A stretch of 44,902 nucleotides of DNA from Haloferax elongans ATCC BAA-1513. GTDB lineage: Archaea; Halobacteriota; Halobacteria; Halobacteriales; Haloferacaceae. Every line of letters starts with the position of its first letter. Within the stretch, counting starts at the first letter, position 1. Location of the stretch: the NCBI RefSeq assembly GCF_000336755.1, contig NZ_AOLK01000005.1, forward strand, positions 1 through 44,902, read 5' to 3'. The translations under genes were made by a program, and so were the position numbers. Below, one piece after another: positions 1 through 44,902 of this stretch. The notes under the pieces are model-generated. The model was not told the DNA's origin and did no database searches. It saw nothing but the letters and a program-made list of their open reading frames with translations.

Positions 1-688
1 GATTCCGGTCGAACCACGTCGCGAGCATCTTCGGTCCGGCGAAGTTGTCGTCTACACCGAATGGAATGAGCTGTTCAAACATCCCCTCGTGATTGAACCG
101 AATTTCCTCTTCTTGATTTAGCCACTGGTGATAATCTATGAGCGTCGACTCGGCCAATCGATCAGTCCGTTCTTTCTCAACGGCTTCGGGGTCGCGGACG
201 GTTGGTGCAGTCTTTTGTTCAGGTCTGAAACCCTGCTCTTCGAGTTCCTCTGCTTCATCGTTGGCTAGCAACATTGGGTAATCGACTGGATGAACGCGAT
301 TGAGGTCCAATGAATCAGCGAGTCGGAACCCGATTTGGACGACTTCGCTCCTGCATTCTGTGTCCGACTCGTCACGGTACGGGTGTGGTGGGTCGATAGT
401 TTCCACTTCTGAATACGAACGGTCTCCCGACTGGTACTCTCTATACAACGAGTTTACGTCGTCGCTCCGGTCGTATGGACGCTCAACTGCGACTTTGGTC
501 GGGTTCCACTGTGTAAGCCTGTCGGTGAGGTCGGACAGTTCTAACTGACGCTGGTCCGAGAGGACGTCATCAGCCTCGACGTTTGCTTCGTCCAACCCTG
601 GATTGTCCATGTGATATGTTCCAAGTAGAAGGATAGGTACCTGTTCTTCTGTACAGTCTGGCCACGGTTCCAGAGTGTCGGCTACCAT
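1..688 (-). CDS. DUF5694-like protein (3' end cut by window)
   Basis: The reverse strand reads open from an ATG at 688 to the window edge, giving 229 codons without a stop; the C-terminus lies outside. Near the N-terminus are LLLGTYHMDNPGLDEANVEA and the following stretch DDVLSDQRQLE, and then TKVAVERPYD. This order (LGT-H-NPGLD, then DVLS-RQ, then P-T-K-AVE) is the pattern I associate with the DUF5694 family, which resembles TraB/GumN-type proteins. Those are suspected metal-dependent hydrolases, but no activity is established for this one. There is no signal peptide or membrane segment in the visible part. It points away from the origin region, with about 210 bp separating it from the divergent small membrane gene. 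The family call is moderately sure; function is unknown. Confidence 0.7.
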   Translation of the reverse strand, partial: MVADTLEPWPDCTEEQVPILLLGTYHMDNPGLDEANVEADDVLSDQRQLELSDLTDRLTQWNPTKVAVERPYDRSDDVNSLYREYQSGDRSYSEVETIDPPHPYRDESDTECRSEVVQIGFRLADSLDLNRVHPVDYPMLLANDEAEELEEQGFRPEQKTAPTVRDPEAVEKERTDRLAESTLIDYHQWLNQEEEIRFNHEGMFEQLIPFGVDDNFAGPKMLATWFDRN

Positions 689-785
689 TGAACTCTGCTT
701 TTCGTTCAGGTGATGTAAACTCTATCAGTAAATTGGATGATTGACACGCTCTCAACCCTTACACCACAGAAAGCCACCCAGCTTC

Positions 786-828
786 TGTCAGATGCGGCGT
801 GACACAGACAGAGGGTGAGTTCAGCACA
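786..828 (-). repeat. Dispersed repeat, B-type site (copy B3)
   Basis: On the minus strand this reads GTGCTGAACTCACCCTCT, a short variable stretch, then a CACGCC-type box and CTGACA. The same arrangement occurs at 21694-21736 and 22357-22399. It lies about 75 bp upstream of the start of the small membrane gene at 902, which places a B-type site upstream of a single gene, as in the other two cases. Confidence 0.7.
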
Positions 829-901
829 GCACCAGCGCTATTGTCTCGAACGGATACTTGACAATGAAAAACACTATGCTAAACGTCACTCATTTTTGAT
901 T

Positions 902-1066
902 ATGCCTACAACTGGGTTCGTTTTCTGGATACCCATTGCGTTCGTCCTTATCGTCGTTGCTTCGTTTGTTGGGACAATACTCGCTCTGCAAGTCTATCAT
1001 GGTGATAGAACGGTCAACCTCTCTTTCTCAGATTTTATTAAGAGATTCAGTAACGATAGGAGATAA
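902..1066 (+). CDS. Small single-span membrane protein
   Basis: A 54-codon gene starting at ATG 902; the frame can be extended upstream to a GTG at 815, but that would run through the B-type repeat, so the ATG is preferred. The protein begins MPTTGFVFWIPIAFVLIVVA and continues with about 27 hydrophobic residues, then a short polar tail rich in Arg, Asp and Ser. It therefore looks like a one-pass membrane protein with a small cytoplasmic tail. No family is recognised. It is bracketed by a B-type repeat upstream and an A-type repeat downstream, the same arrangement seen around two lipoprotein genes near 21-22 kb, which supports its being a real gene. Confidence 0.5.
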   Translation: MPTTGFVFWIPIAFVLIVVASFVGTILALQVYHGDRTVNLSFSDFIKRFSNDRR

Positions 1067-1136
1067 TAACACACTCTACGAGGGATTTGGGGCTTCGTGT
1101 GTATCTCTCTGTTATCTCTTGTAAGAGGCCATCGCC

Positions 1137-1168
1137 TGACCGACTCGCGCTCTGTATTCAGCACGGCC
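1137..1168 (-). repeat. Dispersed repeat, A-type site (copy A2)
   Basis: On the minus strand this 32-bp segment contains GTGCTGAATACAGAGCGC followed by AGTCGGTCA. It matches 20796-20827 at 31 of 32 positions although the two lie almost 20 kb apart in opposite orientation. It starts about 70 bp downstream of the small membrane gene. Confidence 0.8.
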
Positions 1169-1500
1169 TTGACAAACTATCAGCTACTGAGGATTTCAAC
1201 AGAGCCTCGCCGAGATGAACTCCTCGAAAATCGTGAGCTTGGACTTTGCCCCGATTTTCGGGCAGCATCTCACTGTCAACAACCCCGGGTCAGGTGACCC
1301 GTGGAATCCTGCCTCGAATCTTTGAACACTAGCTCTTCGACCTGCTCGTTCCTAATCTATGAACGACACCTGTTGAAATCATTGATACTGAGGTAGGGGG
1401 ATTCGTGAAGAAGATGATCTCCCACGTAGGATTACCTGAGGGACGTCGTCCTCACTGAAAATGTCAAGCGTCGCTTCAAGCTTAGGTTTAATCAACAGGG

Positions 1501-2025
1501 AGACACACCCCTCGTTTTCACTGTATAGGTTTGAATAACTGGTCGTCTGTTCCACTGGAAACAATAGTTTTTGCTCTTTAATATATTAAATATCTGTTGG
1601 TGTATGTAATATTTACATGGGGAGGGATAGAAGAAGAACCGCCACGTCATGTGATTTTTCAGTGAAAATGGGGTGCCTCACTGACTCCAATGGCGTCTCA
1701 TTTATAAGTAGATAGGTTCCTCGTTTTTCCGTGAGGTGAGAGGTGTGATTGTTTCAGTGAAAATGAGGTGTCTGTGACTCCACACCTAATCACCAAAATA
1801 GTTCGGAAATAGTCTGAAGGCACTCTTATCAAAGCTTTCAGTGAAAACGAGGTGTGCCTGTCCCCCTCGTGATAGACACTAAACCACCACAACCCAGGCA
1901 GAGTCACCCGAATACAGTGAAAATCAGGGGGCTTTCGTAGGTGTGCCATGAGACGTAACCTGTCCTAAAAGGCGCTTAAGACACTTAATTCTCCATATTC
2001 AGTGAAAACGAGGTAGGATAAGATT
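1501..2025. other. Replication origin 1: ORB-like repeats around an AT-rich core
   Basis: Direct repeats with consensus TTCAGTGAAAACGAGGTGTG occur at about 1658-1677, 1753-1773, 1836-1858, 1914-1932 and 1998-2016. Inverted copies lie at 1501-1525 and, more weakly, 1716-1735. Between the first inverted copy and the first direct copy is an AT-rich stretch (about 1561-1620, containing TTTAATATATTAAATA) suited to be the unwinding element. Inverted ORBs flanking an AT-rich element next to orc1 is the known plan of haloarchaeal origins, in which Orc1 binds a dyad plus a G-string. No convincing protein gene occupies 1170-2059. Confidence 0.8.
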
Positions 2026-2059
2026 TATGACCCATCGGTGAAAGGTTCGCGACAGGTTG

Positions 2060-3316
2060 ATGAACGACCCGATACCAACGCCCGACATCGAAGATTTCGA
2101 CTCAGATCCACTGAGTCAACGGAACGAGGACATTTTCGCGCGGCGTGAACTCCTGCGTGTCGGTCACGTTCCTGAGAGCGGGCGTATCGTCGGGCGTGAC
2201 CAAGAGATCTCTGCTGTCGAAGATCTCCTTCGGCCTGCAGCCTTCGGCGAACCGCCGAAGAACGCTATTGTCTACGGGAAGACTGGAACTGGCAAGTCAC
2301 TCGTCTCGAAGCACGTTACTGGTCGTGCCCGTGCCATTGCGACTCGAAACAACGCCAAATTCGGTGCGGCATACGTCGATTGTGATCAGTGTGACACCCA
2401 AACACGAGTTGCCCGGAGTCTCGCCCAGCAGGTGCAACAGCAATCCTCGAAGAACATTTCTGTCCCTGACATCGGGATTGGAGCCTCAGAGTACTTCAAG
2501 TACCTCTGGAGTATGCTCGAGGAGTTGGACGTGTTTATCGCCATCGTCGACGAGATTGACAAACTTGGAGATGACGAGGTTCTATTCAAATTGTCACGTG
2601 CCGAAGAGTCTGGGAAGACCTCCTGTTACGTCGGGGTGCTCGCAATCTCGAACAAGATCGAGTACTACGAACGACTGAATGAACGTGTCAAATCTAGTCT
2701 CCAGGAAGCAGAGCTCGTGTTCCATCCCTATGATGCGAACCAACTCATCTCGATTCTTGAGAATCGACGTGACGCGTTCAAACCGAACGTGTTGCAGTCG
2801 GGGGTGATTCCGCGTGTGGCTGCACTCGCAGCACGTGAACACGGTGACGCCCGTAAGGCAATCGAGATCCTGTACTCTGCCGGCGAGTTGGCGGCGAAGA
2901 ACGGCGACGCACAGGTCACAGAGGAACACGTCGATGCCGCCCAGGACTACGCCGATGTTTCTCGGTTTCAGGAGTTGATTCGGGGGTCGACGCCTCATTC
3001 AAAGTACGCTTTGTTCGCACTCGCGTATCTAACGAAGATTCGGATTGGCGATGCGTTCTCCACTGGCGAAATCTATCGGGTCTACGAGCAGGTCTGTGAC
3101 TCCGAAGGGGCCGATGCACTCTCTCGCCAGCGGGTGCTTGAGTTGCTGAAAGAATGGGCCTTCAGCGACATCACTGAAAACAAGTACACCGGCGGTGGGA
3201 AGGGCCAAGGCAGTTATCGTGAACACACTCTATTGCGGGAGGCCGATATGGTGATTGAAACGGTCTTTGAGCAGGCTAGTACGAAACGTGACATCTTGGC
3301 TGAGCTGCAGGAGTAG
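2060..3316 (+). CDS. orc1: Orc1/Cdc6 replication initiator (copy 1)
   Basis: A 418-residue AAA+ origin-binding ATPase. It binds the ORB repeats just upstream and starts replication of this replicon. Visible motifs are Walker A YGKTGTGKS, Walker B IAIVDEID, a sensor region around LAISNK, and the GDARKAIEIL helix typical of Cdc6 lid domains. A C-terminal winged-helix region begins near HSKYALFALAYL. Start: a TTG at 2057 precedes the ATG at 2060, and the ATG gives MNDPIPTPDIEDF. Length is normal for the family. The last ORB copy ends only about 45 bp before the start, so binding there probably also represses its own transcription. It shares only moderate similarity with the second Orc1 at 39-40 kb, fitting separate origin specificities. 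Confidence 0.95.
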   Translation: MNDPIPTPDIEDFDSDPLSQRNEDIFARRELLRVGHVPESGRIVGRDQEISAVEDLLRPAAFGEPPKNAIVYGKTGTGKSLVSKHVTGRARAIATRNNAKFGAAYVDCDQCDTQTRVARSLAQQVQQQSSKNISVPDIGIGASEYFKYLWSMLEELDVFIAIVDEIDKLGDDEVLFKLSRAEESGKTSCYVGVLAISNKIEYYERLNERVKSSLQEAELVFHPYDANQLISILENRRDAFKPNVLQSGVIPRVAALAAREHGDARKAIEILYSAGELAAKNGDAQVTEEHVDAAQDYADVSRFQELIRGSTPHSKYALFALAYLTKIRIGDAFSTGEIYRVYEQVCDSEGADALSRQRVLELLKEWAFSDITENKYTGGGKGQGSYREHTLLREADMVIETVFEQASTKRDILAELQE

Positions 3317-3394
3317 GGTGGGCGTGACCGCCTGCAATCGAGCAATACTCAACCGTCTTGGTGTGGTCTATGCTACACCGATCAAACTGAGCCA

Positions 3395-3632
3395 CACGCT
3401 TTGTGATTCTGTCGCCTGACGCTCCATGTGGTTCAACGGAGTTGGGGCGATGGCACGTCCCGTGCGGTGCAAGCAGATACCCAAGCACACCACGTCACTT
3501 CGGTGGCCTGACGCATGCGCGCACAAATCAGTGTACCACTTCGGCGGGAATGTCGCTTCCGATGACGCAGGAACGCCCTGCTGTCCTACGGAAGGAATTC
3601 AACGACTGAAGTCGTGGGTGGATGTCAATTTT
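3395..3632 (+). mobile_element. Remnant of the 3' end of an IS200/IS605 (IS1341-type, TnpB) element
   Basis: The segment ends in GGAATTCAACGACTGAAG followed by TCGTGGGTGGATGTCAA, which resembles the right ends of haloarchaeal IS1341-type elements as I recall them. It includes a perfect terminal hairpin ACGACT-ga-AGTCGT (3603-3616) and a CAC-TTCG-GTG hairpin around 3500. A short frame at 3403-3609 ending in RPAVLRKEFND could be the last codons of a TnpB-like protein, but an upstream in-frame stop shows the rest is gone. In intact elements this part also carries the 3' guide-type RNA scaffold. No left end or transposase body is present. A database comparison of the end sequence would settle the assignment. 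Confidence 0.5.
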
Positions 3633-4330
3633 AGCTCGTCGTACCCATCTCGAGATCGTTTCGGTGTGATGTCTTGTCAGTAGACGCTGACGAGTTCGTC
3701 GAGGCACATCTGTGACCACTTGTAGCGATGCTCTCTGGGTTCCTCGTGTAACGCTGCCTCCTCAACCTCCAAACCCTGGGGAGTCAGACTGCTGATTCAC
3801 GACTGCTCACCGAGGAGTAACCCACTCACTCTGTGATGGGGTGATTCTGAATATGGGATTTTCGTTGGCTTCTGATTATGTGACAACCATATTTACTATT
3901 GGCTTATGCGGGAGTGGTTCTAACACAACGCCAATTAGTAAAATCAGTCCACCAAGAGGCCAAATAGTTGTATATCGTATGTCGCAATACAGAATCTGGT
4001 TCGGTGCCGGACACAAGTTCGGAGGGTACGGTACCACAAATCGATTATTAGGTGACACTATTCACGATGGTATTGAGTTTAGGAGACAGTCCAGAGGAAT
4101 AGTGGCAGACTCCACATGAATTCGGCGACGTTAGTTCGACAACGAAACCAAAGTCAGACCAGTAATTCCCAGGTGGTCCAATATAATCATCCCTACACTG
4201 ACCAGCAGAAAAGGGAGACGGGCGATTAGCTTTTGTTCATTTTTGTCTCTCCCCGTTGTAGTACAGCTGAGTCGTTTTATTGAGACATTGTCGGGAGGTA
4301 GCGTGCTACGGCAGTGGGGGTGATGAGAGG
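3633..4330. other. Stretch without a supported gene
   Basis: Short frames exist on both strands (for example 3841-4119 and the reverse of 3876-4058), but none has a recognisable domain or a convincing start. On the minus strand at about 4140-4230 there is a short hydrophobic frame without a start codon, possibly a decayed membrane protein. Confidence 0.5.
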
Positions 4331-4419
4331 CATATACTGTTGCTCACCGGGGCATTTCATCGAATTATACTACAACAGTATATGTGGAATTAGTATATGT
4401 TGGAAAGGTATATGTTGGG
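4331..4419 (+). promoter_or_regulatory. Three 15-bp-phased repeats plus an inverted copy (probable operator)
   Basis: AGTATATGTGGA (4377), AGTATATGTTGGA (4392) and GGTATATGTTGGG (4407) are spaced exactly 15 bp apart and end 18 bp before the start of the next gene. An inverted copy, CATATACTGTTG at 4331-4342, mirrors CAACAGTATATG at 4374-4385. Phased repeats immediately upstream of a ribbon-helix-helix-like gene are typical of autoregulation. They overlap the likely promoter. Confidence 0.65.
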
Positions 4420-4437
4420 GTGTGAGAAAGCACGAGT

Positions 4438-4914
4438 GTGACCGAGCGAGAATCAATCAACTTACGCGTCGAATCGGGGTTGCGTGACCAGGTGGTGGAG
4501 TTAGCGGAGAAAGTCGAAGGCAATTCTCGCCCGTCTGACCTGAGTAAGACGGCACAACGGCTGATCCGTGTGGGACTAGCACTCCGAAAGTCAGGGATCG
4601 AACCGGAATTTGAAGGGCCGTTTGGGCTGATCAAGCGGCCGTTCGCCACCATCAAATTCGGTGGCGAGACAGTTACCTTCGGCACGCAATTGACTGCTAA
4701 TGTCATCGAAGAACTGACCGTTTCATTCACCGAAAAGAAACATACTGCCGCTCGCGAGGCCTTGCGGCTCGGTATTATTGCTGTCTATCTGAACGATCTC
4801 GACATCACTGGTCCACTTGGTGGCCCTCGGCCCTTTTCCAATGTAAACCTGAGTGAGCACTTCGACGACGAGTACGGGCGTGAGGCACTTGAGGAGTTCC
4901 GTAAATATGTGTGA
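4438..4914 (+). CDS. Ribbon-helix-helix-like DNA-binding protein with two tandem copies of the fold
   Basis: A 158-residue protein starting at GTG 4438, directly behind the phased repeats. Residues 3-50 show a short strand (ESINLRVES), a helix (GLRDQVVELAEKV) and a second helix (SKTAQRLIRVGLAL), the order of a ribbon-helix-helix unit. Residues about 78-120 repeat the pattern: GETVTFGTQL, NVIEELTVSF, then HTAAREALRLGIIAVYL. Two such units in one chain would make an intramolecular pseudo-dimer, whereas typical family members are about 50-70 residues and dimerise. It likely binds the upstream 15-bp repeats and represses its own gene. The next gene begins 65 bp downstream on the same strand and may be its partner. 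A plasmid partition or copy-number role is possible but unproven. Confidence 0.6.
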   Translation: MTERESINLRVESGLRDQVVELAEKVEGNSRPSDLSKTAQRLIRVGLALRKSGIEPEFEGPFGLIKRPFATIKFGGETVTFGTQLTANVIEELTVSFTEKKHTAAREALRLGIIAVYLNDLDITGPLGGPRPFSNVNLSEHFDDEYGREALEEFRKYV

Positions 4915-4979
4915 CTGCAGTTATCGCAACACAACAAAGGAGGAACCGAGTGATCAGATATACTATTCAATAGAAGCTC

Positions 4980-5891
4980 ATGAGTAATACCGAAACAACA
5001 CAGGCTTGTCTCGAATTAATAGACGATCACGGATTCAATGCAGCTGTTCCGCTGTATTTTCATCGGTGGGGTGGTACACCATCCGAATGGTTCTCGAAGC
5101 AAGTTACCCTATATGCTACTGCACATCCAGATCTTGACCCCGAGTACATCTCGGTTATCGAGTCGGAGGTCGATGACCTGCAGCTTAGAACCGCAGAGAT
5201 GGATACGCTGAGCGACTTGTTCCAGTCCCGTGGTTACTTTTCGAGGATCCAAAGTCGTACAGCAGATGTGTTGGACACTGCTGACGATCCCATTCGGTGG
5301 GCACTTTGGTGGATTGCTCAACAGTTTCTCGATTTTCAAGACCACGGTGGTACACTTCGATATTTCACCGACAGTGATGCCTGGTTGGCAGTGCATCGTA
5401 ACACTGTTTCCCTCAATGTCGACACCGCTTTCGAGAATCCTCCGAATCAGACTGAACTCAAAGCCCGACTCGCCGAAGCAGGCGTAATTTGGTCTCGTCT
5501 TGATTCGAGAGCGTACCCTAATACGCCAAGATACCGAATCACCTCACCGATCGCCCGGGCTATACTCGGTCACATCGATCTAGGAGATGTACCCGCAGTG
5601 TCGAAAGCAAAGAACGCCGAATACCGGGAGCGGATACAGGAACTCACCGCCCAAGAACTTCAGGCGGGGTTGTCCCTCTGGAAGCGTGAAGAACCAGAAT
5701 CACTGTCTGATGACATTATGGACCTCATCCGTGACGGTGCTCTTATGCGGCAGTATTCACCCGCTCGAAAGAGGACTGGAAAACGGTCTCGGAAACCTTC
5801 CCGAACCGAACTTGTCGTACCTTATCAGGTGCGAGAGCGGCTATCGAGGGGAGCATATACTAACGAAGCAAGCAATGCTCTTGGAAGATGA
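4980..5891 (+). CDS. Uncharacterised protein, 303 residues
   Basis: An ATG-started gene following the tandem ribbon-helix-helix-like gene in the same direction. I do not recognise a family. The N-terminal third is rich in aromatic residues (YFHRWGGTPSEWFSKQV), the middle has a possible helical bundle (WALWWIAQQFLDFQD), and about residue 160-195 could be a winged-helix unit ending in RYRITSPIARAIL. The C-terminal 50 residues are basic (ARKRTGKRSRKPSR), suggesting nucleic-acid contact. No signal peptide or membrane span is visible. Its placement beside a DNA-binding regulator with operator repeats suggests a two-gene maintenance or replication module, but that is inference only. Confidence 0.6.
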   Translation: MSNTETTQACLELIDDHGFNAAVPLYFHRWGGTPSEWFSKQVTLYATAHPDLDPEYISVIESEVDDLQLRTAEMDTLSDLFQSRGYFSRIQSRTADVLDTADDPIRWALWWIAQQFLDFQDHGGTLRYFTDSDAWLAVHRNTVSLNVDTAFENPPNQTELKARLAEAGVIWSRLDSRAYPNTPRYRITSPIARAILGHIDLGDVPAVSKAKNAEYRERIQELTAQELQAGLSLWKREEPESLSDDIMDLIRDGALMRQYSPARKRTGKRSRKPSRTELVVPYQVRERLSRGAYTNEASNALGR

Positions 5892-6253
5892 TTACGCTGC
5901 TCTGGCTGTCAATATTCCCTCGTCAACTGGCGATCAACTAGTCGACGACCCGAAAGGCCTGTCTCGCATCAAAACTGCCCAAAAATCATCAGAGAAGTAT
6001 TATTTAATTTTTTGACAACCGTTGTTGTGTAGGCCGAGTCACGAGATTCATCGGAAATGGAACTCATGTATCGGAGTCAACAAGACAGTATCAGCAGAGG
6101 TTAGTCGCCTAGTTAATACCTAAAAAGAGTATGATAATAACACCCGGATTTCAGATGGACAAGTGTGTCGCTTGTTCACGTGTTGTTCAAATATGAGTTA
6201 ATTCTTGGCTCCAGTTATCAGACTTGAATGGGATTCCACAGCACTGGTACCAC
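5892..6253. other. Intergenic stretch between convergent genes
   Basis: No supported gene, repeat or RNA was seen in this stretch between the end of the 4980 gene and the end of the leftward operon. It is AT-richer than its neighbours. Frames here are out-of-frame extensions of the preceding gene. Confidence 0.6.
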
Positions 6254-7357
6254 TCACAAGTCCTCCTCTGGGGTAGTCACATCCACTACGGATGCAGGTG
6301 GAAACAGTCGCTCCCCGTACGTTGCAAAAGCTCGTTCCAACTCAAGTTCGAAGGCAGTTGGTGGTGCCTCGTAGGTTCCTTCGAGCACTCGAATCACATC
6401 ACCGGGTGGGACTGATGGGTCACGCTCAACGCGCTCGTAGTCTGCCAGCGCAGTTGAGTAGGTAAGACCGTGTTCATCGATCCTTTGCAGCGCAACATCA
6501 GCTGGAAGCGTGTCTTCGCGGACGACGTCAAGACTGACGTGCGCATCTACGTCGTGGGTGTACTCGGCACGACGAACCGCTTCTGCGAATCGTGCTTCGA
6601 CATCGTCGTTGTTCTCCTGCAAGCCTAAGTATAGGAGCGATAACGCATCTTGAACGGCTGACCGCACTGCGTAACCATCGTCGTCGTCACGAGCGAATAC
6701 ACTTCGGAGGGCTTTGTCTGGGAGGTGTGTTGCGAGTACTTGCAAATCGAGCAGTGCTTGCTCAAGCCGAACTGTGATATCATCGAATGACTCAACAACC
6801 AATGATGGGTGTGTCAGCTGGACGCGCTCTTTGGGAGTAAGGATGCTTCGCGGCCGGTCATCTGGCTCGGGTTGCACGAGATCAATATTTGTGTCGCTTC
6901 CGAACTGTACCCATGGGTCTGGTTTCACCGCGTAGACCACGAAGTACGCGGTGTTTCCCTCGCTGGAAGTGTCGAGAGCAATGTAATCCCCTTCACTGAC
7001 AACCATTTCTGAGACGGGAGTTGGGTCACTACCGAGTGCTTCTCCGACGACGCGGGCCTCCTCATTGAGTGGATTGAGTGTAACGGCCCCAGCAGTAGGT
7101 AAGTCGACCAGAGTAAGTGTGACAGTGTGTCCATCATTCACGTTGGCATTTAGGCTGGCGATGCCGCTCACAACTGCAGTGTCTTCCGGTGTCGTTCCTG
7201 GGGTCTTCCGAACAATTGTCGGGGTGCGTCCCTCAATTCGAAGCACTTCCGTCCCTGTCACTCCGAGTTCAGCGGCGGTGCTGCCTGGGAGTGTGATCGT
7301 ACTTCCACCAGTGTCGTACTTGTCCACTTGAACTTCGACTTCGGTACTGAGAGACAT
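6254..7357 (-). CDS. Orphan Cdc48 N-domain-like protein (no AAA ATPase)
   Basis: A 367-residue protein starting at ATG 7357, whose first base is the last base of the preceding stop codon (TGATG), so translation is probably coupled; a GTG at 7366 is a less likely start. Residues about 10-95 resemble the double-psi beta-barrel of Cdc48/p97/VAT: a STITLP strand, then AAELGVTGTEVLRIEG, then GIASLNANVNDGHTVTLT. Residues about 100-160 resemble the second Cdc48 N subdomain (VSEGDYIALDT and WVQFGSDTNIDLV). The rest is helical and unassigned. The AAA modules that normally follow are absent. Cdc48 N-domains bind substrates or adaptors, so this may be a free-standing adaptor. It is the last gene of a four-gene leftward operon headed by an AbrB-like protein. 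Confidence 0.6.
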   Translation of the reverse strand: MSLSTEVEVQVDKYDTGGSTITLPGSTAAELGVTGTEVLRIEGRTPTIVRKTPGTTPEDTAVVSGIASLNANVNDGHTVTLTLVDLPTAGAVTLNPLNEEARVVGEALGSDPTPVSEMVVSEGDYIALDTSSEGNTAYFVVYAVKPDPWVQFGSDTNIDLVQPEPDDRPRSILTPKERVQLTHPSLVVESFDDITVRLEQALLDLQVLATHLPDKALRSVFARDDDDGYAVRSAVQDALSLLYLGLQENNDDVEARFAEAVRRAEYTHDVDAHVSLDVVREDTLPADVALQRIDEHGLTYSTALADYERVERDPSVPPGDVIRVLEGTYEAPPTAFELELERAFATYGERLFPPASVVDVTTPEEDL

Positions 7358-8064
7358 CACAGCCACTCTCCATTGTCTTGAGTAGTCGGGTCAGCTGGTC
7401 GAGTACTTCCAGCAGCGGTGTGCCGCATATTCGACATGAGCCGTTGTGCGAGTCGTCGCGTCTCCCACTGCTCGTTGACGTCGTTGCGCTCAACTTCGAC
7501 TTCGAGAACACCCCAGTCGGTAGACTGTAGTATCACAGCGTACTCTCGGTATGGCTTCGGCGCTGCAGTTTGTTCGTTCAGCCACTGTTGAGTCTGCGGT
7601 TCACGGAAGAAGAACTCACTTCGTCGACACCCGTCAACCGCACGGTCGCTCAGTTCGACGTCACACCACGCGGTGAAGTACTCTGTTGATGGTTCTTGTC
7701 CGTGGAACGCATCCCGAAGCAACACCTCGTGGTGATCGTCTACCATCTCAGACGTGACTCTTTCCCCTAACGTGAGTCGCGCTCCAGTTTGGACACGGCC
7801 TTGAAATTGCTGCGGGTCCGAAGAGAGTGTATACTTGTCAAGCTCGTGTGCCTCAGAGACCGCTCTCACCTCGCCGCCTTCGACGCACCGAACCGTCGAC
7901 CCTTGCACTGGGCCAAGATACTCGAAATCGTCTGGAACAAGCCCTGTCGACGGGAGGAATCCCGATAAGCTGTTGTCTTGTGGTATTTTCTCGCCGCGCA
8001 GTTGCGTGAACGGGAGGAACAAAGTGATACTTGCGCCGGTCGTGAGGAACGTACGTCGGTTCAT
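7357..8064 (-). CDS. Tat-exported protein of unknown function
   Basis: A 235-residue protein with the N-terminus MNRRTFLTTGASITLFLPF, a twin-arginine signal (RRTFL) followed by a short hydrophobic core, without a lipobox Cys. It is therefore predicted to be folded in the cytoplasm and exported. The mature part contains a Cys-bearing stretch (AWCDVELSDRAVDGCRRSEF) and a segment YAVILQSTDWGVLEVEVE. That segment resembles WPVIRIRSTPVGVVKLSVE in the preceding operon gene, so the two may share a fold. No family is recognised. It starts 31 bp after the upstream gene and overlaps the Cdc48 N-like gene by one base. Confidence 0.6.
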   Translation of the reverse strand: MNRRTFLTTGASITLFLPFTQLRGEKIPQDNSLSGFLPSTGLVPDDFEYLGPVQGSTVRCVEGGEVRAVSEAHELDKYTLSSDPQQFQGRVQTGARLTLGERVTSEMVDDHHEVLLRDAFHGQEPSTEYFTAWCDVELSDRAVDGCRRSEFFFREPQTQQWLNEQTAAPKPYREYAVILQSTDWGVLEVEVERNDVNEQWETRRLAQRLMSNMRHTAAGSTRPADPTTQDNGEWL

Positions 8065-8095
8065 TCGGTGTTAAGTATGGTGATCTCCACGGGGG

Positions 8096-8788
8096 TCAGC
8101 ACACGCGGAAGTGATTCAGCTTCATATTTTTTGGAGGGAACGCAATACTGGGGCATTCGCTATCCGTCGTGAGGCTGAACTTGGTTCCAGAATCCTGTTC
8201 GAGGAGTCGAATATCGTTCGGGTGGCAGTCCGTTGTTCGCTGCACGATTTCGTTGTCGTAGTGATTGAATACACGCATATGCGAGTCGCGCTCGGGATAC
8301 ATCTCGACACTGAGTTTCACAACTCCGACCGGCGTAGAACGAATCCGTATTACCGGCCAGTCTGCAGTTATGGTGACATCACCATCCACGGTCATCAACC
8401 GTTCCCCGTTCTCTTGTTGGTCCACGTGACGAGGTCCGCCGCTCAACTCATAGTTCAACACACGTGCTGGGAGAGAATCCTGGCGCACTGCATCGTACAA
8501 AGTACCCACAGCATGGTCGTACTCCTCAACTTCACCTGCGGGAAAGTAGTAGGTAGCTTCCACAACCATCGGATTGAACAACCGGTCTGTTGCGTGATAC
8601 CGCATCCGTGAAACCAAGACGTGACTCAACGCATTCCGGTCGTCGTATTCCAATTTATCGTCAGTCACTGGAGTGACTCGGTTCGACTGGTAGATCGGGC
8701 GCGAGAGTTCGTGACCAGACGCAGGTTTCGGGACGAAGTCACTGAGCCGCGTCACACTTCTCTCCTCTCCGGGAACCTTTGGGTGCAT
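8096..8788 (-). CDS. Uncharacterised protein, second gene of the AbrB operon
   Basis: A 230-residue protein from ATG 8788; the frame extends to a TTG at 8800, which is less likely. It starts 39 bp after the AbrB-like gene. No signal peptide or membrane span is seen. The C-terminal half contains WPVIRIRSTPVGVVKLSVE, similar to a segment of the Tat-exported protein encoded just downstream, and ends near PPKNMKLNHFRVC. Several Cys and His residues lie in the last 40 residues (TDCHPND, DSECPS), which could bind metal. I recognise no family. Co-transcription with the exported and Cdc48 N-like proteins is likely from spacing. Confidence 0.55.
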   Translation of the reverse strand: MHPKVPGEERSVTRLSDFVPKPASGHELSRPIYQSNRVTPVTDDKLEYDDRNALSHVLVSRMRYHATDRLFNPMVVEATYYFPAGEVEEYDHAVGTLYDAVRQDSLPARVLNYELSGGPRHVDQQENGERLMTVDGDVTITADWPVIRIRSTPVGVVKLSVEMYPERDSHMRVFNHYDNEIVQRTTDCHPNDIRLLEQDSGTKFSLTTDSECPSIAFPPKNMKLNHFRVC

Positions 8789-8827
8789 CTTGGCCCACAA
8801 CCACTTTCTAAGTCCAATTTGTTGCCA

Positions 8828-9100
8828 CTACTCATCGTTCTCGTCGATGGACGTGAGGACGACCTGAACGAGTTCGCCTTCTTTGAGGTCAAGCTTCTCT
8901 ACCTCGGCTTTCGGGATGTTAATTCGGTGGTTCTGCTGTACTTTCGCAGCGAAAATCGCGTTTCGCGTGAACAGTCGTTCGGCAATGATCCGGCCTTGAT
9001 TTTGCAGGTCTCCAAGTTCACTGGAGGCGAACTTCTTCACAATCTGGCCAAGCATCTCATCCGGGACGACGTCGAGTAGACCTCCTGAACTGTTGCTCAT
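8828..9100 (-). CDS. AbrB/SpoVT-like DNA-binding protein
   Basis: A 90-residue protein starting at ATG 9100 (a TTG at 9109 lies just upstream). Residues 45-88 carry the swapped-hairpin AbrB signature: FAAKVQQNHRINIPKAEVEK followed by LDLKEGELVQVVL. In this family the first strand is usually N-terminal; here about 45 helical residues precede it. AbrB folds in archaea act as transcription regulators or antitoxins. It is the first gene of a leftward operon, and its promoter region (9101-9150, with TATATAAAAG) is shared with a rightward gene pair, so it may control both directions. Confidence 0.75.
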   Translation of the reverse strand: MSNSSGGLLDVVPDEMLGQIVKKFASSELGDLQNQGRIIAERLFTRNAIFAAKVQQNHRINIPKAEVEKLDLKEGELVQVVLTSIDENDE

Positions 9101-9268
9101 ACTACTCAATTTGCGCCATAGTATATAAAAGAAACCAATTTAGCACATATTGTGGCTTATTTCGGGGGAAGAGATTTATTCGAGCCCCGGATATTGGTAA
9201 GTACCGAACTGGTCACAACTGTATCTCAACGAGAAACCAACTTACCCACAATCAAGATCTACGAAAGA

Positions 9269-9832
9269 ATGACAACGAAGTCAATACCAACGAAGTATCG
9301 CAAGAGTGAGGGGCAGTACGTCTTCCATACTACAGAGACGGAGAACATTGATTCTATACTTGATAAGGGGGTCGACCCCATGTACGAGACAGGCCCCGAC
9401 ACCACTGCCGCCGCAGATGTCCTTAGCCATTTAGCACCAAACGAGCCGTTCCCGTTTGATCGAACTACAGTCGCATATTGTCACACGGATTCAGAATACG
9501 TGGGTTGGCTCATTGAACAACAGCAACAAGACCACGGTTTTATCTCGGACAATTCATATGCAGTCATTGATGTGACAAAGATTGACGCGCCGAAATACAT
9601 CAGCGATATGAAAATTGTATCTGACCTGATCGATTACAAGTATGGCGGTTCAAACGTCATGTTATGCTTTGATACAGCGAGAGAAGCGCTTGCAGCCTAC
9701 CGTGAAAGTATACAACCAGTTGACTCTCCTTCTGATATCGAAACATACGACTCCGGTATTAAAGACAGTCATCCAGAACTGATCGTGAGCGGTATAATCC
9801 CACCAGAGGCGATTGTTGATGTACTGGATTGA
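9269..9832 (+). CDS. Possible ADP-ribosyltransferase-fold protein
   Basis: A 187-residue protein starting at ATG 9269; the frame continues up to a GTG at 9152 but the intervening residues look non-coding. Near the N-terminus is YVFHTTETENIDSILDKGVD, reminiscent of the H-T/first-strand motif of DarT, KptA and other ART-fold enzymes (H-x-T...N-x-x-S-I-L-x-x-G). Near the C-terminus is ELIVSGIIPPEAIVDV, like the closing strand with a catalytic Glu in such proteins. Middle parts (DRTTVAYCHTDSEY, SYAVIDVTKID) fit alternating strands. The next gene starts 11 bp downstream. If the fold call is right, a nucleotide- or protein-modifying toxin is possible; the assignment is tentative. Confidence 0.4.
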   Translation: MTTKSIPTKYRKSEGQYVFHTTETENIDSILDKGVDPMYETGPDTTAAADVLSHLAPNEPFPFDRTTVAYCHTDSEYVGWLIEQQQQDHGFISDNSYAVIDVTKIDAPKYISDMKIVSDLIDYKYGGSNVMLCFDTAREALAAYRESIQPVDSPSDIETYDSGIKDSHPELIVSGIIPPEAIVDVLD

Positions 9833-9843
9833 AGACTCAAAAT

Positions 9844-10458
9844 ATGAGTAGTGACTCCGAGGTTGACAAACTCATTGACGTACAGTTAGACCGGTACTCA
9901 CACAAAAGTCAACACTTCATCTCATACCCTGACGGCTCCGATTTTGATAGAAGCAAAGACGGGATACACATCAGTGTGGCGGATGAAGTGGAGTCTGAAT
10001 TAAAAGAGCTCATTTGTTTGGATGAGATTACTGTCGTTCTGCGAATAAGGGTGTCAGAAACACACTCATACCTTGTCGGTGATATCGAAAAATTGAAATG
10101 TATAAGGATAAAGACCGATGTCTCCTCACTTGACAATCTTAGCTCAATAGTAGATGGCTTACAACAGTTGGACACTCTTCTTGTTGGTGATGAATTAACT
10201 ACTTCACTCAACATAAGTAGAAGTAGAAAGAGCAGAGCTCCCGAAAGAATCAGCGAGCCAGAACCACCGCAAATACCAGCAGAAGATGGTAAAATGAACC
10301 TATATTATGTCAATACCGGTAGCGGTGATTGCTATCACACAAATCTTAGCTGTCAGGGTCTCAATGCCAGACTTGGAGACATTAGTACATTCACGCGAAA
10401 CAAGGACGGCACGTTCCCTGACGAGGTCCCGAATCTTCGTAAGTGCTCAAAATGCTGA
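9844..10458 (+). CDS. Uncharacterised protein with a C-terminal Cys/His zinc-type motif
   Basis: A 204-residue protein from ATG 9844, 11 bp after the preceding gene and probably co-transcribed with it. The first 125 residues are acidic and contain no recognised domain. The last 50 residues read YYVNTGSGDCYHTNLSCQGL and end in LRKCSKC. The spacing C-x-H-x(4)-C...C-x-x-C matches small zinc-binding tails found in nuclease-associated and DNA-repair-like proteins (pattern Y-H-x(4)-C ... C-x-x-C). The role is unknown. As the second gene of the pair opposite an AbrB-like gene it could be an antidote or cofactor for the ART-like protein, but nothing in the sequence proves that. Confidence 0.5.
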   Translation: MSSDSEVDKLIDVQLDRYSHKSQHFISYPDGSDFDRSKDGIHISVADEVESELKELICLDEITVVLRIRVSETHSYLVGDIEKLKCIRIKTDVSSLDNLSSIVDGLQQLDTLLVGDELTTSLNISRSRKSRAPERISEPEPPQIPAEDGKMNLYYVNTGSGDCYHTNLSCQGLNARLGDISTFTRNKDGTFPDEVPNLRKCSKC

Positions 10459-10712
10459 GATACTCAGCTCAAGTTCGTACAACATGAATAACATATGGGT
10501 TTGCCCCGACTAGTTCCGGTATCACATCCCCGAATAACCGCTGGTATTCGAACTTGAGACCCCACTGTTTCCGGAGAAATCGCATCTGAAAAAGTGTCGG
10601 CTTCGCCCGCGCGCTAAAGCACGATGGCGTCGTCCTTGATTTTGCGTGACCAAGGTTGCACCATATGTTGTACACCAATTCTATCAAACCCCGATGATTT
10701 CAACGGGGATAC
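10459..10712. other. Short stretch with possible degenerate mobile-element sequence
   Basis: On the minus strand a frame here contains FLRKQWGLKFEYQRLFGDV, which looks like coding sequence but has no supported start and no recognised family. Around 10660-10690 the text CACCAATTCTATCAA resembles the second half of the B-type repeat. Both are weak and may be remnants. Confidence 0.3.
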
Positions 10713-12095
10713 TTACGCGCCATTTTCGAATAGTGCCATGACATCCGATGGAGTGAATAGATGTAAGTCGTCACGTTCTGCTGCACTATCCTCGAGTCCG
10801 TCAGTAAAGCCGGACCGTGAGAAAAGTGCATATTCGACGTCTCGGTCGGAGCCCTGCCAGCGGACCTCCGGTTCAGTCGCTTCAACCGCGTCTAAGAGCG
10901 AGCGACCAACGGGGCTGTTCGTCCACTTACATTCTCCGAGGAGAAGCGTGTTAGTTTGTGGGTTCAACCCAACGACGTCGGTCTCTTCTTCACCGTACCA
11001 CCAACGACCTACCCGAGAACAAGAGACGGGGAATGAGGACGTGCAGACAGCCTGTCGACAGACTTCCTCAAAGGCGAAACTCGTGTGCGTCGGGAGTGAC
11101 TCAGCGATCGAGTCGCGCACTGGTTCGGTTCGGCCTTGTTCAAGAGTACCTCGATTCGGGGAGACGTATCGGAACCAAAATCTGACAAATTGGTCAGTCA
11201 GCTTGTAGACACCGCGCCCGTCGGGGTCAGTGACTGGTGTTTCGCGCTCAACCAGGGCCAACTGAGTGAGGTTCTGGAGATATCGAGAAATCCCGCTGGC
11301 TTTCTTATCGATACTGTTCGCGATATCCGTCACGCGGGTTGCTCCATTGGCAATCGCCTCGAGGATCGCCATGTATGTCGTGGGCTCTCGGAGTTCCTGC
11401 CGGAGGAGGAACTCGGGTTCTTCGTAAAGAAACTCCCCTTTTGAGAGAATATGTCGTTCAATGTTCGTGAACAGACCATCGTGATCATCGAATTTCTCTA
11501 AGTACGCAGGCACACCACCCAGAACGCTATACGCCTGAATGATCGTCTCCGCATCGTACTGGGGGAAAAACTTCGCCACATTGCCGGCGGAAAGTGGTTC
11601 AAGTCGCCACTGACCGGTTCGGCGACCATACAGAGGGCTCTCGTAGCTCAAAACGCCCTCCTCCATCATCGAAATCGACGAGCCCAAAAGTACGATCGAG
11701 ATATCTGTATCGGCCAACAATTCATCAACGACGGTCTGAAAGACTGACGGGATCGCCTCATCAGATTCTACGAGGTAAGAAAATTCGTCTAGTGCAACGA
11801 CAAATGAATCATCAACCCGTCCCTTGAGATACCTAAACGCATCCAGAAAGCTGTCCACATCAGGGGGTACATCATCGAAGTGGTCCGCACACTGCCGTGC
11901 AAATTGCATTGCGTTGTGTGCTGGTCCCCGTTGGTCACAAAGGTAATAGAGAGTATCTTGGTTAATCGATTCAAGTGCAGTCGTCACGAGCGTTGTTTTC
12001 CCCACTCGACGACGACCATATACGACCAGAAGTTGGCGATCATCCCGTGTGAGATGCGAAGTCAGCCACTCCAATTCGCTTTCTCTGTTAATCAT
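10713..12095 (-). CDS. Archaeal AAA ATPase with C-terminal DUF234-type nuclease-like domain (copy 1)
   Basis: A 460-residue protein from ATG 12095 (MINRESELEWL). Walker A is VYGRRRVGKT, Walker B VVALDEFSYL, and a sensor-like strand IVLLGSSISMM follows. Residues about 240-310 form a winged helix (GATRVTDIANSIDKKASGIS). The C-terminal 120 residues carry a restriction-endonuclease-like pattern: FEEVCRQ, RWWYGEEETDVVGLN, then LLLGECKWTNSP, i.e. E...D...ExK. This is the layout of archaeal ATPases with DUF234. Their role is unsettled; they often lie in mobile regions. A paralogue of almost the same size is at 36.6 kb. The gene is isolated, with a TATA-like ATAATATAATC about 15 bp before the start, hinting at a very short leader. 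Confidence 0.85.
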   Translation of the reverse strand: MINRESELEWLTSHLTRDDRQLLVVYGRRRVGKTTLVTTALESINQDTLYYLCDQRGPAHNAMQFARQCADHFDDVPPDVDSFLDAFRYLKGRVDDSFVVALDEFSYLVESDEAIPSVFQTVVDELLADTDISIVLLGSSISMMEEGVLSYESPLYGRRTGQWRLEPLSAGNVAKFFPQYDAETIIQAYSVLGGVPAYLEKFDDHDGLFTNIERHILSKGEFLYEEPEFLLRQELREPTTYMAILEAIANGATRVTDIANSIDKKASGISRYLQNLTQLALVERETPVTDPDGRGVYKLTDQFVRFWFRYVSPNRGTLEQGRTEPVRDSIAESLPTHTSFAFEEVCRQAVCTSSFPVSCSRVGRWWYGEEETDVVGLNPQTNTLLLGECKWTNSPVGRSLLDAVEATEPEVRWQGSDRDVEYALFSRSGFTDGLEDSAAERDDLHLFTPSDVMALFENGA

Positions 12096-12382
12096 TATGC
12101 AGTAGATTATATTATCTTGTGCATAAGATTTGTGGTGAGGCAATCGGTCAATGCATCACTAAGTGGAAGTCGATCAGAATACACGTTAAAAGGGATACAT
12201 CAGAATTTGGGGATTCTAAGAGAACCACACATATATTTCTATCACCAGTCAATTGTATCAAACTCTCGTGAAAAGTGGGGGGTGAGAGTCAATTTGTATT
12301 TTACTATTGGTTGGGTAATTTTCCTGAGAAGAAACTGATGAAGTGACATAGATTACTTCTCGACGTCTTTGAATAGGTATCT

Positions 12383-12500
12383 AACCCCCCGTTCCGAACG
12401 CCACTTTGTAATAAAGATATTGCAACCCCCCGTTCCGAGCGCTCGTTAGTATATAAAGAACGGCAAATTAGAGAGGGGGGTCTCGTTCCGAACGCTCGAC
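12383..12500. repeat. Three copies of a GTTCCGAACG repeat with an adjoining C-run or G-run
   Basis: AACCCCCCGTTCCGAACG (12383), AACCCCCCGTTCCGAGCG (12424, followed by CTCG) and CGTTCCGAACGCTCG (12484, preceded by GGGGGGTCT) occur within 120 bp. The core CGTTCCGAACG is nearly palindromic. A TATA-like AGTATATAAAG lies between copies two and three. A dyad next to a six-base G-run resembles the plan of haloarchaeal ORB sites, but no orc gene is adjacent. The rest of 12096-12573 shows no gene. Confidence 0.6.
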
Positions 12501-12573
12501 TTCAAATCGGGGACCCATTTGTGAACTCAAAGTGATAGTTGCAGTTTTCGTCGATGGTAAGGTTGGTAAGTGT

Positions 12574-13008
12574 CTAATCTCTCCAGAGTTCTCTGATTCG
12601 CTCTTCGATCTCGTCGAGGACAAGTCGTAGAACGTCGCGATGGTCGGTCGACCACGAAGCGTCATTGCCGGGTGTCGGAGCAGTTGGCGGTGGATGAAAA
12701 TGATCTCGCGTATTGTGGGGATTCGGATGACGGTCCCACCGGCACTCCCAAGCATCCTTCGGATGCACCTCCCGGTAGTGAATTTTGAAGTCGTCGTTCG
12801 TGTACCAGCGAACAGCCAGCGTCGCCTCCTCGACGGAGTCTGGATAGTACGATGGTGTGAGTGTCACACGAAGTTCGAGATGGCCGCCCGCGTCGGTGAT
12901 GAGTGCTGTTGCGACCTGACCCGTTGCTTGTAGACGTGTCTGTAGGAACTCGAGTATCGGGCGATCGATAGGTGCGGGGCTTCCGCCGTCACCTGTGGGC
13001 GGCACCAT
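12574..13008 (-). CDS. TumE-like (DUF6516-type) putative toxin, pair 1
   Basis: A 144-residue protein from ATG 13008. The hallmark is ECRWDRHPNPHNTRDHFHPP followed by PTAPTPGNDASW: a cluster of Trp, Asp, Arg and four His residues after a beta-rich N-terminal half (LAVRWYTNDDFKIHYRE). This matches the haloarchaeal members of the TumE-like toxin group as I know them, in which the His-rich loop is the presumed active region. The C-terminus is a helix (DHRDVLRLVLDEIEERI). It starts 8 bp after the helix-turn-helix gene and is surely co-transcribed. A second such protein at 44388-44834 shares the same loop, so the window has two complete pairs. The toxin role is inferred from the pairing. Confidence 0.55.
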   Translation of the reverse strand: MVPPTGDGGSPAPIDRPILEFLQTRLQATGQVATALITDAGGHLELRVTLTPSYYPDSVEEATLAVRWYTNDDFKIHYREVHPKDAWECRWDRHPNPHNTRDHFHPPPTAPTPGNDASWSTDHRDVLRLVLDEIEERIRELWRD

Positions 13009-13016
13009 CGATGTGG

Positions 13017-13550
13017 CTACCCGGATACCTGTTCGGTCTCAGTGCTCGCGCGTTGCTGACGGGCACGTTCGTAGCGTGTTCGCTCGTCCCGAGCGGTCGC
13101 CCAGTCGCCGAGGTCACCGTACACGTCATCGATCGTCCGGTCGTCGCTCGATTCTGCAGTGGCGACGGCGTCGACGGCCGCTGGCGTCGGAGCACCATAC
13201 GTGTCCTCGTACTCCTCGATCCGCGAGCTCAGTTCCCGAACGCGCTGTTGGAGGTCTTCGACGGAGTGGTCGGCCGCGAGCTGGTTGATTCGCCGCCACT
13301 CGAAGTAGGCGTCGTTGCGCTCGTACGTGGCCGGATGGCCGTCGTGGCGCGTGACGATACCGAGCTCACTGAACCAGCCCAGATATTTCCGAGCAGTTTT
13401 CGGGTCACAGTCGGAGACGTTGGCGATGGCGCTCGCTGTTGTCGGCTCACGAGTCTGGAGAATTGTCCCGTAGATGCGTTGCTCAACGTCGTCGCCACGA
13501 AACGCATCCTCGAAGGAGGGCGGGCCATCCGGTGACTCGCTGTTGGGCAT
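13017..13550 (-). CDS. Helix-turn-helix protein (DUF7342-like), putative antitoxin/regulator, pair 1
   Basis: A 177-residue protein from ATG 13550 (MPNSESPDGPPSFEDAF). Upstream in-frame codons to 13688 run through an inverted-repeat operator and are not taken as coding. The winged-helix unit spans about residues 25-95: QRIYGTILQTREPTTASAIA, CDPKTARKYLGWFSELGIV, then ATYERNDAYFEWRR. A coiled coil follows (VEDLQQRVRELSSRIEEYED). The paralogue at 43816-44391 has the same order (ATYERNQSYLNWRR). Each is followed immediately by a TumE-like gene, so this is probably the antitoxin and repressor. A copy of the TTAACCAACA inverted repeat lies 92 bp upstream. Confidence 0.65.
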   Translation of the reverse strand: MPNSESPDGPPSFEDAFRGDDVEQRIYGTILQTREPTTASAIANVSDCDPKTARKYLGWFSELGIVTRHDGHPATYERNDAYFEWRRINQLAADHSVEDLQQRVRELSSRIEEYEDTYGAPTPAAVDAVATAESSDDRTIDDVYGDLGDWATARDERTRYERARQQRASTETEQVSG

Positions 13551-13642
13551 ACTTGTTCTTGCGTGGCACAGGATATAGTTCTTGTTTTGAGGAATAGTTT
13601 CCTGAATTTGTGTGGAACGGAATCCACCAGCGGACCACAATC

Positions 13643-13684
13643 TTAACCAACAAACGTTATTCTCTTGTGCTGTTCGTTGGTTAA
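13643..13684. promoter_or_regulatory. Inverted repeat TTAACCAACA...GTTGGTTAA (operator copy 1)
   Basis: The arms TTAACCAAC (13643-13651) and GTTGGTTAA (13676-13684) are perfect inverted repeats over a 42-bp span. The site lies upstream of the leftward helix-turn-helix/TumE-like pair. Three further copies with the same arms and nearly the same spacing occur at 38.4, 41.4 and 43.7 kb. Confidence 0.75.
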
Positions 13685-13828
13685 TCACTTACACCTACAT
13701 CACCACGCTTGCAGGTGGTAACTTTCACACGAGGCTTTTGAGGGGAGTCTGCATCTACACCGATCCACAGAAAGCATTCTTGGATGCCGAAACAAAGTCT
13801 GAAAATCAAATTCTTCATTCAACGCTCA

Positions 13829-14812
13829 CTAACACAACGTCAACTGTCGAACGTCATGAGCACAGAAGCCATCGACAATGTACGTTTGCGCAGGGTCGGT
13901 CGCAAGCGACGTAACCTCACGCTCGCCAAGCGACTCCACTCTGTGCACCTTTGCAGTCCCTCTCCAACTGTGGTCTAAGTAATTCCGAACCTTTCGGTGG
14001 ACCTGTGGACGGATCTCAGTTAGAACTTGCAGTCGAGATCCAATACCTCGAACCCGTATTCCCTCTGGCTCAGCAGCAAAGTCATATCCAAGCATATCGA
14101 GAGCCTGTTTGAGAATCTCACGTTGCTCGAGCTTCTTTTGGCAAAACCGAACAGTTTGCCCATCGAACGACCCATCAGTATCGAACATCCCAGCAAGCCA
14201 CCCACGACAGTAGTCTGGGTTGTCAATCGACGACTCGTCAATGGGATACGATAGTCGAATCTCGTCGACTTCGGCGCCTTTTGTTGTCCGGACTTCGAAC
14301 AGATCTGTTGTAGTCTTCTTTTTCAGCTTGAGCCCATATTCTGGCGGCGCGTACGAGTGAACTGTTTTAACGATGACTTCATCCTGACACCGAATCGTGC
14401 CGTGGTTCGTGGTTTCATTCGTGAATAAACACCCATCACCAGCAAATGCACCGTGGACGTAGCCAAATCGATATGCTTGGTTCTCCATATACAGTCCCGG
14501 TTGAGCGACAAACCGAATCCCATGACCTGTCTTGAATCGACTAGCTTCACGGTGTCCATGATGCCGTGGGAACAACTGCTGGCTCGCACCAACGACAACC
14601 GAACCACAATCAGTGTGAACACGAACAGCCTCTGTTTTCTGTGTCGAGACCGACGAGATAGTACTTGCTCGAAGTTTTGACTGCCGAAACGGTTCAGTGT
14701 CTTCAAGCCGCTCAAACGAAGCAACTTCATCACCAACTTCGAGTTCTGAAATCGGTTCCCAGGTAAGATCTGCAGTGAGGACGAGGTTCTCAGGAGACTG
14801 TGGGCCACTCAT
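13829..14812 (-). CDS. Stand-alone intein-derived (Hint) protein with LAGLIDADG endonuclease domain
   Basis: A 327-residue protein from ATG 14812, the first base of which is the last base of the preceding stop (TGATG). Residues 10-85 resemble an intein N-terminal splicing block (WEPISELEVGDEVASFE and later VVVGASQQLFPR, with its final His region). Two LAGLIDADG motifs follow: GYVHGAFAGDGCL and GWLAGMFDTDGSFDG. The C-terminal block reads TYIVDGFCAHD. An active intein needs Cys or Ser at position 1 and a terminal His-Asn followed by Cys, Ser or Thr; here the N-terminal nucleophile is missing and HD-Val replaces HN-Cys. It therefore cannot splice normally and is likely a free homing-endonuclease-like protein or a fossil. 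It is the last gene of the AddAB-like operon. Confidence 0.75.
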   Translation of the reverse strand: MSGPQSPENLVLTADLTWEPISELEVGDEVASFERLEDTEPFRQSKLRASTISSVSTQKTEAVRVHTDCGSVVVGASQQLFPRHHGHREASRFKTGHGIRFVAQPGLYMENQAYRFGYVHGAFAGDGCLFTNETTNHGTIRCQDEVIVKTVHSYAPPEYGLKLKKKTTTDLFEVRTTKGAEVDEIRLSYPIDESSIDNPDYCRGWLAGMFDTDGSFDGQTVRFCQKKLEQREILKQALDMLGYDFAAEPEGIRVRGIGSRLQVLTEIRPQVHRKVRNYLDHSWRGTAKVHRVESLGEREVTSLATDPAQTYIVDGFCAHDVRQLTLC

Positions 14813-15057
14813 CACGTACCTCCGTCACGAACCGAACAGCGAGACAATTCGAGGTTGAGTCCGAATAGCCCGATTTCTTCAAATCCAAGTTCTCGCCACC
14901 GACCCTCTTCAAGTATGTACTCAGTTCGTTGTGTTGTCGATGACTCGTCGGTTGTATACGTCACTCGGTGCTGATCACCGGTCTGCCCGGTGTATTCGAT
15001 ACTGAGCGTTTTGATCGAAGGTAGAACTTCCGGCTTCGATAGTTGGTCTTCTTCCAT
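14812..15057 (-). CDS. Small uncharacterised protein between addA-like and Hint genes
   Basis: An 81-residue protein from ATG 15057, 95 bp after the AddA-like gene and overlapping the start of the Hint protein by one base. It looks like a compact beta protein: KTLSIEYTGQ, HRVTYTTDES, RTEYILEEGRWRELGFEE. No signal or membrane segment is seen. The pattern suggests a single small beta-sheet domain, possibly an accessory of the intein-derived protein, but I recognise no family. Confidence 0.5.
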   Translation of the reverse strand: MEEDQLSKPEVLPSIKTLSIEYTGQTGDQHRVTYTTDESSTTQRTEYILEEGRWRELGFEEIGLFGLNLELSRCSVRDGGT

Positions 15058-15152
15058 AGTTGTGTGAGAAGCCTAACTCAGAGCCAGCGAAGGCTGAGAA
15101 GTAGGCCTACCTCACCAATCAGCGAAAACAAATGCTCCACAGAGAGCAATTC

Positions 15153-18100
15153 TCATCGAAGTGTTCGTAGGTGCTCAAGAACCATCTGAGGATTGACTTC
15201 GCTACACGAGCCAGCAGGCTCGATGCCAATTCTCGTGACGCCAGATTCGACGACACCGGAAACCTGCTGTGAAAGAATCCATCCGTACGTTTCTGCTTGG
15301 ACACTGTATCGGGCGCTCGTCTCTTCGGTTGGGGGCTGCAAACTGACTTTGAGGTCATCCACGTGCCACGTCCCGTCGGTTGCCTTCGAGACAAAGTCTG
15401 CGTGGCTCTGAATCTCGACGTCGACACCGTCGACACGGGAGACCGTATCCAGTGACTCTTCGACGTACACCTCCGGTGCCTCCTGAAGACGCTGCCACAA
15501 TTCAGACTCAGCGAACTGAGGGCACAACACCCCTGCGACGTACGAGCGTAGTTGCTGTCGTTCATCACTGTTCACGCCCACTGCTTCCTTCCGAATTGTC
15601 GTCTCAAGTATCTCAACAAGCGGTCCACTACACGTCTGCAGGGTACTGGTGGGCACACTGCGGCGGACGGCTTCAGTGAGAACGCCATGAGTGACATCGC
15701 CCACGACTTCAGGACCCAACGACTCAAACGTAAGTGGGATCTGTTCAGAAACTCCGTCGCGAGCCGTCTGAAGTGCTCGATCAAGCAGGTAATCAACGAT
15801 ATGTTCGGATGCATCAATCGCAAGCGGGTACAGGGTACTGGGGTTCACAAAGCGCGGATTCCACGTCGAGAGTGTACGCTCCTGTGCCGTCGCCACGAAC
15901 AATTCGTTCGATGTAGACGTGTCTGGTCCAGTATCGGTACTGATGCGGCGTTCACCTCGATGGACAGCAACGCTCACTGATTCCCCACTAGGCGACGAAA
16001 CGTCGTAGGTCGCGCGACGACTGTCGTCGAATGAAAGCGTTTCACGCAATGTATCGACCCACCGGTCCCGTGGCTCTGGGGACTTCCGATTAGTGGGAAG
16101 TGGAATAACCAAATGGTCGCGAGCACGGGTGAGCGCTACGTACAGGAGGCGCCATTGTTCGGCACGATAGTCGGCGGCGGCACGCGCCAACGACGACGGA
16201 CCACAAAGCGCGCCGTCAGCCCAGCGCTCGGTCGCCCAGCGGAGTCCAGCGTCGCGCTCGTCGCTCCCGCTCGATGCGTCGTATAGCGCGAAGTCAAGCC
16301 CACAGAAGGCTTCGAGATCTTTCACGTCTGTGTTCGCAGGTGGAGCAAGCCCGAGATGGGCTCCTCGAGCGACCAACACGTCACTGTATGGTCCAAATCG
16401 GCTCATATCCCCACTAATGTCTGCCAATACGACGACGTCTGATTCTCGTCCCTTCATCTGGTGGATAGTCTTGAACTGTACATCGTGCGACTCGACTTGC
16501 CCACCTGGCAGGCTCGACCCTCTTTTCGGGTGGTCGCAGTAGTGGTCAAGCGCCGCTGCGAGTCGCGAGAGTGGGTACTCAGTAGCTGACTCCCATTGGG
16601 CAACTGTTTCACAGAGTGCATCGAGTGCCGCCACACGGCGCGCGCTGTCGTCGCTAAACCCGTATGGGTCAGCCCACAACGAAAGCGCAGAAAGAACGGT
16701 TTCGACAACAGCAGTCCCGGGCATCGCCTGGAGGCGTTGCCATTGTTGTTCGAGTTCACACAATCCTTGGAGGAGCGACGTCGTCGGCTCGCTGTGTCGC
16801 CCATTCTCGAACGCAGCCTCCATCGACCACGTTCCCTCAAGACGCATGAACGCCTCAATAAGACCATGTTCACCAAGGGGTGGCTTCAACACGAGTTCCC
16901 GTACCCGCTCGGAGTCCATTGGGTCGACAAGCCACTGGCAAACAGCTTTGACGACGTCGATGAGTGGATAGTCGAATAACCATTCGCTGGAGTTCGATAC
17001 AGAGAGCCCTACAGACGCAAACGCTCGCTCGTACAGTCCCATGTAGGTTCGACGTGGGAACAACACAGTCACAGAGTCAGAACCGAAGGTCCCGTCAGCA
17101 AGTCGAGCTGCAACACACTGTGCAAGCGCATCTGCCTCACCAACGCCAGTCGGTGGGGAAACCCACTGTCTTGTCCCCGGTGGGGATTGTGGCTCGAACG
17201 CGGCTACATGCACACCGGTTTTGGGGCCAGACTCACGAGCAGCAACAAGGCGCGGATACTCATGGGCGTTAGTTCTACTACCACCACGAGTTGAGTCCTG
17301 GAATACTGGTTCGAATATCGTGTTGATGGCCCCAGCAATGGCGGTCGATGAACGATACGTTCGGGCCGCAGTCTCGACGACGTGTGTTTCCCACTCGATT
17401 CCGAAGTAGTCACCCTCGCGAGCAGCTTGCTCGAACAGTTGAGGGTGTGCATTACGCCACGTGTAGATGCACTGTTTGGTGTCACCGACGACGAGTACAC
17501 GTGTGTCTTCATCGATTAGATGACTGAGAGCGTCGTGCTGGACGACCGAAACGTCCTGTGCCTCATCAACGATAACAGTCGATAGCGATTCAGTGTATCG
17601 GGCACGCAACCGCTCAGAAAAGACACTCTTCTCGTCACGGTCGAAGAAGTTGGCAACCCAGTGAGCCGCATCAAGATGTGAAACAACGCCGAGTTCACGC
17701 CCGGTCTTGTCGTACGCATCGCGATACACACCAAGGAGCGAGCAGAGTTTCTCTACTACATCACGCCACGATTCAAACAGTGTGTTGTCGGCCTTAACCA
17801 CCGACACCCGGTCGTCAGGGGAGTATCTCTTCGCTGTTTCGAGTGCGGAATCTGTATCGACAAATCGGCGAATGTCAGTGATGATATCCGCGAATTCAGA
17901 AGGTGGGCCATCAGGATACGCATCGTCTATCGTCTCGACGAGGGATTGCTGAAATTCCTCAATAGAGAGTCGTCGCTCGCGGCAAGCACGAAATGCGGCC
18001 GTCAACAACCCATCCAAATCGAGTTTGTACCTGCCACAAGGGTACGCCTCCGATAGCGATGCATACGTTTCGGCGACTGAGTCGTCACTTCGGACGCGTT

Positions 18101-18587
18101 CGAGACACCTCGAATGAACATCGGTCAGTAAAGAATCGTCCCCTACGGCAGGCGACTCACTGAAGCCAACTTCGGGAGCGATTGTCCCGAACACAGTCCG
18201 GAGAATGCTATCGATTGTTCCGAGCGTATCTGTTTCTCGGAGTCGCCGCGTGAGCACCTCTGCATCTGATTCGGAAAGCTCAACACGACATTCGGGGTCC
18301 GCTGCAAAGGACTTCAGCGCCTTGGATATACCGGGGATGATTGCAGCGGCGTCGTCACGAGCAAACGACGCAATACAGAGGGTCTGTTCAGGGGCCCGAA
18401 CGCCGTCGTCCCACGACCGAGCAAGTGCTTCGGCAGCAACTTGCTCTGTAACCGTCGACTTCCCTGCACCCGGGTTGCAATCGAGGATAAACAGTCCCGA
18501 CTCGTTTGCAAAAAACGAATCGCGAAGGCGTGCTTGTGCACCCTTCAACGACGGGACATCACGATCCTTCAGTTGCTGTTTAGACAC
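15153..18587 (-). CDS. AddA/RecB-like UvrD-family helicase with C-terminal PD-(D/E)XK nuclease
   Basis: A 1144-residue protein from GTG 18587, which overlaps the end of the AddB-like gene by 8 bp; the open frame continues to 18803, but those codons lie inside the AddB-like gene. Walker A is PGAGKST at residues 39-45, Walker B is VIVDEAQDVS near 340, followed by VVGDTKQCIYTWRNA. Motif V/VI appear as TIHQMKGRESDVVVL and LLYVALTRARDHLV near 815. The last 100 residues carry the RecB-type nuclease pattern: EIQSHADFV, then WHVDDLKVS, then YSVQAETYGW. AddA works with AddB in double-strand-end resection. Having this on an accessory replicon suggests plasmid repair, recombination or defence against linear DNA. 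Confidence 0.85.
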   Translation of the reverse strand: MSKQQLKDRDVPSLKGAQARLRDSFFANESGLFILDCNPGAGKSTVTEQVAAEALARSWDDGVRAPEQTLCIASFARDDAAAIIPGISKALKSFAADPECRVELSESDAEVLTRRLRETDTLGTIDSILRTVFGTIAPEVGFSESPAVGDDSLLTDVHSRCLERVRSDDSVAETYASLSEAYPCGRYKLDLDGLLTAAFRACRERRLSIEEFQQSLVETIDDAYPDGPPSEFADIITDIRRFVDTDSALETAKRYSPDDRVSVVKADNTLFESWRDVVEKLCSLLGVYRDAYDKTGRELGVVSHLDAAHWVANFFDRDEKSVFSERLRARYTESLSTVIVDEAQDVSVVQHDALSHLIDEDTRVLVVGDTKQCIYTWRNAHPQLFEQAAREGDYFGIEWETHVVETAARTYRSSTAIAGAINTIFEPVFQDSTRGGSRTNAHEYPRLVAARESGPKTGVHVAAFEPQSPPGTRQWVSPPTGVGEADALAQCVAARLADGTFGSDSVTVLFPRRTYMGLYERAFASVGLSVSNSSEWLFDYPLIDVVKAVCQWLVDPMDSERVRELVLKPPLGEHGLIEAFMRLEGTWSMEAAFENGRHSEPTTSLLQGLCELEQQWQRLQAMPGTAVVETVLSALSLWADPYGFSDDSARRVAALDALCETVAQWESATEYPLSRLAAALDHYCDHPKRGSSLPGGQVESHDVQFKTIHQMKGRESDVVVLADISGDMSRFGPYSDVLVARGAHLGLAPPANTDVKDLEAFCGLDFALYDASSGSDERDAGLRWATERWADGALCGPSSLARAAADYRAEQWRLLYVALTRARDHLVIPLPTNRKSPEPRDRWVDTLRETLSFDDSRRATYDVSSPSGESVSVAVHRGERRISTDTGPDTSTSNELFVATAQERTLSTWNPRFVNPSTLYPLAIDASEHIVDYLLDRALQTARDGVSEQIPLTFESLGPEVVGDVTHGVLTEAVRRSVPTSTLQTCSGPLVEILETTIRKEAVGVNSDERQQLRSYVAGVLCPQFAESELWQRLQEAPEVYVEESLDTVSRVDGVDVEIQSHADFVSKATDGTWHVDDLKVSLQPPTEETSARYSVQAETYGWILSQQVSGVVESGVTRIGIEPAGSCSEVNPQMVLEHLRTLR

Positions 18588-20616
18588 CTGTAGAACCCTC
18601 CACAATGTGGCGAATCGACGGCGGGAGCAGACACTCCTGGCTGAGGAGGTTTTGGGTTTCTTCGTGACCAATCTGAATCGGGTCAAGCGCCGAAAGATAC
18701 GGCGAACGCTCGTACCTCGCACCCTCGAGGTCGGTCTCGAACCGAGTACATACGAGGAGTTCTGTTGCTGTCGTGACCGCATCGTCGAAGTGGTCGCGTT
18801 CACGCTCGCTCATCCACGATTCTTGAATTCCCAACGTCTGTGCGTCGGGTGTGTCACCGGCGACGACCACATCGCGAAGCGGCGCCGGGAAGACACCATC
18901 GGTCGGTTGTGGCCATTCACCGTCGACAAGCCCCATCGCGATCACGTATGGAGCCTTCCGAAGCCACGTATCAGTCGCATCGAGGACGTCGATAGCAGAC
19001 GCATTGGCGTGTTCGCGGCGACCCGGTCGGACAGTCGCAATCGCATCGGCGAGTTCGACGAGCGATCCCCACGACGCCGATGTGTGCTCACGAGCGACCC
19101 ATTCGCGATACTTGGTTGCGAGTTCGTCGACGAGCGTTTCAGTGCGTGTGAGCGCTCGTGCCGTCCGCGCGATCTCCGAGAATGCTTTTGAATCATGTAC
19201 AGGGGCATCAGTGAGAACTGTTTCACGGTGTGAATCAAGGAGTGGGAGCAGCACATCTCGGACTTCATCAGCAGACGGCGATTCAGGACACTGACGCGCC
19301 CATTCGACCAATTGTGTGAGTTGTGGGAAGGATGAATCACCAAGCGTTTCGGTCCATGCAGTAAGCGATTGTGGTGGTTCGTCCGCAAACTCTCGCCGTG
19401 CTCCAGTCACTGCATCGTACGAGATGGGCGAAGTCTCAGCATCTTTCGGCGACGTCCACCCGAACAAGAGAGGTTCACACAAAGTCTGTGCATCAACACT
19501 CTCGGCATCAAGGAGTCGGACAGTCGAGATGAGAAGTTTGTACGGGAGCGTCTGTGTTAACGGCAACTGTGTCCACACGGACAACTCGTGACCGTAGATG
19601 TCCGCTGCGTGAGAAAGTGGCCGTTCATACGTGTCTGCGTCGCGAGCGACGACAATGATGTCGCTCGGAGAAGTGCCCTCATCAAGTAGCCCTGCGACAA
19701 GCGCCATTGCAATGCGAGTTTCTTCACGTCGCGTCGAGGCCGTGAGTTCGGCAACGGGTACTGTTGGGGGAGAAGTGGTGGTTTGCCCGTGCTGTTCGAT
19801 GCGAACGGGGAGGTCCAGCGGATCAAGCCGCGATTCGAGTCGGCGAGTGAGTAGCGGACCAGTCCCCGAGCGGAGATACAGATGGATGTCTACGGGGGTA
19901 GTCGCCGCAATAGTGGCGACGAAGTCCAAAAGCGGCGACTCGATCATACTCATCCCGGCAAGGTGAACTCGTTCGATTGTCGGGAATACGTCGGTCCAGA
20001 GGCTTGCACCGATGTCGGAGAGTGCACGCGTGGCCTCTCTCACAAGAGCACTTTCGGAGAGTGCGCGGTCGGTGTGTGATTCGAGGTGGTTGGAGAGTGC
20101 TTGGAGACCCGAAACGAGATCGTCTACGTCCTTGTTCGCCGGGAACGGGAGTCGAGAGGCAAGGCGTGAGAGTGCATCATCGCGTGACTCGGCGCCGCCG
20201 GTCATCGTCTGAAGTTCTTTGCGTGCCGCCTCGATTGCCTCGGCGTGATTCGTCAAGTTGGACCCGAAGACAACCCTCAGTGAGCCAAAGCCACTCAGAT
20301 TTGTTCGCAAGAGGTCTTCGGATAGTCGAAGCCGATCGACCCTGTCGAGTGCTTCAGTTTCGTAGCCAGCGGCAGCCGACAGTTGCCGCGCCACATCGAC
20401 CGGTTGTGTGAGAAACAAACTGCTACGGGGCTGGTTGCGTTTCGCCAGACGATGTTTCAAGTTTCGACGATGGAGTTGCCCAGTCGTCAACACGAGGTCC
20501 GAAGGGGACGAAGAACGGTGTGCGTAGGATAACAAACGGCTTTCATCGCCGATGTGGACGTGAATAGCCGCTTCTGAAGCAGGCGGGTGGTCGGAACGTG
20601 AGAGTTGGTCGACCAT
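18580..20616 (-). CDS. AddB-like subunit of a helicase-nuclease
   Basis: A 678-residue protein from ATG 20616, followed with an 8-bp overlap by the AddA-like gene. The region YVIAMGLVDGEWPQPTDGVF near residue 570 corresponds to the conserved v-G-l-x-dG-x-P segment of AddB/RexB-type proteins, and AELTASTRREETRIAMALVA plus IIVVARDAD near residue 305 match the helicase-like fold of AddB. Unlike bacterial AddB (about 1150 residues) it ends shortly after the helicase-like part, with no C-terminal nuclease or iron-sulfur Cys cluster. It is therefore a short archaeal version; only the AddA-like partner appears to carry a nuclease. Confidence 0.7.
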   Translation of the reverse strand: MVDQLSRSDHPPASEAAIHVHIGDESRLLSYAHRSSSPSDLVLTTGQLHRRNLKHRLAKRNQPRSSLFLTQPVDVARQLSAAAGYETEALDRVDRLRLSEDLLRTNLSGFGSLRVVFGSNLTNHAEAIEAARKELQTMTGGAESRDDALSRLASRLPFPANKDVDDLVSGLQALSNHLESHTDRALSESALVREATRALSDIGASLWTDVFPTIERVHLAGMSMIESPLLDFVATIAATTPVDIHLYLRSGTGPLLTRRLESRLDPLDLPVRIEQHGQTTTSPPTVPVAELTASTRREETRIAMALVAGLLDEGTSPSDIIVVARDADTYERPLSHAADIYGHELSVWTQLPLTQTLPYKLLISTVRLLDAESVDAQTLCEPLLFGWTSPKDAETSPISYDAVTGARREFADEPPQSLTAWTETLGDSSFPQLTQLVEWARQCPESPSADEVRDVLLPLLDSHRETVLTDAPVHDSKAFSEIARTARALTRTETLVDELATKYREWVAREHTSASWGSLVELADAIATVRPGRREHANASAIDVLDATDTWLRKAPYVIAMGLVDGEWPQPTDGVFPAPLRDVVVAGDTPDAQTLGIQESWMSERERDHFDDAVTTATELLVCTRFETDLEGARYERSPYLSALDPIQIGHEETQNLLSQECLLPPSIRHIVEGSTGV

Positions 20617-20795
20617 CGGTAGATAGCCTTCACTTCGATGGGTGCTAGGTTAAATAGCAGCCACATTCTGAAAGTGAAGACAGTCTGTTGGAAAGAATCA
20701 AATAGAGAGTCCGAAGTGTTGCATCCCAAATGGGTTAGGTGAATTTAGACAAACCCGACTCTGTTGTAAATATTCAATAAATGACAGGTTGTGGA

Positions 20796-20827
20796 GGCCG
20801 TGCTGAATACAGAGCGCAAGTCGGTCA
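20796..20827 (+). repeat. Dispersed repeat, A-type site (copy A1)
   Basis: It contains GTGCTGAATACAGAGCGC followed by AGTCGGTCA, 31 of 32 bp identical to the inverted copy at 1137-1168. It lies 77 bp beyond the 3' end of the first lipoprotein gene. Confidence 0.8.
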
Positions 20828-20904
20828 CTGGTCAGCCGTCATCTGGATGCAAACCTGTTCGCCAGACTCAGTGCGAGGGTCTTGCAGGACAGTCAGCGCA
20901 AAGA

Positions 20905-21576
20905 TTAGTCGTTTTGGTACCAACCCTTCCTACAGAGAACAGGGAGAATCGCTGTATAGTCCCGTTCAGGGAACTCCATCGTCACCTCCATCGTTCGGGG
21001 GGTGGCCTTGACGAGAGTATCGAACGAAACAGCCGGTGATGAGAGGAGTGTTCCATCCCGTGAGTAGTGGTGCATATGAGAGACGATTGGGCCAATTTCT
21101 CTATCTCGGTTGAACTCGGACTCGACCGGTTTCTCACCTGATGTTTCCGTCAGTTCGTCCAGTTTGACGATACCCATCCCGACACTAACACCAGTCTTGA
21201 GTAACGATTGTTCTTGAAGCGTTGTTTTAACGTACCTTGAGGCATGCTCAGTGGCTCTGAGCGTTCCCCACTCACCGAACGGAGTAGTGTCTGAACCATG
21301 GTCGTACCGAACCCGAACTTTGTCCTCGGTTTCTAAATACTCGTATTCGCGTTCAGGCTGTACGGATAGTTCGACAGGAGAGCCACCGCCGAGGCGACTG
21401 ATAGGTTCAACCTTCGGGGTTCCAGTTTCGGTTGTCGTTGTCGAGGAGCGCGGTGTTTGAGAGGTTTCGACAGTGGTCTCGGTCTGTTGAGATACCGGTT
21501 CTGAATCCGATATGCACCCGCCAAGTGCGAGTGTGAGGGCACTTCCTGTGATGGAAAGGAGGGAACGCCGATTCAT
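20905..21576 (-). CDS. Tat-type lipoprotein 1, unknown function
   Basis: A 223-residue protein from ATG 21576 (MNRRSLLSITGSALTLALGG, then Cys 21). The twin Arg, hydrophobic core and LGGC lipobox make a haloarchaeal Tat lipoprotein, anchored outside the cell. The signal is followed by a Thr- and Ser-rich linker (TSQTPRSSTTTTETGTP), common in haloarchaeal surface proteins. The mature part is beta-rich with no recognised domain; it contains EYEYLETEDKVRVRYDHG and a repeated Glu-Thr pattern. It sits alone between an A-type and a B-type repeat. Confidence 0.7.
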   Translation of the reverse strand: MNRRSLLSITGSALTLALGGCISDSEPVSQQTETTVETSQTPRSSTTTTETGTPKVEPISRLGGGSPVELSVQPEREYEYLETEDKVRVRYDHGSDTTPFGEWGTLRATEHASRYVKTTLQEQSLLKTGVSVGMGIVKLDELTETSGEKPVESEFNRDREIGPIVSHMHHYSRDGTLLSSPAVSFDTLVKATPRTMEVTMEFPERDYTAILPVLCRKGWYQND

Positions 21577-21693
21577 ACGATTGAACAAATGTCGCTCAAT
21601 AAATGCTTTCTGTCGACCAAACCGCTCCGTTCTACTTGCTGTCTCGGTCTGTCGGCGCATTCACCAACTCGAAAGCAAACCAAACGAGATTGC

Positions 21694-21736
21694 TGTGCTG
21701 AACTCACCCTCTAAGTGTTGCACGCCGATTCTGACA
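21694..21736 (+). repeat. Dispersed repeat, B-type site (copy B1)
   Basis: It reads GTGCTGAACTCACCCTCT, then a variable part, then CACGCCGATTCTGACAG. It lies about 118 bp upstream of the start of lipoprotein 1 and only 22 bp before an A-type site (A3), so two bracketed units stand head to tail. Confidence 0.75.
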
Positions 21737-21758
21737 GTCGTCGGGGAGGTTTCTATGG

Positions 21759-21790
21759 GCGTGCTGAACTCAGCGCACGAGTCGGTCACT
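21759..21790 (+). repeat. Dispersed repeat, A-type site (copy A3)
   Basis: It reads GTGCTGAACTCAGCGCACG then AGTCGGTCACT. The right half matches the A-type sites A1 and A2, while the left half shares GTGCTGAACTCA with the B-type sites, so A and B share a core. It lies about 47 bp beyond the end of lipoprotein 2. Confidence 0.7.
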
Positions 21791-21836
21791 CGACTCTCCC
21801 GGTCTCGGTGTTAATTATCGAAGTGATACTTGGTTT

Positions 21837-22268
21837 TCATTCCAGTGAAAAACTAACTTTTGGACCATCAGTGATATTCACGAGAATTCTCACTGAGTCA
21901 GACTTCGTATCCGGCCCAAGTTCAGCTTGAAACAGTTCTGTCGTGGAATTTTTTTGTAGATAAACCTTGGCAGTGAGTTTTTCACTCCTAGTTCGGTCGA
22001 GAGTTTCTTCATAACTAAATGATTCCTGAGCTTCCCACCCGTTTCCATCACTACCCAACACTTCGCTCATGTACTGATCAAGAACGACTAGATCACCCTG
22101 AAAATATTCGCTTGTCTCATTACTAACTAGTACCTGTAGGCTCATCTCAGTTGACGTATTCCGCCTCTCTGGAGCGGTACTTTGCTCAGTCTGAGAATTA
22201 AGACACCCCGGCAAACCGATTAGAACACTTGACAAGATTTGTAATACCCTTCTCTTTGAGATTTGCAT
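21837..22268 (-). CDS. Lipoprotein 2, unknown function
   Basis: A 143-residue protein from ATG 22268 (MQISKRRVLQILSSVLIG, then LPGC lipobox). An RR pair precedes the hydrophobic core, so Tat export and lipid anchoring are likely. The mature part contains EMSLQVLVSNETSEYFQGDL and KLTAKVYLQKNSTTELFQAE, suggesting a small beta-sandwich. Base composition is clearly lower in GC than in the AddAB operon, suggesting separate origin. It lies in a unit bracketed by A3 and B2 repeats, directly beside the unit with lipoprotein 1; the two proteins are not evidently related beyond the signal. Confidence 0.65.
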   Translation of the reverse strand: MQISKRRVLQILSSVLIGLPGCLNSQTEQSTAPERRNTSTEMSLQVLVSNETSEYFQGDLVVLDQYMSEVLGSDGNGWEAQESFSYEETLDRTRSEKLTAKVYLQKNSTTELFQAELGPDTKSDSVRILVNITDGPKVSFSLE

Positions 22269-22356
22269 TGTAGTTGAGACTTTATCACCTGTTGGCAGAT
22301 GTATCTGTCTACAGACCGCTTCATAGCTCAAAGCATCGAATGAACAGATATTCATC

Positions 22357-22399
22357 TGCTGAACTCACCCTCTGTATGTGTCACGCCAATTCTGTCAAA
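22357..22399 (+). repeat. Dispersed repeat, B-type site (copy B2)
   Basis: It reads CTGCTGAACTCACCCTCTGT, then a variable part, then CACGCCAATTCTGTCAA. It lies 89 bp upstream of the start of lipoprotein 2. Confidence 0.75.
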
Positions 22400-22434
22400 G
22401 TGTACAGGTTTCGATAGAGCCACTAACTCGAACT

Positions 22435-22815
22435 TCAATAAATCGGCTCAACAACGACATGTCGATGCTTCAACCGTGGGGCCTTGCTCTGACCATCTTC
22501 GTGGAATTCGACGATATCTAACGCAACCAGTTTCTGCAGATCACGACTGACGACGCCTTTGTCCAAGCTCAATTCACTAGCAAGAGCTCGAACAGAACGT
22601 GGCTCGTGTGTCTGAAGATACTCCATGATCTCAATTCGACGGTCGTGAAAGACATCGTCTGCGCGACCGCGACTGAGAACAAGCGTGTCTGCGAACCCAT
22701 GCTGCGAAAGGATTTCACTGAACGTATTTCGAAGTTCCAGCTCTGAATCTAAGGTCGATTCTTTGGTGAACTCAGTGGGCGAAGGGATACCGGTGAAGTG
22801 TGATTCGTCGTCCAT
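22435..22815 (-). CDS. Winged-helix regulator, HVO_A0114-like
   Basis: A 126-residue protein from ATG 22815. The C-terminal 75 residues carry a winged helix: FHDRRIEIMEYLQTHEPRSV, ALASELSLDKGVVSRDLQKL, then LDIVEFHEDG and a basic end APRLKHRHVVVEPIY. This is the layout of the HVO_A0114 group of small haloarchaeal DNA-binding proteins, often antitoxins or local repressors. Two overlapping palindromes lie 18-53 bp upstream of its start, suggesting autoregulation. No partner toxin gene follows directly; the gene downstream in the same direction is lipoprotein 2, separated by a B-type repeat. Confidence 0.75.
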   Translation of the reverse strand: MDDESHFTGIPSPTEFTKESTLDSELELRNTFSEILSQHGFADTLVLSRGRADDVFHDRRIEIMEYLQTHEPRSVRALASELSLDKGVVSRDLQKLVALDIVEFHEDGQSKAPRLKHRHVVVEPIY

Positions 22816-22832
22816 GATTGGGTCGTACCCAT

Positions 22833-22868
22833 TACCGTTGTTGGGTTTGCAACGGTATAAATTATACC
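22833..22868. promoter_or_regulatory. Overlapping palindromes upstream of the 22435 regulator
   Basis: TACCGTTG (22833-22840) and CAACGGTA (22850-22857) form a perfect inverted repeat. It overlaps a second perfect palindrome, GGTATAAATTATACC (22854-22868), which also contains a TATA-like element. Such an arrangement would let a bound dimer block TBP. Confidence 0.55.
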
Positions 22869-23040
22869 AGACTGGTCAGAACATCAGTGAGTATGCTTGA
22901 CTCTCTACGCTAAGCCTGCTGGATTGATGAAGTACCGCTTCTATCTCGAAATTCGCATATTGGAAACGTCACTATCGAACAATAGCTACCTAACAGGTCT
23001 GTCGTCAAACAAGAGAATCAGCACAGAGTATAAGAAGTAA

Positions 23041-23193
23041 TTATTCGGCTTCTTCGTCCAACTCTTCGAGATCTGCTGTAATGGCTTCGTCCATCAACGC
23101 ACGCATTTTGTCGAAGTGTTCGGCAATTCGGCGCCTCATTAATTCGTATTCCTCCTCGGTCACTGGATGGTGAGTGGGGTCTTTGTCTGACAT
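23041..23193 (-). CDS. Small acidic protein, one copy of a ~50-residue module
   Basis: A 50-residue protein from ATG 23193: it begins MSDKDPTHHPVTEEEYELM and ends in DLEELDEEAE. It aligns over its whole length with each half of the protein encoded at 23236-23553 (pattern S-D-P-T-x-x-P-V-T-x-E-E-x-E-x-M...F-D-K-x-R-A-x-M-D-A-A-I-x-A-D-L-E-E). The module is probably two amphipathic helices. Spacing to the upstream gene is 42 bp. Conservation of the same pattern in three copies supports translation. The function is unknown. Confidence 0.65.
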   Translation of the reverse strand: MSDKDPTHHPVTEEEYELMRRRIAEHFDKMRALMDEAITADLEELDEEAE

Positions 23194-23235
23194 TATTCGT
23201 ACTTTTGTTTGAGTAGTTACGTTGGTCTACTACCC

Positions 23236-23553
23236 TTACTCAAGGTCTTTTGATTCGTCTTCCATCGCATCAAGATCGGCTTGAACAGCGGCGTCCATTT
23301 TCGCCCGTGCTTCGTCGAAGAATACCGCAATTTTCTCGTCCATCTGTTCAAATTCTTCTTCAGTGACCGGCCGAAACGTGGGGTCTGACTTTTTGTCTTT
23401 TAGCATCTCCGGACATTCCATCTCTTCGAGATCAGCTTGGATGGCGGCGTCCATCGCCGCTCGAACCTTGTCGAAGAATTCGGCGAGCTTCTCGTCCATC
23501 TGTTCGAACTCTTCGTCGGTCACCGGGTGGAAGGTGGGGTCAGATTGCGTCAT
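23236..23553 (-). CDS. Acidic protein made of two tandem ~50-residue modules
   Basis: A 105-residue protein from ATG 23553. Residues 1-50 (SDPTFHPVTDEEFEQMDEKL, then FFDKVRAAMDAAIQADLEEM) and residues 55-103 (SDPTFRPVTEEEFEQMDEKI, then FFDEARAKMDAAVQADLDAM) are near copies. A third copy stands alone in the next gene. The repeats have diverged in their third codon positions but kept residues, which suggests selection. The protein is strongly acidic and predicted helical; it may self-associate or mimic DNA. No known family is recognised. Confidence 0.7.
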   Translation of the reverse strand: MTQSDPTFHPVTDEEFEQMDEKLAEFFDKVRAAMDAAIQADLEEMECPEMLKDKKSDPTFRPVTEEEFEQMDEKIAVFFDEARAKMDAAVQADLDAMEDESKDLE

Positions 23554-23559
23554 CGTTCG

Positions 23560-24480
23560 TATCTCTGGATGTATGCTTCGTTGTGGGTCAGCAAATGTTC
23601 TTCGCGGAATTCAATGCCCTATTAGCTTCGAGGGGCGGTGAAGTCCTCAACGAAGGTTTTCTCGCTGGTGCAGTAGACATCGTGATTGAGTCTTTCGTCG
23701 GCGAAGATGGGCGGCAAGGGAGTCACCGAGTCACTCGCAGTGACACCTCGAACAGCGGCGACGACTCACCATAACGAATCTGATACTTCGACTAGCACAC
23801 TTCCATCTCCAACGAAGCCTCCCCTATGGGGACACCGAGGGCAACACTCCCACTCCGACCACCACTGACCACACACTCGAGACGACGACAGAGGACTTCC
23901 CCACCGGGGACACACACACCACCATTGCCAGTATTACCAGTACCCACACCGACCACGTTGGGACCGGCCCGCCAGGGCCGCCGACGACTGGCTTCGTTCG
24001 CCGGGCGACGACTCCCGACTTCCCTCCCTACGATGGCTGTCCAGACCTCAACTGCCGGCGTCGTCGACGCCGCCGGCCCCGTCGGAACTATCACCTTTCT
24101 GAGAGTACGATTGCCGACTGATGTCCCACTTCTTCGATGGTCTCCCGACCGGGGTTCCACGGTGCTGCTTGCCTCGGCTTCCCACCCGCCGGTCGGCCTC
24201 GACGATCGCTCCACACCAGGCATCGACGACCACTGACTTCCCACTCTATTCGACCTTCTTTCTGAGGGGCCGGCTGACCCGTGTGGCCTGACCTCCCACG
24301 TTACGACGACCGCCGACTTCCCCTCCGAACATCGTTCCATCTGGAGTCCACTCTGCGACGACTGGCCGAACCCTCACCCTCCCGAACGAGTGTTCAAATC
24401 TTCTGATACATCGTGGGGCCGAAGGCCACCTCTCGGTGCTCACAATCTGTCGGCCTTCACGGCCCGAGTGAAATGCGATT
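23560..24480. other. GC-rich region without convincing genes, with a 19-bp dispersed motif
   Basis: Long frames exist on both strands (for example 23826-24236 forward and 23792-24340 reverse), but all are low-complexity and lack starts or domains. The forward strand is C-rich. The motif CGACGACNNNNGACTTCCC occurs four times: 23883-23901, 24006-24024, 24224-24242 and 24304-24322. Its copies lie in three different reading frames, so it is a DNA- or RNA-level element rather than a protein repeat. Partial copies (CGACGACT) lie at about 23758, 23970 and 24355. Confidence 0.55.
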
Positions 24481-24519
24481 TAGTCCTCGCGCAGGCTTGA
24501 TAGGGTTCTTACTAAGACG

Positions 24520-24776
24520 CGAGGGGGGTAAATCGGGGGTGCAAGGGGGGCCGCACAAGTTGCGGAATAATGTATGCAACGATAAATCGTGTTGGTACGG
24601 GTTAATTGGGCTATTGAAGTCTGTACTAAGGCTCTATCATTTGTGCAGGGGGTGTCGTGTTGAGGTGTGTGCGGGGGGCCTGTGCACCCCCTCAACTAGC
24701 TACCGTATGCTTATTTTCAAGAAATGAGGCAGATTGCACCCCCCGCACAGGACCCCCGCACAGGACCCCCGCACAG
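24520..24776. repeat. G-tract array and three tandem ACCCCCGCACAGG repeats
   Basis: At 24520-24552 three runs of five to six G lie within about 33 bp. TGTGCAGGGGGTG (about 24642) and GTGCGGGGGGCC (24669) follow, then the opposite orientation GCACCCCC and three tandem units of ACCCCCGCACAGG at 24738-24776. The same core (GTGCGGGGGT) thus appears in both orientations around a short AT-richer segment (24690-24735). This could be a protein-binding array, a G-quadruplex-forming site, an origin or a transfer origin. Confidence 0.55.
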
Positions 24777-25436
24777 CTCTAGAACGGTTATCAATTTTCT
24801 TGAATGAGTCCAAATACCTCTACCCACTTCCCCGATATACACTGGTGGTTCGTTTGGAGTGGTCGGAGGTTCACTGAGCAAATATGATTAAGATGTAGAG
24901 GAGTTTTTCGAGAGAGTCGAGTTTATCTCTATTACCTTGTGTTGGTGGGGTCGTAAAATGGACGCGGAAGAAAAGCACACCCATCCCTGAATGCAGACCT
25001 CGAAAAATTTTCTGTCGATATTCCCCACGCCAAGACTCTGGGGGTTGACTGATCACTCCAATCCGATGCGTGACTCGGAGAACACAATTAGAATAATTCT
25101 GATATATGTTCTAAGTGTGGGGGAGTCGCTGACTCAGCCGATAATTGTGGTCACATTCCACTCTTCCAACTCGGTCAGTTCTGGTGCAAAATGTTCCCCT
25201 CTATCTTGGGTCACTCGGGTCTGGTCTGAACTGAACCCCCACGATTCTTCACCAGCATCTTGAGCGGTGCTCTGAGTTCAGTCTAAAAATTTTGGTGTGT
25301 ACTAGCCGGTTACAGTTCGTGGAAAGAAGGCTGAATCAGGATGGGGTGTTTTGTAGCAGATTCCAGAGACAGGTAGTGATGAAAACCAAGACGAAATTAA
25401 TACTCAGATAATTGGTAGTTCTGAACTACACCCTTC
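24777..25436. other. Stretch without supported genes
   Basis: No frame here has a domain or convincing start, and no repeat was seen. It is the region downstream of the giant gene and probably contains its transcription end. Confidence 0.5.
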
Positions 25437-28400
25437 TCACTCGTCAGTGGTCTCTAACAGCTTATACAATTGCCAACCGCTCTCTGTGAGGGTGGCACCG
25501 TCCAGAATATTCTTTGCATATTTCTCTCCAATTTGACGGCGGCTCTTTTCGCAACCAACTGCATCCACGAGTTCACCAATCTTACCGATCCGCTTTGGCT
25601 CGACACCGTTGGCCTCACAGAACGCTTGGTATGCTTCGTGGGCGACTTTCGTCTTCACGTAGAGGAAGTCCACGGGGCTATCCTCTGGAATCTCTTTCTC
25701 ATCAGTAATGTGATACTCGGCGAATCGCTCCATCGAGTTCTCCTGAGTGAGTCCGTCGACGACGAAATCAGCCTCGGTCACGATGCGGCTGTACCCAGAG
25801 TCAACCCCGTACGTCTTGGGGAACTGTTCGACAGTTTCGTTCCACAGTTCGACCGGCAATTCGTCGCGCGTGTAGGTACTCCCGTTGCGCGTCTCACGAG
25901 TGACCGTCTCGACCTCGTCGGCGCTCGCGATACCCATGTCTTTGGCGGCGTGGATGAACGCTCGTCGGGGCACTCTATCATCGTCGGAGATGAAGTTGTG
26001 TTTGTCCTTGACGCGCACCCACGTCTGGAGGATTTCCTCGTCCGTGAACGGCCCTTCAATATTGTTGTCTCCGCGCACTTTCGTCAGGTGGGCGAAGTAG
26101 GTCAGCGCGTTGAACGTCGCCTTTCGTTTGTGGTCGTAGGCGACCTCGTTCGAGAGCATCACGAAGTAGTTCTCGGAGTCACCGAAGTGCTTGTGCGGGT
26201 GGGGGCCGCGGTAGCCTTTCGTCTTCCCAGTAATCTCTGCGAGCGAGTATCCGAACAGGTCACTGGGACCGCCGATGGACGAGCCGAATCTGTCGTCGAT
26301 GTCGTCACCGATGGCGTCGTCATCAAGCCACTCGTCTTGACGGTTCGCCACGTCGCGCTGTCGCATCCCTGCGACCGTCTGTGCGTAGTCGGGGTGGGAA
26401 CGCGGGTCGAACATCTTGAGGCCTTCAAAGAGCGGCGTGACGCGAGAGAGAGCGCCGTCGTCGTCGCCCACCCAGTAGGTCTCGGCAGCACGCGACTGGC
26501 TGGCCTCACCATACAGGCCTTCGACGGCGGCGACGTGACTCCCCAAGAGTGGGAAGCGACCCAGACCGAGTTCGATGGAAAGCGTCAGTGGGTCGTTTGG
26601 CCCAATCCCGGCGTCCTTCGCGGCGAAGTCGCCTGCTGAGAGTGCACCGGTCTTCTTCGAGCGCCACTCCTTGTAGAGCGGGAACGACGTGTGGCCCTTG
26701 TCACGGAGGATGAACGCCCAGTGGAGCAAGTCGTCGAACATGAAGTACATCTCTTCGGAGAGGTCATCCGAATCCTCCCGGGCGAGGTCTTCCTCCGAGG
26801 TGGGCGAGATGGGGTCGATAGTCACCTCACCGTCTGTCTCGTGCCACTCGTCGTCGCCTGCGGATGGTGGGCCGGCGGTGAACCAGTCGGGGTACGCATA
26901 ATCGACGTAGGCCTCCTGCCACGCAATCGACTCGTTGATCCACGAGAGAACCGGGAGTTCGTCGGGGTGATTCGTGATTCCGTCAAGGCGGTCTTCGTAC
27001 CACTGCTCTTCATCGTCGCTTGCTGCACGCCACGTATCAACCAGCGTCGTCAAGCCGGGCGACGGCGGGGCCACCTCGTAAAAGCGGTCAGTGAGGTAAT
27101 CGTCGAGGTCCACTTTGCGACCGGCAATCCGTGGGAGTTCGACCATGATACAGTCCACTCCTCGTTCGGTGAGGTACGCCGCCGTCGCGAGCGCTCCCTG
27201 TTCGCCGGGACCGCCGTAGCCAATTTCGAGGGCCTCGCCAATGGGACCGCGGCGAGACGCTCCTTCGTCTCGCTGGTCGCGGATGTACTCCCGGAGGTCC
27301 TCGCCGGACAACTCGTTACGAGCGGTCATGCGCTCGGTGAGGTCGTCCACGTCGATATCGGCCTCGTCCAAGAGGTTGAACGACGCCGCCTCGTTGTCCT
27401 GAATCAGGAGCGTCGTGGATACGTCGTGTTCGGCAAGGATGTCCAACAGCCGGAACTTGACGGCGTCTTTGAACTGCGTCGTCACCGGCGAGATAGCGGG
27501 CAGTTCTAACTCGTGAGCGGCGATTGCGTCGGCAATCCCCTCGGTGATGATGACGGGGCGGCCTTCTCGAATCGTATCCACGCCGTAAATCGGCTCCTCG
27601 CAGTAGTTCGCGTCGGTGAGCTTCTGCTTGAGGTACTTCGCATCGCTGCGGTAGTCGTTGGGGTGTGGGCGGCCCTTCTGGGTTCGAGACATACAGTAGC
27701 GAACCTGCCCGTCTTCGTCGTGGTACGGGAACAGATAGCGGCCACGCCACACACTGCGTACTTTCTCTCGGTCGGGGACTTCCGAGAGGTCGTACTCAGG
27801 GAGGTCTTCCATCTCGACGGTGGTGTCGTGCTCGTCGCTCAGGTAGCGTGCGATGCGTGCGTAGTCGGGTCGGAACAGGCCGGTCGCGATGAGTTGCGTC
27901 GGCGTGTAGCCTTCGTCAAGCAGGTGGTCAACACCGGCTCGCCACTTGCCGGGAATCCATCCAAGTTTCTTACTGTTGGCAGTGTGGTCTGTCCACCCGC
28001 GACCAATCGTATCGCGGTCGCCAAGGTGTCGATGGGCGCTGTGCGATTCGAGGTCTGCCGCCACGAGGTCGGTTGCCTCGTCCAAATTACCGGACAGTCC
28101 ACGGAAGAGGTCCGCCCGTTGCGGCCAGTCGGGGCCACAGTAATACTCGCGGGCCGTCTCGGGGAGTCGGAGCAACGGCGTCTGGTACGTGTTCGTCTCG
28201 CACCATCGGCAGTCGTCACTCTCGTCGGTCCAGCCCCGGTGGTCTCTGCATCCGACACGCTCGACCACGGTGATGTCTTCGGGCACGGCGCCGTGTTCGT
28301 CTTCGCCGTCGGTCGCGACGTCGGCGCACTCGGCACACGTCAGAACTTCGGCACAGTGGTCGCATCCGGGTTCGACCGCGTAGTGGTAGGTGTAATCCTC

Positions 28401-31400
28401 GTCGTTGTCGTTGACGCAGGGCCGCCATTCGATGTGGGCGATATGTGTCTCGTCGCCGCATTCATCACATGGGCCGACCATCACGCAGTCGGTACATCCC
28501 TCGACGTAGGTGGGATGTGCCTCACACGCTTCGGTGTACTCGTCTCGAAGGTGGTCTAGGAGGTCGTTGAACGCCTTGTTCTTCGGGATTGGTGCGTCAA
28601 TCTGGTCGTGGTAGTAGTCCACCGCTGCGGTGAACGTGTCTTCCCACCCGTCTGGTTCGCCTTCCGTGGGTACGAAGTCGAGTTCGTGAGCGAGCGTGTT
28701 CGTCAGGTCGGCGTAGTCGTCCGAGTCGTCGGTCGGCTCGGTCGGGCTGAGTGCTCCCGTGTCCGGTTCGGAGTCGACTTCCGGTTCTTCGTCTTCTTCT
28801 TCACTGTTGGCCTCCGACTCGTCGCCGTCTGCGTCCACTGCTGGCTCCGTCTCGGCCTCGGACTCTTCGGTGGATGATTCTGCGTCGATGACGATGGGCT
28901 TGCTCTCGGCGTCGCCTGCGCCCTCGTCGGCCACGCTCTCGGTGGGGTCGTCCAGTTCGATGGGCTTCGATTCGGTCTCGTCTTGGGTTGGGTCGTCCAA
29001 GTCGAGCGTCGAACTGGTGTCTGGTTCGTCCAGCACGAGGTCTTCGTCTTCGTCGTCCTGTGCCGACGGGACGCCTTCTGCGAACGCCGCAGCGACGTCT
29101 TCGTCGGTTGGGGCATCTTCGGGCTCCGGCGGCGGGCGTTCGGGGACGATTGGCCCGTGGTCTTCTTCATCGTCTGCCTCGTCGCCTTGACCACTTGCAG
29201 GGGTGGTCTCTGCTGGCTCGTCTGTACTCGTTTCTTCTTCGTAGTAGGTCTCGTAGAGTTCCCAGTCGATATCGTCCTCGCCGAGTGGGTCGGCCAGTCG
29301 GTAGCCAATGGTTTCTTCGACGAGAATCCCTGCGGCAATCGACCGCTCCATCTCCTCTTTGATTTCGTCCACCTCGTCGTCATCCATTCCGAAGGTGTTC
29401 TTGACGATGGGGACGATACCGAGGTCCTGTATCTCTTGGTCGTAGTCAGCACCAGCGAAGTCCCAGACGGCTTTCCACGACTCGGGAACATCACGGGGTG
29501 GCAGACGGTAGCCGTCTTGGCCACCTTCCATCTCTGCTTCTTCGAGTGTCTCGCGTTGAAGCGCGATATGGACGGCTGCTTCGACACGGGGTTTCGTCGC
29601 GTCCGTGTCGGTAAAGGGGCCGTGTCCGAATGCCATGCTCTCGAAGAACTGTTGGGCGACAGTATCCCCGGGGCTCGCTCCCATCCCAGTCCACACTTCG
29701 ACCCAGTGGTCGCGCTCGACGAAATCTTCGGGCCGACCGTGGAGGACGAGTTTCGCGTGCGTCCCGCGTGGGGGCGCAAGGAAGTAGCCTTCGTCAGTGT
29801 GAATCAGGTGGCCGGTTTTCACGGCGGCTTCGATGGCTTCTTCGTGGAGGTCCATCATCGCCACGCCGTTTTCGATGGCCTTCGTCAACACTTGGTAATT
29901 CAGCGGGGTCTCGTGGGCGGTGTTCGCCGCGTTCCAGACCTTCTCCCAGAAACGCCGACTCATGGGATTCTTCCCGCCGAAGTCTGCATCCGGGTAGTAC
30001 AGGTAGTCGATTTTCGGGAGCGGTTCGTCGCCGTCTCTGAAGGCTTCGTAGCTCATGTAGTAGTTCGCAAGGATGTCGTTGAGGCGAACCTGTGCTGGCG
30101 TTGCTGCTTCGTCGTCCAACTCAGAGGCCGCCTGTGCGGTGTGGTCGTAGTCGTACAGTAGCTCGGTTGCGAAGGTGTCGCGGAACTCACCGTCCCAGTG
30201 GTCTTTGGGGATGAGCGGCGTCAGGCTCTCGCCGTCATACACCTGCGGCATCGTATCGTCGGCGGCCTCGACCAGCGGGTTGGGCTTGTCGGGGCTCGCC
30301 GGGATGATGACGATTTCCCAGTCGTTTTCGTCGGGGACTTCGCCACCGAATTCCATCTCGGGGTAGAACGGCTGGTAGACACGCTGCCAATCCTGTTCGA
30401 GTTCTTCGAGGGTGTCGTATCGCTGTTCGACCGAGTTGGCGTACACCACCCATTCGTCTTCGTACTTGTCGTACCGGCCCCACGACTCGAAGGCGTTCGC
30501 AGACGCATTCGAGAGTTCTTCGGGGACGATTCGCCCACGTTGCTTCCCGTCTGCACCCTGCTGGTCGAACAGAACGAGGTCGCCGTCTTGGTCAATCCAC
30601 GTCGCTTGTTTCCCCTTGCGGATGAGTGCGAACTTCTGTTCGTCTTCATCATCCGACAGCGGGAGGTAGTCGGGTTTGTTGTAGAGGGTTCGTTCGACGC
30701 ACGTCTCGCCCTCGTCGTCGACGTATTCGTTGTAGTCGCGGATGTACGCGGGGTCTGCGAGAATCCCGTAGAGTCGTTGGGCGACCGCGTCACTGGCGGT
30801 GTTCTTCCGAATCCGACCGTCGGGGACGACGTACACGCATTTCTTGTCTTGTCGGTAGGCTCGAACGAGGTTCTTGAGCGTCCGGGTTGGTTTCTTCCCA
30901 CTCGTCTCGGCTTCGATGGTGATGTCACGCGCACCCGAGAAGCCGTACGGGAGTGGGTATTCTTGTTCGAGTTCGTTGATGGAGTCTCGAATCCGCCGTG
31001 GCGAGGAGTGGTCGATTTCACCGGGCAGTTCACCCTTCGCGTCTGGTCGCTCCTGTTTGACCAACTGCGGGACGATACTCACCGAGTAGTCCATCCGGGC
31101 GAACCAATCGAACGAGTGGGCCAGCAACTCACGGTGGAGTTGCGATGGCGAGGTCATTCCTTGGTCGGCGTCAAGGATGAACTGATGGCCGGCCTCGGTC
31201 AGACTGATCGCGCCCTCCGTGGATTCGAGGGTGTGCATCTTCGGGCCGTCGGCCACGATTTCGGTGTAGGCTTCGCGAGCGGCGGTGAGGTCTTGGCCGT
31301 CTTCGACGTCGTCAACGTCGTCCGGGCGCAACTCGTGCAGCGAAACGTACGCCGCCTCGTCCTCGTCGCGTTCGATTTCTTCTTCGGGGTCGTAGATGTC

Positions 31401-34400
31401 TTCGACGTTCTCGGTCGGGACGTAACGCCGAACGTGCTCGCGTGAGAGTTCCAGCCCGCCGGGGTAGTCGTCGAACGACCGTCCGGTGCGTTCTTCGAAG
31501 CGCTCGGCGACCGCTCGAATGGCGACGGCTTCGGTATCGCGTTCAATTTGGACTTCTCGAATCGCCTGCAACAGTTCGCGTTGGGTTCCTTCGTCGCTCC
31601 CAATATCGTGGATGAGCATAGCCGTCTCTTCCAACTTGGTTTCGAGTGGTGGGACGCCGTGGCGGTCTAACGACTGCTGGATGTACTCTTTTCGCTCCTC
31701 GCGACTGCGAAGCGGTGGGTAGTCGGCGAACGTCGCCAGTGGAAGGGTATCCGAAAGGATACTCTCGCCGTTTTCCTCCATCGCAATCCGCGTGAAAATG
31801 TTGTACTGGGGGATGTCTTGGACCATCCGTTCGGTGACTTCTTCCTCGAAGCGTCGTTGGATGATGTCGGCGTCGTCAGGCTCACCAATCCCGAAACTCG
31901 CCATCGTCCGTGAGTTCCCGAAGATTTCCTTGCGGGTCTGTTCCTTGATTTGGGAGGGATTCTGCATGGCGATGGTGATACCCATCTTGCCGGAGCGGGC
32001 TTTCGAGAGCATCTTCCCAATCCCCATTTCGTCGGATACGACGTCGTCGAACTCGTCGATGAGCGTAAAGAACGGATTGCGGGCGTGTTCTTCCTCGTCG
32101 CGTTCTTGAATCGTCGCCCAGATACGCCGGAGGACGGCGGTGGTCACGACCTGCTTGATGTCGTCGGAGCTGACGTTGACCTTCACGAGGATGATTTTGT
32201 TGTCTTCGACTGCATCCGAGAGGTTGACCGTCCCGTCGCGGTGGGCGACGATTCCGCGGGCGATTGGGTCTTCGACCCAGTGCTGGATACGACGAACGAC
32301 AGCGTCCACCTCCTCGTAGTCCATCTTCGCGATTTGCTTGGTGTAGCCCTGAATATTCTTCATCGCGTCGATGGTCTTCGCACGCTCGTCTTCGGTGTCC
32401 ACGTCTTCGAGGTCGTAGTCAGTGGACTTCTCCATCCCTTCGCGGTGGACGAGTTCTGCGAACGCTTCGCGAGAGGGTTTGGACTGGAGGACGTAGTACA
32501 TATCCAACAGCGTGAACGGCTTGTCCGACCGGATCATCGCACGGGCGATGTTGGTGGTGATCCCTTCCATCTTTGGCCCCCAGTAGTCACCGGCTTTCAG
32601 AATCGAGGTCAGGTCGTCAACGATAGACGACACCTCACGGTCGTACGCACGCTCGGTCGGTGAGGAGGCCGTCTCGAAGAAGTTGAGGCCAACCACGAGG
32701 TCGAAATCCTTTGAGCCGGGTTCGATGTAGATGAGGTCGTCCATCCGCTCTTCGGGGAGTTCGCGCATCAGGTCGTCGATGGTGTCACCCTTCGGGTCGA
32801 TGAAACAGAAGCCGTGGCCCTTCCGAGCAATCTGGTTCAGGATGTTCTTCTCGGAGGTGGATTTCCCCATGCCAGTCATGCCGAAAATGACCATGTGACG
32901 GAACGCCTGTTCGACGTCGACGCCGATTTCGTGAAAGCCCACGCGGTTGTCCTTGAGCCACCCTAACCAGATGGGCGATTCGGGATGGTCGGTGTGAACG
33001 TCGATGAGTTCTTGCCGGACGTCCGAGCCCATATACACGTTCCCGTCGTCGGCGTGAACTTTCACCTCGTAGGCACGGTCTTCGTTGGTGTGGGGGTCAC
33101 GACACCACTCACGTTCGACGCCGACCGGCGTGAAGTCGAACCCCTCTGCTTCGCGCACGGGTGCGGGGAGGTTGCGTCCCGAGTCTTCCTTCTGGTAGAC
33201 GGTCTTGCCGTCGTCAGTCTCGACTTCGTAGCCGTGTTCTTCGCGGTAGGCGACTTCGCGTTCGAGTTTCGAGATGAGAACTTCGGCTTCGTTCTCGTTG
33301 AACTTCTCGCGGATGTCTTCGCGAGTGAGTTCGCCCGACTGGAACAGGTCTGCAAACTTCCGGAACCCATCGCGTTTCTCGCCTTCCCACTGAGCGCTCG
33401 GTGGCTGTGGTTTGGACTCGTCTTTACTGGAAGCGACGGTCTTGGTGCGAGCGGTCGGGGCGTCGTCGTCTGCGATATCGCGGGTGTCTGTGCCGTCGAT
33501 GGTGGTGCCGTCGATAGCGGGCGTCTCGTCGGTGTCCGTATCGCCGGTCTCGGAGGCTTCGACCGTCTCGCCCGGTGCTGCGACGGCGTCTTCGTTTCCA
33601 GCAGGGAGTTCGGGGACTGTGTTCGTGAGGTTGTCGTCGGCAGCCGCCCGTTCGTGGCCGTACTGGTCGTACGGGAGTGGGTCGATGGACCTGACCTTCC
33701 GGGGGGCCGCCGCCGGTGCTTGCGAGGTGAGCGCTCGGCGCGTCCACTCGACGTTCGGCGTGTCGATATCGCCGTTCGGGATGTGTGCAACTGCGGCGAG
33801 TTCGGGGATGGTAAGTGCGACCGAATTCTGTTTCTTGCGTCGTTCCCACTCGCGGCCTGCTGTCATCTCCAGTTTTGGAATGAGGTCCTTCTTCTGGTAG
33901 GGGACTTGGCCGAATCGTTGGCCGAACTCTTGATTCTGATACGTCGACCGGAAGGCGTTGCCGATGCTGTTTGCTTCCTTGACGACGAATTCCTCGGTAT
34001 TCCCGAAGACGAAGTACCGAATGTTGACGTAGAACCCCGATTCGTCAGCTTGGTCTTCGATTGCTTTGGCGATTCGCAGGTGTTTCTCTGAGGGGTCCTT
34101 GATGTAGGGGTTGATGTGGCTTTCGACGACCTCTCCTTCTTTGAGATCGGACGCGACACGGTCGGCCCCCCGGACGTAGAGCCCCCCTTCGCGCCAGTTG
34201 TCGCCGGCTGGCGTGAACACGACTTGGGCGATGGCCGTCGAATCGTTCTGTCCGATGAGTGCCGAGGTGAGCGCTCGAAGCGCCGCCTTGTCCGGTGGGA
34301 AACCACCGGGTGCGTCAGGACCGAGGCCTTTGATGGGTCGATAGCGATTCTCTTCGAGTTTGAGTTCACCACCGGCGACGTACTGGCCTTCTCGAACACC

Positions 34401-34781
34401 CGGGAAGGGTTTGGAGAGTCGTTTCAGACCGATTCGTGGGTAGTTCCCGGTGATGACTTTCCGGAGTTCGCCAAACCAGTAGTCGTCGGGCATCCCCCAG
34501 ACGAATTTCAGTTTTTTTCCATCGTACCAGATTTCGTAGGAGAACGGTGGTGGGTTCTCTTCTTTGTCGAGGAGTCGACGTAGTCGGGTTCGCTTGACGG
34601 TGACATCTTGGAACGCCGAAATCACTTCAGGGCCGTATCGCTGGCCGGGGCCGCCCTTGTAGGGGCGTGCCTTGATGAAGTTATAGTCAAGGTCGTTCAG
34701 TCGCCCAGCGAGTTGCTGGAGGAGTTCGTCGGTGACGGGTTGTGCTTTGTACGAATCGTCAGAGAGGAATGGGAAGTTCAT
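25437..34781 (-). CDS. Giant fusion protein: VirD4/HerA-type motor ATPase, nuclease-like segment, zinc cluster and TOPRIM primase-like region
   Basis: A 3114-residue protein from ATG 34781, with no frameshift. Residues 1-370 are an unassigned N-terminal region. After a Thr/Asp/Pro-rich linker, the motor domain has Walker A GMTGMGKST (634-642), FIDPKGD soon after, and Walker B LIDEF (907-911) followed by AMQNPSQIKEQ, the order in TraD/VirD4/HerA-type DNA pumps. Residues about 1235-1320 (ERPDAKGELPG, then DITIEAETSGKKPTRTLKNL) resemble a PD-(D/E)XK fold. An Asp/Glu-rich linker spans about 1848-2030 and a Cys-rich zinc cluster about 2090-2215 (PCDECGDE, CDHCAE, CAEC, CRWCE). A TOPRIM-like region has VIITEGIADAIAAHE (Glu 2414) and LLIQDNE (2458-2464). 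The C-terminal 80 residues look like a winged helix. It lies 12 bp after a membrane-protein gene. Confidence 0.8.
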   Translation of the reverse strand: MNFPFLSDDSYKAQPVTDELLQQLAGRLNDLDYNFIKARPYKGGPGQRYGPEVISAFQDVTVKRTRLRRLLDKEENPPPFSYEIWYDGKKLKFVWGMPDDYWFGELRKVITGNYPRIGLKRLSKPFPGVREGQYVAGGELKLEENRYRPIKGLGPDAPGGFPPDKAALRALTSALIGQNDSTAIAQVVFTPAGDNWREGGLYVRGADRVASDLKEGEVVESHINPYIKDPSEKHLRIAKAIEDQADESGFYVNIRYFVFGNTEEFVVKEANSIGNAFRSTYQNQEFGQRFGQVPYQKKDLIPKLEMTAGREWERRKKQNSVALTIPELAAVAHIPNGDIDTPNVEWTRRALTSQAPAAAPRKVRSIDPLPYDQYGHERAAADDNLTNTVPELPAGNEDAVAAPGETVEASETGDTDTDETPAIDGTTIDGTDTRDIADDDAPTARTKTVASSKDESKPQPPSAQWEGEKRDGFRKFADLFQSGELTREDIREKFNENEAEVLISKLEREVAYREEHGYEVETDDGKTVYQKEDSGRNLPAPVREAEGFDFTPVGVEREWCRDPHTNEDRAYEVKVHADDGNVYMGSDVRQELIDVHTDHPESPIWLGWLKDNRVGFHEIGVDVEQAFRHMVIFGMTGMGKSTSEKNILNQIARKGHGFCFIDPKGDTIDDLMRELPEERMDDLIYIEPGSKDFDLVVGLNFFETASSPTERAYDREVSSIVDDLTSILKAGDYWGPKMEGITTNIARAMIRSDKPFTLLDMYYVLQSKPSREAFAELVHREGMEKSTDYDLEDVDTEDERAKTIDAMKNIQGYTKQIAKMDYEEVDAVVRRIQHWVEDPIARGIVAHRDGTVNLSDAVEDNKIILVKVNVSSDDIKQVVTTAVLRRIWATIQERDEEEHARNPFFTLIDEFDDVVSDEMGIGKMLSKARSGKMGITIAMQNPSQIKEQTRKEIFGNSRTMASFGIGEPDDADIIQRRFEEEVTERMVQDIPQYNIFTRIAMEENGESILSDTLPLATFADYPPLRSREERKEYIQQSLDRHGVPPLETKLEETAMLIHDIGSDEGTQRELLQAIREVQIERDTEAVAIRAVAERFEERTGRSFDDYPGGLELSREHVRRYVPTENVEDIYDPEEEIERDEDEAAYVSLHELRPDDVDDVEDGQDLTAAREAYTEIVADGPKMHTLESTEGAISLTEAGHQFILDADQGMTSPSQLHRELLAHSFDWFARMDYSVSIVPQLVKQERPDAKGELPGEIDHSSPRRIRDSINELEQEYPLPYGFSGARDITIEAETSGKKPTRTLKNLVRAYRQDKKCVYVVPDGRIRKNTASDAVAQRLYGILADPAYIRDYNEYVDDEGETCVERTLYNKPDYLPLSDDEDEQKFALIRKGKQATWIDQDGDLVLFDQQGADGKQRGRIVPEELSNASANAFESWGRYDKYEDEWVVYANSVEQRYDTLEELEQDWQRVYQPFYPEMEFGGEVPDENDWEIVIIPASPDKPNPLVEAADDTMPQVYDGESLTPLIPKDHWDGEFRDTFATELLYDYDHTAQAASELDDEAATPAQVRLNDILANYYMSYEAFRDGDEPLPKIDYLYYPDADFGGKNPMSRRFWEKVWNAANTAHETPLNYQVLTKAIENGVAMMDLHEEAIEAAVKTGHLIHTDEGYFLAPPRGTHAKLVLHGRPEDFVERDHWVEVWTGMGASPGDTVAQQFFESMAFGHGPFTDTDATKPRVEAAVHIALQRETLEEAEMEGGQDGYRLPPRDVPESWKAVWDFAGADYDQEIQDLGIVPIVKNTFGMDDDEVDEIKEEMERSIAAGILVEETIGYRLADPLGEDDIDWELYETYYEEETSTDEPAETTPASGQGDEADDEEDHGPIVPERPPPEPEDAPTDEDVAAAFAEGVPSAQDDEDEDLVLDEPDTSSTLDLDDPTQDETESKPIELDDPTESVADEGAGDAESKPIVIDAESSTEESEAETEPAVDADGDESEANSEEEDEEPEVDSEPDTGALSPTEPTDDSDDYADLTNTLAHELDFVPTEGEPDGWEDTFTAAVDYYHDQIDAPIPKNKAFNDLLDHLRDEYTEACEAHPTYVEGCTDCVMVGPCDECGDETHIAHIEWRPCVNDNDEDYTYHYAVEPGCDHCAEVLTCAECADVATDGEDEHGAVPEDITVVERVGCRDHRGWTDESDDCRWCETNTYQTPLLRLPETAREYYCGPDWPQRADLFRGLSGNLDEATDLVAADLESHSAHRHLGDRDTIGRGWTDHTANSKKLGWIPGKWRAGVDHLLDEGYTPTQLIATGLFRPDYARIARYLSDEHDTTVEMEDLPEYDLSEVPDREKVRSVWRGRYLFPYHDEDGQVRYCMSRTQKGRPHPNDYRSDAKYLKQKLTDANYCEEPIYGVDTIREGRPVIITEGIADAIAAHELELPAISPVTTQFKDAVKFRLLDILAEHDVSTTLLIQDNEAASFNLLDEADIDVDDLTERMTARNELSGEDLREYIRDQRDEGASRRGPIGEALEIGYGGPGEQGALATAAYLTERGVDCIMVELPRIAGRKVDLDDYLTDRFYEVAPPSPGLTTLVDTWRAASDDEEQWYEDRLDGITNHPDELPVLSWINESIAWQEAYVDYAYPDWFTAGPPSAGDDEWHETDGEVTIDPISPTSEEDLAREDSDDLSEEMYFMFDDLLHWAFILRDKGHTSFPLYKEWRSKKTGALSAGDFAAKDAGIGPNDPLTLSIELGLGRFPLLGSHVAAVEGLYGEASQSRAAETYWVGDDDGALSRVTPLFEGLKMFDPRSHPDYAQTVAGMRQRDVANRQDEWLDDDAIGDDIDDRFGSSIGGPSDLFGYSLAEITGKTKGYRGPHPHKHFGDSENYFVMLSNEVAYDHKRKATFNALTYFAHLTKVRGDNNIEGPFTDEEILQTWVRVKDKHNFISDDDRVPRRAFIHAAKDMGIASADEVETVTRETRNGSTYTRDELPVELWNETVEQFPKTYGVDSGYSRIVTEADFVVDGLTQENSMERFAEYHITDEKEIPEDSPVDFLYVKTKVAHEAYQAFCEANGVEPKRIGKIGELVDAVGCEKSRRQIGEKYAKNILDGATLTESGWQLYKLLETTDE

Positions 34782-34793
34782 ACGTGGATTTGG

Positions 34794-35189
34794 CTACAGG
34801 AGGAATGCAAAGAGACCGCCGCGGCACGAAGCAGGATAGATGAGGTAGAACATCAGCGCGAAGACGCTCGCGATGAGAGTGCCGACAATCGAGAACCGCT
34901 CGAGGACGTTGCGAATCTGGAGTCCCATCTGCTTCCGATTAGGTTTGGTCACGCGATGTCTGATGAAGTGGGCTACGACCGGGCTACTGACGGTTCCAAC
35001 TATTCCAAGGATTACCCCGCCTGTCGCGTTCTGGAAGACATACGGGACATATGTTGGGCAAGAGCTAGGACCGAGACCTACTTGCAGAATTGATAATGAA
35101 GCGTGTATCAATTGAATTCCGATGTATTTCAATGAAACAATGTCATAAGTCTTACGCGGTTTTAGATTTTTTACTTTGTGATTACTCAA
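34794..35189 (-). CDS. Small multi-span membrane protein, operon partner of the giant fusion
   Basis: Up to 131 residues, ending 12 bp before the giant gene. Hydrophobic segments are IQLIHASLSILQVGL, GGVILGIVGTVSSPVVAHFI and FSIVGTLIASVFALMFYLIY, with a basic loop (RHRVTKPNRKQ) between the last two. It is therefore predicted to cross the membrane two or three times. The start is uncertain: the longest frame begins at TTG 35189 and an ATG occurs only late in the frame. In conjugation systems the coupling ATPase is tied to the membrane by its own helices or a small partner; the giant protein has no obvious membrane span, so this protein could be its anchor. That role is inference. Confidence 0.55.
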   Translation of the reverse strand: MSNHKVKNLKPRKTYDIVSLKYIGIQLIHASLSILQVGLGPSSCPTYVPYVFQNATGGVILGIVGTVSSPVVAHFIRHRVTKPNRKQMGLQIRNVLERFSIVGTLIASVFALMFYLIYPASCRGGLFAFLL

Positions 35190-35384
35190 GAATATTGATA
35201 ATGAGAATTAGCTGTAGTGCATATTTGAGATGGGGGCCAAACTAGGAAGACGGCGTAGTTGTGCAGAACTCGATAACATTAGACACATCGCGTCAATAGA
35301 TGCCAGTCTTCACCCCCTCGACAAGGGATCTTCGACGACCCCCGCGTCTTGTCTGAAGACAGCAGCACTCAAGTTCAGGTTACT

Positions 35385-35612
35385 ATGGGAACTCAAGCTG
35401 ATCCCGGCGGAGGCGGTGACAACGACCTCGTAGAGGCTATCGGACTGCATATCCTCGGGGAGACATCCCTCGGAAAAGCTGCTGAGCACGCCGGTGTCTA
35501 CCGCTGGGAGATGGGGTCTATCTTGAAGAAAGCCGGTGTAGACCGTCGGTACGGTCCTCGTTCTCGGAACGAGCTTGACGAAGAAGTCAAGACAGCGCTG
35601 GATCTCGAATGA
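35385..35612 (+). CDS. UPF0175-like antitoxin, apparently orphan
   Basis: A 75-residue protein from ATG 35385 (a TTG at 35349 is possible). The segment EAIGLHILGETSLGKAAEHA followed by GVYRWEMGSILKKAGV is the helix-turn-helix signature of UPF0175, the antitoxin family normally followed by a PIN/DUF3368 toxin. Here the downstream 90 bp shows only a short broken frame (SVALVFDESCLAGHRG) that might be a toxin remnant, before the convergent regulator gene. It is therefore either a solitary antitoxin that can neutralise incoming toxins or the leftover of a decayed module. Confidence 0.65.
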   Translation: MGTQADPGGGGDNDLVEAIGLHILGETSLGKAAEHAGVYRWEMGSILKKAGVDRRYGPRSRNELDEEVKTALDLE

Positions 35613-35695
35613 GGAAGACTCTGTAGCCCTTGTTTTCGATGAAAGTTGTCTTGCCGGTCATCGGGGACCGGGAGCTTGACCGGGGTGCAATATGA

Positions 35696-36109
35696 CTACT
35701 GCTGTTCTGGACGGGGCGCGTTCTCGTACTTGACCATCTTCTCGGGCTTGTCGGAGATGGTCTCGTAGATCTGCTGGAGCGTCTCCTCAGCGGCGAGCAG
35801 ATTGTGGTCCTCAAGGAATGTTCGACCGTCCTCGGTCAGGCTGTAGAACTTCCAGGGATAGCCCTGTCGGCGCTGGTCGTCGTCGAGTGCGACTTCTTTG
35901 ACGATGCCGGCGTCGATCAACTTCTGGATGTGCTTGTAGACGGTGGCATCGCTGACGCTGGGGTTGAGCTCCTCGAGTTCATACATCGACGGTAGTTGCT
36001 TGGGGTGTTGGAGGATGTTATTGACGAGCGCGAACCGCGTCTGCTGGGTGACGAAATGGATGAGTTCACGGGAACTCTCTCCGCCGGCGGTTCCCAGATC
36101 GGTACTCAT
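35696..36109 (-). CDS. Winged-helix transcription regulator
   Basis: A 137-residue protein from ATG 36109. Residues 20-90 form a winged helix: RFALVNNILQHPKQLPSMYE, PSVSDATVYKHIQKLIDAGI, then the wing GYPWKFYSLTEDGRTFLEDH. This arrangement is typical of haloarchaeal PadR/ArsR-like regulators. The C-terminus is polar and ends in EQQ. A perfect 16-bp palindrome and a related near-palindrome lie 32-63 bp upstream of its start, most likely its own operator. It is convergent with the UPF0175-like gene, and no target gene besides itself is evident. Confidence 0.75.
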   Translation of the reverse strand: MSTDLGTAGGESSRELIHFVTQQTRFALVNNILQHPKQLPSMYELEELNPSVSDATVYKHIQKLIDAGIVKEVALDDDQRRQGYPWKFYSLTEDGRTFLEDHNLLAAEETLQQIYETISDKPEKMVKYENAPRPEQQ

Positions 36110-36140
36110 ACATCACAGTTCACACTCTGACGCAAAGTAG

Positions 36141-36172
36141 TTTACTCTAGAGTAAATCACTCTGGGGTAAAC
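36141..36172. promoter_or_regulatory. Palindromic operator TTTACTCTAGAGTAAA plus degenerate second copy
   Basis: TTTACTCTAGAGTAAA at 36141-36156 is a perfect palindrome. The adjoining ATCACTCTGGGGTAAA (36156-36171) is a related half-conserved copy with the same spacing. They lie just upstream of the 35696 regulator, at the position expected for a promoter. Confidence 0.7.
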
Positions 36173-36349
36173 CAGAATGGATCTGAATACTTCTCGAAGA
36201 GCCACGTCCTCAAGCGGGAGTATGAAGACGAGGAGGATCCGTTCGGCTGGATGCAGGACGGTGTCTTCGAACTGTTCGAACAGGAAGGCTGACTGTACCA
36301 ATGGTGGACCCAGGAGGACCTTGTTGACGTGACCGAGGAACTCCCGTGA
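36167..36349 (+). pseudogene. Gene fragment with coding-like composition, interrupted by a stop
   Basis: A frame beginning near 36167 reads GSEYFSKSHVLKREYEDEED then PFGWMQDGVFELFEQEG up to a TGA at 36290-36292, and continues in the same frame with LYQWWTQEDLVDVTEELP to a second TGA at 36347-36349. Codon choice is like that of real genes here, but there is no start codon and the 5' end is lost into the operator region. It is probably the tail of a lost gene. The family is not recognised. Confidence 0.4.
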
Positions 36350-36491
36350 CGTCAGGCGGAATCGACATTCTTGACCGAATTACTAGTGTGTAAGTGCCGG
36401 GTCACTATCGGTTCCAAATCACGTCTTCATAGCGGCTGTTGGTGGGTGCTGGTTTTACTGGCAACAGTAGTGTGTCTGACAGAGCAATCGA

Positions 36492-36519
36492 AAATAGCCT
36501 ATTTCAGAATAGCCTATTC
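36492..36519. promoter_or_regulatory. Two tandem near-palindromes with 15-bp spacing (operator)
   Basis: AAATAGCCTATTT (36492-36504) and GAATAGCCTATTC (36507-36519) are near-palindromes starting 15 bp apart, just upstream of the second DUF234-type ATPase gene. No similar sites were seen upstream of its paralogue at 12.1 kb. Confidence 0.55.
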
Positions 36520-36570
36520 TAAATTTGGTTATTCGGCATGATTAACTTCTTGGGAGAATATATGGTGTTC

Positions 36571-37956
36571 ATGGAACGCTTTGTGGATCGGGAGGTCGAA
36601 CTATCTCGGCTGCGAGAGTGCTACGCGTCCGACAGCCCAGAGATGATTGTCATCTTTGGACGGCGTCGTCTCGGAAAGACGCAACTCGTTCAACACTCAC
36701 TCACGCAGAGAGATGATGCCGTCGTATACCAAGCGACGCAGACGACACCACAGGTGCAACTCGACGAATTTGTTGACGCCGCCTCAGGTTCCTTCCCTGG
36801 AATTGAACACATCAAACAGAATTGGGAGTCACTACTCGGGTACCTCGTCGAACAAGGAGGAATTGTCGTACTCGACGAGTTCCCATATCTCATCGACGCC
36901 GACAAGAGCGTCCCTTCGGTGATTCAGCGATTGTGGGACCAACGCCTCCAGAACACGAGTGGGACACTCATTCTCGTTGGGTCATCGATTAGTATGATGG
37001 AGGAAGCAACGCTATTAGGAAACAGCCCGCTTTACGGGCGATTCACCGAGAAAATCGATCTCCGACAACTCGGATTTGCTGCTGCCCAAGAGTTCTTCCC
37101 AGAAAGCTACACGCCTGAAGACCGAATTTTTGCATGGGGCGTCTTCGGTGGTGTTCCATACTATCTCGATGGCATCGATCTTGATCACGACCTTGGAACC
37201 GTGATTTCTGAATCACTCCTCTCACAGCGGGGATATCTCCATAACGAACCGGAGTACGTCCTCCGAACTGAGTTAACTGAGCCGAATCGGTACTTTGCGA
37301 TTCTCAAGGCCATCGCGGCAGGGAATACCACGTCAAATGAGATTGCACAGATGGTTGGGATCGACGGAAAGCAGATTTCGACCTACACCCAGAAACTAGA
37401 GCGCCTTCGGCTCATCGAACGCGAAGTTCCACTCACAGAAGAGAAAGCTCGCTCCCGCCGTGGCCGCTACCGGATTCTCGACCCACTGTTTCGGTTCTGG
37501 TTCCGATTTGTCTACGGGAACGAAGACCGATACGAGCGATTGGGCGACGAAGCGTATGAGGCAGTCATCGAGCCTGAACTCCCTGACTTCGTGAGTTCAC
37601 AATTTGAAGTCCTCTGCCAAGACGCGCTTACTGGACTGTACCCGGATAAAACGTTCTTAGATATCGGCCGGTGGTGGTACAAAGAACACGAAGTCGACGT
37701 CGTCGGTTTCACTACGGAGGGGACGATGGTCGTCGGCGAGTGTAAATTCACGAACGCCCCGCTCGACTACAGTGCTCTTGAGTCACTCGAAGAACACACA
37801 GAAGAAATCAGATGGACCCCTGACAGTGGCGGACATATCGGCAAAGAGTATGCACTGTTTACTCGGAGTGGGGCGACCCAAACTGTCCGAGAAGCAGTTG
37901 CAAAGCGGGACGACTTGCAGCTGTTTGGGTTAGATGAAATAACCAATAACGTGTAG
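36571..37956 (+). CDS. Archaeal AAA ATPase with C-terminal DUF234-type nuclease-like domain (copy 2)
   Basis: A 461-residue protein from ATG 36571 (MERFVDREVELSRL), chosen by alignment with the paralogue; ATGs at 36538 and 36562 are also possible. Walker A is IFGRRRLGKT, Walker B IVVLDEFPYL, sensor strand LILVGSSISMM. A winged helix follows (NTTSNEIAQMVGIDGKQIST). The C-terminal nuclease-like part shows FEVLCQDALTG, RWWYKEHEVDVVGF, then VVGECKFTNAPLD. The same residues stand in the paralogue at 10.7-12.1 kb, but overall divergence is large, so the two were not duplicated recently. Tandem near-palindromes precede the gene. The family is common in archaeal mobile regions and has no agreed role. 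Confidence 0.85.
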   Translation: MERFVDREVELSRLRECYASDSPEMIVIFGRRRLGKTQLVQHSLTQRDDAVVYQATQTTPQVQLDEFVDAASGSFPGIEHIKQNWESLLGYLVEQGGIVVLDEFPYLIDADKSVPSVIQRLWDQRLQNTSGTLILVGSSISMMEEATLLGNSPLYGRFTEKIDLRQLGFAAAQEFFPESYTPEDRIFAWGVFGGVPYYLDGIDLDHDLGTVISESLLSQRGYLHNEPEYVLRTELTEPNRYFAILKAIAAGNTTSNEIAQMVGIDGKQISTYTQKLERLRLIEREVPLTEEKARSRRGRYRILDPLFRFWFRFVYGNEDRYERLGDEAYEAVIEPELPDFVSSQFEVLCQDALTGLYPDKTFLDIGRWWYKEHEVDVVGFTTEGTMVVGECKFTNAPLDYSALESLEEHTEEIRWTPDSGGHIGKEYALFTRSGATQTVREAVAKRDDLQLFGLDEITNNV

Positions 37957-38106
37957 CCCACAGTTCTTGGAAGTCTGAGGTGCAAGTATCCCGATGGTTC
38001 ACCAATCATTCTCGACGTCACTCGAATCGACCAAACAACTTTGCTGTGGCACCGTGTGGACACTACTGGAGACAGACTGTGTCACATGCGTCTCCACAAT
38101 CCCCCT

Positions 38107-38259
38107 ATGACGAGTGATTCGACGGCACTTGGTCGATGCCCTGACTGCGGCGAAGAGATTGAGGCATACCAGTCGATCATCGAGTTCGAGGATGGCGATG
38201 GGACAACTGGCGTGTTTGCAGAGTGCTACTCATGCGACGAAGTTGTCCGCCCAGAGTGA
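38107..38259 (+). CDS. Small zinc-ribbon protein (intact copy)
   Basis: A 50-residue protein from ATG 38107. It has RCPDCGEEIEAYQSIIEFED and then FAECYSCDEVVRPE, i.e. C-x-x-C ... C-x-x-C, a minimal zinc ribbon of a kind frequent in haloarchaea. It stands alone between the ATPase gene and the DUF6788-like gene. A degenerate copy at 43451-43604 keeps most of the nucleotide sequence. Such tiny zinc proteins often act as regulators or RNA/DNA-contacting proteins, but nothing specific is known here. Confidence 0.7.
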   Translation: MTSDSTALGRCPDCGEEIEAYQSIIEFEDGDGTTGVFAECYSCDEVVRPE

Positions 38260-38414
38260 CGAAGTGGCGCTACTTGTCCACGAGGGGGAATAGGCTTGCG
38301 TCCGAATGTTAGTTGACTCATCGAAGCACGTTGTAACGTAGCGCGAAACTTGTTGATATACCAGTTTCGAGTAGCGTTACAACCAAACGAAAACGGGAAG
38401 TCGGCATCAGCAGT

Positions 38415-38454
38415 TTAACCAACAAAATTTTTGATTAGTCCTTGTGTTGGTTAA
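38415..38454. promoter_or_regulatory. Inverted repeat TTAACCAACA...TGTTGGTTAA (operator copy 2)
   Basis: Perfect 10-bp arms at 38415-38424 and 38445-38454. It ends 16 bp before the start of the DUF6788-like gene, so a bound protein would cover the promoter. Confidence 0.8.
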
Positions 38455-38470
38455 CACGAGGCAGCTGCCG

Positions 38471-38794
38471 ATGTCCTACGAACCACCGACGCCGCCGACG
38501 AATCTCCCCACGGAAGTCGTCAACGCCCTCAACAAGTTGGGGCAGGACCGCCTTCGGGACGTTGCTCACTATGCCGAAGAGTTGGCCGAACACAAGGAGC
38601 GCGAGGGTCGTCTCGAGGAAGAGTCACCGGAAGGTGAGTTCGAAGAACGGTCGGACGACCTTCCAGACGATGTCCCCACGAAGGCGACGATCACCATCAA
38701 AGAGATCAACGACAACCGCTACTACTACTGGCAGTGGAGAGAGGGAGACAAAATCAAGTCCAAGTATAAAGGCCCGGTCAATTCTGATAAGTAG
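38471..38794 (+). CDS. DUF6788-like small protein
   Basis: A 107-residue protein from ATG 38471 (MSYEPPTPPTNLPTEVVNAL). An upstream TTG at 38444 lies inside the operator and is rejected. The first half has a helix ending in a charged coiled region (LRDVAHYAEELAEHKEREGR); the second half ends in RYYYWQWREGDKIKSKYKGP, the pattern I associate with DUF6788, a short beta domain found in archaeal and phage/plasmid proteins. It follows directly after the TTAACCAACA inverted repeat. No partner gene follows; downstream are origin-2 repeats. It may be a regulator or a small nucleic-acid-binding protein. Confidence 0.65.
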   Translation: MSYEPPTPPTNLPTEVVNALNKLGQDRLRDVAHYAEELAEHKEREGRLEEESPEGEFEERSDDLPDDVPTKATITIKEINDNRYYYWQWREGDKIKSKYKGPVNSDK

Positions 38795-38825
38795 GAAGGA
38801 CAACTTCCGTGGGCTCGAAGGACGC

Positions 38826-39014
38826 CACACCCCGTGTGCGAAATGATTTTTCTCATCACTAAGGGGCCCGTGTGAGAGATGAATCGAATGACAAGTTGAG
38901 AGGGGACACACCCCGTGTGCGAAATGAAATTTTGCATATGAATGTCATACACATCTAGTAAATCAAACTATTCGTCAGGGAAAGCCCACACACACACCGT
39001 GTGCGAAATGAATT
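38826..39014. repeat. Origin-2 ORB-like repeats downstream of orc1 copy 2
   Basis: Copies of CACACCCCGTGTGCGAAATG occur at about 38826-38847, 38867-38884 (degenerate), 38907-38930 and 38993-39014. They lie in the 3' flank of the second orc1 gene, all in one orientation. The repeat differs from the origin-1 family but has the same plan of a dyad with a short G- or C-run. Confidence 0.75.
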
Positions 39015-39041
39015 CGACGCCGTCGTCGCCGTCTTTTCGTG

Positions 39042-40388
39042 TTATTTCCCTTCAAAGAAATCCGTTATCTGAGCATTGACAACAGATTTGATAAGGTCTC
39101 CTTCTTGTTCGACCTCTTCGAGTCGGAAATCGGCCTGAAGTGTCTCGGCAACCACTTCTGGGTCGTCGACGAAAGTGTACTCCTTGTGAACCCCGCTCCC
39201 ATAACCTCGTCCTCGTTTCGCCGATGTGACGAAGTTGTAGGTTTCAGCTTCACTCATATACCGTAGATAGGAGTCGCGTGACTTTTCGTCAGCGTCCAGC
39301 AGGTCAGTGAGATACTGATAGACGCGGTACGCAACCGTACTTGGAACGGCGTTCAGGTTGCGCTGGGAATACACAGGGACGATAGCAGTTGCGTAGAGGG
39401 AGAGCTTCTTTTGCGTTGACAGCCCCTGCATCTGGGTTAACGTGCGGTCCCTTTCGGCTTCTGTCTGGGCGTCGCGAACGTGGTCTTCACGAATCGTATC
39501 TTCACCCGCGCGATCCGCAATCTCACCGGCCTTTCTGAATAGATCGATTGCTTTTCGAGCGTCCCCGTGGTCCTGGGCAGCGAATGCTGCACTGAGCGGA
39601 ATAATACCGTCCTCGAGGACATCGTCTTGAAATGCGTCACGACGTCTTTCAAGAATCGACTGGAGTTGATTCGCGTCGTAGTCAGGGAAGACGACGTCTT
39701 GCGGGTTAAATGAACTCTCGGCTCGCCCGTCCAGGTCCTCCATAAACCGAGGATCGTTCGTGAGTGCAGCGACGGACACGTGCCCCTCAATCCGACCGAG
39801 TTGAGAAGCGCGCGACAGCTGGTAGAGCAGTTTCGAATAGGCCGGTTCGTCGTTCGGATCTCGTTGTCGACCAACTAAGAGGTCGACCTCGTCGAGAATG
39901 ACGATAACCGAGTCGAAATTGTTGCTCAAAATCTCGTAGAACCGATTGAGCTTCTGGTCTGTCGAGATGCCACTCTGTGGGATGTTGACGTCAACACCAG
40001 CTTCGTCAGCTGCGTTCTTGGCCAAGCGATACACAGCACGGTCATGAGATTTGATTGTCTGGCAGTTGATTTTGATGACGCCAAAGCGGTCACCTTGTGA
40101 GTTCGCGAGTTCGAGTACTTGCTGGCAGACTGCGTTGATGATGAGCGACTTTCCGGTGCCGGATGGACCATAGAGCAGCATATTTGGAGGCCGATTGCCC
40201 TGTAGCGCCGGTCGAAGGTAGGTAATTATATCGTCTAGCTGGTCATCGCGACCGACGATTCTGTCCTCGTCGATGACAGCATCAGGATCAAGAAGTCCTT
40301 TGTCTCGAAAGACAGAATTCTGAACCCCCTGTTGAAGACGCCCTTTGATAGATTCTGAGAGAGATTGTTGATCGTCACCGTCAGCCAT
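39042..40388 (-). CDS. orc1: Orc1/Cdc6 replication initiator (copy 2)
   Basis: A 448-residue AAA+ initiator from ATG 40388 (MADGDDQQSLSES); a longer frame to 40439 overlaps an origin repeat and is not used. Walker A is YGPSGTGKS, Walker B VIVILDEVDL, and the lid motif GDARKAIDLFRKAG is present. The C-terminal winged helix starts near KKLSLYATAIVP and ends around EYTFVDDPEV. Length is normal for the family. It is flanked on both sides by a repeat family distinct from that of the first orc1, so the two initiators probably serve different origins, possibly relics of plasmid fusion. Confidence 0.95.
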   Translation of the reverse strand: MADGDDQQSLSESIKGRLQQGVQNSVFRDKGLLDPDAVIDEDRIVGRDDQLDDIITYLRPALQGNRPPNMLLYGPSGTGKSLIINAVCQQVLELANSQGDRFGVIKINCQTIKSHDRAVYRLAKNAADEAGVDVNIPQSGISTDQKLNRFYEILSNNFDSVIVILDEVDLLVGRQRDPNDEPAYSKLLYQLSRASQLGRIEGHVSVAALTNDPRFMEDLDGRAESSFNPQDVVFPDYDANQLQSILERRRDAFQDDVLEDGIIPLSAAFAAQDHGDARKAIDLFRKAGEIADRAGEDTIREDHVRDAQTEAERDRTLTQMQGLSTQKKLSLYATAIVPVYSQRNLNAVPSTVAYRVYQYLTDLLDADEKSRDSYLRYMSEAETYNFVTSAKRGRGYGSGVHKEYTFVDDPEVVAETLQADFRLEEVEQEGDLIKSVVNAQITDFFEGK

Positions 40389-40426
40389 ATTTGCGGGATT
40401 ACGTCGAAGGCATAAATAGATGTGGG

Positions 40427-41082
40427 GGACCGTGTGCAAGATTAAATTTGGTGAATTCAGACGATAGAGACGATTTTAACAGGGCCGATTTAGAAGACCG
40501 GTTGACCGTGGGCGAAATCAATTACTCAGAGACACCCCGTGTGCAAAATGAAATCAGGTATGTCGAGGAAGTAGCCCGGCTCAATCGAATTCTATCGATC
40601 CCCCCTCCGTGTGCGAAATGAAAATCTGAACGTGAGATACGGTTGGATAATGTTGGCGACTTAACCGACAAATCACACTGAAGCCCTCAAAGACGAGGCA
40701 AATGTACCCCCACACCCCGTGTGCGAGATGAATTTAGAGAGGAGGTTGGCAAGTGTGGGCGGAGAAACAACGACAGAATGGACGGTAGAAGCTGTGAGAG
40801 GACGTATACACGGAAGAACAGCACTGTGTATAGAACGGATGAATTGCGAGGGAAGCAGTTCTGTCACAAAACAAACTGTTTTATTTTAGCTGACCCTAAC
40901 CCCATTACGGAATCAGTTGACAAGGTATCTATATAAAAATTTCTCTAGACATAGACGTTCTCTAATTTCGTCTTCTCGACTTCTCTCTCGTACAAAATCG
41001 TCTGCTTTGCTCGTCTTCCATCTTTTCTCGGCAATCACCCCTCTCACCTTTTTCTAGATTTCATTTCGCACACGGGGTGTGG
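40427..41082. other. Replication origin 2: direct and inverted ORB-like repeats around an AT-rich core
   Basis: Direct copies of CACACCCCGTGTGCGAAATG or variants are at about 40427-40447, 40531-40554, 40602-40625 and 40711-40734, with a degenerate one near 40505. An inverted copy (ATTTCATTTCGCACACGGGG...) is at 41058-41082, followed by GGGGG. Between 40860 and 40990 the sequence is AT-rich (CTATATAAAAATTTCTC). This is the expected layout of an origin beside orc1 copy 2. No protein gene was seen from 40389 to 41643. Confidence 0.75.
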
Positions 41083-41234
41083 GGGTTCCGATTTTAACGT
41101 GACTCTGTAACTCGCGGGCAGTTCTGTGACGTGAAGTGTAACAAGGGACTTGCTCATCCTTCTCTCGCAGTTGGCAATGAATGAAGTGACCGAGAGTGAA
41201 AGCTGATCTTCCCCTGCAGATGGTTTCGATGAAG

Positions 41235-41390
41235 ACACACCCCTCGTCAAGACTGTAAATCAGATGGATGCCAATATTTGACCACCCCTCGTCAAGAGTG
41301 AAAGAACCTGGCTGGAAGGTACACAGATCGTACAGTTCACCTCTAGTCCCCTAGATTACCGTTCTGTTTCACTCTTGACGAGGGGTGTGT
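41235..41390. repeat. Third ORB-like repeat family
   Basis: ACCCCTCGTCAAGACTGTAA (about 41239), ACCCCTCGTCAAGAGTGAAA (about 41284) and its inverted form TTTCACTCTTGACGAGGGGT (about 41368) lie within 155 bp. All end in an ACACACC- or GGGGTGT-type G-string like the other two families, but the core differs. No third orc gene is in the window. Confidence 0.65.
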
Positions 41391-41444
41391 AGTTGCACAA
41401 TTTTCTTCTTTCTGTCTGAGAATACGAGTCAAGCTTCCCGTGCC

Positions 41445-41485
41445 TTAACCAACAGATATTCTCGACTCGCGGTTTTGTTGGTTAA
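41445..41485. promoter_or_regulatory. Inverted repeat TTAACCAACA...TGTTGGTTAA (operator copy 3)
   Basis: Perfect 10-bp arms at 41445-41454 and 41476-41485. Only a very short frame follows (ATG 41506, MARYQLLMLQ then stop), so the gene once controlled from here may have been lost. Confidence 0.75.
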
Positions 41486-41631
41486 CAATTGAATCAACCC
41501 ATAAAATGGCTCGCTATCAACTGTTGATGCTCCAGTGAAGTGGGGCTTGATTTAGCCTGCACAGAGATTAGAACGGGCAAACGAGTGCTGTATACCGGTG
41601 CTAGGCCATCCTCTGAACATTAGATATTCAG

Positions 41632-41651
41632 TGAATCAGTGATTCATTGAT
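41632..41651. repeat. Octamer repeats at the 3' end of the par operon
   Basis: TGAATCAG and TGATTCAT follow each other in 8-bp phase, overlapping the stop codon of the ParA partner gene. The same octamers form the cluster upstream of parA. Confidence 0.6.
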
Positions 41652-42096
41652 CGACGTCTTGCTTTGCGAGTTCCCGAATCTTCTCTTTCGTTTCCTCTTG
41701 GTGTTCGCCAAACGCCACCTCGAAGATCCCACGATAGAAGTGTTTGTTCTTCTCCAGCGTGACACCCTCGCGTTTCAGCTGCTTTTTCAGGCGAGTAAAT
41801 GTAATCTCGATATCCTCGCTCTGCTCCGGTTCTACGTATATCGTGGCTGAGTCCCAGTCCTCACGGATATTCAGTGGTTCATCGTCTGCCTCTCCCGCTT
41901 CACTTGCAGACGATTCGGTGGTACTCGTGGTTGAGCCCCGCTGCTGATTCGACTGGTTTCCCGTGGCCTTCCCTGAACCTCGAGTTTCTGCTTCTGTTTC
42001 TGACGACGTCGCTGCAGTTTCCTCTTCGGCGCTAGCGTCCTCTTCGTCCCCTTCGTCCGACGGATTCTTGAATCGCTCATCCATTCCTCGGGGCAT
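41644..42096 (-). CDS. ParA partner: putative centromere-binding protein
   Basis: A 150-residue protein from ATG 42096, 2 bp after parA ends. The first 85 residues are an acidic, Ser/Thr/Gln-rich, probably disordered tail (EEDASAEEETAATSSETEAE). The last 65 contain SATIYVEPEQSEDIEITFTR and LKREGVTLEKNKHFYRGIFE, then helix HQEETKEKIRELAKQD, plausibly a small DNA-binding fold of strand-helix-helix type. ParA partners that bind the centromere commonly have a disordered arm that stimulates ParA ATPase plus a ribbon-helix-helix domain. The 8-bp repeats around the operon would be its binding sites, serving partition and autoregulation. Confidence 0.65.
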   Translation of the reverse strand: MPRGMDERFKNPSDEGDEEDASAEEETAATSSETEAETRGSGKATGNQSNQQRGSTTSTTESSASEAGEADDEPLNIREDWDSATIYVEPEQSEDIEITFTRLKKQLKREGVTLEKNKHFYRGIFEVAFGEHQEETKEKIRELAKQDVDQ

Positions 42097-42098
42097 AC

Positions 42099-43010
42099 TT
42101 ATGCCTCCACTTGGGCCTTGTCGAACGCCCGCTCCATCGTCTTTGCAACTTCTAGGAAGAGGTCACGCTCTACTTGCTGATCGTTCGGGTCTTCCCATTC
42201 GAAAATATCTCGTCCGTTGTCCCATGCGCGCTGAATCGCCACTCGCATCGGGAGCTTGAAAATCGGTGCCATCGACGCGAAAGACTCGTCGAAGGCGTTG
42301 AGGAATTTTTTCGACTGACCGTCGTCCCGGTACATATTCGCCAGGAGTCCGACGATTGCAATCTCGATCTGCTGGTTGCTCTCGATAGACTCCAGCTGGT
42401 CCCACAGGTCGTCGAGTGCGTCCCGTGATGTTGCTTGAGTCTGTGCAGCCAGGAAGACGTTCTGCGCTGCGATGAACGCCGCGTCGGTCAGGACGGAGAG
42501 GTCTGGTGGGCAGTCGATTACGATGAAATCGTAGTTGTAGCCGTCGTCAACCATTGCTTCGAGGGCGAGCTTCAACGAGAGACGGGCATTCGCATCGTCC
42601 ATCCAATCTCGGGCAAGCCCCATGTCCTTGTGACTTGGAATGAGGTCGAAGTTCAGATGGTCGTACTCGTCGGCCTCGATCACGATCTCCGACAGACTAG
42701 TATCGTGCGTGCGCGGGTTGTCGACGAGGACGTCGAGGAGGTTCGCGTCATCGGTGACCAGTGTGTTGGGGAGTTCGTTCTTCGGACTCGAAGGGTCATT
42801 CTCGTCGCCCGGCCCCAGACCAAGTCCTTTCGTCATGTCGGCCTGTGGGTCCATGTCGATCGCCAGAACGTCGTGGCCGCGAGTAGCCAACGCCGCTGCG
42901 CTGTTGATCGTTGCCGTTGTCTTTCCAGTCCCGCCTTTCTGGTTCCCGAAGGCAATCGTGGGGATGCCTGTGGATGGTGTGACGCCCCATCCACGGGGTG
43001 TCTCGCTCAT
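42099..43010 (-). CDS. parA: ParA-type plasmid partition ATPase
   Basis: A 303-residue protein from ATG 43010. It has the deviant Walker A NQKGGTGKTT, the A' motif LAIDMDPQADMTKGLGL, and Walker B YDFIVIDCPPDLSVLTDAAF. The N-terminus before Walker A is short (about 23 residues), as in type Ib ParAs, which are partnered by small unrelated DNA-binding proteins rather than ParB. That fits the partner gene just downstream. ParA forms ATP-dependent patterns on the nucleoid that move plasmid copies apart. Octamer repeats lie in its promoter, so the partner is likely to repress the operon. Confidence 0.95.
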   Translation of the reverse strand: MSETPRGWGVTPSTGIPTIAFGNQKGGTGKTTATINSAAALATRGHDVLAIDMDPQADMTKGLGLGPGDENDPSSPKNELPNTLVTDDANLLDVLVDNPRTHDTSLSEIVIEADEYDHLNFDLIPSHKDMGLARDWMDDANARLSLKLALEAMVDDGYNYDFIVIDCPPDLSVLTDAAFIAAQNVFLAAQTQATSRDALDDLWDQLESIESNQQIEIAIVGLLANMYRDDGQSKKFLNAFDESFASMAPIFKLPMRVAIQRAWDNGRDIFEWEDPNDQQVERDLFLEVAKTMERAFDKAQVEA

Positions 43011-43013
43011 AGT

Positions 43014-43425
43014 TCGATCATTGAATCACTGACTCATAAATCCATTCCAGACATTCAGTTGTATCTTCTTTATCCCGATTCTGTCGTAATCGAGCAGTAG
43101 ATGGGTTGAAGTGCCTAAATCGCTCTAGCATGATTGAATCATTGATTCATGGATTCACTGATTCACTGATTCATTGAATCAAAATCTCTTGCCCTCTTTG
43201 ATTCTTTGATTCAGTGAAGGAATGCTCCTGGTGGTGAGTACTTGATTCCCCAATTCAGTGTTTCAAATATTCACTGATTCATTGAATAACTGATTTTAGG
43301 ATTCATGGATTCAATGACTCTCGTCTTAGTGATTGTCAGTGACTCTCCGAATCATGTGTTCCTGGACTCTTGGTTTCCAAAATTAACAACTTCATGGACT
43401 CTTTGACTCATTGATTCTTTGATTT
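43014..43425. repeat. Iterated octamers: probable centromere (parS) and par promoter
   Basis: Octamers of the form TGATTCAT/TGAATCAC/TGATTCAC stand in exact 8-bp phase at 43022-43037 and as a run of six at 43135-43182. Many more single or paired copies continue to about 43425 (for example ATTCACTGATTCATTGAAT near 43270). Short phased repeats upstream of parA are typical centromeres for strand-helix-helix partner proteins, which bind as arrays of dimers. No protein gene was found here. Confidence 0.8.
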
Positions 43426-43450
43426 GGGCATCTACCGAGCGAAGGCAACT

Positions 43451-43604
43451 ATAGAGGTTCAAGAGACGGTACTTGGTCGATGTCCTGATTGCGGCGAAGA
43501 GATCGAAGCCTATCAATCGATTACTGAGTTCGAGGACGCCGATGGGACAACTGGTGTGTTCGCAGAGTGCTACTCGTGCGACCGGAGTTGTCCGTCCAGA
43601 GTGA
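43451..43604 (+). pseudogene. Degenerate copy of the small zinc-ribbon gene
   Basis: The segment aligns with 38107-38259 over its full length with one extra base. The ATG has become ATA (43451), and a one-base insertion after the second Cys pair (CCGGAG against CGAAG) shifts the frame so that CYSCDEVVRPE becomes CYSCDRSCPSRV and the stop is passed. RCPDCGEEIEAYQSI is still intact in frame, so decay is recent. Either two independent lesions or selection on only the N-terminal part explains this; a pseudogene is the simpler view. Confidence 0.7.
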
Positions 43605-43700
43605 CGAACTGGCGCTACTTGTTCTCAGCTTTCGAGATGTCTCATTTTCGATGTACTTGTAATAAAGCACTACACCAGATATGAGACATCGACAACTGTG

Positions 43701-43739
43701 TTAACCAACAAATGGGCGTATCTAACCTCTGTTGGTTAA
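43701..43739. promoter_or_regulatory. Inverted repeat TTAACCAACA...TGTTGGTTAA (operator copy 4)
   Basis: Perfect 10-bp arms at 43701-43710 and 43730-43739. It ends 76 bp before the start of the second helix-turn-helix/TumE-like pair. Confidence 0.8.
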
Positions 43740-43815
43740 TACACTCCCCCAAAATCATTGAAACGGAATAATCCGTGCTAGCAAGATTTATTCCTGTCCT
43801 TCTCGTGGTGTGAGT

Positions 43816-44391
43816 ATGAAAGAACCACGCTCTGAACTGAAGGCTGATGCCGAGGAGCGAACTAAATCGCCAGACTTCGACTCTCTGACCTCGCCAGAGG
43901 AGCTTGTCCGTGGGGAGCGGACGCGAGACGATTTTTTTGATGCTGTTCTGGGACTCGCCAATCCAGCGACCGCCAGCGAAGTTGCAGACCTCGCAGGCCA
44001 TGGCGTCGACGCTGCGAGAGAGTACCTCGAGTGGTTCGAACATATGGGTATCGTGAAACAGGTTACCGAGTCGCCGGCCACGTACGAGCGTAACCAATCA
44101 TACTTGAACTGGCGGCGGGTCCAGACGCTCCAAGACGAGTATTCGTCAGCAGAGCTCCTTGAGTTCTTGAAAGACGAGGCAGCGCGGGCAGAGGAGTTGG
44201 CCGAGGAGTTCGATGTCGACTCGCCGGAAGCGGTCTCTATCTCAAGGCACGCATCGGCTACTGAACAATCGATAGAAGCTGTTTGGGAGGCTGTTTCTGC
44301 GTGGAAGACGGCTCGCCGTCGGGTTGACCTTCTCGAACGGGCATTAGCAACTGAGTCGGGTGACGCTGCTGATCAGCGAACGGCAGTATGA
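43816..44391 (+). CDS. Helix-turn-helix protein (DUF7342-like), putative antitoxin/regulator, pair 2
   Basis: A 191-residue protein from ATG 43816 (a GTG at 43810 is possible). It resembles the 13017-13550 protein throughout: DDFFDAVLGLANPATASEVA, AGHGVDAAREYLEWFEHMGI, then ATYERNQSYLNWRR. A helical segment follows (SAELLEFLKDEAARAEELAE), and the C-terminal part includes SAWKTARRRVDLLERAL. Its last codons overlap the start of the TumE-like gene (ATGA), so translation is coupled. A TTAACCAACA inverted repeat lies upstream, as for pair 1. Confidence 0.7.
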   Translation: MKEPRSELKADAEERTKSPDFDSLTSPEELVRGERTRDDFFDAVLGLANPATASEVADLAGHGVDAAREYLEWFEHMGIVKQVTESPATYERNQSYLNWRRVQTLQDEYSSAELLEFLKDEAARAEELAEEFDVDSPEAVSISRHASATEQSIEAVWEAVSAWKTARRRVDLLERALATESGDAADQRTAV

Positions 44392-44834
44392 CAGGGCGGG
44401 ATGAGGGTAGTGGGTCTCATCGAGTTTCTGGTGCCCCAATTGATTTTGACCGCTTGGACGTCATCCAAGATCGATTTGTTACCGACGAGCGATTCTCTCA
44501 GATAGTCGACCGACCTGAATTTGCCCCTGAACGGCTGGTCTGTGTGTGCGATACACGGTTCTACCCCTCGAGTGTTCAAAATGCTCGAGTAGAGATTGTC
44601 TGGTTCGAGAACGGCGACTTCTCGCTACATTACCACGAAGATCACGAGCAAGGAACATTCGATCATCGGTGGGACCGCCATCCATCGGATCACAACGCTC
44701 GCGACCATATCCATCCCGGTCCAGATGCACCGACGCCTGGAGAAGATTCGTCCCACCCCAACGATTGGCGTGACGTCCTCTCAACGGCTCTTGCCGAGAT
44801 TGAAGACCGTCAGCGTGCATTCTGGGAGGAGTAA
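44388..44834 (+). CDS. TumE-like (DUF6516-type) putative toxin, pair 2
   Basis: A 148-residue protein from ATG 44388, overlapping the upstream gene by 4 bp. The signature loop is DHRWDRHPSDHNARDHIHPG then PDAPTPGEDSSHP, closely matching ECRWDRHPNPHNTRDHFHPP in pair 1. The N-terminal half is beta-rich (ARVEIVWFENGDFSLHYHED) and the end is helical (DWRDVLSTALAEIEDRQRAF). The shared Trp-Asp-Arg-His and His-Asn-x-Arg-Asp-His residues are likely functional. The N-terminal halves differ more between the copies than the loop does. Toxin function is inferred from pairing with a small regulator. Confidence 0.6.
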   Translation: MTGRDEGSGSHRVSGAPIDFDRLDVIQDRFVTDERFSQIVDRPEFAPERLVCVCDTRFYPSSVQNARVEIVWFENGDFSLHYHEDHEQGTFDHRWDRHPSDHNARDHIHPGPDAPTPGEDSSHPNDWRDVLSTALAEIEDRQRAFWEE

Positions 44835-44902
44835 TTCTACATACCACGCCAATGGTGTGGCAGTGGGGTCTGCCCGGATAACCCCGCTTAGGTGGAAAAG
44901 TG

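Follow-up and report, generated by a model that had tools for sequence, protein, structure and literature searches.

A haloarchaeal plasmid protein of more than 3,000 residues joins a VirD4-type coupling motor to a DnaG-type primase

Introduction

Does a single reading frame of Haloferax elongans ATCC BAA-1513 hold both a DNA-transfer pump and a primase, and what would such a protein do? The two are normally on separate proteins, and plasmid transfer between haloarchaea is poorly understood. The frame lies in the stretch of DNA analysed here as a whole (the window, 44,902 nucleotides), which covers positions 1-44902 of the 106,236-base contig NZ_AOLK01000005.1 (C5) in a genome of 3.95 Mb. Its product is called Q hereafter, and proteins of the same architecture are called giants.

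Relaxase-primase fusions of the MOBQ type are already known (PMC12857230), and so are polyvalent primases (PMC5512222). In the survey of polyvalent proteins almost all of the large ones (>1,000 aa) were bacterial, and large multidomain transfer proteins are said to be scarce in archaea (PMC5512222). A text search of a library of open-access papers returned no description of a coupling protein fused to a primase. The component parts of Q are of known kinds; the new element is their joining in one chain.

Results and Discussion

The Reading Frame and Its Homologues

The frame of Q is open from ATG to stop over 3,114 codons at 25437-34781 on the minus strand. An unbroken 9.3-kb frame had been reported at these positions in a preliminary description made from the sequence alone; that frame and its coordinates held, the strand was absent there, and the plus-strand reading was ruled out by stops throughout. 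All the parts of Q given below are on the minus strand. The N-terminal domain of 350 residues, the repeats at residues 1601-1850, the weakly D5-like C-terminus and the downstream noncoding region were likewise absent from the preliminary description.

By searching for homologues with the same domain order, we found ten further unsplit giants. Together with Q they make up 11 intact frames of 3,114-3,389 aa from nine genomes of haloarchaea. Those of Halobaculum magnesiiphilum (3,197 aa) and Halobaculum marinum (3,211 aa) are each located on a complete circular plasmid. The others besides Q come from Natronorubrum thiooxidans (3,314 aa), Halorubrum persicum (3,210 aa), Halorubrum distributum (3,293 aa), Hr. 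laminariae with two giants (3,342 and 3,343 aa), Halorubrum sp. Atlit-26R (3,310 aa), and one more genome that also has two (3,375 and 3,389 aa). The identity of their motors to that of Q goes from 56% down to about 28%. Between close pairs of giants dN/dS was 0.18-0.22, and purifying selection acts on the whole chain. An error of assembly or annotation that joined two genes, for which split homologues would have been a sign and in favour of which it can be said that the two halves occur separately in other genomes, has a negligible probability and is ruled out by the ten more intact single frames, including those on complete circular plasmids of two Halobaculum species.

Relatives of the primase half were present in 39 of the 392 genomes of the order and relatives of the motor in 105 of them, the latter mostly as stand-alone frames of about 1,000-1,100 aa. 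A viral origin was also considered and ruled out, since the viral contigs and phages searched contained no relatives.

The N-Terminal Domain and the Coupling Motor

Residues 1-350 (33732-34781) have a stand-alone counterpart of about 400 aa in the transfer cassettes of haloarchaea, encoded by a gene that lies between those for VirB4 and VirD4. The identity to the Natrinema thermotolerans gene was 29% (E 1.6e-34), and the domain was followed in a 14-sequence alignment. The search of its profile against the PDB gave no match.

Residues 550-1100 (31482-33134) correspond to a VirD4/TrwB-type AAA+ coupling motor, as had been proposed. They were matched by Pfam DUF87 (E 7.5e-8) and NCBIfam TraD (E 1.6e-10), and the TraG-D C-terminal motif was matched as well. 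When the AF2 model of residues 545-1510 was compared by Foldseek, the coupling proteins TrwB (1e9r, E 1.3e-9) and DotL (6sz9, E 5.7e-9) came ahead of HerA-NurA, whose score was weaker (E 1.3e-6). The mean pLDDT of this model is modest, 66 (60 and 66 for the AF2 models overall), and the identity of the fold is safe only because the sequence profiles agree with the model. The Walker A motif GMTGMGKST (residues 634-642, 32856-32882) and the Walker B motif LIDEF (residues 907-911, 32049-32063) were read directly at the residues where the preliminary description had placed them. In the eight giants compared, G634, G637, G639, K640, and T642 of the former and D909 and E910 of the latter are invariant. 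No transmembrane segment was found in Q, where the maximum 19-residue hydropathy is 0.99, and the stand-alone VirD4-like protein g54 is likewise without a transmembrane anchor.

The Central Region

A nuclease-like segment of the PD-(D/E)XK kind had been pointed out behind the motor. Here it was placed at residues 1190-1330 (30792-31214), with PD at 1246-1247, E1290, E1292, and K1297. The D, E, and E are invariant in 11 sequences, stand-alone VirD4 proteins among them, and the topology of the model, alpha-beta-beta-beta-alpha-beta, fits the PD-(D/E)XK fold. The comparison of its profile with Pfam and the PDB gave no family or structure match. The assignment is based on the conserved PD...ExE and the modelled topology, and we tentatively regard the segment as nuclease-like at the depth of its motif.

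Between residues 1601 and 1850 (29232-29981) there are about three repeated modules of ~75 aa, detected by self-comparison against shuffles (z 10.7 for modules 1-3 and 7.2 for modules 2-3). The modules have diverged around the consensus W..VW ... G.L ... Y.L.P; they are possibly winged-helix DNA-binding domains. The acidic linker which had been described at residues 1848-2030 (28692-29240) is borne out by its composition, 39% D+E and 2% K+R, and its conservation is low.

Residues 2086-2215 (28137-28526) hold a cluster of 14 Cys with CxxC pairs, read directly. In Q and Halobaculum it occupies the place of a DnaG zinc-binding domain, before the core. The cluster noted earlier is then present in Q, but it is confined to the clade of Q and Halobaculum and absent in the other giants, so it is not general to them.

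The Primase Core and the C-Terminus

Residues 2255-2580 (27042-28019) form a DnaG-type primase core, DNAG_N plus TOPRIM, according to profiles, Foldseek and the conservation in 24 sequences. Its motifs are RxRxxFP, KYLK, E2414/D2418, D2462/E2464, and D2558/D2560/D2561. The TIGR01391 dnaG profile matched Q with E 9e-5, which is below the curated cut-off, and a small-plasmid relative with E 3e-12; PHROG 47 DNA primase matched Q with E 1.2e-9. By Foldseek, the model of this region was aligned with the DnaG RNA-polymerase domain 4edg (E 6e-9). A fold search without any primase or TOPRIM fold would have spoken against the preliminary description, and a DnaG-type fold was what it returned.

The TOPRIM-like motifs are also where they had been seen: ITEGIAD holds E2414 and QDNE holds D2462 and E2464. 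The giants do not vary at E2414, D2418, D2558, D2560, or D2561, and in the alignment of 24 sequences the acidic catalytic positions are 90-100% conserved, D2462 at least 90%. It had been suggested that DNE in place of DxD may mean an altered activity. The second motif of the relatives is QDNE, QDSD, QDAE, or NDTD; considering that D-x-[E/D] is the norm among them, DNE is ordinary, the suggestion is unsupported, and an inactivated TOPRIM domain is ruled out on this ground. A single copy, the giant G299b (locus L050), has NGTD with the first Asp lost. Its genome encodes a second giant, and G299b is possibly an inactivated duplicate.

At residues 2780-3114 (25440-26444) there is a family-specific domain followed by a C-terminal D5-like winged helix. 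The former has the motif GxSxNYFVxxxxxAYDHKR and is common to the small-plasmid relatives, and at the C-terminus the Pfam Pox_D5 match was weak (E 0.025-0.07). Taken from end to end, a single chain of more than 3,000 aa joins a coupling motor to a bacterial-type (DnaG-type) primase, and the physical joining of the two that had been proposed is a conserved feature of the eleven intact giants.

Origin and Loss of the Two Halves

The primase half has relatives among the large proteins of 10-18-kb plasmids; on the 10.8-kb Halomarina and the 14-kb Halorubrum BOL3-1 plasmids, such a relative is the sole large gene. These small-plasmid proteins (L043:4076-9370, L042:3486-7226) are 1,246-1,764 aa long, are annotated as hypothetical, and consist of a DnaG-type primase and a Walker-A-bearing tail. 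We read this tail, which is in the same chain and gave no family match, as helicase-like from the sequence, and the proteins are likely to be unrecognised replication proteins.

Primases without a motor were found in several places of the tree. The stand-alone primase of the H. gibbonsii plasmid pHG3 pairs with Q (100/100), that of H. rubrum pairs with the H. magnesiiphilum giant (97/97), and that of Hr. yunnanense falls among the Halorubrum giants. Similarity between pHG3 and the gene of the giant starts at about codon 2045-2049, and no remains of the motor precede it; the primase has 1,061 aa and dN/dS of 0.15 against Q. In Hr. ezzemoulense an IS630 element adjoins a truncated motor and the primase is open. 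Since stand-alone primases nest beside giants and Hr. ezzemoulense holds such a remnant, the loss of the motor is recurrent. The reverse case was observed in Hr. salinarum, where the motor was kept without the primase. From these few cases the primase would be the more persistent part. The motor tree does not establish a common fusion event for the distant G299 giants and the rest.

The Noncoding Region Downstream of the Giants

Every giant examined is followed by ~0.8 kb of AT-rich sequence, behind which a stretch of about 1-1.6 kb is conserved and has no annotated genes. In the window the AT-rich spacer after the stop codon is at 24576-25436 (minus strand; GC 0.45-0.52, against ~0.60 in the gene) and the conserved region, origin- or RNA-like, is at 23680-24575 (minus strand). 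This region and its counterpart in H. gibbonsii pHG3 are 82.8% identical over 895 nt with three single-base gaps, and their divergence is 0.17, to be compared with 0.37 at the synonymous sites of the adjacent gene. A missed gene was ruled out, since the substitutions have no codon periodicity and the open reading frame is broken by stops in pHG3.

The regions of the relatives (L047:16350-17900, L044:15168-17350, L002:23009-25758) are constrained too, and they lie directly downstream of giants. Local windows of the Halorubrum/Natronorubrum set gave much better foldings than their column-shuffled versions (z to -13), and two hairpins contain four base pairs in which both partners have changed, without any mismatch; this support is for local hairpins and not for a global folding of the whole region. 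The Halorubrum form was found in no genome that lacks both a giant and a remnant of one, and the form of Q only in its own genome among the 392, and in pHG3 among plasmid records. The two forms are likened by their position and character, not by demonstrated homology. Rfam gave no match in the window and two relatives. By analogy with pRN1, whose replication gene is followed by a stem-loop that is required and serves as the origin (PMC4234260), the region could be an origin, or else a structured RNA.

G-rich iteron-like direct repeats were seen in the AT-rich stretch after two giants (L044:15461-15917, L005:25482-25686). Between the noncoding region and the next genes of the window, three copies of a 129-nt repeat are located at 23041-23553 (minus strand), which encode short acidic helical peptides 61-77% identical.

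The Probable Plasmid and Its Transfer-Like Genes

The nearest database DNA to contig C5 is a Haloferax gibbonsii plasmid. The contig has three Orc1/Cdc6 genes, at 39042-40439 (minus strand; Pfam Cdc6_lid E 5e-24), at 2057-3316 (plus strand), and at contig position 90524-91762 (minus strand), and two ParA genes, of which a ParA-type partition ATPase is at 42099-43010 (minus strand; Pfam AAA_31 E 7e-36). Taking into account this similarity and these genes, it is very likely that C5 is a plasmid; the ends of the contig showed no overlap. ParA adjoins the giant in several Halorubrum plasmids.

Outside the window, at 67681-79095 of C5, there is a transfer-like cassette composed of VirD4-like, partner, VirB4-like, lipoprotein-like and membrane proteins. 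It is paralogous to the front half of the giant, and its VirB4, partner and VirD4 are 69%, 80%, and 42% identical to those of Natrinema. Most giants are not beside a VirB4 gene or a T4SS cassette; for one distant giant the distance to a VirB4 gene is ~3 kb. At E <= 1e-10 no relative of VirB4 was detected in H. magnesiiphilum or H. marinum, whose genomes are complete, and AAA_10 matched nothing there except the giant itself in H. marinum. Relaxases of the family PF03432 were not found in the H. elongans genome.

Two other loci of the window have counterparts near giants. At 15153-20616 (minus strand) a UvrD-type helicase with a PD-(D/E)XK domain (1,216 aa) overlaps with a 678-aa partner, resembling an AddAB/RecBCD-like pair, and a similar pair is ~4 kb from the giant of Halorubrum sp. 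Atlit-26R (L070). At 13829-14815 (minus strand) a LAGLIDADG protein with intein-like ends lies amid plasmid genes; a copy 43% identical is ~10 kb downstream of the H. marinum giant (L005:33961-35034).

Possible Function

The reading that we prefer, with a probability of about one half, is that Q is a plasmid replication primase fused to a VirD4-type coupling motor and that it links replication with transfer. The primase half would act at or near the structured downstream region and would make RNA primers for the replication of the plasmid. The AAA+ half would form a ring and pump a plasmid strand or duplex towards the envelope or a partner cell, and one chain with both activities would couple copying with transfer; the priming of strands during transfer is possible as well. 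What we infer here comprises the priming and pumping activities, the substrate strand, the use of the region as an origin and the taking place of transfer. The dual role is favoured by the front half and the cassette, which are of transfer type, together with the back half, the ParA neighbours and the downstream region, which are of replication type. Replication is indicated at least as much as transfer, because the primase half persists alone beside a structured noncoding region. Nevertheless a replication role would not be obligatory, since the plasmid already has three Orc1/Cdc6 initiators.

If transfer came first, Q would be a conjugative coupling protein with a primase of its own that primes the single strands entering the recipient, comparable to a VirD4 joined with TraC or Sog. 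Consistent with this are the VirD4/TrwB fold, the occurrence of the partner domain and of VirD4 in T4SS-like cassettes, of which the plasmid itself carries a complete one, and the TOPRIM primases that T4SS elements carry across (PMC5512222). What makes it doubtful is that VirB4 is not beside most giants and is not detectable in two complete genomes, that H. elongans has no PF03432 relaxase, and that the primase half has been retained where the motor was lost. The lack of a detectable VirB4 in those two giant-bearing genomes and of PF03432 in H. elongans, as well as the absence of a transmembrane segment, argues against a simple T4SS coupling.

The same hosts without detectable VirB4 could be accommodated if Q worked in replication and segregation only, as a primase with a HerA/FtsK-like intracellular pump for replication, decatenation or partition and without any role in transfer. 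ParA beside giants, HerA matches in both sequence and fold searches, and the structured downstream region with its analogy to pRN1 would also agree with it. We consider it unlikely, given that conjugative coupling proteins and not HerA are the best fold matches, that the N-terminal partner domain is otherwise a gene of transfer cassettes, and that the motor has been lost repeatedly while the primase and the plasmid persist.

A part in defence or counter-defence, in which a HerA-like motor, a nuclease and TOPRIM would act on invading DNA, is very improbable and was set aside: the PADLOC matches (mad8, E 1.5e-18; RT-associated DnaG-like, E 1.7e-6) concern motor and primase domains of a generic kind, the neighbourhoods of giants showed no defence partners, and the primase is related to small-plasmid proteins.

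Returning to the linked replication and transfer that we prefer, natural versions exist without the motor or without the primase, so that the two roles should be genetically separable in cultured strains, and the giant offers a testable enzyme for that link. That one chain replaces both a coupling protein and a transferred primase, pumps plasmid DNA from one haloarchaeal cell to another without a VirB4-based T4SS, primes the complementary strand on the DNA as it moves and has a loading site or a companion RNA in the structured region downstream seems to us unlikely. If the motor does work without VirB4, this would point to transfer by a route other than the standard type IV system.

Comparison with Known Systems

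The motors of HerA-NurA and of HerA-based defence are related ring ATPases with weaker fold matches than the coupling proteins, and unlike in those systems no NurA or Sir2 partner was seen with the giant. VirD4, TraG and TrwB share with it the AAA+ core with Walker A and B and the TraG-D motif, and TrwB and DotL are the nearest solved folds; the giant differs from VirD4, TraG and TrwB in that it has no transmembrane anchor, carries in addition a partner domain, a nuclease-like segment and a primase, and is usually not beside VirB4. In the cassettes with the order pilin, membrane protein, VirB4, partner, and VirD4, of which the Natrinema thermotolerans plasmid NZ_CP101874 (typed MPF_T by MOB-suite) is an example, the partner and VirD4 are homologous to the first 350 residues and to the motor of the giant. 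The haloarchaeal cassettes, however, encode partner and motor in separate genes, neither of them joined to a primase.

Like the giant, pRN1 has a primase-bearing replication protein and a structured, origin-like element downstream of it (PMC4234260). The 5.4-kb pRN1 uses an archaeo-eukaryotic primase/polymerase with an SF3 helicase (PMC4234260), whereas the primase of the giant is DnaG-type and is followed by no recognised helicase. The DnaG-type TOPRIM primases, including TraC/Sog and the polyvalent ones (PMC5512222), have an RNA-polymerase domain plus TOPRIM with the same catalytic residues as the giant; in contrast to all of these, the primase of the giant is fused to a coupling motor.

Follow-up and report, generated by a model that had tools for sequence, protein, structure and literature searches.

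The 44,902-nt window analyzed here, meaning the whole stretch of DNA under study, opens a 106,236-bp contig in a 3.95-Mb genome. It contains replication and partition genes, two DUF7342 operons, and a short gene, named X here, for a protein without a Pfam match. Among these lie four copies of a candidate operator with the pattern TTAACCAACA-N19..22-TGTTGGTTAA. The relevant features are listed below.

12574-13008, minus strand: second copy of the partner gene (E 2e-34 to 44388-44834)
13017-13550, minus strand: second DUF7342 gene (E 1.7e-23), 32% identical to the DUF7342 gene at 43816-44391
13643-13684, minus strand: predicted operator copy 4, 42 bp with one arm mismatch, 92 nt upstream of a DUF7342 gene
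38415-38454, plus strand: predicted operator copy 1, exact, 40 bp, overlapping the X promoter and ending 16 nt before the X ATG
38471-38794, plus strand: gene X, 107 aa, predicted as two helices and then a three-stranded sheet with YYYWQWREGDKIKSKYKGPV; probable site-binding autoregulator
39042-40439, minus strand: orc1/cdc6 replication initiator, a frequent neighbor of X
41445-41485, no strand assigned: predicted operator copy 2, exact, 41 bp, intergenic, flanked by the orc1/cdc6 gene and the par operon's 3′ end
42099-43010, minus strand: ParA, with a small partner gene downstream at 41644-42096
43701-43739, plus strand: predicted operator copy 3, exact, 39 bp, 76 nt upstream of the DUF7342 start
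43816-44391, plus strand: DUF7342 (winged-helix) gene (E 2.7e-32), first of a two-gene toxin-antitoxin (TA)-like pair
44388-44834, plus strand: DUF7342 partner gene without a Pfam family, 41% identical to 12574-13008

Site copies on the contig

A sequence-only reading of this DNA had proposed one operator family at four places on the replicon, with nearly invariant arms, unrelated centers, and spacers of 19-22 bp, and all of these points were borne out. Three copies are exact and the fourth, at 13643, has a single mismatch (right arm CGTTGGTTAA, spacer 22), with arm centers 29-32 bp apart across the four. The pattern TTAACCAACA-N19..21-TGTTGGTTAA had no match in 100 shuffles, and none is expected by chance. 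An additional copy, the fifth and also exact, lies outside the window, at 92503-92542, some 0.7 kb ahead of another orc1/cdc6-like gene on this contig; the remainder of the genome beyond the contig has no exact copy. The genome's single X gene and all of its exact sites are located on one contig, with five copies when the mismatched one is included.

Three of the window copies precede genes, as had been noted: the copy at 38415 precedes X, and those at 43701 and 13643 each precede a DUF7342 gene followed by a second small gene. The two DUF7342 operons are paralogs (32% and 41% identity) and both have a TATA-like element near -28. The copy at 41445 has no real gene close behind it, with the orc1/cdc6 gene about 1 kb downstream.

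Several other features of the window deserve mention. Repeats resembling CACCCCGTGTGCGAAATGA flank the orc1/cdc6 gene on both sides (38827-41080) and are probably origin iterons, and direct and inverted copies of CACCCCTCGTCAAGAGTG(AAA) adjoin the ParA operon (41237-41385), possibly as the centromere of that par system. A small zinc-finger gene (CPDCGEEIEAYQSI) is duplicated at 38041-38259 and 43424-43610, with one copy frameshifted and each upstream of an operator. The immediate neighbor of the 13643 operator is a LAGLIDADG homing-endonuclease/intein-like protein (13829-14815). A single 3114-codon frame with an ATPase-like segment (HMVIFGMTGMGKSTSEKN) spans 25437-34781 and is very long for a plasmid gene.

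Distribution among haloarchaea

The earlier reading had suggested scanning haloarchaeal replicons for the pattern and the genes downstream. The exact pattern is present in 260 of 391 sampled genomes of the class Halobacteria, with up to 30 matches per genome, whereas the reversed pattern had none in the same 391 genomes. Scans of viral and genome contigs returned 53 and at least 119 stretches. The carriers are plasmids and viruses, in about two thirds of the sampled haloarchaeal species, and among 234 distinct matches 219 have spacers of 20-23 bp, most often 21 or 22. The commonest first gene behind a site belongs to the same ∼107-aa family as X.

Site-bearing replicons that were examined usually encode an X, and across seven genomes 70 of the 75 sites listed are on X-bearing contigs. 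By tblastn, X was found on 199 plasmids, for which the named genera are all haloarchaeal, and Halobacterium virus ChaoS9 has X together with three sites. Genomes with a strong X match have sites in 213 of 216 cases (mean 8.0 sites) compared with 47 of 175 for the others (mean about 0.5; p 2e-58), a co-occurrence that is partly circular because the query alignment defining strong and weak matches was built from X genes behind sites. X and its sites could also both track plasmid load.

The site at the X promoter

Avoiding the bias of the site search, 60 genomic X genes from other genomes were picked by protein similarity alone. In 55 of these, an exact site ends 4-16 nt (mostly 12-16 nt) before the X start; the remaining five have no exact palindrome of the searched form. 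Spacers at X promoters vary freely, yet the 42 distinct versions with a 21-bp spacer keep AAACTAT after the left arm. This heptamer looks like a BRE/TATA element, so promoter occlusion would be the likely effect of a protein bound there. Divergent haloarchaeal X genes have changed but still palindromic arms in the same place, TTACCCCACA..CGTGGGGTAA (L222) and CTAACCAACA..TGTTGGTTAG (L224). Haloarchaeal X genes are often divergent to a pair comprising a MarR/HTH gene and a DUF6036 nucleotidyltransferase gene, and they often adjoin orc genes. On pNRC200 of Halobacterium NRC-1 (L208, near 5960), the X promoter site is without its left arm while the X gene is intact, a natural operator mutant.

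Bacterial relatives and arm-residue co-variation

Relatives of X also occur in bacteria. In a Candidatus Tritonobacter metagenome-assembled genome (MAG; L161), a tandem pair of exact sites precedes the gene of a 105-aa protein whose YYY..R.G.KV.SKYLG sheet is shared with X. Profile comparison between haloarchaeal X and the bacterial X-like proteins gave 97% probability (E 2.5e-11) over 42 residues of the beta domain, and a search with the bacterial profile reached the window X at E 2.7e-7. X-like proteins are encoded in 13 of 44 genomes from the Tritonobacter phylum, and in 63 of 285 from the phylum to which an Omnitrophica MAG belongs. The X family is taken to be older than the haloarchaea. 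Matches to the site in Clostridium (L098), Psychromonas (L157), Omnitrophica (L120), and Aerophobetes (L093) were judged to be chance, having short or odd spacers, a hairpin, or an intragenic position.

Just upstream of 62 of 83 bacterial X-like loci is a palindrome with 10-bp arms and a 17-24-bp gap, compared with 0.05% of shuffled upstream regions in a search that imposed ACA..TGT inner ends; the other 21 have no exact palindrome of that form. Spacers are 20 bp in 48 and 22 bp in 11. The spacing of about three helical turns, proposed from the window copies, is a constant of the whole family, with spacers of 20-23 bp from haloarchaea to Omnitrophota. Bacterial X promoters (L285-L290, L323-L367) often have two operator copies 56-59 bp apart, which suggests cooperative binding.

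The arms differ among bacterial X-like proteins, and arm bases 4-5 co-vary with one residue of the third beta strand, equivalent to S97 of the window X. Among 52 test loci, F is paired with CC or CT in 23 of 23, Y with CC in 11, AC in three, and TA in one, H or Q with CA in 10 of 11, S with AC in the only case, and R with AC in both cases (permutation p 0.00005, or 0.005 after clustering at 60% identity). A rule fixed in advance, that serine occurs if and only if the bases are AC, held at 47 of the 52 loci, the exceptions being three Tyr and two Arg proteins with TTAAC. The residue is therefore a determinant of arm sequence, or a marker of one, and not a complete code.

Bacterial X genes overlap or adjoin a gene for an NTP_transf_8 (PF12281) nucleotidyltransferase at 9 of 14 and 28 of 31 loci, and one has a DUF3990 gene as its partner. 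The arrangement with the nucleotidyltransferase is that of a toxin-antitoxin operon, and from it an antitoxin origin for X may be guessed. Given the linkage of site and gene, the co-occurrence of the two, and the same architecture in bacteria with co-varying arms, X very probably binds the site and autoregulates its own gene.

Copies away from the X gene

None of 228 sites lies inside a gene, compared with 42% of random positions; genes were predicted here by a composition-based caller, which recovered most of the annotation of ChaoS9. Placement at random within genes, which had been named as grounds for abandoning the operator idea, is not what these sites display. Sites not at X are overrepresented 50-150 nt ahead of gene starts (93 observed vs 57 expected, p 5e-8), and the genes behind them are enriched for DUF7342 (13 vs 0 per 100) and for MarR/TrmB/HTH and AbiEi-like regulators. 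DUF6610 genes also recur straight after sites (L185, L196, L115, L119), at 6 vs 1 per 100 in the background, which is not significant. A role as promoter operators is too narrow as the whole explanation because 46 of the 228 sites (20%) lie between convergent genes, with nothing obvious to control, a share similar to or slightly above the 15% expected from random intergenic placement. Of the three ChaoS9 sites, two are located at the 3′ ends of genes. A promoter regulon therefore accounts for many of the copies, though not for every one.

The proposal that a regulon extends beyond local autoregulation was upheld in part. A replicon-wide regulon of X is more likely than not. The copy at 38415 is explained by local autoregulation, as the site through which X, the probable binder, would control its own gene. 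For some of the other copies an architectural role is possible.

In the strongest alternative, the scattered copies would be architectural or centromere-like, with X bridging or looping them to compact, pair, or segregate the plasmid and repressing its own promoter only as a by-product. The convergent and 3′-end placements just described fit such a role, as do the intergenic position of sites in every context, their confinement to the replicon that encodes X, and the location of X beside orc genes and often near parA. A centromere would usually be clustered at parA, which the sites are not, and co-resident plasmids share identical sites, from which incompatibility would be expected. The enrichment upstream of regulator genes favors transcription, and proximity to orc genes is only weakly above chance, with 16 vs 9 sites 600-1400 nt upstream. 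With so small an excess, a tie to replication origins was also rejected. We regard the architectural alternative as unlikely, though deserving of attention. The sites were likewise rejected as terminators, as most copies have no following T-run typical of intrinsic terminators.

It is improbable that the sites are bound by another, host-encoded regulator, with X merely the commonest target gene. Many HTH proteins, chiefly DUF7342, are encoded directly behind sites, including two of the four in the window, and 47 genomes have sites without a strong X, but DUF7342 is present in all 391 genomes irrespective of sites and was rejected as the binder, and arms co-vary with X homologs in other phyla, far from haloarchaeal hosts. 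More improbable still is an origin of the copies in a mobile element or recombination cassette, as its leftovers or its edges (short inverted repeats, integron-like or dif-like sites): two window copies follow the duplicated zinc-finger fragments and sites are found on plasmids and viruses, but the fragment homology stops 75-140 bp before the sites, spacers vary (18-24) around unrelated centers, no recombinase is regularly linked, and the X-promoter copy keeps a fixed distance from the start codon.

Structure of X and comparison with known systems

An AlphaFold2 model of X has helices at residues 14-22 and 25-50 and a sheet of strands 73-79, 82-91, and 94-100, with medium confidence (mean pLDDT 74.5, pTM 0.40). 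Searches of the PDB by sequence and structure found no significant or credible relative, and the model had no Foldseek match at E < 0.9, with VIA Z at most 3.6. Weak rows for histone, Rad2, and PCNA structures were not accepted as relatives. The arm-binding and AP2-like beta-sheet domains have a three-stranded antiparallel sheet of similar size, and one such domain, from a P4-like integrase (3rmp), is among the weak Foldseek rows, but the resemblance is general only, without a significant structural match. One bacterial X weakly resembles the Pfam family DUF6788 (PF20586), with E 0.0042, along its YYY..R.G.KV..YLG segment, but all tested X proteins fell under its curated cut-off (best 17.7 vs 27.2 bits) and the window X had no match.

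Operators of KorB are spread over one replicon, RK2. X is likewise plasmid-encoded with sites dispersed over its own replicon, five of them on the contig described here. KorB, from the IncP plasmid RK2, is a plasmid-encoded protein that controls genes over long range and is linked to partition (PMC11790492). X differs from KorB in its size of ∼107 aa and in having no ParB/KorB domain in Pfam, and its site comprises two 10-bp arms about 20 bp apart, whereas the KorB site is a compact palindrome.

In type IV AbiEi/AbiEii systems, the antitoxin is in an operon with a nucleotidyltransferase-like toxin and binds inverted repeats, sometimes several, at its own promoter (PMC7319586). X resembles AbiEi in the inverted-repeat site at its promoter and, in bacteria, in adjoining a nucleotidyltransferase gene. 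Pfam scans of X and bacterial X found neither the N- nor the C-terminal AbiEi domain, the bacterial partner is NTP_transf_8 and not DUF1814 as for AbiEi, and, unlike AbiEi, haloarchaeal X does not usually share an operon with a toxin gene. Of the traits typical of TA-type antitoxins, the palindrome at the own promoter is present at the 55 of 60 haloarchaeal and 62 of 83 bacterial loci given above, while overlap with a downstream toxin-like gene is present in bacterial X but was not observed for the window X. The open-access literature searched yielded neither X nor its site, and nothing relevant on the arm sequence, DUF6788, NTP_transf_8, or DUF6036.

Proposed mechanism and significance

Taken as a whole, the palindromes are likely binding sites of X, a repressor of its own gene with a probable replicon-wide regulon. 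The sequences themselves show linkage of site to gene and to replicon, as well as co-variation; X binding, repression, the regulon, and an antitoxin role are what we infer. The N-terminal two-helix part would probably serve oligomerization, and the C-terminal sheet, as modeled, would read the 10-bp arms. X may act as a dimer, or a dimer of dimers, that holds both arms on one face of the DNA with about three helical turns between them and leaves the site center unread. The site at the X gene spans the promoter, with a TATA-like element between the arms, an arrangement by which X would repress itself. On haloarchaeal plasmids and viruses, extra copies appear to have built up at intergenic places on the replicon that encodes X. 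Many precede, by 50-150 nt, operons of regulators or of a TA-like kind (DUF7342 pairs, MarR/HTH with nucleotidyltransferase, AbiEi), so that X probably sets a replicon-wide regulon. In bacteria, X comes first in an operon with the NTP_transf_8 nucleotidyltransferase, where an antitoxin or autoregulator would sit.

A broader reading, held tentatively and with slightly more doubt than confidence, is that X defines a new and widely distributed family of sequence-specific DNA-binding proteins, one that has a fold of its own and a readable code between one beta-strand residue and arm bases 4-5, and that arose as the autoregulator of bacterial nucleotidyltransferase TA operons and became a replicon-wide master regulator of plasmids and viruses in haloarchaea.

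To our knowledge, little is known of replicon-wide control in haloarchaeal plasmids and viruses, and X and its site offer a candidate regulator, an operator, and a testable list of targets for these replicons. The correspondence between arm and residue would be a protein-DNA specificity code that can be tested by single-residue swaps, and the finding as a whole links a small uncharacterized family to the TA-like nucleotidyltransferase operons of bacteria.
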